From positions 1-43,292 of the forward strand of contig CAPI01000094.1 of NCBI GenBank assembly GCA_000333815.1: DNA of 43,292 nt. Reading direction: 5' to 3'. Positions within the stretch are counted from its first letter, which is position 1. Every line of letters starts with the position of its first letter. Under the pieces are notes generated by a model that saw only the letters and a program-made list of their open reading frames with translations, was not told the origin of the DNA and made no database searches. The translations under genes were made by a program, and so were the position numbers. The DNA is from [Collinsella] massiliensis. GTDB lineage: Bacteria > Actinomycetota > Coriobacteriia > Coriobacteriales > Coriobacteriaceae. This document shows positions 1 through 43,292 of this stretch, piece after piece.

Positions 1-5
1 CAAAC

Positions 6-53
6 GAACCCGTCCCCAATGTCTCGGTGAGTCAATTGAACCCGTCCCCAATG
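6..53. repeat. Pair of 16-bp direct repeats (GAACCCGTCCCCAATG)
   Basis: The same 16-mer occurs at 6-21 and 38-53, start to start 32 bp apart, just past the 3' end of the flippase-like gene. The short GGGACGGGTT-like core (read on the minus strand) resembles the terminal motifs of small repeat families mobilised by IS200-like (RAYT) transposases. That comparison is from general knowledge, and no transposase is visible in the window. Confidence 0.5.
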
Positions 54-55
54 GC

Positions 56-1330
56 TCATTTGCGACGGCGGCGGAGGGACTTGGGCGAGACGGTGATGCC
101 GCCGGAGGTCTGGCGGATCCCCTGCCGTCCGGAGCCGCGGCGGCGCGCCGCGGAAGCGCCCTCTGAGGCGGCACGGCCAGCCGTCCCCTCGCCTCCCGGT
201 GCCGTCCGCTTGCGCTCGCGGCCGCCGTGCACGAGGCGGTTCCAGCGCGCATGGATGCTCGCATGGTGCGCGGAGCGCAGACCCAGGAGCGGCGCGGCGA
301 GGATCGTCGGGCCGAAGAAGGTGATGATGCGCCACACGAGGTAGCCCGCCGTCGCGGACGGGCCGAAGAAATGCCCCAGGAAGAGCGCGAACCCGCCCTC
401 GGCGCCGCCCGTGCCGCCCGGCAGGGGCACAGCGCTCGAAAGCAGCTGGATGAAGGCACCGGCCGCGAGGCACGAGAGGAAGTCGACGTCGTGCTTGCCG
501 AAGGCGAGCAGCACGAAATACGGCACCATATAGAAGAACGCGAGCTGCGCCATCGTCACGAGCATCGTGAGCCCCATGGACGAGAGGTGCGCCGCGGCGT
601 GCTTGAAGTGATCGGAGAAGGAGTAGATCTCGCTGTTCACGTAGTCGCGCCAACCGCGCGTGCGCTCGCTCTCGCCGCTCACGCGCTCCACGAACCGGAT
701 GCCCCACATCGCCACGCGCACCACGAACCGCGGGCACAGGCACACGATGAAGAGCCCCGTGAGCAGCAGCACGTGCCCGCCGAAGCTGAACAGGCACAGC
801 AGCGTCATATCGCCGTAGAGGCTCGTGAAGAACGGCAGGCGCACAGCGAGCAGGATCGCGCCCCACACCACGAGGCCGATCTGGAACACGATGTAGCGCG
901 TGAACTGCGTGGCGCCCGCCTCGCCTACCGGCTGGCCGGCCTTCGTGAGGCGGTAGATCTGGGCAGGCGTGCCACCCACCATCATGGGCGTGAGGTTGCC
1001 GAAGAACACACCCGACGCCTCGACGGAGACGAGGTCGCGGATGCCCACGGGCGAATCCGGGTCGAGCCACACCGCGATGGCGTACGCGGCCACGCCGAAG
1101 ATGAAGTACAGCACCATGCACAGGCAGGCGACGGCGATCCACGACATCTGAACCGACGACATCGCCTGGGCGAACTCGAGGATCTGGCCGGTCAACACCA
1201 GGTAGACGATATAGGCGACGAGCACCAGGCCGATAAAGATGGCGCCGCGGCGCGCTCCCTTGCGGTCGTCCCCGCCGGCGGGGGCGGCGTCGACGCGCTG
1301 CTTGGGCGCAGTATGCGAGGACTCAGACAT
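56..1330 (-). CDS. YbhN/LPG-synthase-TM family integral membrane protein
   Basis: Protein of 424 residues with a charged 30-residue N-terminal tail followed by about eight hydrophobic segments. The motif region FFGNLTPMMVGGTPAQIYRL and a later GGTGGAEGGF loop are typical of the lysylphosphatidylglycerol synthase transmembrane domain family (flippase2d, UPF0104/YbhN). Family members without the soluble synthase domain, as here, are thought to move or modify lipids across the cytoplasmic membrane; the exact substrate cannot be told. An open frame continues upstream of 1330, but the ATG at 1330 is chosen because AGGAG lies 4 nt before it and the further-upstream translation lacks membrane character. 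The C-terminus is Arg/Gly-rich. The gene is divergent from gshA; a TACAAT box at 1372-1367 (minus) could be its -10. Confidence 0.8.
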   Translation of the reverse strand: MSESSHTAPKQRVDAAPAGGDDRKGARRGAIFIGLVLVAYIVYLVLTGQILEFAQAMSSVQMSWIAVACLCMVLYFIFGVAAYAIAVWLDPDSPVGIRDLVSVEASGVFFGNLTPMMVGGTPAQIYRLTKAGQPVGEAGATQFTRYIVFQIGLVVWGAILLAVRLPFFTSLYGDMTLLCLFSFGGHVLLLTGLFIVCLCPRFVVRVAMWGIRFVERVSGESERTRGWRDYVNSEIYSFSDHFKHAAAHLSSMGLTMLVTMAQLAFFYMVPYFVLLAFGKHDVDFLSCLAAGAFIQLLSSAVPLPGGTGGAEGGFALFLGHFFGPSATAGYLVWRIITFFGPTILAAPLLGLRSAHHASIHARWNRLVHGGRERKRTAPGGEGTAGRAASEGASAARRRGSGRQGIRQTSGGITVSPKSLRRRRK

Positions 1331-1508
1331 GGATCTCCTAGGGTCTGGGGAATCTCCCTTGTCACCATTGTAGTGCATCGCCCCCGCGCACGCCGCCGCC
1401 CGCCCGGTCTGCATACGAGCACCAGAGACGGCCGAGATGGCCGCGAGCGGACACGGCGCGCCGTCTTTGGGTACCATGAAGTGCAGCGGCAGTAGCAAGG
1501 AGCATCCC

Positions 1509-2915
1509 ATGACCAGCACGCCATCAGCGACCATACCCACCTTCACCGGCTCGTTCCGCGAGAACCTTGAGGCGCTCGTGGGCGTGCTCGAGCGCGGCGA
1601 CAAGGATCCCGCGGGCAAGAAGATCGGCTTCGAGCTCGAGCGCATCCTCATCGACCGCACGGGTGCGACCGTCCCCTTCACGGGCGAGCGCGGCGTCGGC
1701 GCCCTCCTTAAGGAGCTCGCGCGCGACCGCTCCGAGGACGAGCGCGTGCTCATCGACGGGCACCTGCTCGGCCTCTCCTACCGCGTCGAGACCGCGACCG
1801 AGCCCGTCGAGGTGTCCGTCTCGCTCGAACCGGCTGCCCAGCTCGAGATCTCCGCCGGCCCCGCCCATTCGGTGCAGGCGCTCTACGAGGCCGTCTGCGC
1901 CTTCGACGCGGAGGTCGAGCACGCCTGCGCCGCCATCGGCCTCGACGCGCGCCTCGTCCCCGTCGGGTACAACCCGGTCGTCTCGAGCCCCCTCGACCTC
2001 GAGCTCATCCCCAAGGAGCGCTACCGCGACATGGACGCATACCTCTCGCGACGCGGCCGCTACGCGCGCGATATGATGCGCTGCACCGCGTCCACGCAGG
2101 TCTCGCTCGATTACGAGGACGAGGCGGACTGCGCGCGCATCTACCGCCTGGCGACGCTCCTGGGCCCCGTCTTCGCCTTCCTCTTCGACAACGCTCCGGT
2201 GTTCCGCGGCAAGCCCTCCGCCGGCATGGCGCGCTCGCGCATCTGGCACCACGTCGACGTCGACCGCTGCGGCATCGTCCCCGGCGCGCTCGAAGGGCTC
2301 TCGTTCGAGGACTACATCCTCTGGGTTTCCAACGTGAAGCCGATCCTCTTCACCGACGCGCACCACGTCACCGTGGCGACGGGCGACCGCTACAGCCGAG
2401 ACATCATGTCGGAGCGGCCGCTCGCTGCCTCCGAGCTCATGCACCTGCTCTCCATGGTCTTCCCCAACGTGCGCCTCAAGGGCTTCGTGGAACTGCGCGA
2501 GATGGACTCGCTGCCGCCGCGCCTCGCCGCCGCGTGCACGAGCTTCACGGGCGCGCTCTTCTACGATAAGTGCCTCGAGGCGAAGCTCGCCGACCGCCTG
2601 GCCGCGCGCCTCCCCCACGGCTTCGAAGGCGTTGACGAGAACGACGCCGTCGTCGCCCGCCTGCATCTCGAGGAGCAGGGTTGGGACGCCAAGGTGTACG
2701 GCATGCCCATCGCGGAGCTCGTCGACGCGCTCGTGGCCATCGCGCACGAGAACGTCGCGCTCGGGGCGGGATGCACCGGCGTCGGCAGCGATGCCACAGT
2801 GCCCGTCCTGCAGACGACCGACACCGCGGCCGCCTTCGACCTCGAGGGCATCGAGCTCCTCGCTCAGATGTGGGGCGAGCGCCGCCTCCCGCGCGATAGC
2901 GCCCTCGAGCTCTAG
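1509..2915 (+). CDS. gshA: Glutamate-cysteine ligase (gamma-glutamylcysteine synthetase)
   Basis: 468 residues. Joins glutamate and cysteine with ATP in the first step of low-molecular-weight thiol synthesis, in the cytoplasm. Seen: an N-terminal KIGFELERILID segment with the metal-binding Glu pattern of the family; EPVEVSVSLEPAAQLEISAGP, the Glu-rich strand characteristic of GCS2/EgtA-type ligases; and an R-G-R-ARDMMRCTAS-Q segment matching the catalytic core. The ATG at 1509 is chosen over an in-frame ATG at 1437 because AAGGAG (1497-1502) sits correctly before it and homology-like sequence starts only there. No glutathione synthetase gene is adjacent, so the end product (gamma-Glu-Cys or glutathione) is open. 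The gene ends 80 bp before a hairpin on the opposite transcript. Confidence 0.85.
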   Translation: MTSTPSATIPTFTGSFRENLEALVGVLERGDKDPAGKKIGFELERILIDRTGATVPFTGERGVGALLKELARDRSEDERVLIDGHLLGLSYRVETATEPVEVSVSLEPAAQLEISAGPAHSVQALYEAVCAFDAEVEHACAAIGLDARLVPVGYNPVVSSPLDLELIPKERYRDMDAYLSRRGRYARDMMRCTASTQVSLDYEDEADCARIYRLATLLGPVFAFLFDNAPVFRGKPSAGMARSRIWHHVDVDRCGIVPGALEGLSFEDYILWVSNVKPILFTDAHHVTVATGDRYSRDIMSERPLAASELMHLLSMVFPNVRLKGFVELREMDSLPPRLAAACTSFTGALFYDKCLEAKLADRLAARLPHGFEGVDENDAVVARLHLEEQGWDAKVYGMPIAELVDALVAIAHENVALGAGCTGVGSDATVPVLQTTDTAAAFDLEGIELLAQMWGERRLPRDSALEL

Positions 2916-2994
2916 GGGTCGCACCGAGGGCCGCACCGCCCCGGCGCCCTCCTGGCAGGCGCACGGGGCGCGCGGACATTTCGCGATAACGTAA

Positions 2995-3022
2995 AACCCC
3001 GGCTGGACGTCCAACCGGGGTT
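2995..3022 (-). terminator. Rho-independent terminator, original tRNA-Glu terminator
   Basis: AACCCCGG (2995-3002) pairs with CCGGGGTT (3015-3022) around a 12-nt loop. On the minus strand the hairpin is followed by TTTTAC. It lies directly beyond the left 47-bp repeat, which is where the minus-strand tRNA-Glu transcript would have ended before the element inserted. It may also stop gshA transcription from the other side. Confidence 0.7.
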
Positions 3023-3030
3023 CAAATGCA

Positions 3031-3077
3031 TGGTAGCCCGTACCAGATTCGAACTGGTGATCTCCGCCTTGAGAGGG
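3031..3077. repeat. Left attachment site (attL), partial tRNA-Glu
   Basis: 47 bp identical to 33994-34040: CCA end, T arm, variable region and the 3' side of the anticodon arm of tRNA-Glu read on the minus strand. Beyond 3077 the sequence no longer follows the tRNA, so this copy cannot make a tRNA. Flanking chromosome with the old terminator starts directly to its left. Confidence 0.9.
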
Positions 3078-3193
3078 TTATCCCACAGCGTCGACTGAGG
3101 ACAACAGACCTATACAAAAGAGCGTCTGAGCAGGTCTTTTGCAGCGATGAACAGCGACTGACGGAACCTGACGAAAACGGAGTTCCGGTCGCT

Positions 3194-3214
3194 GTTGTGT
3201 CCCGGTTGTGTCCC
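3194..3214 (+). promoter_or_regulatory. Candidate integrase arm-binding sites, left end
   Basis: Two tandem copies of TTGTGTCCC (within 3194-3203 and 3204-3214). The same word recurs three times at the right end (33886-33923), next to the integrase gene. Repeats of one short word near both ends of an element are what tyrosine-integrase arm-type sites look like; the assignment is inference. Confidence 0.45.
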
Positions 3215-3259
3215 ATCTACGACCAAGCCACAGGCAAGTTCAGATTGAAGGAGATTGCC

Positions 3260-3565
3260 ATGAATCACAGCGCAGCAGACATCGACGCCATGTGCGCTCT
3301 CGAGGACTACTCCCATTTTCGCGCAGAGCTCGTTGAGATCTCACCGGAAAGCTTCACGATGGAGGAGCTGAGGGAAATTCTCGATGACATGATCAGGAGC
3401 AAGGTTGCCCTGGAAAACAGCATGCGGGAGCACTTCGCAACGCTCGGAGAAGCTGAGCAGACCGAACTGCTCGACATGCTGGGAAGCAGCGGTTACAAGG
3501 ACCGCAGCTGGTGGTACCGGATGCTCATGGATGGCCCGGTACACAGAGAGTTCCCCACGATCTAA
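3260..3565 (+). CDS. Hypothetical 101-residue acidic protein
   Basis: First gene inside the left end. I do not recognise a family. The protein is soluble, mostly helical by eye and acidic, with an EELREILDDMIRSKVALENSM helix and a tryptophan-rich end (SWWYRMLMDGPV). The reading frame is open back to 3026, but the ATG at 3260 has AAGGAG at 3247-3252 and the earlier part merely translates attL. It faces the toxin/immunity genes tail to tail. A strong hairpin at 3586-3617 follows it. A regulatory or antidefence moron role would suit the position but nothing in the sequence shows it. Confidence 0.65.
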   Translation: MNHSAADIDAMCALEDYSHFRAELVEISPESFTMEELREILDDMIRSKVALENSMREHFATLGEAEQTELLDMLGSSGYKDRSWWYRMLMDGPVHREFPTI

Positions 3566-3585
3566 TCCGAGAGGGATATCAGAGC

Positions 3586-3617
3586 GGGCTCCGCGATCAA
3601 ACAAGGTCGCGGAGCCC
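3586..3617 (+). terminator. Strong hairpin after the 101-residue gene
   Basis: GGGCTCCGCGA (3586-3596) pairs perfectly with TCGCGGAGCCC (3607-3617), an 11-bp stem with a 10-nt loop, 20 bp after the stop codon. No clear T-run follows, so termination is plausible but not certain. Confidence 0.45.
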
Positions 3618-3673
3618 TGCAATGATGAGCGCAGAAATACGCCACTGAGGATATCAGCAAGCAACGGGCTTGG

Positions 3674-3747
3674 GGCTTTTCAACCCTTCTCGCACGCCTG
3701 CGGGCTATAGTCGGGGCCCTCCGGCGCTCGGAAAGCGTTGAAAAGCC
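3674..3747. repeat. Spaced inverted repeat GGCTTTTCAAC / GTTGAAAAGCC
   Basis: Perfect 11-bp arms at 3674-3684 and 3737-3747, 52 bp apart, in the 230-bp gap between the converging 101-residue gene and the immunity candidate. It could be a bidirectional terminator or a protein site. Nothing else is recognisable in this gap. Confidence 0.4.
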
Positions 3748-3795
3748 GTGCACTGAGCACGCGGCACAAGCACCTCAGTCGATGGAGTGCGTCCC

Positions 3796-4128
3796 TCACT
3801 CCGCCCGAAAAACAACCTCGCCCCCGCACGTCACCAGCGAGGGCATTCGCTTGCGCGAGACCATGACGTAGTCGTAACGAGGGTCTTTGTTGGGACCCTC
3901 CTTGACCACCTCGAGCACCCTGAAGTCGAGCTCGTACCATTCCTCGTACTCGGGGGAATCCAGCTCCTCATCGTTGTCGACGTACTCGCTGTTCTCCCAC
4001 ACGCACCGATAGACGTCTCCCTCGGGGAACGTTATCTCGTATGTGCTTCCCCAGTCGTGGTCGCATAGATATCCCTCAATGTCTTTGACACGCTCCTCGA
4101 GCCTGTTCTGTCCGACCATGTCAGTCAT
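3796..4128 (-). CDS. Probable immunity protein paired with the Ntox50 toxin domain
   Basis: 110 residues and strongly acidic, with runs such as ENSEYVDNDEELDSPEYEEWY. No family recognised. Its ATG overlaps the toxin stop codon (ATGA, 4125-4128), so the two are translationally coupled. Small acidic proteins encoded directly behind polymorphic-toxin domains are usually the cognate inhibitor; this is inference from position and charge. A second in-frame ATG lies at the fourth codon. Confidence 0.6.
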   Translation of the reverse strand: MTDMVGQNRLEERVKDIEGYLCDHDWGSTYEITFPEGDVYRCVWENSEYVDNDEELDSPEYEEWYELDFRVLEVVKEGPNKDPRYDYVMVSRKRMPSLVTCGGEVVFRAE

Positions 4129-4544
4129 CCCCTTTTCGGTCGTGCGGGAACAATGTGAGCACCGTTCTTCCCATAGTGAATGAAACCCATGGTCGTGGGA
4201 GACCGCTCCTTGCCGCGGCCGCCGATCCAGGTGCCGATCACCCTGCCGAAATCGACTCGCTCTTTATTATTACCCACCCATGTTCCAGCTCCGCCGAACT
4301 CACCGATGAGCTGTTGGGCGTCGGCAAGGCTTCCCTTGAAGATGCTTCTCCCGGCCTTGGGGTCGTAGTTGTTGTGTCCAGGGATGTGCTTGCCCTGGTT
4401 TCCCTCGTGCAGTCGGGTTGTGAAACCGTGAACGGTCCTGAACCCGTCATCCCGGCTGCCCGACGTCCCTCCACGCCCGCGCCCAATGCCGTACCCACTG
4501 CTACCGCTGCCCACACTTGCCTCCGTCCAGCGCGCCGCGCCCAC
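4125..4544 (-). CDS. Polymorphic toxin type 50 (Ntox50) domain protein, probably split off DUF4417
   Basis: 139 residues from a GTG. The first 35 residues are a Gly/Ser/Arg linker (SGSSGYGIGRGRGGTSGS). Then come GKHIPGHNNY, GRS, VDFGRVIG and the closing IHYGKNGAHIVPARP, which together match the Ntox50 nuclease-toxin domain. That domain is often found at the C-terminus of phage MuF head proteins. There is no ribosome-binding site before the GTG, and the frame is closed by TGA a little upstream. Removing a single A/T pair near 4517-4518 would join the upstream DUF4417 frame to this linker as LDGG-SVGSGSSG, so the ancestral product was probably DUF4417-linker-Ntox50. Expression as it stands would need reinitiation or frameshifting. 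Confidence 0.65.
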   Translation of the reverse strand: MGAARWTEASVGSGSSGYGIGRGRGGTSGSRDDGFRTVHGFTTRLHEGNQGKHIPGHNNYDPKAGRSIFKGSLADAQQLIGEFGGAGTWVGNNKERVDFGRVIGTWIGGRGKERSPTTMGFIHYGKNGAHIVPARPKRG

Positions 4545-5205
4545 AGCCCGGATACACCCACACGGGGATGCTGAGCGAGCGGGGGTAGTCCATCACGCCA
4601 TAGAGGTCGCTGCCGTAGTAGACGATCGCCGTCGGACGCAGCTCGTCCACGGTGGTCCTCACGTCGCGCACAAAGCGGCGGCGCTCTGCCACATCCTTAA
4701 CGAGTGCGCGCCCGCAGATGGCGATGACGCTCTCGCGCGGCAGGCCCTCTACGAGCCAGTCGCATTCCGGCTGGTGCCGCGCATTCGGGATGACCGTCAG
4801 TCCCTGTTCCTGCCACCATGCCCCGAGCGTCTGGTTGCGATAGCAGTTCCACATCTTGAGCGGACGCGGGAAATCGATGCACGTAGAGAAGTCCGGCATG
4901 ATCACGCCCTCGAACTTCGAGAGCTTGGGGAGGTACTTGTGCGGGTCGTTCCACACGCGCTCGAAGCGGAAGTCATCCTCGTAGAAGTGCACGAAGCAGT
5001 CGAAGTCGCGCCATCGCTCGTGCATGGCAACCGAGAAGGGCACGAGCGCAGTGGGATGCGCCTCGACGGGCGCGAGCACGGGCATATCCCATGGCCGCGA
5101 GAAGTCCAGCCCCTCGAGCATCCATGCATGGAATACGTCTCGCTTGTGAGCCAACTTAAGGCATTCCGTGCTCGATACGTCGACATCATCGGGTTTACTG
5201 TCCAC
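4501..5205 (-). CDS. DUF4417 domain protein
   Basis: 234 residues from the GTG at 5205, which has GAGGTG a few bases upstream; the frame is open to 5298. Family pattern seen in order: FYEDDFRFERVWNDPHKYL, a GVIMPDFSTCIDFPRPLKMWN segment, LGAWWQEQG-TVIPNARHQPECDW and a SVIAICG strand, all typical of DUF4417 proteins of phages and mobile elements. Function unknown. It overlaps the Ntox50 frame by 44 bp, out of frame, and the two look like halves of a former fusion. It is transcribed away from the zinc-ribbon pair starting at 5438; the 232-bp gap must hold both promoters. Confidence 0.7.
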   Translation of the reverse strand: MDSKPDDVDVSSTECLKLAHKRDVFHAWMLEGLDFSRPWDMPVLAPVEAHPTALVPFSVAMHERWRDFDCFVHFYEDDFRFERVWNDPHKYLPKLSKFEGVIMPDFSTCIDFPRPLKMWNCYRNQTLGAWWQEQGLTVIPNARHQPECDWLVEGLPRESVIAICGRALVKDVAERRRFVRDVRTTVDELRPTAIVYYGSDLYGVMDYPRSLSIPVWVYPGCGRGALDGGKCGQR

Positions 5206-5437
5206 CTGTATCACCTCGTTCGTACGGGCTGAAGTAGTACAGGCAAACCCTAAGTGGGCGTCACAGGCGTTCCTCGGCCTGTTCACAGGTGGATTCACGG
5301 AAACTGACTCGCCTCATCATCAAACGCCCCGCACCATAGGGGCGTGTATTCTGGCTATCAGCACGAGGCTAACAGGAAGACTGTTCATAACTGAGGGATA
5401 ATTAGCCGAAGATATCGGACGAAATAAGGAGCACCAC

Positions 5438-6520
5438 ATGGCAATGACCTTCTGTCCGGAGTGCCACGCTAAAATCTCTGACAAGGCGATGACCTGTCCA
5501 TACTGCGGTTTCTCGTCGGACAAGGACGGGAATCTCATCCCAATCAGCTCGCTTCCACCTGTTAGCAAGGCAATCGAGGTGCTAGCTCCGGGTTCGGAAG
5601 TCTTTGATGACGGCACAAGCCTCATACCATATGGAACACGGGAGAAGCTGAGCGCCCTCTTCAAGAGCGCAGAGGAAGTTGCCAGACTTGCACCATCCGT
5701 CTATGACGCCATCCAACAGGCTCTGGCAAAGAGAGGCACCATTTGGGCCGCAGATTTCACTGCCGCAGCCGAGAAGATGATGGACAGTGGCGAACTCGTC
5801 CTTGGTGTTGAGAAAAAGACCGGTGCGCTTCTTCCCCAACTGCGCAGCGTTGAAACAGGGCAAACCTACGAACAGGCCCGCCTTCATGTCGAACAGCTGC
5901 CAGATAATCTCGCCTCATCAATCGCTACCGTCCAGCTTCAGCTCTCTATGGCACAGCTGCTATCCGAAATCAAGGACGTCGCATACGGAGTGGAAAGGCT
6001 CCACCTCGAAGAGAGGGCCGACAGAATCGGGAGAGCGAAGGCGGTGTGGTATCAGCTCCAGCAGGCTGCACACATACGCGACGCACGACTCAGAGAGCAG
6101 CGCATCTTGAGTGTTGCCGGATCTGCAACGGAGCAGCGGAGTGCCTTGCAGGACAACTTCGAGACCGAACTATCGCTGGCAATCGGCAAGGGTAAGGCAA
6201 AGGCTTTGGGCAGTGCGGCGAGAGAGGCAATCATCGATTTGTCGATAATCTCCCTGATGGCGAGAACAGAATATGCGGCGTACTCCCTCGTCGACGAACC
6301 GGATGCCGCGATGACGGCATTGAGTCAGTTCGGCGAGTTCATGAGCTCGAACAGGCTCGATGAGAAGGAAACCCTGATAAAGCTAAACAGCATCTCAGAC
6401 AATAATCTGGATAATGCGACCACAGGCTTCTATCAGATTGCAAAGAACGTCAACCGTGCGCTGAATCAGAGCGCACAGGATGAGACAAAACGGCTTTCCC
6501 AAACAGAGGAGGAAGGATGA
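5438..6520 (+). CDS. Zinc-ribbon helical protein, unknown function
   Basis: 360 residues. The N-terminus has a classic zinc ribbon, CPECHAKISDKAMTCPYCGF, with two CxxC knuckles about 13 residues apart. The rest is long, mostly amphipathic helix with no membrane segments or nuclease motif I can name. The ATG at 5438 is preceded by AAGGAG (5426-5431). The stop overlaps the next ATG (ATGA, 6517-6520), so the two genes are coupled. Codon use is less GC-extreme than in the phage structural genes, suggesting a separately acquired moron. A conflict-system role is inference from its location among toxin genes. Confidence 0.75.
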   Translation: MAMTFCPECHAKISDKAMTCPYCGFSSDKDGNLIPISSLPPVSKAIEVLAPGSEVFDDGTSLIPYGTREKLSALFKSAEEVARLAPSVYDAIQQALAKRGTIWAADFTAAAEKMMDSGELVLGVEKKTGALLPQLRSVETGQTYEQARLHVEQLPDNLASSIATVQLQLSMAQLLSEIKDVAYGVERLHLEERADRIGRAKAVWYQLQQAAHIRDARLREQRILSVAGSATEQRSALQDNFETELSLAIGKGKAKALGSAAREAIIDLSIISLMARTEYAAYSLVDEPDAAMTALSQFGEFMSSNRLDEKETLIKLNSISDNNLDNATTGFYQIAKNVNRALNQSAQDETKRLSQTEEEG

Positions 6521-6753
6521 CGAAACGCTGTGCATACCCCGGTTGCGGCAAGCCGCTGCCGGATAGCTTCAAGATGCCTCTATGCGACTACCACAGAGCC
6601 GTTATCAAAGAGACCGGCGGAAAAGTGGGCGCAACGATGGCAACCACCGGGACGGGTGTTGTCTTGTTTGTCAAGAACGGTGGAGTTGACTTCGTTAAAA
6701 AGCACGGGACCAAAATCGTGAAAGTTGTTGAAGCGATTGCAAAGAAGCGGTAG
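6517..6753 (+). CDS. Small zinc-finger protein with glycine-rich hydrophobic segment
   Basis: 78 residues, translationally coupled to the preceding zinc-ribbon gene. Cys and His in CAYPGCG, CDYH (spacing C-x4-C-x12-C-x2-H) can form one zinc site. A Gly/Thr/Val-rich stretch (GATMATTGTGVVLFV) could enter a membrane. The tail is basic (KKHGTKIVKVVEAIAKKR). A small, membrane-capable basic peptide coupled to a larger helical partner fits a toxin or effector, but no family is recognised. It converges on the tail gene that ends at 6819. Confidence 0.65.
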   Translation: MTKRCAYPGCGKPLPDSFKMPLCDYHRAVIKETGGKVGATMATTGTGVVLFVKNGGVDFVKKHGTKIVKVVEAIAKKR

Positions 6754-6818
6754 CGGACCGAACTCCCAACGTTTCCGTCCGGCCCTCCCAACGCATCGCA
6801 CGTGAGGGTCGTACGTGT

Positions 6819-8198
6819 CTACTTCGCCGTGAGGTACCCGGCACCGCCCGCGCCGTCGATCCTCATGTACTGGTAGCCCGCGCGCGAGCTCGCGTAGGTC
6901 GTGCCCGCCCCGCCCACGAGCGACGCACACTGGTAGAACGTCTGGAAGCCAGAGACGCCGGAGGCCGGTAGCGCCCAATCGGCGTCGACCCAGATCGTCA
7001 CGAGCGACCCGCACCCGCCGAAGGTGTACGTCAGGTCCTCGAGCGAGGAGGGGTCGAGCCCGGAGAGGTCGATCTCGGTGAGCCCATCGCAGCTGTTGAA
7101 GGTGTGCTGCATCTCGCGCACGCCGCGGAGGTTCCCCATGCCCGTGACCTCGGTGACACCCTGATGCCCGTAGAGCCAGTAGTTCGTGTTCACGTGGCTG
7201 TAGGTTGCCATGTCCGCAGTAACGGTCACCTTCTCCACGTCGTGCCGGTGGTCGTACCAGGGCTGGTAGCCCACCGAGTTGTACCGCGCGTTCGCACACA
7301 GGTGCCCCGACGACACGAGCCCCCGCCCGGCCTCGGGCTCCATCGCAGCCGTCAGCACGAGCTCGCCGTCATCGTAGAGGAAGCAGCGGAACCACTCGCG
7401 CTCGTCCTCGGACCCGTCCGTGTGGGTCAGCACGCCGGTCGTCTCGAAGTGCAGGTTCAGGTGGTCGTCCGTCTGCTCCGGGACGTAGCCCCTCTCCCCG
7501 ACGAGGCGCCTGCATCCGCTGAACATGAGCGTCCCGCTCTCGACGTGCGCGTAGAAGTTGTCCGCGCGGATCGTCTCCAGTGACCCGCAGCTCACGAACA
7601 TCTGGTTCATGTTGGTCACCGTGACGAGGTGGCCGAAGCCCGTGACCTCCACGAGGTGCTCGCACCCATGGAAGAGGTAGGCGGCACTCTCGAGGCCGCT
7701 CTCCTCCATGTCCTCGTCGATGACGGCGCGCGTGACGGAGAGCTTGTCGTCGCTCCAGGGCCTCGAGCCAGCGGACGAGTAGCCGGCAGGGTCCACCTCC
7801 CACGCCTCGAGGATGACGGCTCCCGGCACGTCGGATGAGCGCCCGTCGCGGTAGTTGAACTCGAGCGTGCCGTCCGCGAGCAGGAGCGCCCGGATCTTCA
7901 CGCCCGCGTCCCACGAGAGCGCGAGGATCGCCGGCGCCATCTCCGCCGGTGTGTAGGTCTCCGCGAGCCCGTTCTGCGCGCGGATCGCGTCGGCGATGGC
8001 GTCGAAGACGGAGTCCGATACCACGCCCGTTCCGGACGTCGCGGGCGCCTGGTAGGGCGTCCCGGTCTTGGTTCCGTCGAGCGCGAGCACCGCCGCCGCC
8101 ATCTCGGAGGGCAGGTAGGTCGCAGTCCCTCCGTTCTGTGTGCGGATCGCGTTGGCGATGTCGGTGAGCACGCCCTTCTGGATCGTTCCCACGGCCAT
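6819..8198 (-). CDS. Phage tail receptor-binding protein with DUF285/BspA-type repeats
   Basis: 459 residues, last gene of the structural run. The N-terminus has two copies of a 30-residue module (LTDIANAIRTQNGG... and FDAIADAIRAQNGL..., each ending in SEMA or AEMA plus A-x-L-A-L). The middle and end carry leucine-rich-like repeats of DUF285 type (MNQMFVSCGSL, LMFSGCRRL, MQHTFNSCDGLTEIDLSGL, YTFGGCGSLVTIWV). Such repeats are common in surface proteins and tail fibres of gut bacteria and their phages, and would bind the host surface. Its ATG overlaps the stop of the collagen-like gene (ATGA at 8198). Confidence 0.7.
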   Translation of the reverse strand: MAVGTIQKGVLTDIANAIRTQNGGTATYLPSEMAAAVLALDGTKTGTPYQAPATSGTGVVSDSVFDAIADAIRAQNGLAETYTPAEMAPAILALSWDAGVKIRALLLADGTLEFNYRDGRSSDVPGAVILEAWEVDPAGYSSAGSRPWSDDKLSVTRAVIDEDMEESGLESAAYLFHGCEHLVEVTGFGHLVTVTNMNQMFVSCGSLETIRADNFYAHVESGTLMFSGCRRLVGERGYVPEQTDDHLNLHFETTGVLTHTDGSEDEREWFRCFLYDDGELVLTAAMEPEAGRGLVSSGHLCANARYNSVGYQPWYDHRHDVEKVTVTADMATYSHVNTNYWLYGHQGVTEVTGMGNLRGVREMQHTFNSCDGLTEIDLSGLDPSSLEDLTYTFGGCGSLVTIWVDADWALPASGVSGFQTFYQCASLVGGAGTTYASSRAGYQYMRIDGAGGAGYLTAK

Positions 8199-9865
8199 CA
8201 GAACTCCACCTCGCTCAGGTCGTCCAGCGCCGCGATCTGCTGCGCCACGTACTCCTTGGTCGCGTAGGCCGAGAGGTCGGGCGTCGCCCCCGGTGCCCCG
8301 TCCTCGCCGTCCTGCCCGGGCGCGCCCTGCGGCCCCTGCTTGCCGGCCTCGCCCTTGAGGCCTGAGAAGGCGAAGGCGAACGTGCGCGCCCCGGGGGTGC
8401 CGCCGAGCGTCACGGTCACGGACGGCGTCCCCGTTGAGGCATCTACCGTGGCGGTCGCGCCCGTGATTTCGGCGTCAGCCCCGTCCTGGCCGTCGGCGCC
8501 GGGAGCGCCATCCTGCCCATCAGCCCCGGGGGCTCCGTCCTGCCCGTCGGCCCCGTCCTCGCCGCGCAGCCCCTCGAGCTGCTCGGCCGTGAAGTCATCG
8601 AACGTGAACGCGTCGCCCTTGGGGCCGCGCAGGTCGGCGGAGCTCGTTCCGCTCGCGCTCGTCACGGTGAGCACCGAACCCGCCCACGAGTGCGTGCAAT
8701 CCACGCCGTCTGCGCCATCCGCTCCCGGTGTGCCATCGCTGCCGTCCGCTCCCGGTGGCCCCTGCACTCCCTGCGGGCCGCGGAGCGCCTCCAGCTGCGC
8801 GGGGGTGAAGTCTGTGTAGAGGAACGGATCTCCCTTGTCGCCCTTCTCGCCACGCAGCTCCTCGATCTCCTCCTCGGTGAGGTCATCGAGCGTCATCTTG
8901 TCACCCTTCGGCCCCTTGAGCGCCGCCAGCTGCTCTGAGGTGAAGTCAGCGTACGTAAAGGCATCGCCCTTCTCGCCGCGCTCGCCGGCATCGCCCTTGT
9001 CCCCTTTCGCGCCATGGAGGAGCGTGGCCGTGGTCGTGCCGCTGGCGTCGGTCACGGTCACCACCGCGCCCGCCTCGGTCTGCGCCACCGTGGCTGTCGG
9101 GCTCACTCCGTCGACGCCGTCCTTCCCGTCAGCACCAGGGGCGCCATCGGCACCGTCCTTGCCGTCGACGCCCGGAGCCCCGTCCTTCCCGTCGGCACCC
9201 GCAGGGCCAGGCATTCCATCCACCCCATCAAAGTCACCCCGCTGGGCAGCCGCCAGCAGCTCCTCCCTTGCCTGAGTAGCAGCAGCTGCAGCGGCATTCG
9301 CCGCGGCAACTGCACCCGAAGCCCCCGCAGCCGCCTCGACCGCCCACCCTGCCGTTGCCACCGCGCCCTCGGCCGTCGTAACCGCCTCCTGCGCCTTGGT
9401 GACAGCCTCGGCAATGAGCGCATCGGCGTTCTCGTACTTCTGGATAGCGTCAAGAAAGAGCGAGAACCCGTCCTCAGACTCAGTGCCGCCCACGAGCACC
9501 TTCTCCACGCGCACCTCGAACGCACGCGTCGAGATTGAGCTCCCTCCGGGAAGCGACACCATCACCTGGCAGTCGACCGAACCCTCGGCACACGCCATGG
9601 CGGCCGGATAGAACACGGAGAATGCACCAGTCTCCGTATCAACCTCTTCGAACGGCTCGCACCCTCGCTTGCGCGTCACGCGATGACGCCACAGCAGGTA
9701 CACGCTCGCACCCGAAAGGTCGACCGCCTCACCGTCCCGCCGCACCGAAAGAGCGATGCCGCGCCCCTCCGCATCGGCAGGAGACGCCACCAAGGCGCCC
9801 GCGAAAACGTCATCGCAGGACTCCCAGACCAGCTCATGCAGGCCGAAACCATCAAGACCAGCCAT
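8198..9865 (-). CDS. Collagen-like baseplate/tail fibre protein (BppU-like N-terminus)
   Basis: 555 residues. Residues 1-115 look like a BppU-type N-terminal domain of baseplate upper proteins ([23 protein letters not shown], later [17 protein letters not shown]). An Ala-rich helix follows, then several blocks of Gly-X-Y collagen repeats rich in GKDGAPG, GEKGDKG and GADGQDG. These are separated by short repeated strands ([20 protein letters not shown]) and short helices ([14 protein letters not shown]). Collagen blocks form trimers and act as stiff fibre shafts. The C-terminus ([17 protein letters not shown]) is almost identical to that of the next upstream protein. ATGA overlaps at both ends. 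Confidence 0.75.
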
Positions 9866-11145
9866 CAGAACTCCACCCCCGAGAGGTCATCGAGCGCGGC
9901 TATCTGCTGCGCAACGTACTCCTTTGTTGCCAGCGCGGGCACCTCGCCGCCGGCAGCCACGCCCGCCGCCTGTTCGATGGCGGCCACGCTCGCGCCCACG
10001 GCGGCAGCGGTATCGCCCGCAGCACCCGCCACGTCCTCAACCGCCGCCACCCGAGCCTCGACGGAGCTGCGCTCCGCAAACGCCGTGCGCGGGACGGCGC
10101 CGATCGAGTAGCGCGCCTCCACCGCATCCCCGAAGAGCCGCACGCGCCGCACCACCCGCGCCCGAAGGCGCCACGCGGGATCGCGCGACGAGTCCACCAC
10201 CGCAACCTCGTCACCCAATCCCACATCGACAGAACCCAAGAGCGCGGCGGCGTCCACCTCATAGCTCACCCGTGGAGCGCACGTCTCCGCGAGCGCCGCC
10301 TGCGTGCGGGCGAGAAGGACCTCAGGGTCCTCGACGTCCGCAAACGTCACATCTCCAAAGCGGTGCGCACGCCCGCCCGAGCCGTCCGGCAGGCCCCACA
10401 GCAGCCTCGCCTCATCGTCGCCGACCCAGTCGACGCCGCCATTCACCTCGCCGAACGTGAGCTTGCGCCGATATCCGCCCGTGAAGGCGCCCGTCTCGTC
10501 CACCACGGGCAACCCGGCACCGTAGCCGTAGAGCGCCGTGAAGACCTCGTCCTCTGCTACCGTGCGCGTGCAGCCCGTCATGTTCCGCCCGTACTCGAGC
10601 CGAGCCCCGCGCCATGCGCCCACCTCCGCCACTGCCCGCACGGTACGCGACGAAACGTGCCCACCGGAGACCGCAATCACAGGCTCAATCTCGCAACCCC
10701 ACACCTCGCATACTCGCCTGAGCGCCGCGAGCCTGTTCACGTGATAGAGGTAGCAATCGTGGTCATCAAACCAGCCCAGTGTGGACGCCTGCCAGCGCGT
10801 CCCCTCAAGCACGACGCCCAAAGCACCGTAGAGCCCCAAGTCAGACACCCGCTCCTCCTCGACATAGCTGCCGAGAAGATCGCACAGGCTCGATTCCGCG
10901 TACACTTCGCACGCAGAACCCAGCACCTCGTCCGTGCGCACCACCACGTGCTCACGCCAGCGCCCGTCACCGGGGTCGCGCCACAGGATGCGGTCGTACT
11001 TCTCGGGCGTCTCCAGGCAGGAGAACGAGAGCACATCCTCGCCGCCAAGCTCCTCGCGATGCTCCACCGCGCCAGCCGGGTGCAGAATCCCGATGCGCCC
11101 GTCGGCACGGTCGAACCAGAAGAGCGTCGGGGTCGCGCCGCTCAT
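9865..11145 (-). CDS. Phage tail-tip/tail spike protein (prophage endopeptidase tail-like)
   Basis: 426 residues from the ATG at 11145, which overlaps the distal-tail stop codon (ATGA); an alternative ATG lies at 11154. The N-terminal half resembles tail-associated structural proteins of the Gp44/prophage-tail superfamily: [46 protein letters not shown] and an [21 protein letters not shown] segment. The final 90 residues are an Ala-rich coiled coil ([19 protein letters not shown]) ending in [17 protein letters not shown], the tag shared with the collagen-like protein. No catalytic endopeptidase motif is visible. It would sit at the tip between distal tail and fibres. Confidence 0.65.
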
Positions 11146-11888
11146 CAGAGCCATCTTTCTGTGAAGTTCGCTGTGAAGTCCGCGCAACCCGTGAAGGAGA
11201 GCTCGTGCGAACCAGGCTCCAGCCAGAAGAAGTCGCTATCAAGCGTCACGTCGGCGTCGGCCGCCTCGCCGTCCACCCACGCGCGGCCTGCAGCGCAGTC
11301 GACAACTACCTCCTCGCCGCCAAGAAACGCCCGTTCCACTTCAACGCACGCGCCCGTCCCAACATCCTCGACAACCACGCCGCCGCCAGCCAACGCCTCC
11401 ATCACGAACGTCGGCCACGTCCGATACGTGCCGCCAACGAGCAGCGAAAGCTCCGCGCTGCCAGCCGCAGCCGAAGCTTCCTGCTCCTGCCCCCAGGCCA
11501 CGGGGTCAAACGCCGTAAACACCAGCTCGCAGGAGCCATCCTCGAAGAGACCGTCCCATGCCCCAGCGTCCGCGCACACGGCGTCGCGGTAGACAAGCCC
11601 CGGCTCACCGGGAAGCTCCAGGTCACTCCCGGCATCCGGGGCGAGCCACGACGCGGCCTCGTGGCGCACGGCAGAGAGCCCCTCCGCATCCTCGTCATCC
11701 GCAAGGTCGAGGAAGAGCCGTACGCGCAACGTCTTGGGCGGAATGCGCGCAGAGAGCAGGACCGCTCCGGCGCGGCCGGGCACCTCCGCAGCATCCACGA
11801 CGATGCCATGAGCCGCGGTCAGCACCACCTCGGCGGTAGAGAAGGACGAGAAGTCGTGCCCTCCAAACTTGATGGACCGGGCCTTCAG
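11145..11888 (-). CDS. Distal tail (Dit)-like protein, apparently CTG start
   Basis: 247 residues if translation starts at the CTG at 11888, giving LKARSIKFGGHDFSSF, the usual beginning of siphophage Dit/Sipho_tail proteins. The frame is open to 12080, but that extension is Arg-rich and is the shadow of the 60-residue gene. The CTG overlaps the stop of that gene (CTGA), in line with the ATGA overlaps of the whole run, and AGGGG lies just upstream. A Dit hub joins tail tube to tip. C-terminal half is beta-rich (ELSLLVGGTYRTWPTFV). A GTG, ATG or TTG start at the right place is absent, so the non-canonical start is inference. Confidence 0.6.
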   Translation of the reverse strand: MKARSIKFGGHDFSSFSTAEVVLTAAHGIVVDAAEVPGRAGAVLLSARIPPKTLRVRLFLDLADDEDAEGLSAVRHEAASWLAPDAGSDLELPGEPGLVYRDAVCADAGAWDGLFEDGSCELVFTAFDPVAWGQEQEASAAAGSAELSLLVGGTYRTWPTFVMEALAGGGVVVEDVGTGACVEVERAFLGGEEVVVDCAAGRAWVDGEAADADVTLDSDFFWLEPGSHELSFTGCADFTANFTERWL

Positions 11889-12067
11889 AGCCGTCCCCTC
11901 GCGCGACCGTAGGACACCGCCCGACGCTGCTCGCGCGCCGAGAGCTCCTCGTCTTGGAACCGGTCGCTTGAGCGGCTCAGACGAACGTCGGCAAGAGGGT
12001 CGCGCCGATCGCGCCAAGCTCCCCGGCCACCGTCCGCCCCGCCTTTTGCTTCCTTCCTGACAGTCAT
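11885..12067 (-). CDS. Small 60-residue coupled tail-module protein
   Basis: Very basic/acidic, short protein (MTVRKEAKGGADGG..., then DPLADVRLSRSS). Supported by position: its ATG overlaps the stop of the preceding gene (ATGA, 12064-12067) and its TGA overlaps the probable start of the Dit-like gene. It lies where siphophages encode tail-assembly chaperones and the tape measure, but it is far too short for a tape measure and no family is recognised. Confidence 0.5.
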   Translation of the reverse strand: MTVRKEAKGGADGGRGAWRDRRDPLADVRLSRSSDRFQDEELSAREQRRAVSYGRARGRL

Positions 12068-12456
12068 ATCTCCCTCGCAACCGTCAGCCTCGCCGTGAAC
12101 GCCCATACGGAGCGTCCGCTCGAGTCGCGTTCCCTGAAGGTCGGCGCGTCCGTGTCGATGCCCAGGATGCGCACCCCGGAACCCGCCACGTTCCACTCGG
12201 AGCGCCCAGACGAGCGCACGGCAGCCTCGCACGCAAACGCAGCGTCGCGTGCTTCAGCGTCCTTCTCGCGCACGACCAGCATCTCGACCGAGGCGGTGCC
12301 GCGCTCCTCGCCGTCCTGTCGGCTCTCACGCGAGAAGCCCGCCCAGCGAACCACGACGGGCTGTTCGCTCAACAGTGCGCTTGGCGCGATACAGAACACG
12401 TCACCGACTCCCGCCGCGCGCAGCATCCCCGCCACGGCGTCAGTCACGGCCATCAT
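12064..12456 (-). CDS. Phage tail-terminator/connector-like protein
   Basis: 130 residues. Pattern of an alpha/beta protein with PVVVRWAGFSRESRQDGEERGTASVEMLVV, a strand-loop-strand typical of tail-terminator or minor-capsid proteins that close the neck, followed by a helix (DAAFACEAAVRSS) and a C-terminal strand FTARLTVAREI. Coupled to both neighbours by ATGA overlaps. The exact family is uncertain; the call rests on order (capsid, connectors, this gene, distal tail) and fold impression. Confidence 0.55.
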   Translation of the reverse strand: MMAVTDAVAGMLRAAGVGDVFCIAPSALLSEQPVVVRWAGFSRESRQDGEERGTASVEMLVVREKDAEARDAAFACEAAVRSSGRSEWNVAGSGVRILGIDTDAPTFRERDSSGRSVWAFTARLTVAREI

Positions 12457-12779
12457 CGCAGCTCCACCTCCCAGTGGTGTACGCGCCCGTTGAACCCCTC
12501 GAAGCGCGCCACCCTGGAGGCTACGTACGACCTCCCATCGACCTCCACGCGAGAGCCCGCAGGGATCTCGAACGCCCCCGCGCTCGTGACGGCATCCACG
12601 AAGAGCGTGCCCGCCCCTGCGTCCGCGCTGCGGTGCGCATCGGCAACCACCGACTGTGCCCGCTCGAACCTCACGCGCGAGATGGCGCGCGGCTCTCCAA
12701 AGCCCCCGTCAGCCGCCGGCTCGCGCACCAGGCACGAGTTCGGGAGCAATCTCACGGGTATCGGGCGCAGCCATGCCAT
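12453..12779 (-). CDS. Putative minor capsid / head-closure protein
   Basis: 108 residues. PIPVRLLPNSCLVREP at the start, VDAVTSAGAFEIPAGSRVEVDGRSYV in the middle and GRVHHWEVELR at the end fit the Minor_capsid_1 type head-closure proteins of Gram-positive phages. These plug the portal after packaging and join head to tail. ATGA overlaps with both neighbouring genes. Confidence 0.65.
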   Translation of the reverse strand: MAWLRPIPVRLLPNSCLVREPAADGGFGEPRAISRVRFERAQSVVADAHRSADAGAGTLFVDAVTSAGAFEIPAGSRVEVDGRSYVASRVARFEGFNGRVHHWEVELR

Positions 12780-13135
12780 CAGCGCGCCCCGCAGAACAGG
12801 AGCCCCGTACCAGAGAGCTCCTTCTCACAGGCGTAGGTCGCCTGCTCCTCGCCAGTGGTGCCGCGGTTGTCATAGTGCGTCACCGAGAAGGACCCGAGCT
12901 GGAATCCGCCCACCTGGCCCTCGCCAAACTCCGCGAACGCCTCGGCGGCTGCGCACACCGCGCGCCGGTACGCAAGCTTGTCCGCCTCACACGAAGGCAC
13001 GCGACCGCCGCAGACCCATCGCACGTGACGCTCGGCGGCGGGAAGTGCGCCCGTGAACGCCTCCACGCCCATCCCACCGCCGTACGTGTCGCGATAGAAG
13101 CCAAAGTCAACCGACGTCACGCCCGCGCAGCCCAC
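12779..13135 (-). CDS. Head-tail connector-like protein
   Basis: 118 residues from a GTG at 13135, with AAGGG upstream and 9 bp after the capsid stop. The centre is a helix pair (DKLAYRRAVCAAAEAFAEFGEG) followed by strands (FQLGSFSVTHYDN), as in gp6/adaptor-type connectors. Position directly after the major capsid gene supports this. Family not certain. A GTG five codons on is an alternative start. Confidence 0.55.
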   Translation of the reverse strand: MGCAGVTSVDFGFYRDTYGGGMGVEAFTGALPAAERHVRWVCGGRVPSCEADKLAYRRAVCAAAEAFAEFGEGQVGGFQLGSFSVTHYDNRGTTGEEQATYACEKELSGTGLLFCGAR

Positions 13136-13144
13136 AACGAACCC

Positions 13145-14161
13145 TTACTCCAACGGGGCCACGGACGCGCGCACACCGTCAAGCTTGTTGTCGAGCAGCT
13201 CCACGATGCCGTACTTGCGGTACTTCATCATGTAGGAGTCGAGCGTCTCCAGCTCGTCGGGGCTGAACACGCGGCTCGCCACGTGCTTGTCGAACTTGAC
13301 CACGGCGCTCTTCTCCACCACGAGGAAGTTGATCGGCGCGCCCGCGCCCACGAGCTCGTAGTACGTGGAGAGGCCGCTCTTCTGCGGGCTCGCCACCTTG
13401 GAGTAGGTGCCGGAGCTCTCGGTGTAGTAGGTCTTGCCGCTCACGACCTCGGTGTCGGAGGTGAGCTCGTAGGAGCCCTCGGCGGGAGCGTAGCCAAACT
13501 GGTCCTCGTCACCGGAGAGCAGGTCGATGTGCGAATAGAAGCGCACCTGCGGCACCTCGACGATGCGGGAGAACCGCTCGAGCACGCGGTTCGAGCGCGT
13601 CGGGTTCGCCAGGCTGAAGTCATCCAGCACGCCCTTGAGCGTCGGCGTGATGAAGAGGTAGCGCGAGCCCGTGGTCACCTGAGCCTCGTCCATGACGTTC
13701 GTCGCGGCGCGCAGGTCGGCTAGCACGTCCTCCGCCTCTGCGTCAGAATAGTCGTTCGTGGCGGTGGAGACGCCCTCGTGTCCCGCAATCTCGGCAAAGG
13801 TGAACGCGTCAGCCTCCGGCGCCACCTGCGTGCGCTGTAGCTCAGAACCGGCCTCGACGAAGCAGTCGAGCACACCAGCCTCCTCCACGTCCATGACGTC
13901 GGCTAGAAGGCGGATACCTCGGTCGTAGTTGAACGTCTTCGTCTCGAACTCGTAGGTGATGCTGCCGGTCTTGTAGCCCACGTTGCGCGTGTAGTCGCCG
14001 AGGCCCGAGACCTGGATCTTAGGCACCATGATCTCCTTGGCGTTGCGGCCGGCGCGCACCATGCGTCGCGGGCTGTTCAGGCACGCGGAGACCGCCGCGC
14101 GCTGATAGACCTCGTCGAGGATGGTCGTGTAGTTCTTGGTGGATGCGATGCTGTTGGCCAT
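13145..14161 (-). CDS. Major capsid protein
   Basis: 338 residues, HK97-fold size. N-terminal arm SIASTKNYTTILDEVYQRAAVSA, then IMVPKIQVSGLGDYTRNVGY, FETKTFNYDRGIRLLADVMDVEEA, a YLFITPTLKGVLDD strand-helix and VVEKSAVVKFDKH near the end. This is the pattern of coat proteins annotated major capsid protein in Gram-positive phages. At about residues 225-275 there is an inserted module (SGKTYYTESSGTYSKVASP) of a kind seen as decoration or tail modules. GAGGAGT precedes the ATG. It is 3 bp from the scaffold gene, as usual. Confidence 0.8.
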   Translation of the reverse strand: MANSIASTKNYTTILDEVYQRAAVSACLNSPRRMVRAGRNAKEIMVPKIQVSGLGDYTRNVGYKTGSITYEFETKTFNYDRGIRLLADVMDVEEAGVLDCFVEAGSELQRTQVAPEADAFTFAEIAGHEGVSTATNDYSDAEAEDVLADLRAATNVMDEAQVTTGSRYLFITPTLKGVLDDFSLANPTRSNRVLERFSRIVEVPQVRFYSHIDLLSGDEDQFGYAPAEGSYELTSDTEVVSGKTYYTESSGTYSKVASPQKSGLSTYYELVGAGAPINFLVVEKSAVVKFDKHVASRVFSPDELETLDSYMMKYRKYGIVELLDNKLDGVRASVAPLE

Positions 14162-14164
14162 CCG

Positions 14165-14671
14165 CTACTCCTCGTCCGCGATGCCCGCGATCTCGCGCCA
14201 CCGCTTCATCGTCTTGCCCTCGTCTGATGCGGCCCCCGCGTTGGGAAGGCCGGTCTTGCCGCCCTGCTTGAGAGCCGGACCCTCGAACAGCCACGGCTCC
14301 GCTTCCTTGAGCTTGGAGATGTCACCGCCGTGCTCGTCGAGAAGGACGCGGGCAGCTTTCACGCTCCTCGCGCCGGCCATCGTGAGCTCGAACTCCACGC
14401 GCTGATCCGCGCCCTGGCGCCGCAGCTCGTCCATTTCCGCACGCAACGCCTCCGCCGCCTCGGCAGACTTTGCCGCCTCCGCGATCGCTCCCTCGAGCTC
14501 TTCGATCTTGGCGTCGCGCTCGGCGAGAAGCGCCCCGTAGTCCGCACCCGCGTCGTGCGCGCCCGCGTCTCCGCCTGTCAGCGGCTCCTGCGCCGCCTGC
14601 GACTCCGGCTCATGCGCCGTCGTGCATTCCGCACGCTCTTGCCCCTGCGAGCCAACCTCATCACCAGCCAT
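14165..14671 (-). CDS. Capsid scaffold protein
   Basis: 168 residues from the ATG at 14671 (AAAGG upstream; open to 14749). Acidic N-terminus, a coiled coil at about 45-90 (LLAERDAKIEELEGAIAEAAKS...), and a short C-terminal part ending in TMKRWREIAGIADEE. This is the usual build of scaffolding proteins (GPO/DUF4355-like) encoded just before the major capsid gene. The conserved RSVKAARVLLDEHGGDI-KLKEAEPWLF segment is typical. It is the first minus-strand gene after the cargo block, so the capsid run must either restart here or be read through antisense to the ABC-3C genes. Confidence 0.75.
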   Translation of the reverse strand: MAGDEVGSQGQERAECTTAHEPESQAAQEPLTGGDAGAHDAGADYGALLAERDAKIEELEGAIAEAAKSAEAAEALRAEMDELRRQGADQRVEFELTMAGARSVKAARVLLDEHGGDISKLKEAEPWLFEGPALKQGGKTGLPNAGAASDEGKTMKRWREIAGIADEE

Positions 14672-14869
14672 GCCGGCCTGCCTTTCTGTGACATGCCGAC
14701 ACAATGAAGTCGGCAACAGTGAGACAGCGTCAGGGTAAGTTGTTGTCACAGACTGGTGCCTCCACAGCTCTTGCTATAGGCGAAACGAGTAACGCACAGT
14801 CCGCACAGCCCGAGCGTATTTGTTAGCCGAATTCAGCAAGCAATGTCCGCGCTCAGGTGAGAGTTGCCT

Positions 14870-14875
14870 TATAAT
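14870..14875 (+). promoter_or_regulatory. TATAAT box before the ABC-3C operon
   Basis: Perfect TATAAT 31 bp before the first ABC-3C ATG, in a locally AT-richer stretch. No good -35 hexamer is seen at the right distance, so it may depend on an activator or be weak. The 234-bp gap 14672-14905 must also hold the start of the minus-strand scaffold/capsid transcript; I see no clear promoter for that. Confidence 0.35.
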
Positions 14876-14905
14876 TTCTCCTTACCAGAAAGGAAGGAGG
14901 CTCAA

Positions 14906-15100
14906 ATGGAAATGGTCGATGTCATGTTGAGCATTGTGGCTTCCGTACTTTCGATTGTCGCAACCGTTATCGCCTTCAAAAACAAAAAGGATATTGATAA
15001 GCTCCGGGATCTCTATGAAGGCAACAAGATGAACGCTACTGGCAATGAAAACATTCAAGTTGTGGGTACCGGCAATCAGGTGAATACCCATGACAAGTAA
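14906..15100 (+). CDS. Single-pass membrane peptide of the ABC-3C locus
   Basis: 64 residues. An N-terminal hydrophobic helix (MLSIVASVLSIVATVIAF) is followed by a lysine-rich stop-transfer, a short helix (IDKLRDLYEGNK) and a closing GNENIQVVGTGNQVN segment. AAGGAGG sits 5 nt before the ATG. The end overlaps the next gene by 11 bp. The GN-x-NIQ-x-x-G-x-x-N-x-VN pattern recurs at the start of the next protein (GNDNIQILGDNNLVN), which suggests the two assemble through a shared beta-repeat and that this peptide anchors the partner at the membrane. Confidence 0.7.
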   Translation: MEMVDVMLSIVASVLSIVATVIAFKNKKDIDKLRDLYEGNKMNATGNENIQVVGTGNQVNTHDK

Positions 15101-15638
15101 TCGCCAGATTGCCCGGGGCAATGATAACATCCAGATTCTTGGAGATAATAATCTTGTCAATCCAACCGTGCTATTGCAACGGCGCACGTTGACGCACAGC
15201 TTCATCCATGATTTGCTCGACATTGTCTACTCTTTGCCCTCCTCCAAGGATGACTCCTACTCGCTGCAAAATCCAGCACAGATTCATGAGAAGCTGCGCT
15301 TCAACAATGCATATCGATACATGGCCATCATTGATAACCATGTCGATGATTATGTCCGCGTGGACGAGGTGATGAAGGATTATCCGAACAGCGAAGATAT
15401 TGTCAAAAAGCTTCGCGATATGTTCATTGTCGTTGCAGACTTTGATGACGAGGGCATCCCTTGCGTGGGTGATGGCGATGCTCAGCTAGATCGCATCAAG
15501 GACAATCTTTACGACACGATTGTCAACGATGCGAAATTCGATGCTGTCAACCATCCCGCCGAAAAAATCGAGCAGTTTTGCATCGCCCTCATCGCTTACG
15601 GCGTATCGAAGTGCAAGATTCTAGAAACGCCGGTGTGA
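15090..15638 (+). CDS. ABC-3C third component (C-terminal-domain type effector subunit)
   Basis: 182 residues. Residues 8-22 carry the GNDNIQILGDNNLVN motif matching the membrane peptide; the rest is helical (YRYMAIIDNHVDDYVRVDEVMKDY, KLRDMFIVVADF, a closing CIALIAYGVSKCKILE) in the manner of the C-terminal domain of ABC-three-component systems. Those systems are described as bacterial conflict systems with an SMC-like ABC ATPase, a middle component and a variable third component. No catalytic domain is visible here, so action may be through membrane localisation. Followed by the middle component after 1 bp. Confidence 0.65.
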   Translation: MTSNRQIARGNDNIQILGDNNLVNPTVLLQRRTLTHSFIHDLLDIVYSLPSSKDDSYSLQNPAQIHEKLRFNNAYRYMAIIDNHVDDYVRVDEVMKDYPNSEDIVKKLRDMFIVVADFDDEGIPCVGDGDAQLDRIKDNLYDTIVNDAKFDAVNHPAEKIEQFCIALIAYGVSKCKILETPV

Positions 15639-15639
15639 C

Positions 15640-15921
15640 ATGTTGCTTCTAGACAGAAATAACGAACCAACCAGTACGGTTTACTATCTTGCTGCGTCGA
15701 CATACGACTACGTTGGAAAGCATGATGGCATCGATGCATCGAATCTGTATCAAGGTGTCATGCTTGATGTCGTGGGAAAGAATGTGAGCTACGACTTTTT
15801 CCTGATGGCTCTGGATTTTCTATACCTGCTAGATTGTATCGCCGTTGATAAGAAAGGGGGCCTGCATGTTCATCAAGTCATTGCGAATCCGCAACACCGC
15901 AACGAATATAGTCATGCGTGA
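15640..15921 (+). CDS. ABC-3C middle component
   Basis: 93 residues, winged-helix-like. Starts MLLLDRNNEPTSTVYYLAAS, then DASNLYQGVM, SYDFFLMALDFLYLLDCI and ends in KGGLHVHQ. This YLAA/LDFLYLL/I-x-x-GG-wing pattern fits the small middle-component families of ABC-3C systems. It begins 1 bp after the previous stop and overlaps the ATPase gene by 56 bp, the usual tight coupling of these triads. Confidence 0.7.
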   Translation: MLLLDRNNEPTSTVYYLAASTYDYVGKHDGIDASNLYQGVMLDVVGKNVSYDFFLMALDFLYLLDCIAVDKKGGLHVHQVIANPQHRNEYSHA

Positions 15922-17638
15922 GGTCTCCTTCCACAAGGGGGCTAATTTCGTAGTAGATACAGAGGACTCAAAACGCCATAACAAGGTCGGCAAGACTACG
16001 TTCTTGAAGCTTATCGATGTTCTGATGGGCGCACAAAACAGGAGTCACATCTACACAGATCAAGAGACCAACACCGAAGCGATTGAGCTGCGCGACACCA
16101 TCAACAAAAAACGCATCGCCGCTGAGATGACCCTTTCGGAGAATCTTGACGCTCCATACGGCAAAACGGTCGAGCTCAAAGTTGAGCTGTTTCCAAGGGG
16201 TCGCTACTTCATCGACGGAGAAAGGATGTCCCAAACAAATTACAGATCGAAGCTTAATGAACTGCTATTCGGAATCGCAAACAACGTTCCGACGTTTCGC
16301 CAGCTCATCAACTCTTTCGTTCGAGTTTCGGTTGGCGGCGATGATAATGCTTTTCTCCGTACCCTGACAAGGGCGAGCATCGCGACGTATCGGAGTGTAT
16401 ACAATTTCTTGTTCGATATCTCCGATCCCGAGCTTGACAGCAAATTGAGCCAACTCAATGCTCAACTCAACCGAACAAGGGAATCGTTGCGTCAATACAT
16501 GCGTGTCAACGGCGTTGAAGATGTTGAGCAACAGCGTCAGATACTTGTTGCTCTGGAGGGGGAATACGCTCAAGCAAAAGCGCAAGCAGATGACATCTTC
16601 GATGCCGATGAGTACAAAAGCAACAGGGACGCAATTGCCTCAGTCCGGGCGGAGTATGCAAGCTTGGTCGATCAGCTTAGCGAGCTAGACTATAGAATCG
16701 GACGCAACCGAGAGGCCCTTAACAACGCAAGAGCAGAAAAGCAACGTCGAGCAGACCTCGAGCTCTCAAGGAGATTCTTCGATGAGGTCTGCACTATGCT
16801 GCCTAATCTCAATAAGACCTTTGAGGACATGGTCAGTTTTAACGATAAGCTATGTGATAACAAGATTTCGTACTTTGAGGATATCGAGAGAGATTTGCTT
16901 GATGAAAGGACCTCTCTTGAGAATGAGCAGAAGGCGCTCCTTGCAAGCAATAGTCAGTTTTTATCGCTTGTGGCAAAAGACCGTATTGACGAGTACGAGC
17001 GACTGTCCGCAAACCTTATGCAGCTAAGACAAGACATTGGCAGGTGCCAGGAAACGGTCGATACGCTTGATCGCTATGACCATGAGCTGGCATCTATTCA
17101 GGAGAATATTGCCAGCTATTCAACCGGCGGCTCCGCCCGCAAAGGCAAGGGTGGCGAATATCAAGAGATGATGAGTTCCTTCAATGGATACTTTACTCAT
17201 CTTGCTCAACAGATAAATGGTGAGAAGCCGATTCTTGTCTACTATCCTGACACCGATAAGTTTCCGGTCTCAATCACGGCAATATCTGGGTCCAGCACGG
17301 GTACGCGAAAGTCGCTCATAGCAGCGTTTGACCTAGCTTACCAACAATTTGCCATAGCCAATCGCATCCACACCCCCCGCTTTATCGTGCACGACGTTGT
17401 CGAAAACGTTGAAGGCGAAGATCTGCGCACTATAGTGAACGCAGCGAACGGCATTGACGCACAGTACATAGTGGCCGTGCTGAAAGAGAAGTTGGATTCC
17501 TCGAATATCCCAGAGGATGAGCAGTCGGCTTTACAGATTCTCCAATTGTCGGAGGATGACAAACTGTTTGAGGGTAAGACCGTCGACGAAGCCGAATCTT
17601 CTGACCGGATGATTGAGCAGCTTGCATCAATACCCTGA
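15866..17638 (+). CDS. DUF2326-type SMC-like ABC ATPase of the ABC-3C system
   Basis: 590 residues from the ATG at 15866 (AAAGGGGG upstream; frame open to 15845). Walker A lies at about 38-46 (HNKVGKTTF). A long coiled coil spans about 190-420 with a hinge-like break. Near the end are the signature-like ISGSSTGTRKSLIAAFDLA and the Walker B PRFIVHDVVENVEGEDL. This is the RecF/SMC-like build of DUF2326 proteins, the ATPase of ABC-three-component systems. It probably senses or binds nucleic acid and drives the partner subunits. Codon use is clearly more AT-rich than in the phage genes around it, indicating a separate origin. Confidence 0.8.
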   Translation: MFIKSLRIRNTATNIVMREVSFHKGANFVVDTEDSKRHNKVGKTTFLKLIDVLMGAQNRSHIYTDQETNTEAIELRDTINKKRIAAEMTLSENLDAPYGKTVELKVELFPRGRYFIDGERMSQTNYRSKLNELLFGIANNVPTFRQLINSFVRVSVGGDDNAFLRTLTRASIATYRSVYNFLFDISDPELDSKLSQLNAQLNRTRESLRQYMRVNGVEDVEQQRQILVALEGEYAQAKAQADDIFDADEYKSNRDAIASVRAEYASLVDQLSELDYRIGRNREALNNARAEKQRRADLELSRRFFDEVCTMLPNLNKTFEDMVSFNDKLCDNKISYFEDIERDLLDERTSLENEQKALLASNSQFLSLVAKDRIDEYERLSANLMQLRQDIGRCQETVDTLDRYDHELASIQENIASYSTGGSARKGKGGEYQEMMSSFNGYFTHLAQQINGEKPILVYYPDTDKFPVSITAISGSSTGTRKSLIAAFDLAYQQFAIANRIHTPRFIVHDVVENVEGEDLRTIVNAANGIDAQYIVAVLKEKLDSSNIPEDEQSALQILQLSEDDKLFEGKTVDEAESSDRMIEQLASIP

Positions 17639-17677
17639 TTAATCCATTCCGCCGGGAATCTTACAGAAGGTGGTTTC

Positions 17678-18055
17678 ATGCAACCCCACCGCGTAGCTAT
17701 AGCCGACCTCGAAGACCGTCCCGAGTGCGTCCACGCCGCCTACCTCGACCCCGCCGAGGAGTGGAACGGATGGGCGTGCCCCTACTTCGAGCGCGCCGAG
17801 GTCGAGCGCATGGCTGCGTGGCTGCCCGAGTTCGACGATTCGCTCGTCTACGACGAGGAGTCAGACGCCTTCAGCACCACCTACGATCCCGACCTCACCG
17901 AGACCTTCCCCGGCACAGACATCGACGGACGGCACCTGTACCCCATAGGAGCCGGCTCATGGACGTGGGTCATAGTTGACGAGAGCGGCGAGGAAACCAC
18001 CGCAGACGCATCGGCAGACGCGGTCACCAAAGCCGACGAGCACGCCCTCGCCTAG
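17678..18055 (+). CDS. Hypothetical 125-residue acidic protein
   Basis: Soluble, acidic (ADLEDRPECVHAAYL..., EFDDSLVYDEESDAFSTTYDPDL) with a WNGWACPYFERAEVERMAAWL segment and a GAGSWTWVIVDE strand. AAGGTGG precedes the ATG. No family that I can name with a function. GC-rich codon use, unlike the ABC-3C genes just before it. Its stop shares the palindrome CTAG (18052-18055) with the stop of the converging restriction gene. It could belong to either defence system or to neither. Confidence 0.6.
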   Translation: MQPHRVAIADLEDRPECVHAAYLDPAEEWNGWACPYFERAEVERMAAWLPEFDDSLVYDEESDAFSTTYDPDLTETFPGTDIDGRHLYPIGAGSWTWVIVDESGEETTADASADAVTKADEHALA

Positions 18056-19527
18056 CCAACCACCTCAGCAAGGCGCGCGGCGTCCAACTCCCGTCCGCCC
18101 ACATAGGCGTCGAACACCGCCTCTGCCGGCAGCGCGTACAGCTCCACCTCGTTCGAGAACGGCGGCTCCTCGGCAGCGATCACGCCGGGAAAGCGCACGC
18201 GCCCCAGATGCTCAACGGCGTCACCGCACGACGGCACGAGAAACGCGTTCACCACCCTGGAGAACCCGTGCGCGAGCACAAAGTCGCGGTACGCGGCCTG
18301 ATACAGGAACTGCTTGGTCACCGACTCCACGCCCGGCACGCCGCCAACACGCTCGCCCAGCAGCGGCGTGTAGTACTTGGCGTCGAGGATGGCGAACGTC
18401 CCGCCCCCGGCGGCGGCGCGCCCGCCGGCACCTCGCACCGTCACGATGTCCGGGATCAGCGTCGCAACCTCGCCGCACGCCCGCTCCTCGCCGGCGCCTA
18501 ATGCAGCCCACTCCGGTCTCGGGATGACATCGATAAGCCGCTTTTCCGCCATCCCCGCGAACGGCGGAGCCAGCTCAATCCCCAGCTCCCCCAGTCGAAC
18601 GGCCAGCACGTCACCGAACGCGACCTTGCACGCCGTCTCCCACACGTGATGGAAGCTTGACGTCCCCAGGCACAGAGGCGCGTCCGACGTCGCAGACATG
18701 CCCTCGTCGCGCACATAGCGCACGAGGAGGTCGATTACGTCCTGCTTCCACGTGACGAACTGCACCGCCCGCTCGCGCTCCAGCCGGTACGCCACGAAGT
18801 CGGCGTCCCCAAAGTCCGCCACGGAGGAATCGCTCAGCCACACCTCGTCGAGCGCCAGCAGCTGAGCCAGCCCGCTCTCCTGCATGAAGCGCGAGCACTC
18901 CGTAAGCACCGCGCGGTGCAGTCGCGTTACGAAGTCAGAGGCGTCGGCGTCAGTCTCCACGGTCTTGTAGTCAAAGTAGATGGGACGCCCATCCCGCACG
19001 AAGGGAAGGTTCGCCGCGATGGTGCGCTCCCAGCTGATGTTGCCCGACCCGTTGTCCGCAATGGTGCGCACGTAGTTAGAGTAGACGCCATACTCGTCAT
19101 ACATCTCGAGCAGCGAGAGCATGAGCGCCAGGCGGTCGTTCGCCCCCATGCCCTCCTCAGTCGCGGCGGCAATGCTGGCGTAGCTTCCACCGCTCTTGCG
19201 AAGCACCCTGAACACCTGACTCATAGCTGCGCACGTGGCGTCATCGGGGCGCTTCGGGTCAATCTCGGGCAGATACTTCGGGTACACGACAATGCAGACG
19301 CTCTCCACTAGGGCAAGGCCCACGTAGACGAACTGATAGGTCCCGCGCGGCGCGCTCTCTCCAAGCGGATCGTACTCTTTCGGCTCGTCACCCGTCCTCA
19401 ACCGAAGCACGCCGTGCGCGCACAGAAGGGCGATGTAGCGGTCAGCGTCATCCAGCCCGATGCCGAGCGTCCGCGCGAGACTCACTGGCGAGTGGAACGA
19501 ACGCTCGCGAATGTAGACCGTACGCAT
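18052..19527 (-). CDS. LlaJI/McrC-like restriction subunit
   Basis: 491 residues from the ATG at 19527 (frame open to 19590), 4 nt after the McrB-like stop. Reads as the LlaJI-family restriction partner. It has an N-terminal region with winged-helix look (FHSPVSLARTLGIGLDDADRY) and a middle domain (WERTIAANLPFVRDGRPIYFDY). Its C-terminal nuclease core has LIPDIVT..., GGTFAILDAKYY and KQFLYQAAYRDF, i.e. the D-(x)n-D-A-K arrangement of PD-(D/E)XK nucleases. Together with the AAA+ subunit it should cut unmethylated or foreign DNA. Last gene of a four-gene operon. Confidence 0.75.
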   Translation of the reverse strand: MRTVYIRERSFHSPVSLARTLGIGLDDADRYIALLCAHGVLRLRTGDEPKEYDPLGESAPRGTYQFVYVGLALVESVCIVVYPKYLPEIDPKRPDDATCAAMSQVFRVLRKSGGSYASIAAATEEGMGANDRLALMLSLLEMYDEYGVYSNYVRTIADNGSGNISWERTIAANLPFVRDGRPIYFDYKTVETDADASDFVTRLHRAVLTECSRFMQESGLAQLLALDEVWLSDSSVADFGDADFVAYRLERERAVQFVTWKQDVIDLLVRYVRDEGMSATSDAPLCLGTSSFHHVWETACKVAFGDVLAVRLGELGIELAPPFAGMAEKRLIDVIPRPEWAALGAGEERACGEVATLIPDIVTVRGAGGRAAAGGGTFAILDAKYYTPLLGERVGGVPGVESVTKQFLYQAAYRDFVLAHGFSRVVNAFLVPSCGDAVEHLGRVRFPGVIAAEEPPFSNEVELYALPAEAVFDAYVGGRELDAARLAEVVG

Positions 19528-19531
19528 GGCG

Positions 19532-21472
19532 CTACTCCGCACCGTCGGCAACCGGCTCCTCCGCAGCGCCCGCAACCTCGCCAGACTCAAGCAACTCAGT
19601 ATCGCTCACATTGGCCGGCGAGAAGGACGGCAACTCGCGCATACCCCTGAACGCAAGCTCTCCAAAACTCTCGAAGTCCTCGCAAACATCCGAGTACGTC
19701 GCACGGCCTTCGTGAGAGAACACCTTCGAAGCCTTGGTTTTGGCGGCATCCTCGAAGAGGTAGAGCAGCACCTTGTCCTTGAAAACCTGAGTGAAGCCGT
19801 CGGGATCAGCGAGCCTCGCGGGCGAGATGAAGAACGGCCCGAGCAGCTTGTCCTCGTTCACGCCCGCATTGAGCAGCACCTGGTTGATGCCACGCCTCAA
19901 AGCGTCCCAGCTCACCATGCGCGCGGGCGTCCCGACCGGCACGGCGTAGCCGGCGATCTTGTCCGAGCCCTTGTCTATGCCCATGTAGCGGAAGTCCCAG
20001 CGACGCTTGAAAGCGGTGTCCATCGGGAAGACGCCCTGATCCGCGCTGTTCATGGTTGCCCAGATGAACATGTTGGGCGGCAGCGACAGCCGCTCCGCCT
20101 CGTCCCTGAGACGCAGCTGTTCGGAGAGTAACCGCTCCGGGTCTTGGATATACGCAGTCGTGGCGTACTCCGGTAGGAACACGCGCAGGTACTCGCGCAT
20201 CTCGCGCGGCGCAGCAATCTCGTACTCGCTGCGACCGTCGGAGTCGCGGTCAAGCAGCTGGAACACGTCACCGAACGCGGCCGCCGGGTTCGCGCGATTG
20301 ATCTCCTCAACGACAAGCAAGTAGTTCGTGCCGGGGTTCTGCACCGCAGCGATGTATGTCTCCAGGAACGGCCCCGGAACGAAACCGTAGCTGATCTCGC
20401 TCTGGGTGCTCTCGGTTCCATCTTCATCGGTCACCGTGCGCATCGTCGTGACCGGCTTGTAGCAGCCCACGAACTGAGCGTAGGTGTAGTCGGGGTGGAA
20501 GGTGACGCGCCTGACGTTCCTCTTGTCGAAATACTTCTCCGCCTGCCGTGCGAGCCGGTACGACTTGCCCGTGCCAGGAGCCCCGAAGAAGATGAGGTTG
20601 CGGGGCTCGGGGACGCTTGACGGGGCGGAAACGACAGAATGATCGAGAAAAGTCGGGCGTCCAACAATATCCATCACAGCAGGCAGCGGGTCGCCGATGC
20701 CCGAATAGGTCGTAGGGCACTCGTGAGCAATCAGGCTCATGAGCTCAGCGGTTCTCTTGTAGCAATCTTCGCAATCAAACGGTACGACGCCGAGAAGGAC
20801 AGCGCCAAAGTGTCGCAGGACGTCGGCCGCAGCCTTCGGAAGAGCGCTGCAGTGATCTGCTGCATAGAGGATGTCATTCACCCGTCGCTCGAAATCGAGC
20901 GTGAAGAACATGGCTTCTCCGGTTGGCTTACCGTCTTCCGTCGCGTACTTACCCTGCTTAGAGAGGCCGCCACTGAACACATAGTCCTTGGGAATGAAGC
21001 AAGCCGAACCGTCATCTTCGAGCTCGCAATCGAGCCACATAGATCTCAGCCAGTAATTTCCCCTCGTAAGCGGCGAGAGTTCAAGAGAGTCCGCCATGTT
21101 GATGGTCGTTGTCTCGGGAAGCATCATGACAGCCGGCAACAGCAGGCTCGGTCTGACCTTCCCCCCAAGACTTAGCTTCATCTGCTGGCTTCCGGCTCCG
21201 CGAGGAGAAACGGGGTAGCGATACGACTCCTGCGTCCCCAAGTCAACTTTGCACACGCTGCCGTCAGCCCTATGGAAGCGAAGCGCAAAAGTGGCAGTCA
21301 GGCCACCGAGCGTCGAGGCTGAGGCTCTTCCGCCATCTTTCCCGGCAAACGCCCCGCCAAGGAATGCCTGGCCTCCGCCGCTGTTCGCGTTGTAGTCAAG
21401 ATGGAAGTCGCACTCCTCGCCCTGATAGGTCCGGTAATCCTCGGTCTGCTTGAAGTACGACAAGGCACTCAC
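19532..21472 (-). CDS. McrB-like AAA+ GTPase, LlaJI-type restriction subunit
   Basis: 646 residues from a GTG with AGAGG upstream. Residues 1-280 are a family-specific N-terminal region, probably DNA-recognising. Walker A GAPGTGKS is at 297-304. Walker B is LLVVEEINRANPAAAFGD, the sensor region ATMNSADQGVFPMDTAFKRRWDF, and the RRW arginine pair is typical of McrB. McrB-type proteins form hexamers that hydrolyse GTP and translocate DNA for the McrC-type nuclease. Starts 3 bp after the second methyltransferase, completing a LlaJI-like set (M1, M2, R1, R2). Confidence 0.85.
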   Translation of the reverse strand: MSALSYFKQTEDYRTYQGEECDFHLDYNANSGGGQAFLGGAFAGKDGGRASASTLGGLTATFALRFHRADGSVCKVDLGTQESYRYPVSPRGAGSQQMKLSLGGKVRPSLLLPAVMMLPETTTINMADSLELSPLTRGNYWLRSMWLDCELEDDGSACFIPKDYVFSGGLSKQGKYATEDGKPTGEAMFFTLDFERRVNDILYAADHCSALPKAAADVLRHFGAVLLGVVPFDCEDCYKRTAELMSLIAHECPTTYSGIGDPLPAVMDIVGRPTFLDHSVVSAPSSVPEPRNLIFFGAPGTGKSYRLARQAEKYFDKRNVRRVTFHPDYTYAQFVGCYKPVTTMRTVTDEDGTESTQSEISYGFVPGPFLETYIAAVQNPGTNYLLVVEEINRANPAAAFGDVFQLLDRDSDGRSEYEIAAPREMREYLRVFLPEYATTAYIQDPERLLSEQLRLRDEAERLSLPPNMFIWATMNSADQGVFPMDTAFKRRWDFRYMGIDKGSDKIAGYAVPVGTPARMVSWDALRRGINQVLLNAGVNEDKLLGPFFISPARLADPDGFTQVFKDKVLLYLFEDAAKTKASKVFSHEGRATYSDVCEDFESFGELAFRGMRELPSFSPANVSDTELLESGEVAGAAEEPVADGAE

Positions 21473-21475
21473 CTC

Positions 21476-22372
21476 TTACTGCTCAACGCCGTTCTCATAT
21501 TTTAAGACACGTTCGGCAACGTATTTCGCCAATGCTGGAGGAACGGCATTCCCGATGGCAAGCTCGACGCTCGTCTTTGCGCCCTCAAGCTTGAACTCCT
21601 CGGGAAAGGACTGCAGGTAACTGCGCTCCTTCGTCGTGAGAGCACGAACGCCGTCTTCAATTGCCGCTGCATCGGCATGATGTCGCTTGTAGTTCTCCGG
21701 TATCGGCCTGTTAATTCCACGTATCGTCGCGGAGGGCTCGTCAACGGAGAAGACGGCACGCCGGTTGTAGCTGCGCGGGTGCATGTAATAGTACTGCGTG
21801 CCGAGCTTGTCACCCAGATAATCCCGCACGGTCATCTGCTTTTCCGCCATGCCCTCAACGAACGACTCGTCGAAGAACCCATCCTCGGCGCCGAGCCTGC
21901 CGACCAGAATGAAGCGCTTTCTTGCCTGGGGCACCCCACAGCGGCTCGCATCGAGCACGCGAGAGCTCAATCCATATCCGGCATCCTTGAGCATCGCCTT
22001 CATTCGCGGCAGCGTGCCGAACCTCTCGATGTTGTAGACGTTCTCGAACACGACCCATTCAGGCAATACGCCCGCGACAATCTCGGCGAACCGGATGGTA
22101 AGGTTCGCCCGCGCCCCCTCAGTGCGCTTGCCCGCAATCGAGTAGTCCTGACAGGGAGGCCCTCCCATGATCAAGTCGGGCCTCAGTTCCTTGATGGTTT
22201 CAACGGAATCCTCGTCACAGAGATCCTTCTCATAGATGGGATGCGTGAAGTTCGCGCGGTAAATCTCCACTGCAGGCTTCCAGTTGTCGAACGCGGCGAC
22301 AACCTTAAATCCAGCCTGCTCGAAACCAAGAGACATGCCGCCGCAACCAGAGAAGATGTCGACGGCTCTCAT
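21476..22372 (-). CDS. C5-cytosine DNA methyltransferase, second
   Basis: 298 residues, short form. Motif I AVDIFSGCGGMSLGFE (3-18), catalytic motif IV GGPPCQDYS with Cys74, motif VI FENV, motif VIII QARKRFILVG, motif IX region EPSATIRGINRPIP and motif X IGNAVPP are all present. Protects the restriction site of the system; in characterised LlaJI each of two methyltransferases handles one strand of an asymmetric site. Clear paralogue of the upstream enzyme, from a tandem duplication. The ATG overlaps the stop of that gene (ATGA, 22369-22372). Confidence 0.9.
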   Translation of the reverse strand: MRAVDIFSGCGGMSLGFEQAGFKVVAAFDNWKPAVEIYRANFTHPIYEKDLCDEDSVETIKELRPDLIMGGPPCQDYSIAGKRTEGARANLTIRFAEIVAGVLPEWVVFENVYNIERFGTLPRMKAMLKDAGYGLSSRVLDASRCGVPQARKRFILVGRLGAEDGFFDESFVEGMAEKQMTVRDYLGDKLGTQYYYMHPRSYNRRAVFSVDEPSATIRGINRPIPENYKRHHADAAAIEDGVRALTTKERSYLQSFPEEFKLEGAKTSVELAIGNAVPPALAKYVAERVLKYENGVEQ

Positions 22373-23388
22373 TCGTTACCACCATTCTTGTTGGAGATGT
22401 AGCCCATCAGAGCTCTTGCGACGTAATTGGCCAGGTTAACCGGAACGGCATTGCCAATCATCGTGTTCACGTCTGACTTACTCCCGAAGAACTCGAACTC
22501 CTCGGGGAAGGTCTGAATGTAGCTGCGCTCCTTCGGAGTCAATATGCGCGTCTCGCTCACGGGAGCGGAGTCATTGGGGTTGCCCTTATACCCCGGCGGT
22601 ATAGGACGGTCGACCGCGCGGATGGTCATAGACGGTTCGTCGATGCTGAACACGCCTCTCCGGCTGTAATTCGTCGGCACGCGAAAGTAGTGATCGATCC
22701 CAAGCGAGTCGCCGAGATAGTCTCTGATCGTGAGAGGCTTTTCGCTCAGCCCCTTGTCGAGCACATCATCAAGAAAGTTATCCTCTTCACCGATGCCCCC
22801 GATAACGAACATGCGCTTACGGATTTGCGGCACCCCACAATATGCGGCATTAAGCACCTTGCAGGTAAGACCATACCCCGCCTCTCGAAAGGTATCGCAA
22901 GCACGCTTGAACGAGCGCGTGTTTCTTATGGTCGCGACATTCTCCATCACGAACCACTGCGGCCTTACTCGGGAAACGATCTTCGCGAAAGCAACCGAGA
23001 GAATGGCTCGACCGCCGTTCTCGTCCTGATGCCCAGCCGTCGAGAAATCCTGACAAGGCGGCCCGCCGAAAACGACTGTAGGGGCAAACTCTCGGACGAG
23101 AGGGACGGAAGCATCAACATCGGAGAGATCATGCTTAAAGATGGGATGATCGAAGTTCTTTCGATACACCTCGACGGCGGGCGTCCAGTTGTCGAACGCA
23201 GCCAACACGTTGAACCCAGCGTTCTCGAAGCCGAGGGACATGCCGCCGCAGCCTGAGAAGAGGTCCACAGCAGTGATACTTTTGCTCTGTACCCGATTCG
23301 CAGACAACGCGTTGACCTGCCCTTTCTTCCCGATGCTGTTGCACCGTCCGTTATGACGCCTTTCCTTGCAAGCAGAAGATTTTACCAT
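22369..23388 (-). CDS. C5-cytosine DNA methyltransferase, first
   Basis: 339 residues from the ATG at 23388 with AGGTG upstream. The first 37 residues are basic and outside the family, so a later TTG at 23307 is possible. Motifs: DLFSGCGGMSLGFE, GGPPCQDFS (catalytic Cys112), MENV, QIRKRMFVIGG, EPSMTIRAVDRPIP, IGNAVPV. First gene of the four-gene LlaJI-type operon; a TAAAAT box overlaps the upstream start. Codon use is less GC-rich than the portal gene upstream. It follows 840 bp without a convincing ORF. Confidence 0.88.
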   Translation of the reverse strand: MVKSSACKERRHNGRCNSIGKKGQVNALSANRVQSKSITAVDLFSGCGGMSLGFENAGFNVLAAFDNWTPAVEVYRKNFDHPIFKHDLSDVDASVPLVREFAPTVVFGGPPCQDFSTAGHQDENGGRAILSVAFAKIVSRVRPQWFVMENVATIRNTRSFKRACDTFREAGYGLTCKVLNAAYCGVPQIRKRMFVIGGIGEEDNFLDDVLDKGLSEKPLTIRDYLGDSLGIDHYFRVPTNYSRRGVFSIDEPSMTIRAVDRPIPPGYKGNPNDSAPVSETRILTPKERSYIQTFPEEFEFFGSKSDVNTMIGNAVPVNLANYVARALMGYISNKNGGNE

Positions 23389-23588
23389 GCACCACACCTG
23401 GTCCGCGGCTCGTCAATCCACCAACTCGCAATCTCCCGCATCAACCTGGGCCATCAAACAATGGATTAAGCATCAACTAAGCAATCGAGACGAACGAGAA
23501 GAACGTGCGCTTGAAGCGTCAACGGATGCCCAGCCAACAACAATGCGACCACAGCCAGCACACTGCCGCCATCACAACAACCCCGCAT

Positions 23589-24228
23589 GTCTACCGCTGG
23601 ATATTCCCGCCGCCAGTCCTGGCCGCCTGCCCGGCCGCGCGCTGCGTTGACGAGGATTGCCCGCAGCCCGGCCGCCCGCGCTCCGGGTGCGCTACCGGGC
23701 CGTTCGCGCCACGCGCCAGCCATGGCGCATGCAAGTCAACCGGGACGCCCTTGGGCGCATACCGCACGCGTCTTCACCGCGGCTCCGGCAGCCCGCTACG
23801 CGGTCTGCCTCCGCATGTTCGGGTTCAGCCACGCACGGTATGCGCCCAAGGCCTAATGCAGGGGGAACTGGCGCCATGTCAGCCGCGCGTCGCGCCCGTC
23901 CAGCGGCGCGCACCCTGCGCACGGGCGGCCGGGCTGCTGCCGCAAGCGGGCTGTCCGCACGCAACCGGTCAGCCGTCCAGGGCGGGCGGCATACCCGCTC
24001 GCGCATCAGCCGGTGCGCATGCGCCACGGTGCCGAGAGCTACCCGCATACCCGTCATCCGCGCGGGGCGCGGATCGGCTTCGCGACAACCTGCAAGCGTC
24101 CCTGGGAGGCCCGTAGCGGCCCCGTTTCTCCTCAGCCGAACTCCGGCCCTCAGGCGGCGACCAAGCCGCACGCAGCCTCGTGTGAGCCCGCACAGCGCCA
24201 TCCCAGGCTTGCGACGCGTCCGAAAGCC
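23589..24228 (-). ncRNA. Candidate large structured RNA, about 640 nt
   Basis: There is no convincing ORF between the portal stop and the methyltransferase. The region is packed with perfect hairpins. In minus-strand order these are: 24228-24206 (GGCTT/AAGCC), 24169-24154 (GCGGC/GCCGC), 24123-24106 (6 bp), 24074-24056 (8 bp, CCC loop), 23927-23893 (7+5 bp with an 8-nt bulge), a 22-bp helix 23851-23830/23770-23749 enclosing a 9-bp helix with one G-A mismatch, 23731-23710 (9 bp, UGGC loop), and 23700-23666 (6 bp). All five wobble pairs in these helices are G-U on the minus strand but C-A on the plus strand, so the RNA is co-oriented with the phage genes. Size and prophage location recall GOLLD and ROOL RNAs; identity with them is not shown. 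Ends are approximate. Confidence 0.55.
23749..23851 (-). repeat. 22-bp helix and apical stem inside the structured RNA
   Basis: CCTTGGGCGCATACCG (23749-23764) is the exact reverse complement of 23836-23851. Inward, positions 23765-23770 and 23835-23830 add six pairs on the minus strand, three of them G-U. The enclosed loop folds again: GCGG/CCGC, then GGCAG-A-CCGC / GCGG-G-CTGCC (23787-23809) closed by a 3-nt loop. A nested stem of this length is not expected by chance even at this GC content. Confidence 0.8.
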
Positions 24229-25725
24229 CTATGCTCCCCGAACGGCACCGGCAACGCCCGCTTCGAGCGCGCTGGAGACGTTCCCGCGCGCGCCATCGGC
24301 ATCAGCGTCTACCGCGAGCCGCCTCGCGGTTGGCTCGTCCTCCCCGTACCACTTGGCGCGGTACTCCCACGCGTTCATGAGGCCCGAGGCCACCTCCGCC
24401 ATGTCCTGGCGCTTCTCGGCGCTCGTGTCCGTGATGATGCTGTCGTCGAACGTGACGCGCACCTCACCCTCGCCCGGGAGCTCGACCCCGAGCGAGCGCG
24501 AAGCCGCCATGACGGCCCTGCATATCCCAGCGATAGCGCCCTCCAGCGCATGCTCGTGCCTGCGGATGTTGCGCATCAGCGCCGAGTTGTCCGCCGAGAC
24601 CTCCGTCGCGGTCTTCACGTACCCCGCTCCGTCGAAGTCGAAGTACCCCAGGCCGAAGCCCGTCAGGTCGCCGAGCATCTGCAGCGCGCACCTGAAAGCC
24701 CTCACCTGAGCGTCGGTCCTCAGCGCCGGCGCAAACTCCTGAATCGTGTCCTCCGTGCTCATCACCTTCCGGAACACGGTGCAGTCCTGCCGCCCAAACG
24801 GTATCGAGACCTTGCGCCCCCTGCCGTCGGTCTCCTGGTCGAACATCACGTCACTCAGGAACACCCGCATCTTGCCGTTGTCGATCTCCGAGATCATCGC
24901 GTCGAAGGCGAGGTCCACCGCCTGGATAGCGTCCACCGCGTCCGCGAACACGCTCTGCCCGTACGGGCTCATGTCCACGCGCGTATTGTCCACGGCCGGC
25001 TTCACGATGGCGAAGGTGGGATAGGGAGAGCCCGTCTCGTACACGGGGCACACGCCCGCAGGCGCGACCTCGTTGCCGTGCTCGTCAAAGCACACCGTGA
25101 CGATCCGATAACCGCCCCTCCCCACGCTCTCATTAGGCGAGAAGGACAAAGAGGCCGAGAAGTCCGCCCCAGCACCCTTGAGGTGCATCTGCAGCTGGTC
25201 GACCGCGCGCCCCCGCCAGAACGCCCGCGTGACGAACGCGCACTCCGTCACGCCCTCCTCGTCCCACGTGAGCGGTATCACCATGCGTGCGTCGTAGTGC
25301 CTAATGCGCACGCTCCCCGCATCCGCGTCCACCCAGAGCGCCCACGCGCCCGTCCCCATGCCAAATGCCTTGACCACGGTTGCCTGTGCCGCCGCCATGA
25401 AGCCGCTTTGGGCGAGAAACCCCTCGAGCCAGTCCGTGCACTCCTGCGTCCCGCACACCACCTGCGTCTTGTCGTTCAGCAGCAGCGACCCCCACTCCCG
25501 GCACACCCGCATCGCCGGATGAATCGAACGCCTGTGCACCTCGTACATGCGCCCAACGCCGTCGGTGTCCTTGTAGTCGTAGAACGACCCGCACGCCTGC
25601 ATCCACTCGTGCCATGCGCGAATGTGCGGCTCCATCGCCTCCAGCGGCAGCGCGAATCCGAGCGCCCGCAGGTACTCCCGCACGTGCTCCGGCACCCAGT
25701 ACTCCTCCTCGTACGCCTGCCCCAT
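24229..25725 (-). CDS. Phage portal protein (SPP1 type)
   Basis: 498 residues, normal portal length. Typical stretches: REWGSLLLNDKTQVV, the wing/clip region PYGQSVFADAVDAIQAVDLAFDAMISEI, KTATEVSADNSALMRNIRRHEHALEGAI (the long portal helix) and FDDSIITDTSAEKRQDMAEVASGLMNAWEYRAKWYGEDE at the end. It forms the dodecameric ring through which DNA is packaged. The ATG follows the small gene at 25726 with no gap, and GGAGG lies about 9 nt upstream. In phages the next genes would be MuF/protease/scaffold; here a structured RNA and defence genes intervene. Confidence 0.85.
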   Translation of the reverse strand: MGQAYEEEYWVPEHVREYLRALGFALPLEAMEPHIRAWHEWMQACGSFYDYKDTDGVGRMYEVHRRSIHPAMRVCREWGSLLLNDKTQVVCGTQECTDWLEGFLAQSGFMAAAQATVVKAFGMGTGAWALWVDADAGSVRIRHYDARMVIPLTWDEEGVTECAFVTRAFWRGRAVDQLQMHLKGAGADFSASLSFSPNESVGRGGYRIVTVCFDEHGNEVAPAGVCPVYETGSPYPTFAIVKPAVDNTRVDMSPYGQSVFADAVDAIQAVDLAFDAMISEIDNGKMRVFLSDVMFDQETDGRGRKVSIPFGRQDCTVFRKVMSTEDTIQEFAPALRTDAQVRAFRCALQMLGDLTGFGLGYFDFDGAGYVKTATEVSADNSALMRNIRRHEHALEGAIAGICRAVMAASRSLGVELPGEGEVRVTFDDSIITDTSAEKRQDMAEVASGLMNAWEYRAKWYGEDEPTARRLAVDADADGARGNVSSALEAGVAGAVRGA

Positions 25726-26010
25726 CTACATCGCCCTCCATCGCTTACGCCCAACCGGCTCCCCTGGCAACTCCTCCAGCCCCCGCTCCTTTTCATTCGC
25801 TTGGCGAGAAGAACGCGCTACTTCCGTCACACGCTTCCGCACAGCCCCTTCATGCCCCTCAGGCTTTAGCTTTTGATGCCGAGGATCCCGCCCGCCCATC
25901 AACGGCACATCGCATCGTCCGTCCTCCCTACGTTTAAGCTGGCGAGAAGAACGTCCGCTACCTCGCGTTTTCAGTTGGCAGCTGAATATGCCGAGAAGCA
26001 CGTCCCTCAC
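25726..26010 (-). CDS. Small basic protein between terminase and portal
   Basis: 94 residues, Arg/Lys-rich, starting at a GTG that overlaps the terminase stop (GTGA, 26007-26010) and ending at the base before the portal ATG. No family recognised. SSRQ recurs twice (RSSRQLKR and ARSSRQANEK) because the underlying DNA contains a repeat (see 25802-25996). Either a real coupled gene or an ORF that simply spans a repeat-bearing spacer; position favours the former. Confidence 0.4.
   Translation of the reverse strand: MRDVLLGIFSCQLKTRGSGRSSRQLKRREDGRCDVPLMGGRDPRHQKLKPEGHEGAVRKRVTEVARSSRQANEKERGLEELPGEPVGRKRWRAM
25802..25996 (-). repeat. Three copies of a CGTTCTTCTCGCCA-like repeat
   Basis: On the minus strand the word CGTTCTTCTCGCCA occurs exactly twice, in 25802-25815 and about 138 bp away in 25939-25955 (as GGACGTTCTTCTCGCCAGC). 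A diverged copy (GACGTGCTTCTCGGCA) lies near 25990-26003 at the terminase stop. GTAGCG precedes two of them. Possible protein-binding or packaging repeat, or the trace of tandem duplication. Confidence 0.45.
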
Positions 26011-27284
26011 CCTCTCAGCACGTCATCCATCATCGCGTAGCGCACCGCGTCGATGGAGTGGTCATCACCGTCAGGAATCTCGTCGATCCAGCGCCCATCA
26101 CGGTCGCGTAGGAACTCCTTGCAGGTGAACTCCTCGAACGTCCTCGGGCAACGCGCGGGGTCGATGACGATCTCCCTCAGACCAGCAAGCCAGTCATAGG
26201 AGAGCCTCCGCATCCGCGCCTTCCTCGCAGGGTGTACGCGGATGCCGAGCTCGCGCCGCCAGGTTGCCATCTGCACCTTCGAGTCGGGAGTGTCGTCGCA
26301 CCACACCATCTGGTCGTGGAAGTAGGGCTCCGCGCCCGGCTCGTCGGCATAGGTGAGCGCGTCCACCACGATGCGCCCCGTGTCGGCAGGCATCATTTTG
26401 TTTGCCGAGTGTTCCTCGAAGACCGTGAGTCTGCGCGCGCCCGGCTCCCAGCCGCAGCGCACGAAGCGCCACGGGTCGGGGAACCAACCCCAGTCCACGC
26501 CGTTGCGAATGCGCTCGAAACCTCGTACACGCTCGTCGGTCAGCCTCGCCTCCACGATGTTGTCGAAGACCGCTCCGCCCGTCCCGGTCACCTCGCCGAG
26601 GTATTCCCAGCGCCACGCGCGCTCGTTCTCCTCGCGCAGGTACTCCGCCTCCTCGATGAAGGGCGCGCCGAGCCACCCCGGCCGCGCCTCCACCACGTCG
26701 AGGTACGAAGAGCGCCTAACGAGCGTGTCCGCCCGCCGCCTGCGCTCAATGCACTCCACGTTCGCCCAGCTCCACATCGTCTTGGGCGGGTTGTAGCTGT
26801 AGAAGATCCAGAAGTCCTCGCCGCCACGGCGGAGCGAGTTGAGAATGGAGCGAACCGCCTCGATGCCGTCGAACTGGTCGAGCTCCTCGAACCACGTGAT
26901 GGCGCAGTATCCGCGCGTGAACTTCACGCCCTTGAGCTTGAGCGGGTCGTCGGCCCCGCGGAACACGATGCGCTGCCCCGTGGGCAGGTAGACGATCTCC
27001 ATCGGAGAGAGCTTCGCCTTGAAGTACGCCGAGAGCCCCAGCGCCTCAACGGCCCAGAGCACCTGCTGGTACACCGAGTCGCGCAGCGTGTTGGAGAAGC
27101 GCCGCACCACGCACGCGTTCGCATAGGGAAAAGCCACAACGAGAAGAACGATGCACAGGCTGATGAAGCTCGACTTCGTGCTCCCTCGGCCTCCGTGCAG
27201 CCAGTAGTGCGTATGCCCGTGCGCCATGACGTCACCGAGCACGTCGTGGAAGCGCGGGATGCAGAGGTCGGCGGCGCTAATCAT
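26007..27284 (-). CDS. terL: Terminase large subunit (PBSX/Terminase_3 type)
   Basis: 425 residues from the ATG at 27284, which overlaps the small-subunit stop by 8 bp. ATPase: Walker A GGRGSTKS, Walker B AITWFEELD with the catalytic Glu, and the coupling segment FYSYNPPK. Nuclease: GVDWGWFPDPW, WCDDTPDSK and GDDHSIDAVRYA supply the acidic triad of the RNase-H-like domain. Motor and nuclease that packages DNA into the capsid through the portal. Intact by eye, with no missing motif. Confidence 0.9.
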   Translation of the reverse strand: MISAADLCIPRFHDVLGDVMAHGHTHYWLHGGRGSTKSSFISLCIVLLVVAFPYANACVVRRFSNTLRDSVYQQVLWAVEALGLSAYFKAKLSPMEIVYLPTGQRIVFRGADDPLKLKGVKFTRGYCAITWFEELDQFDGIEAVRSILNSLRRGGEDFWIFYSYNPPKTMWSWANVECIERRRRADTLVRRSSYLDVVEARPGWLGAPFIEEAEYLREENERAWRWEYLGEVTGTGGAVFDNIVEARLTDERVRGFERIRNGVDWGWFPDPWRFVRCGWEPGARRLTVFEEHSANKMMPADTGRIVVDALTYADEPGAEPYFHDQMVWCDDTPDSKVQMATWRRELGIRVHPARKARMRRLSYDWLAGLREIVIDPARCPRTFEEFTCKEFLRDRDGRWIDEIPDGDDHSIDAVRYAMMDDVLRG

Positions 27285-27684
27285 CGACGTCACCACCCTC
27301 ATCGGCCCCCGGCTTCACCGCGTCAACCGCCACGCCGAGCACAATCTGCGGAGCCGCCTCGGCGCGCTCGCCCTTGTCACGGGTAGCCTGCGCGTACTCG
27401 TCGGGATATTTGCGCTCCAGGAGCCACGCGGCCGCCGTCCACTGCCCGTTCTTCTTGGTGGCCGCCTCACGGATGGTGGTGAGAAGCGTCCGCTTGTAGT
27501 CAGCTTCTGCCTTTTTTAGTGACTCGCCTAACGCGCGATGCAGCCTCCCGCTCGGCTTGGAGAGCCAGCGGTACAGCGTTGCCTCGTGAATGCCCACCGC
27601 CCGGCAGATATCCTTATTGGAGAGACCATCGCCCTTGAGCGAGGCCATCTGCTGGATCAGCTCCTCGGTGAGCTTTGCCCTCAT
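27277..27684 (-). CDS. terS: Terminase small subunit
   Basis: 135 residues from the ATG at 27684 with GGAGG upstream. N-terminal helix-turn-helix (LTEELIQQMASLKGDGLSNKDICRAVGIHEATLYRWL) recognises the packaging site; a middle helix region (LKKAEADYKRTLLTTI) oligomerises; WTAAAWLLERKYPDEYA is the usual closing motif of this family. The 188 bp upstream (27685-27872) have no gene but several short GC hairpins (for example CGCCCG..CGGGAC near 27851-27866) and may include the packaging site. Confidence 0.85.
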   Translation of the reverse strand: MRAKLTEELIQQMASLKGDGLSNKDICRAVGIHEATLYRWLSKPSGRLHRALGESLKKAEADYKRTLLTTIREAATKKNGQWTAAAWLLERKYPDEYAQATRDKGERAEAAPQIVLGVAVDAVKPGADEGGDVDD

Positions 27685-27872
27685 GCCGGGCACCTCCCTC
27701 CGTGACAAATTCACATTCGTACAGGCTCATTGTCCGGAGGTGTCACAAAGAAAAGAGGAGAGGACCCAGGCACCGGTGCGTAAGACCCCGGTAGGAATCC
27801 CTCTCCCCGTCGCGAGGCCGTTTCCCGAGGCTTAGTCGGGGCGTGTCCCGCCTTACGGGCGATTGTACCGCC

Positions 27873-28283
27873 TCACTCCCGCTCGCGCTTGCCCTTGAGC
27901 CCGTACTTGCGCATGAGCCGTGAGTTCTGCTGCCGTAGCCGCGCGTACTCGCGCCTCGCAGCCTCAATCTCCGGCCCCTCCTCGCACCCTTCCGCCTCGC
28001 GGTGTAGAAGCTCGTTGAACGCCCGCTCCTCGGCCACATGCGCCTCCTCGGTGCAGCGCGGGCACATCCCGCTCTGGCGGTTCAGCCGTACGCCGATGGC
28101 TCCGCATTGCGGGCACACCGAGAGCACCCTCAAGCTCGCATGAATCCGCGACGCCTGCATCTCAATCGCTCGAACGGTTCTCTCCACACCATAGCGCCTA
28201 CGAATCTCCTCGCGCACAGCAGCGGCGCCCCGGTGCCCCAGCTCGCGGATTACGTCGTTCTGTCCGGTCGTCCACGCGCTCAT
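27873..28283 (-). CDS. HTH and zinc-knuckle phage protein
   Basis: 136 residues. Residues 4-50 resemble a SANT/Myb-like helix-turn-helix (WTTGQNDVIRELGHRGAAAVREEIRRRYGVERTVRAIEMQASRI). A four-cysteine zinc ribbon follows (CPQCGAIGVRLNRQSGMCPRC), then a charged coiled coil to the end. Likely DNA-binding; genes of this type sit just before the terminase in many Gram-positive prophages and may regulate late genes or packaging. Its ATG overlaps the stop of the 62-residue gene (ATGA, 28280-28283). Confidence 0.7.
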   Translation of the reverse strand: MSAWTTGQNDVIRELGHRGAAAVREEIRRRYGVERTVRAIEMQASRIHASLRVLSVCPQCGAIGVRLNRQSGMCPRCTEEAHVAEERAFNELLHREAEGCEEGPEIEAARREYARLRQQNSRLMRKYGLKGKRERE

Positions 28284-28468
28284 TGGGCCGACCCCGCAAA
28301 GCCCATCAGAACCTGTGAAAGCGAGGCGCAGGAATCAACGCCATAGAAAAGGTTGTCAAGCAACCTTTCTATAGGTGTTGATTGCCTAGCTTTCCCGCAC
28401 CGACTGCCTGTCAATTGACGAGCTTGACAATCTCTGAGCTTTCCCTGACAGGCTTTCGAGTCACTCAT
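28280..28468 (-). CDS. Small 62-residue coupled protein
   Basis: Starts MSDSKACQGKLRDCQARQ and ends in IERLLDNLFYGVDSCASLSQVLMGF. The ATG lies inside the end of the primase gene (GATGAGTGA) and the stop overlaps the next ATG. Both overlaps argue for a real gene. No family recognised; four cysteines in the first 40 residues could bind metal. Confidence 0.5.
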   Translation of the reverse strand: MSDSKACQGKLRDCQARQLTGSRCGKARQSTPIERLLDNLFYGVDSCASLSQVLMGFAGSAQ

Positions 28469-30560
28469 CGGCTCCACCCAACTCCAGCAAATTGGTGCCA
28501 AGCGGCGGCTGCCAAGCCGTCCACGCTATGTGGTTGCGCTTCTGACCCTTGCCGTCCATCTGCATCTTCACAAGCTGATACTCATCAAAGTCGATGAGGT
28601 AATCCTTGATGGTGTTTGGTGAGAGCGCCGTAACATTCTGCACCGTCGAGAAGGGCACGGGTTCACCGCCGTTCTTGTCGAGAAGATCTTTGATTCTCTT
28701 GCGCGCCTTCTCCTTGCGCTTCTCCTTCTGCGCGGTCTTCTTGCTCGCCTCGGCGCGCCGAGCGGCCTCGCGCGTGGGTGCCTTGTCGAACTTGCCGTTG
28801 TCATCCCGAAGGAACATGCCGTCGATGCGCACAGCGTTGAAGTCGAGGTTCTTATTGGCCTTCGACTTTTTGAAGCTGCGCAGGTCGGTCGACACACGCA
28901 CCACAACGGCGCCATCGGGCAGGTCTGCCACGTCCTCCTCGCTCGGGGCGAGCTCGGTGAGCGACCACATCGCGCTGTAGTTGCGCCCCAGGGTGCCCGC
29001 CCCACTCACGCGGTCGCGAGCCTCCTTGAGGTCCTGCGGCCCCTTGCTGAAGTGATGCATGTAGATGACGCCCGCGCCGGTCTTGCTTGCAATCATCTTG
29101 AGGTATCCGAGCGTTGTCCTCGCGTCAGCGTTGCTGTTCTCGTCACCCGCGAACAACGGGTAGATTGGGTCAATGATGACAACGTCAGGACGATAACCGC
29201 TTCCGCAGACTACCTCAGCGATGTCCTTGACCGTCATCTCCGGCCTATCGTCCGTGTGGGCAATTCGCACATGCGAAGCAACATCAGCAGCAATCCCAGA
29301 GGCGAGAGATGCCTCGACGATGCGGTTCACATACTCCGCCTGGTTCATCTCAGAGTTCACCACGAGAATCCTCTCGCACTGCGTGAACTCGAACCCGAGA
29401 AGACCCGTGCCCGTCGCAAAGGCAACGACCATTTGCGCGGCAAGGAATGTCTTACCGACCTTGGGCGCCGCGCCGACAAGCATGATGCCCTGCTTCCGAA
29501 AGGTGTTCTCGATCAGCACGGGAGGAAGCTCCTGCAACTCGGACGGAATGGGAATAAACAAGTTCTCGAAGCGCGCGGCGACGTCCTTCGACTCTTCGGC
29601 GTCCTGGTCACCAGCATGAGGACGATGCGCCTCCGCCCAGCTGTGGAAGTCCCGCGCACCCATGTCCGTGCCGAGAAGCGACTGTCGTTCCGTCCCTCGG
29701 CTCGCCCCCGCCAGCCTCGTGAGGCGGCTCGCGTCTTTGTTGGCGGCGTCAACCTTGAGCCCAGCGGCGTCGCAGAGCTCGTGCAGCAGCCGCACGCGAT
29801 CCTCATAGTGGTTGGGCCCGTCCGCCTCCACGCGCACCAAGGCGTGAACGGACTTCCCGCCGCTTTTGGTCAGCGCCGTGATGGGCAGGTCGAGCTCGCT
29901 CATGATGCGAATCTGCTCGTCGACGGGAATCTCGTCGCTCTCTATGAGGGCGTGTCGCCACGCCGTTGTCCTTCCCTTGCCGCGCCCCTCCCCGTTGGTG
30001 GGGTTCTGGCAGACCCATATCCCCGCCTCAGGCTCGTATCCGTCGAGCACGCCTCCAAAGCCTTCGCTCTGCAGGCGCGCAATGAGGTCGTCCCGCTCAT
30101 AGCACGTGCCGCCATCCGCGGGCTCCCACTTGCAACGCTTCTCCGACCAATTCGCCCGCACGGAGAGATTCACGTACTCGCCCGGCTCGAAGAGCGCCAC
30201 GAGCTGCGCCACGGCCTGCTGCACCGGAGAGAGGTCCATGGCGGAGGGTTGGGCGGCCGAAGGAGCCTGGATAACAGAGCTGTCGGAGGCATCCTCCACC
30301 CAGCCTGCACGCTTTGCGTGCCAGAAGAGCGTCCCCGCGGTGATGCGCCCGTTCTCGCTCACATGCTCGAAGAGCCGGCGCGCCTGTGCCTCATCGTAGT
30401 TGTCTGGGTCGGAGGATGACCATCGAAGAAAGGTGTCGACGTCCCCGCCAGCCGCCTTATAGCTGATGCCAATGTTCTTCCATGTCTCGTAGTCTCGCGG
30501 TGGCACCATGGAGAGAAGCGCGCTGTCGGCACGCTCTTTGGAGACAACGCGTCCGCTCAT
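28461..30560 (-). CDS. Primase / RepA-type AAA ATPase replication protein
   Basis: 699 residues from the ATG at 30560 (frame open to 30614; ribosome-binding site weak). Residues 20-90 look like a PriCT-2 module (ETWKNIGISYKAAGGDVDTFLRWSS). About 120-300 resembles an archaeo-eukaryotic-type primase (SELDLPITALTKSGGKSVHALVRV, ASRLTRLAGASR). About 370-560 is a RepA/AAA_25 ATPase with Walker A GAAPKVGKTF, Walker B DVVIIDPIYPLF and GAGVIYMHHFSKG. The tail is lysine-rich then a winged-helix-like end. It should start and unwind DNA for autonomous replication after excision, as in phages and satellites. Confidence 0.75.
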   Translation of the reverse strand: MSGRVVSKERADSALLSMVPPRDYETWKNIGISYKAAGGDVDTFLRWSSSDPDNYDEAQARRLFEHVSENGRITAGTLFWHAKRAGWVEDASDSSVIQAPSAAQPSAMDLSPVQQAVAQLVALFEPGEYVNLSVRANWSEKRCKWEPADGGTCYERDDLIARLQSEGFGGVLDGYEPEAGIWVCQNPTNGEGRGKGRTTAWRHALIESDEIPVDEQIRIMSELDLPITALTKSGGKSVHALVRVEADGPNHYEDRVRLLHELCDAAGLKVDAANKDASRLTRLAGASRGTERQSLLGTDMGARDFHSWAEAHRPHAGDQDAEESKDVAARFENLFIPIPSELQELPPVLIENTFRKQGIMLVGAAPKVGKTFLAAQMVVAFATGTGLLGFEFTQCERILVVNSEMNQAEYVNRIVEASLASGIAADVASHVRIAHTDDRPEMTVKDIAEVVCGSGYRPDVVIIDPIYPLFAGDENSNADARTTLGYLKMIASKTGAGVIYMHHFSKGPQDLKEARDRVSGAGTLGRNYSAMWSLTELAPSEEDVADLPDGAVVVRVSTDLRSFKKSKANKNLDFNAVRIDGMFLRDDNGKFDKAPTREAARRAEASKKTAQKEKRKEKARKRIKDLLDKNGGEPVPFSTVQNVTALSPNTIKDYLIDFDEYQLVKMQMDGKGQKRNHIAWTAWQPPLGTNLLELGGADE

Positions 30561-30630
30561 GCCCCATCGCCGCCCGGGAGCCTGTGACGTGCCCTCACAA
30601 TGGAGACGCAGCAAATGGTAAGCTGTGCCC

Positions 30631-30703
30631 GCAGCCCCTTAGGGGTTGCACTCCAAGCGTCCGCCGTGCGCTGTCCTCGCCAAAAGACCAGCACGGCGGG
30701 CGC
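30631..30703 (+). promoter_or_regulatory. Two hairpins between the regulator genes and the replication gene
   Basis: GCAGCCCC/GGGGTTGC (30631-30649) with a 3-nt loop, and GCGTCCGCCGTGC (30657-30669) with GCACGGCGGGCGC (30691-30703), 13 pairs with one T-G. The latter lies just after the excisionase-like stop on the minus transcript. It could attenuate read-through into the primase gene, or serve as a replication-origin structure. Confidence 0.4.
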
Positions 30704-30717
30704 ATTATTCCGGAGAC

Positions 30718-30966
30718 TCATGCGTCACCGCCCATCACATACTCAACGAATCGCGGCTTCGGCACGAACCACTGCCTGCCGCCCACCTGCACGGCGGGGA
30801 TCTTGTGCTCTCGACAGAGCTTTCGCACGTACTCAACCGTGAACCCGGTCAGTTCCGAAATATGCGCGGGTGTCAGCAGGTCGGGGTATGCCGAGAAGAT
30901 CTCAACAGATGCCCCTGGAGCCGCTCCATCCGAACCGGACTGGCAAACTGGATGGTTACGCCCCAT
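30718..30966 (-). CDS. Excisionase-like helix-turn-helix protein
   Basis: 82 residues. The second half is a MerR-type winged helix of the excisionase/DNA-binding family: LLTPAHISELTGFTVEYVRKLCREHKIPAV then GRQWFVPKPRFVEYV. Such small proteins direct excision or control early genes in integrative elements. It begins 2 bp after the XRE regulator stop, so the two are co-expressed. The first 25 residues are outside the family; a later start is possible. Confidence 0.7.
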   Translation of the reverse strand: MGRNHPVCQSGSDGAAPGASVEIFSAYPDLLTPAHISELTGFTVEYVRKLCREHKIPAVQVGGRQWFVPKPRFVEYVMGGDA

Positions 30967-30968
30967 GG

Positions 30969-31178
30969 CTACGACGCCACCTTCTGGAGATGCTCCTTCG
31001 CCTCGAGTCGCTCGAACGCAGCGAGCATCTTCTTGACCTGCCCGGGATACGGGACGAGATGCCCGTTCTCAATCTGCGAGATCGTGGAGACGTGTAGCCC
31101 CGACTCCCGCCCAAAGGCAGACTTCGACAGGCCGAGCCTCTCCCTCCGCTGGGTGATTTCGAATCGCGAGAGTTCCAT
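30969..31178 (-). CDS. XRE-family transcriptional regulator
   Basis: 69 residues from the ATG at 31178, with GGAGGT 5 nt upstream (frame open to 31238). Helix-turn-helix: ITQRRERLGLSKSAFGRESGLHVSTISQIENGHLVPYPGQVKKML. No protease or dimerisation domain, so it is a short Cro/regulator type rather than a full CI repressor. Divergent from the zinc-ribbon protein at 31301; the gap holds TTTACG repeats that may be its operator. Confidence 0.8.
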   Translation of the reverse strand: MELSRFEITQRRERLGLSKSAFGRESGLHVSTISQIENGHLVPYPGQVKKMLAAFERLEAKEHLQKVAS

Positions 31179-31243
31179 GAGGTACCTCCATTCTTTGGCG
31201 TTGACGCGCCCTGTTGGTGTTGGTACCATCGTAGCCACAAGAG

Positions 31244-31278
31244 TTTACTGTTCTTTTTGGTTTACGGTAGATTTACGA
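31244..31278. promoter_or_regulatory. TTTAC-repeat candidate operator
   Basis: TTTACTG (31244-31250), TTTACGG (31261-31267) and TTTACGA (31272-31278) lie in the AT-rich gap between the XRE regulator and the divergent gene. Repeats of one half-site between a regulator and its divergent partner suggest autoregulation; a GATATT box at 31277-31282 could be the -10 of the plus-strand gene. Confidence 0.4.
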
Positions 31279-31300
31279 TATTTTGAGAGTGACGGTTACT

Positions 31301-32497
31301 ATGAGATTGGTTGCCCTGAACGAGGAGCGCGCTGTCTATCTCCCGGAAGGAGAAGATCGTGAGGTCGAACCTCGAGCCGCCCTGAACAAGCTGCTCACCG
31401 TTCACTCTTGGAAGACGATGCTCGACTTCTTGAAGAACGAGGCGTGCTGCCCGCTCTTCGCCAAGCGCGAGAGCGACCCTCTAAAAAACGGACTCTGGAC
31501 GCCAGAAGAGCTTCAGATCGACTTGACCGGCTCCCTCAAGTCGCGGATTGATTCGGACAATGAGATCGACTATCTCGACGAGCTAACCGAGAAGGACTTG
31601 CTTTCGGTGAGCAAAGACGAGCTTCATGAAGTTTGGATTCCCGAACTGTTGTTTTTTCGCGACAGCTATGTCCGCTACCTCACTATCGCTGCTTACGCTT
31701 TAGGAGCTACGCCTCCTGACGGATTGTTCAAGTTCCCCGAGATCACAGAGGCGCTCGACCAGGAATACGTCAGAGACTTTCTCAGCGATGTTTCGAAGTA
31801 TGCCGCTGTTGCCCTTGACGATGAGTCAACTCACAAGATAGCGGGCACTTATTTTGACAGCATCGCGGAAGACACTATTTTTGAGAATTGTGGCAACTAT
31901 CCCGACGGCATCAACAAAGACGGCTATTTGCTCACAACATACGAGGAGTGGCCCGAGAATCCGGTTGATTCGCTTGATAGCACCTACTACTTCCTCATCG
32001 TTTATGAACGAGAGAGGTACTCGAAAGAAGAGGCAATCCGACTGCTGTGCGGAGAGCTAATTACTGTTGATTTGGGCACGCCGATGTATCTAAACCCGAT
32101 GGACTTCTACCACTACTACACCGACGAACCGGATTTCGAAATCAACTCCCTATTCTCGCTGAATCAGGGCTTTTTCCGTCCTAAAGATGACGGCGGCTTC
32201 ACTCGCTGGCAAACCGCTCTCTATGACACCGTCGAGGACGCCATATACGATGGCCGAGTGTCTCTCTGCCCCGTTTGCGGCACTCCAATCATTACTCGCT
32301 CGACATCGAGCCGCGCTGAGTTCTGCTGCGAATCCCACAAGACGGCGGCTAGCAAACGCCGACGTCAGACCGCACATATCCTGTACGCCTCCGGCACCCC
32401 TCTCGAAGACGCAGTCGCACAAATCGGAGAGGACTACCGCACCTCCATCGAGCGCTGGTACGCGGAGGCCCAAAGAATTGCCCACCCCGCCCCATAG
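31301..32497 (+). CDS. Hypothetical protein with C-terminal zinc-finger (CGNR-like look)
   Basis: 398 residues from the ATG at 31301 (a TTG 18 bp upstream is in frame). Long acidic helical region, then from about residue 320 SLCPVCGTPIITRSTSSRAEFCCESHKTAASKRRR, a CxxC...C..H metal site followed by a basic helix. This resembles the treble-clef CGNR fingers of ABATE-type regulators and some abortive-infection proteins. No enzymatic motif seen. Divergent from the XRE regulator and directly before the integrase, a common place for superinfection-control genes. Function unknown. Confidence 0.65.
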   Translation: MRLVALNEERAVYLPEGEDREVEPRAALNKLLTVHSWKTMLDFLKNEACCPLFAKRESDPLKNGLWTPEELQIDLTGSLKSRIDSDNEIDYLDELTEKDLLSVSKDELHEVWIPELLFFRDSYVRYLTIAAYALGATPPDGLFKFPEITEALDQEYVRDFLSDVSKYAAVALDDESTHKIAGTYFDSIAEDTIFENCGNYPDGINKDGYLLTTYEEWPENPVDSLDSTYYFLIVYERERYSKEEAIRLLCGELITVDLGTPMYLNPMDFYHYYTDEPDFEINSLFSLNQGFFRPKDDGGFTRWQTALYDTVEDAIYDGRVSLCPVCGTPIITRSTSSRAEFCCESHKTAASKRRRQTAHILYASGTPLEDAVAQIGEDYRTSIERWYAEAQRIAHPAP

Positions 32498-32558
32498 GGG
32501 CGTGATGGAATAGCAAAAGACCTGCTCACGACGCTCGCCAACCAAGGAGGTGAATGTA

Positions 32559-33869
32559 ATGGCAAAAGGAGACGGAAGCATTACGGAGGTAAAGAAGCCC
32601 GACGGAACCAGCTACGCCCCCAAGCACTGGAAGGTCCGCATCGACCTCGGTACGAACCCTATCACCGGCAAGCGCGACGTGGTCTCAAGAAACATCAAGG
32701 GAACCAAGTCCGACGCCTGCAAGCTGCGCGACCAACTCAAGGCAGACCTCGAGAACGGTCTCTCGGCCAACGCCGACAAGATGACCTTCGCCGAGTTCGC
32801 GGAGCAGTGGCAGCAAGCTCGCGAGACGGCGGCGGAGATCAGCAAGACGCGCTTGCGCCGGGAGCGCACCATCATCGAGGACATGTGCTCCTACATCGGA
32901 GCCATCAGGCTTCGCGACATCACTGCCCAGACCATCGAGGGGCTCTACATGAAGATGCGCTGGGACAAGACGGAGGAGAAGGGCAAGTGCAGCGGCACCA
33001 CCATGAACATGATCCACAAGCTGCTCAAGCAGATCCTCTCGCGTGCCGTGGACTACGACCTCATCCTGCGCAACCCCGCCGAGAAGGTCAAGGCGCCGCG
33101 ATGCGACACACCGGACCGCCGCTCCCTCACCACCGCTGAGGCACGTCAGCTGCTCGCGACCATCGACGAGGCAGAGTACGAGGCGTATGCGTCCCGCGAC
33201 GCCATCGAGGAACGGCAGGAGAAGCGCGGCGACACCTCGGAGCGGAGCTACCTGCGAGGCCTGTCCAGCATCGGCAACGTCATGGCGGCACGCATCGGCC
33301 TCGCAACCGGTATGCGACGCGGAGAGGTCCTGGGCCTCACGTGGGGCCATATCAGCTTCGCACGGGGAACCATCCGCGTCACCCAGTCGGTCACGACCTA
33401 CGGTGAGGTGAAGGAGCCCAAGACCGAGGCGGGGAAGCGCGTCATCGCCGTGGACGAGAAGACCATCGAGCACCTGAGGCGGTGGAAGCAGTTCCAGCGA
33501 GAAGAGCTCGCCATTCTGTCGCTCGAACAGACGAGGGACACACCCGTCTGCTGCAACGACAAAGGCGGCCTCATCGCCCCGACGAACTTCTCGCGCTGGT
33601 GGCGGTCCTTCACGAAGGCCCACGGTTTCGAGGGCCTGAAGTTCCATGAGCTCAGGCACACCCAGGCAACGCAGCTCGTCGCCGGCGGCATGGACATGAA
33701 GACCGTCCAGCACCGGCTCGGCCACGCCTCGGCAACCCTGACGATGAACCTCTACGCCCACGCGCTGCCCGAGAACGACGCCCAGGCGGCTCAGCTCATC
33801 GGCAGCCTGTTCTCCGAAACGCCGAACGAGCAGGCAAGGCAGGAAGGAGCTCTCAGGGTCGCGGTCTAA
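32559..33869 (+). CDS. int: Tyrosine integrase
   Basis: 436 residues from the ATG at 32559, with AAGGAGG 8 nt upstream; a GTG at 32550 is less likely because it overlaps that site. N-terminal arm-binding domain (VRIDLGTNPITGKRDVVSRNIKGTKSDA), core-binding domain (TFAEFAEQWQQ...), then the catalytic domain with Arg253 (TGMRRGE), His363 and Arg366 (HELRHTQAT), His389 (LGHAS) and Tyr399 (LYAHAL). All catalytic residues are present, so it should be active. Lies 124 bp from attR, and is transcribed towards the tRNA gene. Confidence 0.92.
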   Translation: MAKGDGSITEVKKPDGTSYAPKHWKVRIDLGTNPITGKRDVVSRNIKGTKSDACKLRDQLKADLENGLSANADKMTFAEFAEQWQQARETAAEISKTRLRRERTIIEDMCSYIGAIRLRDITAQTIEGLYMKMRWDKTEEKGKCSGTTMNMIHKLLKQILSRAVDYDLILRNPAEKVKAPRCDTPDRRSLTTAEARQLLATIDEAEYEAYASRDAIEERQEKRGDTSERSYLRGLSSIGNVMAARIGLATGMRRGEVLGLTWGHISFARGTIRVTQSVTTYGEVKEPKTEAGKRVIAVDEKTIEHLRRWKQFQREELAILSLEQTRDTPVCCNDKGGLIAPTNFSRWWRSFTKAHGFEGLKFHELRHTQATQLVAGGMDMKTVQHRLGHASATLTMNLYAHALPENDAQAAQLIGSLFSETPNEQARQEGALRVAV

Positions 33870-33885
33870 GGCGATTGCGCCCCGG

Positions 33886-33923
33886 ATTGTGTCCCAGTCC
33901 CCGTTGTGTCCAGATTGTGTCCC
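33886..33923 (+). promoter_or_regulatory. Candidate integrase arm-binding sites, right end
   Basis: ATTGTGTCCC (33886-33895), TTGTGTCC (33904-33911) and ATTGTGTCCC (33914-33923), three same-strand copies between the integrase stop and attR. They match the pair at 3194-3214 near attL. Confidence 0.5.
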
Positions 33924-33993
33924 ACGAAGGAGGAGCGATGAGGCTTCAAAAGAAAACAGGCCAGAGGACGCATCCCCTGACCTGCGGTCTTGT

Positions 33994-34040
33994 TGGTAGC
34001 CCGTACCAGATTCGAACTGGTGATCTCCGCCTTGAGAGGG
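33994..34040. repeat. Right attachment site (attR)
   Basis: 47 bp identical to 3031-3077. Forms the 3' part of the intact tRNA-Glu from the anticodon loop to CCA, so insertion restored the host gene. Confidence 0.9.
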
Positions 34041-34070
34041 CGGCGTCCTAAACCGCTAGACGAACGGGCC
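33994..34070 (-). tRNA. tRNA-Glu (anticodon CTC)
   Basis: 77 nt with encoded CCA. The acceptor stem pairs GGCCCGT with ACGGGCT (one G-T at the first pair). The anticodon arm CCGCC-CTCTCAA-GGCGG places CTC in the decoding position. The T arm is ACCAG-TTCGAAT-CTGGT. It is the target of the element; a hairpin with a T-run that would have ended its transcript is now 31 kb away at 2995-3022. Confidence 0.93.
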
Positions 34071-34192
34071 ATATGTTCCGAGGCGCTCGGCCTCGTGCGG
34101 ACATTGATAATACGGGAACATGCTCCGCCGTGCAAGCCCCTACCCAAGATTCTGCGAAGTTGTGGCCATCTCGTGAAGCCACCCTCGCACCA

Positions 34193-34223
34193 ATGTAAAA
34201 ATACCCCTGGGGTAATTTTACAT
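34193..34223. terminator. Bidirectional terminator after the DUF1846 gene
   Basis: Near-perfect 15-bp palindrome: ATGTAAAAATACCCC (34193-34207) against the facing arm to 34223, one mismatch. It begins at the DUF1846 stop codon. A/T ends on both sides would give U-tracts in either direction. Confidence 0.75.
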
Positions 34224-35704
34224 CAGCGGTGGTAGAAGGTGTGGCGCTCGAACTTGGGCTCGCAGCACACGTTGATGCCGAGCCGCTTGAGCAGCGCCTC
34301 GTCCGTGGCGGAGATGATCACCGAGAAGAACGCGTCGCAGCCCCGCAGAAGCGGCAGCCCCTCGAGCACGCGCGCGGCCACCTCGCTCGAGGCCGACGTG
34401 ATCGAGAGCGCGATGAGCGTCTCGTCCGGATGCAGGCGCGGGTTATGGCTCCCGAGCTGCGAGGTCTTGAGACGGCTAATGGGCTCGATGGCCTCGTTGC
34501 TGATGACCTCGAGCTCTATGTCCACGCCCGTCACGCACTTGAGCGCGTTCATGAGCAGCGAGCTCGCCGCGCCGAGGCGCTCGGAGGTCTTGCCCGTTAC
34601 CACGGAGCCGTCCGGCAGCACCATCGCGCCCACGGGCGCACCCGTCATCTCCTCCTTGAGGAGCGCCGCCGAGCGCGCCGGCGAGAAGTCCTTCGTCACG
34701 CCCGCGCGCTTCATGATGAGCTTGAGCTTGTCGACCTGCTCCTGCCCCATGCCGGTGCGCTTCACCTGCAGCGCGGCGGTGAAGTAGCGGCGCACGATCT
34801 CCATCTTCGCCGCGTCGCGGCACGCCTCATCGTCGGTGATGGCGAAGCCGACCATGTTGACGCCCATGTCCGTGGGGCTCTGGTAGGGGCTCTCACCCAG
34901 GATCTTCTCCATGAGCGCGCGCACCACGGGGAATGCCTCGACGTCGCGGTTGTAGTTCACCGTGGTCTCGCCATAGGCGTCAAGGTGGAACGAGTCGATG
35001 ATGTTCGAGTCGTCGAGGTCGACGGTAGCCGCCTCGTAGGCGATGTTCACGGGATGGTTGAGCGGCAGGTTCCACACGGGAAACGTCTCGAACTTGGCAT
35101 AGCCCGCGGCGACACCGCGCCGGTGCTCGTGGTAGACCTGCGAGAGGCAGGTGGCGAGCTTGCCCGAACCGGGGCCGGGCGCCGTCACGACCACGAGCGG
35201 GCGCTTGGTCTCGACGAACTCGTTGCGGCCATAGCCCTCCTCGGACACGATGAGGTCGATGTCGTGCGGATAGCCCTCGATGGGGTAATGCAGCTTGCAG
35301 GTGATGCCGAGCATGGAGAGGCGGCGACGGAAGACGTCGGCGGCGGGCTGGCCAGCGTACTGCGTGAGCACGACGGCGGCGACGGGCAGCCCGTTGCTGC
35401 TGAAGATGTCGGCCAGGCGCAGCACGTCCTCGTCATAGGTGATGCCGAGGTCGCCGCGCGCCTTGTTCTTCTCGATGTCGTTGGCGTTGATGGCGATGAT
35501 GACCTCGACGTCCTCCGACAGGCTCTTGAGCATGCGGAACTTCACCGAGGGCTCGAAGCCGGGGAGCACGCGGCTCGCGTGGTAGTCGTCGAAGAGCTTG
35601 CCGCCGAACTCCAGGTAGAGCTTTCCGCCGAACTGCTCGATGCGCTCCTTGATGCGCGCTGCCTGCAGCTCGATGTACGTCTCGTTGTCAAACCCCTGTC
35701 GCAT
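34223..35704 (-). CDS. DUF1846 domain protein
   Basis: 493 residues, full family length. MRQGFDNETYIELQAARIKERIEQFGGKLYLEFGGKLFDDYHASRVLPGF at the start is the hallmark of DUF1846. Later LVVVTAPGPGSGKLATCLSQVYHE looks like a P-loop, followed by NLPLNHPVNIAYEAATVDLDDSN. The role is not established; the family is common in anaerobic Firmicutes and Actinobacteria. GAGAGGAG precedes the ATG. Its leader could fold so that this site is covered (see 35714-35883). Confidence 0.85.
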   Translation of the reverse strand: MRQGFDNETYIELQAARIKERIEQFGGKLYLEFGGKLFDDYHASRVLPGFEPSVKFRMLKSLSEDVEVIIAINANDIEKNKARGDLGITYDEDVLRLADIFSSNGLPVAAVVLTQYAGQPAADVFRRRLSMLGITCKLHYPIEGYPHDIDLIVSEEGYGRNEFVETKRPLVVVTAPGPGSGKLATCLSQVYHEHRRGVAAGYAKFETFPVWNLPLNHPVNIAYEAATVDLDDSNIIDSFHLDAYGETTVNYNRDVEAFPVVRALMEKILGESPYQSPTDMGVNMVGFAITDDEACRDAAKMEIVRRYFTAALQVKRTGMGQEQVDKLKLIMKRAGVTKDFSPARSAALLKEEMTGAPVGAMVLPDGSVVTGKTSERLGAASSLLMNALKCVTGVDIELEVISNEAIEPISRLKTSQLGSHNPRLHPDETLIALSITSASSEVAARVLEGLPLLRGCDAFFSVIISATDEALLKRLGINVCCEPKFERHTFYHR

Positions 35705-35713
35705 GGGACGGCT

Positions 35714-35883
35714 CCTCTCTGATGTCCGAACCCGTTAAGTATACAGGAGCCCCGAGGATGAGGGGGCGGGCTCCACACTTCTCGCTTGTCCTCGGCGCGG
35801 GCGCCTGCGGAATCGCTCGAAGTATGGAGCCCGCCCCCTCATCCTCGGGCGACCGTTACCCTATCGGTCGGACATCAGAGAGG
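35714..35883 (-). promoter_or_regulatory. DUF1846 leader with 15-bp helix covering the ribosome-binding site
   Basis: CCTCTCTGATGTCCG (35714-35728) is the exact reverse complement of 35869-35883. On the minus transcript the arm next to the gene contains most of AGAGAGGAG, the ribosome-binding site of the DUF1846 gene. Between the arms lie a 6-bp hairpin (35850-35870) and foldback 1. A TATACT box at 35742-35737 could instead start transcription after the outer arm, which would leave the site free. Confidence 0.5.
35751..35849. repeat. Foldback repeat 1, variable arms around a conserved core
   Basis: 31-bp inverted arms 35751-35781 and 35819-35849 with one mismatch. The 37-nt loop, read on the minus strand, runs GAGCGATTCCGCAGGCGC ... 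CGCCGAGGACAAGCGA. The same loop occurs in foldback 2 on the plus strand. Confidence 0.85.
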
Positions 35884-35963
35884 GAGACCGGAAACTAATA
35901 GTTGAAGTGCACGGGTGACCGGGTTTCAAGCCCGACTCTTCCTGCGCTGCGTGTTTGTAGCGC

Positions 35964-36075
35964 CGGCCCCGCCCCGATCCCCGGCGCCGCCCTTGCTTTC
36001 GAGCGATTCCGCAGGCGCTATGCGCCGAGGACAAGCGAGAAAGCAAGGGCGGGGCCGGGGCTCGGGGCGGGGCCG
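35964..36075. repeat. Foldback repeat 2, same core with unrelated arms
   Basis: 37-bp inverted arms 35964-36000 and 36039-36075, two mismatches. The 38-nt loop (36001-36038) is the reverse complement of the loop of foldback 1 except for 3-4 central bases; it contains its own GGCGC/GCGCC stem. The arms share no homology with those of foldback 1. The 553-bp stretch 35705-36257 has no gene; it holds these two foldbacks, the leader helix and the hairpins at 36094 and 36191. Confidence 0.85.
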
Positions 36076-36093
36076 ACAGGAGCATAAAACTTC

Positions 36094-36124
36094 GCCCCCT
36101 CCCGTGCACGGTGCGGGAGGGGGC
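36094..36124 (-). terminator. Terminator of the arc operon
   Basis: GCCCCCTCCCG (36094-36104) pairs perfectly with CGGGAGGGGGC (36114-36124), 9-nt loop. On the minus strand it is followed by GAAGTTTTATG. Lies 134 bp past the carrier gene. Confidence 0.65.
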
Positions 36125-36190
36125 AGAAAGGTAGGGTCTCACCGGTCGCTCGCGCAGGGCGCGCACCGGCTCGACGTCAATTGGATCCAA

Positions 36191-36219
36191 CGCGGGCGGC
36201 GGAGACAATACCGCCCGCG
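36191..36219. repeat. 9-bp GC hairpin after the carrier gene
   Basis: CGCGGGCGG (36191-36199) and CCGCCCGCG (36211-36219), perfect, 11-nt loop, no T-run. It may protect the 3' end of the arc mRNA or assist the stronger terminator 70 bp further on. Confidence 0.5.
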
Positions 36220-36257
36220 GGATCGGCGGCTAGCGGGAAGAGGAGAGAACAGACCCG

Positions 36258-37835
36258 CTAGAACATCATGAGCGCAGCGGTCACGATGACGATCGAGACG
36301 ATGGAGAGCACCACCACGATCTTGACCGCGAACTTGAGCCACGTCGTCCACTCGATGCGAGCGAGGGCGAGGCCGCCCATGATGGCGCCGGACGTCGGGG
36401 TGAAGAGGTTCACCACGCCGATGGCGCTCGAGAAGATCATGACCATGACCTCAGGCGAGAAGCCGAGCTGGGCGGCAAGCGGTCCCATGATGGGCATGGA
36501 GACGGTCGCCATACCGGAGGTCGAGGGGATGAGGAACGAGAGGCCGAAGTAGATGATCCACGCAAACGGCGCGAAGAGCAGGCCGGACACACCGGACAGC
36601 GCGGAGGCCGCAGCGTTGAGCACGTACTGATCGAGGCCCGTGGAAGCCATGAGCACCGAGATGGCGCGCGAGAGCGCGATGACGAGCACGACGCTCATCA
36701 TGTCCGCGGCGCCGGAGATGAAGGTGTTCACGATGTCCTTCTCGGACAGGCCGCCCACGATGCCGATGACGATGGCCATGACGAGGAACCAGGTGGAAGC
36801 CTCATCGAAGTACCACTGGCCGATGGGCAGGCCCGTGATGACGGCGGACCAAGCCTGCGAGGTCTCGACCTCGGTCTCGGCGATGCCCTCGACGGAGCCC
36901 TCGACCTCGGTCACGGCGCCGTTGAGCTCGTCGTAGGCACCGACGAGGTCATCGGTGGTGACAGGGGTCTCGACGATCTCGAAGGACTGGCCGGCGTCGA
37001 AGAAGTCCGCGACGCTCTGGCTCAGGTCGGCGATCGGGATGAAGCCGGCGATCATGACGACGAACGTGAAGGCGAAGATCACGAGCACGCCCTTCTGGCG
37101 GCCGGTGAGGGTGACCTTCTTGGAGGCCTCGGCGGCGGCGGCGCCGTGCGCCTCCTCGGCGTTCTTCTGCTCTTGGAGCGACATGAACGTGGAGCCCTTG
37201 TCGGCCTTGACCTTCTTGGCGTAGTTCATCACGAAGACGATGGCGACCGCGGTGGTCGCGATCCACAGCACCGCGCCGAGACCGATGATGATGGTCTGGT
37301 TGGCCTCGATGCCCACGCCGCGGAGCGCGTCGACGGCGGCGCCGACGGCGAACGGGTTCACCGTGGAGCCCAGGCAGCCGCAGCCAGCGCCCAGAAGGAC
37401 GACGGCGGCGCCGGTGAGCGCGTCGAAGCCGGCGGCCATCATCGTGGCGGCGAGCAGCGCGTAGAACGGGACCGTCTCCTCGCACATGCCGTAGGTGGTG
37501 CCACCGAGCGAGAAGATGAACATGAGCACGGGGATGATCCACAGCTCACGGCCCTTGAGCTTCTGCACGAGGACGGCGATGCCGTTATCGAGGGCGCCGG
37601 TCTTGGTCATCATGCCCAAGAAGCCGCCCAGGATCATCACGAACAGGCAGACCGGCAGCGCGTCCGCGAAGCCCTTGACGGGGGCGGTGAAGAAGTCGCT
37701 GAACCGGGCAGGGGTCACCTCGCCGGGCGCGAAGCCGGCGACGATGACGGTGATGATCGCAACGAGAGCAAGCAGGATAAGAAGAATGGTGAAGGAAGAT
37801 AGCATGCCGCGCTTCTTCTTGGCAGCTTCAGCCAT
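36258..37835 (-). CDS. YfcC/DcuC-type carrier, probable arginine/ornithine antiporter
   Basis: 525 residues with about 12 hydrophobic segments, beginning FTILLILLALVAIITVIVAGF. Family marks: VCLFVMILGGFLGMMTKTGALDNGI, FSLGGTTYGMCEETVPFY, LGAGCGCLGSTVNPF and LSFLIPSTSGMATVSMPIMGP, near-repeated halves typical of the YfcC branch of C4-dicarboxylate anaerobic carriers. In Gram-positive arc operons this family takes the role of ArcD, exchanging arginine for ornithine. The position behind arcA and arcB supports that; substrate specificity is inference. An acidic stretch at about 300-340 lies in a loop. Confidence 0.8.
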   Translation of the reverse strand: MAEAAKKKRGMLSSFTILLILLALVAIITVIVAGFAPGEVTPARFSDFFTAPVKGFADALPVCLFVMILGGFLGMMTKTGALDNGIAVLVQKLKGRELWIIPVLMFIFSLGGTTYGMCEETVPFYALLAATMMAAGFDALTGAAVVLLGAGCGCLGSTVNPFAVGAAVDALRGVGIEANQTIIIGLGAVLWIATTAVAIVFVMNYAKKVKADKGSTFMSLQEQKNAEEAHGAAAAEASKKVTLTGRQKGVLVIFAFTFVVMIAGFIPIADLSQSVADFFDAGQSFEIVETPVTTDDLVGAYDELNGAVTEVEGSVEGIAETEVETSQAWSAVITGLPIGQWYFDEASTWFLVMAIVIGIVGGLSEKDIVNTFISGAADMMSVVLVIALSRAISVLMASTGLDQYVLNAAASALSGVSGLLFAPFAWIIYFGLSFLIPSTSGMATVSMPIMGPLAAQLGFSPEVMVMIFSSAIGVVNLFTPTSGAIMGGLALARIEWTTWLKFAVKIVVVLSIVSIVIVTAALMMF

Positions 37836-37921
37836 ACCTTCTACCCCCTTTCTGGAACGTGGTCTTATTCCCTAAGCCACGCCACCGACCGTGCGACAGG
37901 GGCGCAGCAAACCCCAGGAAC

Positions 37922-37948
37922 CGCCCGGGGAAAGGAGACACCCGGGCG
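37922..37948 (-). terminator. Hairpin between arcB and the carrier gene
   Basis: CGCCCGGG (37922-37929) and CCCGGGCG (37941-37948), 8 bp, in the 131-bp gap. No strong T-run. Probably a partial terminator or processing site that lowers carrier expression relative to the enzymes. Confidence 0.45.
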
Positions 37949-37966
37949 ATTCCCAACAGGCAAGTG

Positions 37967-38962
37967 TTACTTCAGGGTCGCGTACATGACGGCCTTGATG
38001 GTGTGCATGCGGTTCTCGGCCTCGTCGAAGACCTTGGACTGCGGGCCCTCGAACACCTCGTCGGTGACCTCCATCTCGGTGACGCCGAACTTCTTGGCGA
38101 TGTCGGCGCCGATGGTGGTGTTGGTGTCGTGGAAGCTGGGCAGGCAGTGCAGGAAGATGGCCGACGGATCGGCGAGGTTCATGAGCTCCTGGGTGACGCG
38201 GTAGGGCTCGAGCTGCTGGATGCGCTCGGTCCAGACCTCATCGGGCTCGCCCATGGAGACCCACACGTCGGTGTAGATGACGTGGGCGCCGGTGCACGCC
38301 TCCTTGGGATCCTCGGTGAGGGTGATGGTGCAGCCGTTCGCCTTGGCGATGGGCTCGCAGGCATCGATGACGTCGCTCGCGGGCATGCACTCCTTCGGGC
38401 CGCAGGCCACGAAGTTCATGCCGAGCTTGGCGCACACGACCATGAGGGAGCGCGCGACGTTGTTCTTGGCATCGCCCATGAAGACGAGGGTCTTGCCCTT
38501 GATGTCGTAGTTGAAGTTCTCCTGGACGGTCAGGATGTCGGCGAGCATCTGGGTGGGATGCCAGAGGTCGGTGAGGCCGTTCCACACCGGCACGCCGGAC
38601 TTGGCGGCGAGCTCCTCGACGTCCTCCTGGGCGAAGCCGCGGAACTCGATGCCGTCATACATGCGGCCGAGCACGCGGGCGGTGTCCTCGATGGACTCCT
38701 TCTTGCCCATCTGCGAGCTGCCGGGATCGAGGTAGGTCACGCCCATGCCCAGGTCCATGGCGCCGACCTCGAAGGCGCAGCGGGTGCGCGTGGAGGTCTT
38801 CTGGAAGAGCAGGACGATGTTCTTGCCCTCGAGGTAGCGGTGCGGGGTGCCCGTGCGCTTGAGGTCCTTGAAGTTCTTGGCGAGCGCGAGCATGTACTCG
38901 ATCTCCTCGGTCGAGAAGTCGAGGAGGCGCAGGAAGCTGCGGCCGGAGAGGTTGACACCCAT
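37967..38962 (-). CDS. arcB: Ornithine carbamoyltransferase, catabolic
   Basis: 331 residues. Splits citrulline with phosphate to carbamoyl phosphate and ornithine in the arginine deiminase pathway. Carbamoyl-phosphate loop STRTR at 57-61, then [32 protein letters not shown] and the Cys loop [10 protein letters not shown], all canonical. The site between arcA and the carrier, with no biosynthetic arg genes, argues for the catabolic role. Cytoplasmic, normally trimer or dodecamer. An A/G-rich site (AAAGGAAC) precedes the ATG. Confidence 0.93.
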
Positions 38963-38994
38963 CTTTGGTTCCTTTCGTTAGATTCCGTGCAATT

Positions 38995-39068
38995 CAGGGG
39001 AACGCTTCGTTCCCCTGAGCGTCGATGACGCCCTACCTAGGGCGGCGCCCCGCGATCGAGGCGCCGCC
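38995..39068 (-). terminator. Two hairpins between arcA and arcB
   Basis: GGCGGCGCC (39041-39049) with GGCGCCGCC (39060-39068), then CAGGGGAACG (38995-39004) with CGTTCCCCTG (39008-39017). Both stems are perfect, neither is followed by a long T-run. In the 122-bp gap they could attenuate or set processing points so that arcA is made in excess. Confidence 0.5.
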
Positions 39069-39084
39069 GAAGTCACAAAAGATA

Positions 39085-40326
39085 TTAGAGATCCTCGCGC
39101 CAGAACGGCATGCTCATGCAGCGCGGGCCGCCACGGCCACGGGAGAGCTCGGCCGAAGGCACGACGAGCAGCTCCATGCCCTCCTTGTAGAGGACGTCGT
39201 TGGTGACGTTGTTGCGCTGGTACACGCAGATCTTGCCCGGGGCGACGGCGAGGGTGTTCGAGCCGTCGTTCCACTGCTCGCGCGCGGCCGCGATGGGATC
39301 GCCGCCACCGCAGGGGATGAGCTTCACAGCGTCGATGCCGAGCGCGGAAGCGAGCACGTGCTCGAGCGTGTCGGTCGTCTCGGTGATCTCGACCTCACCG
39401 GGGTTCTTGCCCGGGGTGAGCTTGTAGACCTTGAGCGTGCCCATGATCGCGGGATGGATCGTGAACTTATCGACATCGATCTGCGTGAAGACCGTATCGA
39501 GGTGCATGAAGGCACGGGACACGGGGATGTCGAACGCGAGGATGGTGTCGATCTTGGAATCGGAGTTCCAGAACATGTTCTGGGCCATGACGTCGATGGC
39601 GGCAGCCTGCGTGCGCTGCGAGATGCCCACGGCGATGGTGTGCTCGTTGATGTTGAGCACGTCGCCGCCCTCGGTGTGGAAGGAGGAGTCGCGACGGTAG
39701 TACAGCGACACGTCCTTGTAATCCGGGTGGTACTTGAAGATGTACTTGCCGTACAGGGTCTCGCGGTTACGGGTGACCGAGAACATGCGGTTCAGGTTCA
39801 CGCCGGTGCCCACCACCGCGAACGGGTCGCGGGTGAAGTAGAGGTTGGGCATGGGGTCGACGATGAGGTCGGACTCGGACTCCGTGTTCACGAGGGAGTC
39901 GAGCGTCACCGAGCTCGTGTGCGGCATCTCGACCTCGGCCTTGGTGATGCCGGCCATGGTCTTCTTGACGTACTCGAGGTTGTCGGTGATGGAGTCGAGG
40001 AGCTCCTTCACGGCAGCAGGAGCCATCTTGCCCTTGATGCCGGCCTCCTCGAGCCACTGCTCCTGGAACTCGGCACGGGCCTCGGGCACCGCGTCGAAGG
40101 CCTCGGCGACCAGCTTCTCGAGGTAGAGCACCTCGACACCCTGCTCGCGCAGGATCTCGGCGAAGCGATCGTGCTCCTCCTGAGCCACCTGGAGGAACGG
40201 AACGTCGTCGAAGAGAAGACGCTCGAGCTCATCCGGCGGAAGGTTGAGGAGCTCATCGCCCGGGCGATGCAGGCAGACCTTCTTCAGCTGCCCGATCTCG
40301 CTCGTTACGTGCAAGCCTTTCGTCAT
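39085..40326 (-). CDS. arcA: Arginine deiminase
   Basis: 413 residues. Hydrolyses arginine to citrulline and ammonia; first gene of the operon, giving ATP by way of carbamoyl phosphate and raising pH. Family marks: VTSEIGQLKKVCLHRPGDEL at the start, NLYFTRDPFAVVG, FHTEGGDVLNIN and the catalytic end GRGGPRCMSMPFWRE with Cys403. AGGAGG-like AAAGGTAGGAGG lies before the ATG. Transcribed from the promoter at 40419-40446. All key residues are present. Confidence 0.95.
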   Translation of the reverse strand: MTKGLHVTSEIGQLKKVCLHRPGDELLNLPPDELERLLFDDVPFLQVAQEEHDRFAEILREQGVEVLYLEKLVAEAFDAVPEARAEFQEQWLEEAGIKGKMAPAAVKELLDSITDNLEYVKKTMAGITKAEVEMPHTSSVTLDSLVNTESESDLIVDPMPNLYFTRDPFAVVGTGVNLNRMFSVTRNRETLYGKYIFKYHPDYKDVSLYYRRDSSFHTEGGDVLNINEHTIAVGISQRTQAAAIDVMAQNMFWNSDSKIDTILAFDIPVSRAFMHLDTVFTQIDVDKFTIHPAIMGTLKVYKLTPGKNPGEVEITETTDTLEHVLASALGIDAVKLIPCGGGDPIAAAREQWNDGSNTLAVAPGKICVYQRNNVTNDVLYKEGMELLVVPSAELSRGRGGPRCMSMPFWREDL

Positions 40327-40418
40327 GTCCTCCTACCTTTCTTCAATCTTGGCCTCCGCCGCGCGGGCGGGCGGCCGCTTACCACGTGCATGGGGGCGCG
40401 GGCTGCGCCTCGTCTATA

Positions 40419-40446
40419 GTTATATCCAATTTTCCCTTTTGTGCAA
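40419..40446 (-). promoter_or_regulatory. Promoter of the arc operon
   Basis: On the minus strand TTGCAC (40446-40441) and TATAAC (40424-40419) are 16 bp apart, about 93 bp before the arcA ATG, inside an AT-rich stretch. Good match to the housekeeping consensus. Confidence 0.6.
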
Positions 40447-40458
40447 TCTTGTTCCGCC

Positions 40459-40488
40459 AACGGTATAAAAGTCGAGGGGAACGGTATA
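40459..40488 (-). promoter_or_regulatory. Tandem AACGGTATA sites upstream of the arc promoter
   Basis: AACGGTATA at 40459-40467 and 40480-40488, exactly 21 bp (two helical turns) apart and directly upstream of the -35. GTTCC (40451-40455) and GGAAC (40477-40481) also form an inverted pair. Spacing suits two bound activator or ArgR-like subunits on one face of the DNA. Confidence 0.45.
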
Positions 40489-40972
40489 TCTTGAAATAAA
40501 TCATAGGATGCACTGTCGCACGATAAAGTGATTTACGTGCGAAAACGTATTGACACCCTCGGGCACACCGCAAAATACGGTGGATATTATCGTGAGTAAT
40601 TTGAATATTATTACCAATCATATGAGCCTATGAAGTTGTTCTATGTCGTCCTATCCATGCGTTGTTTTATGCGATTTAGGCGATAATTTATCCAATTATG
40701 CAACCATTCACGGAAACAACCGCGCCGTTCATCCGCGCGCGGGACCGAAACGCGGGGCGGCGCGCCCGGCTGCGCGGGCGGATAGGAAGCCCGATTCATG
40801 CACGGAACCGCATCCCGGCACCTCGCCTCCCCACACGCCCCGCTCGGGCACGAGCGGCGGCCGCGCCCGGTCGAGACGCCCGCCCCTACCGCGCTGCCCG
40901 CGCCCTGCCGCGGCACCCGAACGTAAGCGCTCGATAAAGCTTTCGAAATGATATGGTCGCGCCTACCGCGCA

Positions 40973-40993
40973 CGTATACTCTTAAGGTATACG
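40973..40993. promoter_or_regulatory. Palindrome upstream of ppk
   Basis: CGTATAC (40973-40979), 7-bp spacer TCTTAAG, GTATACG (40987-40993), 50 bp before the ppk ATG. Perfect dyad of operator size; may overlap the ppk promoter. Confidence 0.5.
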
Positions 40994-41042
40994 GAATCTA
41001 GTGGCGCGCGCTCCCGCGCGCCTGCGCATGTAAGGGGTACCC

Positions 41043-43292
41043 ATGGCGAGCAAGGCGGAGAAGAAGGACAAGGGCGCGCGCAAGCATCGCAAGTCCGTCG
41101 AGGTCATCGACAAGACCGAGCGCTACGATTTCTCGTACACGCAGAACCGTGAGCTCAGCTGGCTGCGCTTCGACGCGCGCGTGCTCGACGAGGCCTACGA
41201 GGAGTCCGTCCCCCTCTTCGAGCGGCTGAACTTCGCCGCCATCTTCCAGTCGAACCTCGACGAGTTCTTCATGATCCGCGTCGGCGGCCTCTCCGACCTC
41301 GCGACGCTGAAGCGCCAGCCCGTGGACAACAAGAGCAACCTCACCCCCGCCCAGCAGCTCGAGCTCATCTTCTCCACCCTGCCGCCGCTCATCCGGCGCC
41401 AGAACGACATCGTGGAGCGCATCGAGGCGAGCCTCGCCGAGGCAGGGGTTGAGCGCGTCGACCCGGCCGACCTCGCGGGCGACGACCGCACCTTCGTGGA
41501 GCGTTACTTCCAGTCCTATGTCTCGCCCGTCATCTCGCCGCTCGTGATCGACCCGCGCCACCCCTTCCCCAACCTGCGCAACGGGGCGCTCTACCTCGTG
41601 TGCGCGCTCGAGAGCGCCGACGAGGGCAACCTGCTCGGCCTCATCGAGGTGCCGCAGTCCATGAACCGCGTCGTCGCGATGCCCGCAGCGGGCGGCACCT
41701 GGCGCTACATCCTGCTCGAGGATGTCATCCTGAGCTGTTTGGGGAGCTGCTTCGGCTCGTACGCGCCGCTCGACCGCGCGGTGGTGCGCGTCACGCGCAA
41801 CGCCGACATCGACCCCGACGGCGAGGGCGTCGAGGAGGACGAGGACTACCGCCAGCACATGAAGAAGATCCTGAAGAAGCGCCTGCGCCTGCAGCCGGTC
41901 GCCCTCCAGGTGCAGGGCGAGCTCGCGCCCGCCACGCTCAAGAGCATCCGCAAGGCGCTCGGCCTGCCGGCGCACGCGGTGCTCTCCTACACCACGCCGC
42001 TCGACCTCTCCTACATCCACGGCATCGAGGCGCACCTGCCCGAGCGCAGCCGCTCCGAGCTGCTCTTCCCGCCGTTCAAGCCGCAGGCGAGCCCCATGTT
42101 CGACGCGACCCGCCCCATCCGCGAGCAGGTCATCGAGGGCGACAAGCTCCTGTTCTACCCGTACGAGTCCATGAGCCCGCTGCTCGACCTCATGCACCAG
42201 GCGGCCTTCGACGACTCGTGCATCTCCATGAAGATCACGCTCTACCGCGTGGCGAAGCAGAGCCGCCTGTGCGAGTCGCTCATCGACGCCGCGGAGATCG
42301 GCAAGGAGGTCACGGTGCTCATGGAGCTCCGCGCCCGCTTCGACGAGCAGAACAACATCGAGTGGGCGGAGCGGCTCGAGGAGGCCGGCTGCACCGTCAT
42401 CTACGGCTCCGAGGGCTTCAAGTGCCATTCGAAGATCTGCCAGATCACCTACCGCGACGGCATGGCGCTCACGCGCATCACGCTGCTCGGCACCGGCAAC
42501 TTCAACGAGAAGACGGCCAAGCTCTACTCCGATTTCATGCTCATGACGGCGCACCCGGGCATCGGCGAGGATGCGAACGCCTTCTTCCGCAACCTCGCGC
42601 TCGGCAACCTCGCCGGCGACTACCGCTTCCTGGGCGTGGCGCCCGCGGGGCTCAAGCCGCTCATCATGAACGGCCTCAACCGCGAGATCGACCGCGCCCG
42701 TGCGGGCGAGCCGGCACGCGTCTTCTTCAAGATGAACTCGCTCACCGACCGCGAGGTCATCGACAAGATCGCCGAGGCGTCGCAGGCGGGCGTGGACGTG
42801 GAGATGATCATCCGCGGCATCTCGTGCCTCTTGCCGCAGGTCCCCGGCAAGACCGACAACGTGCACATCCGCTCCATCGTGGGACGCTTCCTCGAGCACG
42901 CGCGCGTCTACGCGTTCGGCGTGGACGCCGATATCGTGTACCTCTCCTCTGCGGACATGATGACGCGCAACACCGAGCACCGCGTGGAGATCGCCTACCC
43001 CGTGCTCGACGCGACCTGCCGCTCCATGGTGCAGGAGTACATGCGCGCGCAGCTCTCGGACAACGCGAAGGCGCGCGTGCTCTCGAGCGAGGGCACCTGG
43101 CAGCGCGTCGAGCGCGGCGCGGACGAGATGCCCTTCGACTCGCAGGCCTACCTGCTGAAGCACGCCTACGCGCAGGCCGAGGCCGCGGCGGAGCGGGCGG
43201 CGCAGGCGCGCCGAGACGCAGCGGCGGCACAGGAGCACGACGGCTACGAGGCGGCGCAGGCCATGCTCGAGGCGGTGCGGAAGGCGGCGGAA
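41043..43292 (+). CDS. ppk: Polyphosphate kinase 1, 3' end beyond the window
   Basis: 750 codons without a stop up to the window edge, so the C-terminus is missing. Makes inorganic polyphosphate from ATP at the membrane. After a lysine-rich 30-residue tail: NRELSWLRFDARVLDEA, FAAIFQSNLDEFFMIRVGGL (N domain), SPLVIDPRHPFPNLRNG (head domain), LLFYPYESMSPLLDLMHQAA, then the phospholipase-D-like catalytic part with FKCHSKICQI (His462), LLGTGNFNEKTAKLYSDF and RNTEHRVEIAYPVLD. AAGGGG precedes the ATG. The end is an Ala-rich helix, longer than in typical family members. Confidence 0.93.
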   Translation, partial: MASKAEKKDKGARKHRKSVEVIDKTERYDFSYTQNRELSWLRFDARVLDEAYEESVPLFERLNFAAIFQSNLDEFFMIRVGGLSDLATLKRQPVDNKSNLTPAQQLELIFSTLPPLIRRQNDIVERIEASLAEAGVERVDPADLAGDDRTFVERYFQSYVSPVISPLVIDPRHPFPNLRNGALYLVCALESADEGNLLGLIEVPQSMNRVVAMPAAGGTWRYILLEDVILSCLGSCFGSYAPLDRAVVRVTRNADIDPDGEGVEEDEDYRQHMKKILKKRLRLQPVALQVQGELAPATLKSIRKALGLPAHAVLSYTTPLDLSYIHGIEAHLPERSRSELLFPPFKPQASPMFDATRPIREQVIEGDKLLFYPYESMSPLLDLMHQAAFDDSCISMKITLYRVAKQSRLCESLIDAAEIGKEVTVLMELRARFDEQNNIEWAERLEEAGCTVIYGSEGFKCHSKICQITYRDGMALTRITLLGTGNFNEKTAKLYSDFMLMTAHPGIGEDANAFFRNLALGNLAGDYRFLGVAPAGLKPLIMNGLNREIDRARAGEPARVFFKMNSLTDREVIDKIAEASQAGVDVEMIIRGISCLLPQVPGKTDNVHIRSIVGRFLEHARVYAFGVDADIVYLSSADMMTRNTEHRVEIAYPVLDATCRSMVQEYMRAQLSDNAKARVLSSEGTWQRVERGADEMPFDSQAYLLKHAYAQAEAAAERAAQARRDAAAAQEHDGYEAAQAMLEAVRKAAE

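Follow-up and report, generated by a model that had tools for sequence, protein, structure and literature searches.

Prophages of Coriobacteriales gut bacteria carry a previously undescribed, strongly base-paired, rod-like element, about 390 bases long here, which we interpret as a structured RNA and which lies just after the portal gene, where the phage's own genes meet swappable anti-phage defence genes. The paired shape is clearly conserved by evolution, whereas transcription and function were not examined and no RNA-seq data were at hand. Our starting point was a preliminary description of a 43,292-nucleotide stretch of [Collinsella] massiliensis DNA (contig CAPI01000094.1, assembly GCA_000333815.1; hereafter the window, or W), which had proposed that positions 23589-24228 hold a large structured RNA encoded on the minus strand. 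Sequence comparison bears out that observation, although with corrected limits, and it supports the reading of the region as a minus-strand structured RNA in a phage element between portal and defence genes.

A predicted rod-like hairpin at the border of prophage and cargo genes

To define the context of the element, we first annotated the window and found that it contains a complete prophage of about 31 kb, bounded by an exact 47-bp att repeat in the 3' part of a tRNA-Glu gene. As shown in Table 1, the order is TerS, TerL, an SPP1-type portal, the hairpin, a LlaJI-like restriction cluster and an LmuB-like gene, and then the head genes, so that cargo is inserted between portal and head genes. 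We had also considered that the element might belong to a capsid-less satellite, but this was rejected when the att repeat and the major head protein were located. The plus-strand part of the cargo has a low GC content (47%) and also includes small phage-family proteins of unknown function, possibly a Lamassu-like or candidate defence system.

Table 1. Coordinates of the hairpin, its helices and the surrounding prophage features in the window
Position	Strand	Feature	Basis
23608-23991	minus	Rod-like hairpin (RNA strand = minus); homology among relatives starts and stops here	Homologue boundaries; covariation; folding energy
23985-23991	minus	5' arm of the closing helix (partner 23608-23614); sequence differs between groups but stays complementary	Aligned termini of copies
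23608-23614	minus	3' arm of the closing helix	Aligned termini of copies
23959-23983	minus	5' arm of the basal rod, pairs with 23616-23640; single A-G-type mismatches every 3-5 bp; kept in the short (100-204 nt) forms	Covariation
23616-23640	minus	3' arm of the basal rod	Covariation
23830-23851	minus	5' arm of the 22-bp helix, CCTTGGGCGCATACCGTGCGTG (read 23851-23830)	Sequence; six pairs changed on both sides
23749-23770	minus	3' arm of the 22-bp helix, CGCGTGCGGTATGCGCCCAAGG (read 23770-23749)	Sequence; six pairs changed on both sides
23787-23809	minus	Apical hairpin GGCAG-A-CCGC-GTA-GCGG-G-CTGCC (5 bp, A-G mismatch, 4 bp, 3-nt loop); also found in the TerL-portal copies	Comparison of copies
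23495-23504	minus	GTTCTTCTCG repeat unit, about 100 nt after the hairpin's 3' end, same orientation	Comparison of copies
25805-25814	minus	GTTCTTCTCG repeat unit	
25943-25952	minus	GTTCTTCTCG repeat unit	
27140-27149	minus	GTTCTTCTCG repeat unit	
24229-25725	minus	Portal gene (SPP1 Gp6-like), directly upstream in transcription sense	Annotation
18052-23397	minus	Defence cargo next to the hairpin: two C5-cytosine methylases, an AAA protein scored as a type II restriction component, a LlaJI-type restriction protein	Annotation
15090-18055	plus	Further cargo in opposite orientation	Annotation
15845-17638	plus	LmuB / PDC-M68B-like protein	Annotation
13145-14161	minus	Major head protein, on the far side of the cargo from the portal	Annotation
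28461-30614		Primase	Annotation
32550-33869		Integrase	Annotation
33994-34040		47-bp piece of the tRNA-Glu gene	Exact repeat
3031-3077		Exact copy of the 47-bp piece (att repeat)	Exact repeat

We next tested the structural claims of the preliminary description. The 22-bp helix is present, with three G-U pairs, and the helices at 23710-23731 and 24106-24123 carry one G-U pair each, so that all five wobble positions are G-U on the minus strand, as had been claimed. To ask whether such pairing exceeds chance, we folded the 382-nt core, which gave a minimum free energy of -258.8 kcal/mol on the minus strand (shuffled mean -218, z -6.1) and of -229.5 on the plus strand (z -3.8). The minus strand forms one long, nearly unbranched hairpin, and the region is also a 382-bp imperfect palindrome, 68% identical to its own reverse complement (E 3e-19). 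However, several points had to be corrected. The conserved element spans about 23608-23991 rather than 23589-24228, the stem at 24106-24123 is not kept in the closest relative (L063; loci of relatives are labelled L and a number), and in the conserved fold 23710-23731 pairs long-range with about 23867-23894 rather than with itself. Of the three helices cited, only the 22-bp one belongs to the conserved fold. The stronger strand signal is provided by A-G mismatches, not by G-U pairs.

Distribution and context of related copies

Direct DNA comparison revealed copies in other Coriobacteriales, about 50 relatives in total, most of which lie directly downstream of the same portal gene, while a minority lie without a portal. 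A genome scan with the portal gave 47 loci, of which 25 have the hairpin downstream of a portal of 62-96% identity, all in portal orientation, and most of the Coriobacteriales loci that seem to lack it end soon after the portal. Two loci with long downstream sequence (L086, L089) show no clear hairpin, L087 is unclear, and L072 has a sense-strand structured stretch right after the portal without BLAST similarity. Distant portals of Firmicutes have no hairpin, a phylum-wide search gave only chance-level hits outside Coriobacteriales, and searches of named phage and plasmid collections gave no match to the hairpin itself. A covariance model was not built, since the element exceeds the calibration limit and artificial joining of its arms would not find natural long copies. 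The copies fall into two sequence groups, the window/Atopobiaceae type (alignment A1) and a Collinsella type (alignment A2), and both have the same plan, a long rod with single mismatches every few base pairs and three-base bulges. Lengths run from 100 to 541 nt, and the short forms lack the tip and keep the base.

Some phages carry two or more copies around the portal. Many Collinsella-type phages have further related structured copies between TerL and portal, and some have two after the portal around a small cargo gene. In the TerL-portal gaps of Collinsella-type phages (L071:9525-9593, L079:9441-9507, L082:9553-9634 and others) we also observed a second, longer structured stretch with serial 'stem-A-stem-loop-stem-G-stem' hairpins separated by GGAG, possibly a sister RNA family, and in the gap of L070 (3576-4797) a roughly 300-residue open frame that looks by eye like a GIY-YIG homing endonuclease. 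The unit GTTCTTCTCG, whose role is unknown, occurs 6 times in the window (0.13 expected) and clusters in the late region on the portal strand. In relatives it forms tandem 9-mer arrays just 3' of the hairpin; it follows many copies in the same orientation, eight in tandem in L075 (array at 12355-12428), and another array lies in L061 (9834-9889).

The cargo next to the hairpin is mostly defence and comprises restriction systems of types I, II and III, GmrSD-like, AbiD and IetA-like proteins and, once, an MFS transporter. The first cargo gene is co-directional in some loci, usually starting 85-300 nt downstream, and convergent in others, so the element is not just a leader of the cargo operon; we rejected that reading in general because many cargos face the hairpin. 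At least eight loci carry copies without a portal nearby (L055, L056, L061, L178, L179, L183, L185, L187), near type I, type III and GmrSD-like restriction genes or genes of unknown role, so the portal is not always needed. Among these, L055 keeps everything from the portal's last bases through a type I system, so it looks like a deletion remnant. The restriction-gene neighbours of several portal-less copies raised the possibility that the element belongs to the defence cargo, as a regulatory or functional RNA of restriction and other defence genes. We consider this very unlikely, since the same RNA goes with unrelated systems and with genes facing it, and the copies between TerL and portal lie away from the main defence genes.

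Conserved pairing and selection on one strand

To test if the predicted structure is maintained by compensatory change, we examined pairing in A1, where 97.3% of cells pair and 26 of 104 pairs have a change on both sides, against 15.8 +/- 2.2 in shuffles (0 of 500) and 2-4 when partners are slid. Lack of covariation in the 22-bp helix had been named in advance as an outcome that would speak against an RNA; in alignment A3, of W and its three nearest types, 17 pairs changed on both sides, and six of these lie in the 22-bp helix (UA to AU, UA to CG, GC to AU, CG to GC, UA to AU, CG to GC). Moreover, the closing helix reads TGCCGCC, TGCGCCGCC, CTGCCCGCCGCC or CCACACCCCACAGCCACCCGC in different loci, with the matching other arm each time.

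To ask without bias which strand is selected, copies were folded with Watson-Crick pairs only and isolated mismatches were counted on the portal strand, giving A-G 186, G-T 26, G-G 25, C-T 14, C-C 10 and A-C 6. Although the copies are related and these counts are therefore not independent, by column 8 of 13 single-mismatch positions in A1 and 5 of 9 in A2 are mostly A (5' side) opposite G (3' side), which is what one selected strand leaves. In addition, each of 14 copies tested has a lower minimum free energy on the portal strand.

A conserved reading frame was another outcome that the preliminary description had set as counting against an RNA. Long open frames exist on the plus strand, but stops occur in all RNA-strand frames of the 11 homologues, and one-base indels between homologues break any frame on the other strand too, so that no frame is conserved and a coding region was rejected. 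G+C is about 72%, yet chance stems in GC-rich DNA, or a disguised gene, are already refuted by the covariation, in line with the z of -6.1. In five other loci (L111, L096, L136, L180, L184) the portal frame runs 99-108 nt into the hairpin's 5' arm, which encodes the portal's C-terminal low-complexity tail of about 35 residues, so there the hairpin is part of portal mRNA. The designation as RNA rests on the covariation, the strand asymmetry and this indirect observation, and a strand-specific DNA hairpin is not formally excluded. No terminator-like site was found in the element on either strand, and no sigma-70-like promoter just upstream, although that search did not cover other promoter types.

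Behaviour of the element at the DNA level

Since the element is a near-palindrome, we also considered that it works as DNA, either as an imperfect palindrome of the ERIC/MITE type or as a folded single-strand recombination site that marks or mediates exchange of cargo blocks. Several findings fit this view. Interiors are deleted symmetrically about the dyad in the 100-204 nt forms, and portal-less copies sit beside restriction genes. In two lineages the hairpin is inverted in place between its terminal arms while the flanks keep their orientation, namely in L136 (9662-10132; same phage L184, 8764-9234) and in L061 (9956-10322): L060 with flanks aligns co-linearly to L136 at 80% over 976 bp, but the hairpin itself matches at 94% in reverse, and L075 and L061 show the mirror case. 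Furthermore, W and L104 are 90% alike from inside the hairpin through the restriction cluster but only 74% in the other arm, so an exchange point lies in the hairpin. The palindrome thus also has consequences for DNA, which keeps a recombination border alive as a rival.

On the other hand, the strand-specific A-G and G-T bias is not expected for double-stranded DNA, the position after the portal is fixed, and no recombinase is constantly linked. Copy number is low, with 1-4 matches per genome, self-complement matches included, and with matches in 9 of 100 relatives and 35 of 398 class members at E<=0.001, the weakest being chance-level short matches. In a search for a target-site duplication at W, the longest shared flank was 4 nt, AGCG, and did not abut both ends; as empty sites were lacking for comparison, this does not settle whether the element was inserted. 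Altogether, we regard a DNA function as unlikely but still live.

Discussion

We propose that the element encodes a new family of rod-like structured RNA, read on the same strand as the phage late genes and lying where the late block (TerS-TerL-portal) meets exchangeable cargo. That the structure is real and selected on one strand is nearly certain, and that it acts as RNA is probable. The conserved pairing, the strand-specific selection, the position, the presence of several copies in some phages and the limits of distribution are demonstrated by sequence comparison, whereas membership in the late transcript and any action in cis are our inference, drawn from position, orientation and multiplicity only. 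Under the explanation that we tentatively favour, a nascent or processed RNA would act in cis to shield late transcription from the foreign cargo, either by helping RNA polymerase pass the cargo's terminators so that the head genes beyond are still made, or by cutting or protecting the portal transcript at the border. We prefer a put-like antitermination role, because the hairpin sits upstream of the cargo even when the cargo points the other way, and several copies per late region fit a cis site better than one trans RNA. However, passage of RNA polymerase through downstream terminators was not assayed, the inversion in two lineages would put the RNA off the late strand, and the portal-less copies also count against this view.

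A more speculative and unlikely possibility, which our data do not rule out, is a new class of phage RNA that serves as a molecular border at junctions between late genes and defence cargo. It would let a prophage accept and swap foreign defence genes in either orientation inside its late operon without losing head-gene expression, and by inverting in place it could switch this on or off. The family has statistical support for its fold, is absent from Rfam and from the named phage and plasmid collections searched, and is found in many Coriobacteriales prophages. We found no description of it in the literature searched, which leaves out most subscription journals and preprints, and searches on Coriobacteriia/Collinsella prophage RNAs gave nothing relevant. 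Its place at a defence-gene exchange site makes a concrete question testable, namely how a temperate phage keeps its late operon working while carrying large, independently expressed defence islands between portal and head genes.

The preliminary description had likened the element in size and setting to GOLLD and ROOL, while allowing that it may be a separate family. GOLLD and ROOL are likewise large structured RNAs of phages and prophages of unknown function, and GOLLD rises during lysis while ROOL can be as abundant as 16S rRNA (PMC12286853). The covariance-model search against Rfam that had been suggested as a check does not support the likeness: at the gathering cut-off only the tRNA was found in the whole window, and no GOLLD, ROOL or OLE match appeared for 23300-24500 even at E up to 10, the hits to MIR1151 and Magnesium-II being far below their cut-offs. 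The element is also one rod instead of an ornate, multi-domain, cage-forming fold, is GC-rich, shorter and length-variable, occurs in several copies in some phages and is bound to the portal/cargo border, not to tRNA islands. A stand-alone, trans-acting phage RNA of the GOLLD/ROOL sort, perhaps abundant late in infection or self-assembling, would fit the large, highly structured, phage-borne element on the late strand, but we consider it unlikely, though live, because the tip is dispensable, as judged from the length range, two or more copies per phage lie at borders, and no sigma-70-like promoter was found just upstream, other promoter types not being covered; abundance and self-assembly of a discrete RNA were not measured here.

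The HK022 put RNA, a nascent antiterminator (PMC9378689), is what the element might work like, as a phage cis RNA upstream of terminators, but we claim no membership; put is much smaller and acts in the early operons, and a sequence relation was not examined. ERIC/MITE-type elements (PMC2229807) are likewise intergenic imperfect palindromes with internal length variants, whereas the present element is of low copy number and phage-anchored, with strong compensatory evolution and strand-specific mismatches, and with no target duplication found at W, subject to the reservation given above. Intrinsic terminators share a GC-rich hairpin at a transcript border, but the present hairpin is hundreds of bases long with no U tract after it, and its 3' flank is A-rich rather than T-rich. 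Finally, phage morons and prophage defence hot spots also place exchangeable cargo at a fixed site inside a prophage, but here the border itself is a conserved structured RNA, repeated at several borders in some phages.

Follow-up and report, generated by a model that had tools for sequence, protein, structure and literature searches.

We consider it rather likely that the two foldbacks F1 and F2, found in a 43,292-nt window of [Collinsella] massiliensis DNA, are members of a hairpin family of the Coriobacteriales, most copies of which resemble transcription terminators and carry a conserved module at the apex. In favour of this reading we count the covariation of the stems, the agreement in orientation of 63 out of 68 informative copies, the bias of T-rich tails to one side, the unrelated genes upstream, the presence of copies at orthologous sites, and the clade-specific core variants on top of inherited outer arms.

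Results

Two foldbacks with near-identical loops

The initial annotation had described two foldbacks with nearly identical loops in opposite orientation and with arms of 31 and 37 nt, and this was confirmed by coordinates, complementarity and folding against shuffled sequences (Table 1). The arms of F1 (35751-35781 and 35819-35849; 31 nt) are 97% complementary around a loop of 37 nt, and those of F2 (35964-36000 and 36039-36075; 37 nt) are 95% complementary around a loop of 38 nt. Inverted exact blocks of 21 nt (35801-35821 and 35998-36018) and 20 nt (35779-35798 and 36022-36041) are common to both loops, and the 2-3 nt between these blocks are the sole difference. The core halves GAGCGATTCCGCAGGCGC and GCCGAGGACAAGCGAG each have two mismatch-free occurrences within the window. 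On both strands F1 and F2 folded far beyond their shuffled counterparts (DNA z -7.7 to -9.9, with 0 of 200 shuffles as good).

Table 1. Hairpins, core halves and neighbouring genes in the analysed window.
Feature	Position	Strand	Description
Foldback F1	35751..35849	-	31-bp arms around core, core on - strand; fold/repeat analysis, model matches at 35771-35829
F1 core 5' half GAGCGATTCCGCAGGCGC	35801..35818	-	exact match
F1 core 3' half GCCGAGGACAAGCGAG	35781..35796	-	exact match
Foldback F2	35964..36075	+	37-bp arms around core, core on + strand; model matches at 35990-36049
F2 core 5' half GAGCGATTCCGCAGGCGC	36001..36018	+	exact match
F2 core 3' half GCCGAGGACAAGCGAG	36024..36039	+	exact match
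Left arm of 16-bp inverted repeat bracketing F1	35714..35729	.	partner 35868-35883; inverted-repeat search
Right arm of 16-bp inverted repeat bracketing F1	35868..35883	.	partner 35714-35729
Plain hairpin GCCCCCTCCCG..CGGGAGGGGGC	36094..36124	-	TTTT a few bases on; read from sequence
DcuC-family carrier gene	36258..37835	-	PF03606; upstream of F2 in RNA sense
DUF1846 gene	34223..35704	-	PF08903 + PF20921; start codon 46 bp from F1

The inverted repeat that brackets F1, CCTCTCTGATGTCCGA, is perfect and its arms are 138 nt apart. In five genomes of the genus it was found without mismatch only at its two F1-flanking sites; elsewhere in the genus genomes there were only places with two mismatches, and a larger MITE around F1 built from this bracket was rejected.

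F1 and F2 are exceptions in the family in that neither directly follows a stop codon. F2 is located ~180 nt past the stop of the DcuC-family gene, beyond the plain hairpin that stands between the two and that we read, from its sequence, as the gene's own terminator. F1 precedes the start codon of a gene and has no gene to terminate. A consensus terminator scan of 35600-36300 gave 0 terminators, the plain hairpin also being unflagged. In the same window a phage-type integrase gene (32550-33869) adjoins a tRNA gene (33997-34070), which together are probably the end of an integrated element at ~2 kb from F1 and F2.

A conserved internal-loop module near the stem apex

Two strands, GCGATTCCGCA and GAGGACAAGC, make up the core, an internal-loop motif that encloses a variable inner stem-loop and is itself enclosed by variable outer arms. 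With RNA parameters the loop was predicted to consist of GC, a 3x3 internal loop (GAT opposite CAA), TCC-GGA, an internal loop (GCA opposite GA) and the inner stem-loop. In transcript sense, which in most copies is the reverse complement of the orientation used in the initial annotation, the module reads GC[UUG]UCC[UC]G..inner stem-loop..C[UGC]GGA[AUC]GC and is located near the apex of the stem. The module fold was not preferred by the bare core with DNA parameters, and DNA versus RNA folding of the bare core was dropped as a strand test as it gave no clear strand preference.

Covariation was strong in both the inner and the outer stems. An alignment of 20 sequences scored 0.504 as compared to 0.139 after shuffling (0/500 shuffles), with slid controls at 0.10-0.18. 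For 62 distinct sequences among the 63 genus copies, in an alignment fitted to the covariance model, the score was 0.528 versus 0.166 for shuffled alignments; 290 cells had changed on both sides, and the inner helices were 99-100% paired. In 11 copies from two genomes GCGATTCCGCA and GAGGACAAGC were common to all and the inner parts ranged from 7 to 37 nt, the invariance of the core in this set being partly the result of selection by pattern; the model-based sets contain core variants. Additionally, a second core subtype, GCGAGTTCCGCA..GAGGACTG.., was observed beside type I in the same genomes (L282, L283, L285, L289, L293, L297, L298, L301).

Extent of the family

Further copies of the core, each with its own palindrome, were found in the genome from which the window comes (2.33 Mb, 135 contigs). 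Both there and elsewhere in the genus each copy forms the apex of a separate palindrome, and the arms differ from copy to copy; copies of the core without flanking palindromes, or copies that all share one arm, which were the observations that would speak against the initial annotation, were absent there. In the MAG RUG14206 the copies have their arms in common.

A covariance model built from 20 sequences (E<=1e-3) had matches in at least 51 of 297 Coriobacteriales genomes, with 13-150 candidates scored per genome in scans of this kind. With a second model (E<=0.01) the genus genomes G000 to G004 had at least 12, 14, 19, 2 and 25 matches, respectively; these counts are floors from 150 scored candidates per genome, and the weakest matches may be due to chance. 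In a phylum-wide sample of 396 genomes (second model, E<=1e-4) at least 13 matched, every one of them inside the Coriobacteriales. Named contigs with the exact core were mostly from MAGs of Coriobacteriaceae, Collinsella and Eggerthellaceae, with one MAG labelled Bacillota. Several other occurrences of the exact core, including those in Microbulbifer, Pseudoxanthomonas, Catenuloplanes, Planctomycetales, Poribacteria and Terrimicrobiaceae, had no palindrome by eye and are probably due to chance. The exact core was found in none of the viral contigs, and blastn of positions 35700-36140 gave no match in plasmid and phage collections.

Apart from tRNAs, no Rfam family matched at its gathering score, by which a known Rfam family was excluded; miRNA models matched F2 below gathering. 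Among the titles and the opening parts of abstracts returned by a literature search we recognised no description of such a hairpin element. The structured family, present at many gene ends in the gut Coriobacteriales, is real and apparently undescribed. In G002 the hairpins L286, L287, L290 and L291 are at or near contig ends; hairpins of this kind probably break assemblies, leading to underestimated copy numbers.

Place and orientation relative to genes

The position of the hairpins was determined for 96 distinct copies with TCCTC..TGCGGA, model matches without that pattern being dropped. A stop codon was present within ~90 nt on the transcript-sense side of 70 of them and on the opposite side of 12, with 7 having one on both sides; the orientation agreed in 63 of the 68 one-sided cases (p 8e-14), and the median distance from stop codon to stem was 22 nt in transcript sense. 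Similarly, an ORF heuristic placed a same-strand gene upstream, in transcript sense, for 67 of 84 matches. At least five T in the 12 nt past the stem, with stem ends taken from a crude walk, were seen in 12/96 copies in transcript sense and in 1/96 on the other side, and L138 has a TTTTTTT tail. The genes upstream are mutually unrelated (GroEL, FtsX, Ca-ATPase, aldolase, PNPase and others, named from their sequences), and orthologous copies of the hairpin are present across species and genera. In RUG14206 and RGIG2436 copies occur in both orientations relative to genes.

The family shares with intrinsic (Rho-independent) terminators the GC-rich hairpin shortly after the stop, the fixed orientation and the plain terminators at orthologous sites; a T-rich tail is seen in some copies only. 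It differs in that its stems are long, with up to 39 bp counted, and end in a conserved internal-loop module topped by a second, variable stem. The post-stop hairpin in transcript sense is a property of the family that F1 lacks and from which F2 is ~180 nt off.

Inverted pairs of hairpins, 190-420 bp apart, recur in the window and in L137, L138, L139 and L194. A composite element of two inverted hairpins was rejected, since the two hairpins in L138 and L139 go with different genes that converge, so that the pairing follows gene order.

Orthologous gene ends and clade-specific change

Searches for groEL and ftsX matched 61 and 63 of 63 genomes, respectively, and 30 loci of each were fetched. 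With regular expressions the strict motif was found at 4 groEL ends, a loosely defined variant at 11 and neither at 15; for ftsX the numbers were 4, 2 and 24. Plain terminators complete with both arms stand at several of the ends that have no motif, for example at groEL in L201, L205, L214, L215 and L222, which argues against a core that copies one flank. The proposal in the initial annotation of a mobile core that duplicates its flank in inverted form when it inserts is not supported, in view of these core-less ends and of the fixed orientation to the gene.

By gene identity G000 groups with G002 (0.91-0.92) and G001 with G004 (0.87-0.90), which gives the two clades compared here; groEL of G003 was nearer still to G000 (0.93). 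In a census of 61 copies GAGGACAAGC was carried by 6/11 copies of G000 and 11/18 of G002 (17 in total) and by none in G001 and G004; GAGGACCAGC was carried by 9/12 copies of G001 and 13/20 of G004 (22 in total) and by none in G000 and G002, the remainder being other variants or subtypes. Orthologs were compared for 45 type-I copies, after removal of the 18 of 63 copies that the expression did not match. Between the clades, in a small sample of seven non-independent pairs from five loci, the outer arms of orthologs were 0.73 identical as compared to 0.57 for non-orthologs. For the same seven pairs the near arms gave 0.65 versus 0.64 and the inner stem 0.385 versus 0.43, with 0.575 for same-clade non-orthologs, and the core variant was shared in 0/7. 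As the outer arms are more alike in orthologs and the inner parts are not, the sequences indicate that between the two clades the outer arms at orthologous genes are inherited, and that the near arms, the inner stem and the variant of the core form a clade-specific apical cassette. Such a cassette could have arisen via re-insertion, via conversion, or via co-evolution with a reader.

Foldback elements and transposases

In RUG14206 (L069-L102) 17 aligned copies form a dispersed foldback of ~190 bp with a central core, constant arms and matching ends (GTTGC.GTTCAC), present in many copies. No ends or arms are common to the copies in the genus of the window. In an Eggerthellaceae MAG (L089) the linker of an ABC exporter gene contains, in frame, a model match at 5557-5636 (-) whose arms are ~43 bp long. 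Between the same bounding motifs this linker has 83 residues in L089, 45 in L303 and 41 in L304, the latter two having diverged to the extent that neither hairpin arm is recognisable and the ends of the insert are unresolved. The same linker in L302 (G253) has another palindromic repeat, GTCATTCCGAGCGAAGCGAGGAATC.., with the peptide HSERSEES..FDSAQDD and a core-like apex, ATTCCG-AGCGAAGCG-AGGA.

These copies bear on the first rival explanation, a small MITE-like or REP-like palindromic cassette that either inserts at the apices of existing terminator hairpins or moves from one to another by copying, with clade-specific amplification leading to a clade-specific core and inner stem. It would account for the fact that core, near arm and inner stem follow the clade although the outer arms below them are inherited (in the seven pairs from five loci), for presence, variants and absence at the groEL and ftsX ends, for the resemblance of copies to their same-clade paralogs, for the RUG14206 foldback, and for the L089 copy, which is absent from relatives. 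However, a fixed orientation to genes is unexpected for insertion into a palindrome, the L303 and L304 linkers do not define the ends of an insert, blastn gave no match in plasmids or phages, and the exact core was absent from the viral contigs.

Nor was a transposase partner apparent. Y1 transposases were present in 15 of 20 genomes tested, and among 32 Y1 loci (12 loci with a best score of 14.8 bits, and a further 20) no convincing hairpin was found beside the gene. Inside the genus Y1 counts track hairpin counts (G003 has 0 Y1 and 2 hairpins), whereas outside the genus they are decoupled: G125 and G253 have 0 Y1 with at least 14 and 15 hairpins, so that some hairpin-rich genomes are without Y1 transposase, and G015, G027 and G029 have 1-2 Y1 with no hairpin among the scored candidates. 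A RAYT partnership was rejected on these grounds, and we regard the mobile cassette as a whole as doubtful. In L337 (G004) a RAYT-like Y1 gene is flanked by palindromes TGAGACAGTTGTGCCGGGTTAAACTGTCTC at 1009-1092 and 1954-2032, a separate REP-like family.

In comparison with known systems, REP/BIME elements with RAYT (Y1) are likewise dispersed intergenic palindromes near gene ends, and of the present family four of the five genus genomes have at least 12-25 matches each; the family differs in that the core is constant and the arms differ between copies and covary, and in that no convincing copy stands beside Y1 genes, one such gene being flanked by another palindrome (TGAGACAGTTGTGCC..). The ~190-bp foldback with matching ends in RUG14206 resembles MITEs; in contrast, the copies of the window's genus have no constant ends or arms and are fixed in orientation to genes. 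Integron attC sites are hairpins recognised by their internal-loop structure, with a variable stem, and may be a parallel, although the expected box sequences were not noticed in the family.

Stem pairing and template switching

The outer stems had 1511 Watson-Crick, 24 G.T, 20 A.C and 30 other positions, the walk along the stem stopping at clustered mismatches and hairpins in which it failed adding little. G.T and A.C are equally rare, and there is thus no strand-specific wobble of the kind expected from RNA-folding selection alone; 33 ordinary terminators had 11 G.T and 6 A.C, numbers too small for a firm contrast with the family. Of the 320 columns compared in 16 ortholog pairs, 162 were unchanged, 100 had changed on both sides, 52 on one side (13 of them in a single pair with a probably shifted alignment) and 6 were unpaired in both. 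Template switching has been proposed for the creation and upkeep of RNA stems (PMC8794818). The stem position counts and the two-sided changes are compatible with template switching, which may keep the arms perfect; selection for exact pairing may account for them as well.

A purely mutational origin, in which the perfect hairpins come from template switching and the core would be a hot spot or a functionless leftover, agrees with the nearly Watson-Crick-only arms, the two-sided changes and that published model, but we consider it improbable, as the recurrence of the exact core in several families, the fixed orientation and the place after the stop are unexplained by it, and switching across the loop would invert the core, contrary to the fixed orientation.

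Discussion

According to the reading that we prefer, a terminator-like family with a conserved apical module, the hairpin at ~22 nt past the stop would in most copies act as an intrinsic terminator, or as part of one, where the mRNA has its 3' end. The outer arms and the inner stem could change freely provided that pairing is kept, with the internal-loop module remaining fixed. A putative trans-acting factor may recognise the module, either in RNA or in an extruded DNA strand; the module sequence and orientation would then be fixed, and the copies of a clade would change together, because this factor reads the module. Replication template switching may preserve the perfect pairing of the arms. 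In F2 the DcuC-family gene would be followed by a second terminator-like hairpin, whereas F1 would be an orphan copy.

Several observations count against this reading. F1 and F2 do not directly follow a stop codon, F1 lying before a gene start; most T tails are weak, and the scan around F1 and F2 gave no terminators; the equal rarity of G.T and A.C in the stems is not in its favour either. The same is true for the copies in both orientations in RUG14206 and RGIG2436 and for the in-frame copy inside a gene in L089, and the trans-acting factor is a putative one.

The module stays constant although the stem varies on either side of it, which suggests a cell factor that recognises the cap. More tentatively, and with less confidence than for family membership itself, we propose as a possibility a lineage-wide capping code, in which one trans-acting protein or RNA of the Coriobacteriales reads the module at many gene ends, within hairpins whose sequence is otherwise arbitrary, and the sites change in concert with it (the two clades having GAGGACAAGC and GAGGACCAGC, respectively), template switching perfects the stems, and foldback elements use the same cap.

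If such a code were true, a mobile hairpin and a class of terminators would have one common recognition unit. Sequence-constrained and pairing-constrained parts are separated within one hairpin at dozens of loci in several species, and it can now be tested whether selection or template switching maintains the perfect stems, and whether terminators carry a recognition module. At orthologous sites the core has changed throughout a clade, which points to a factor amenable to a search.
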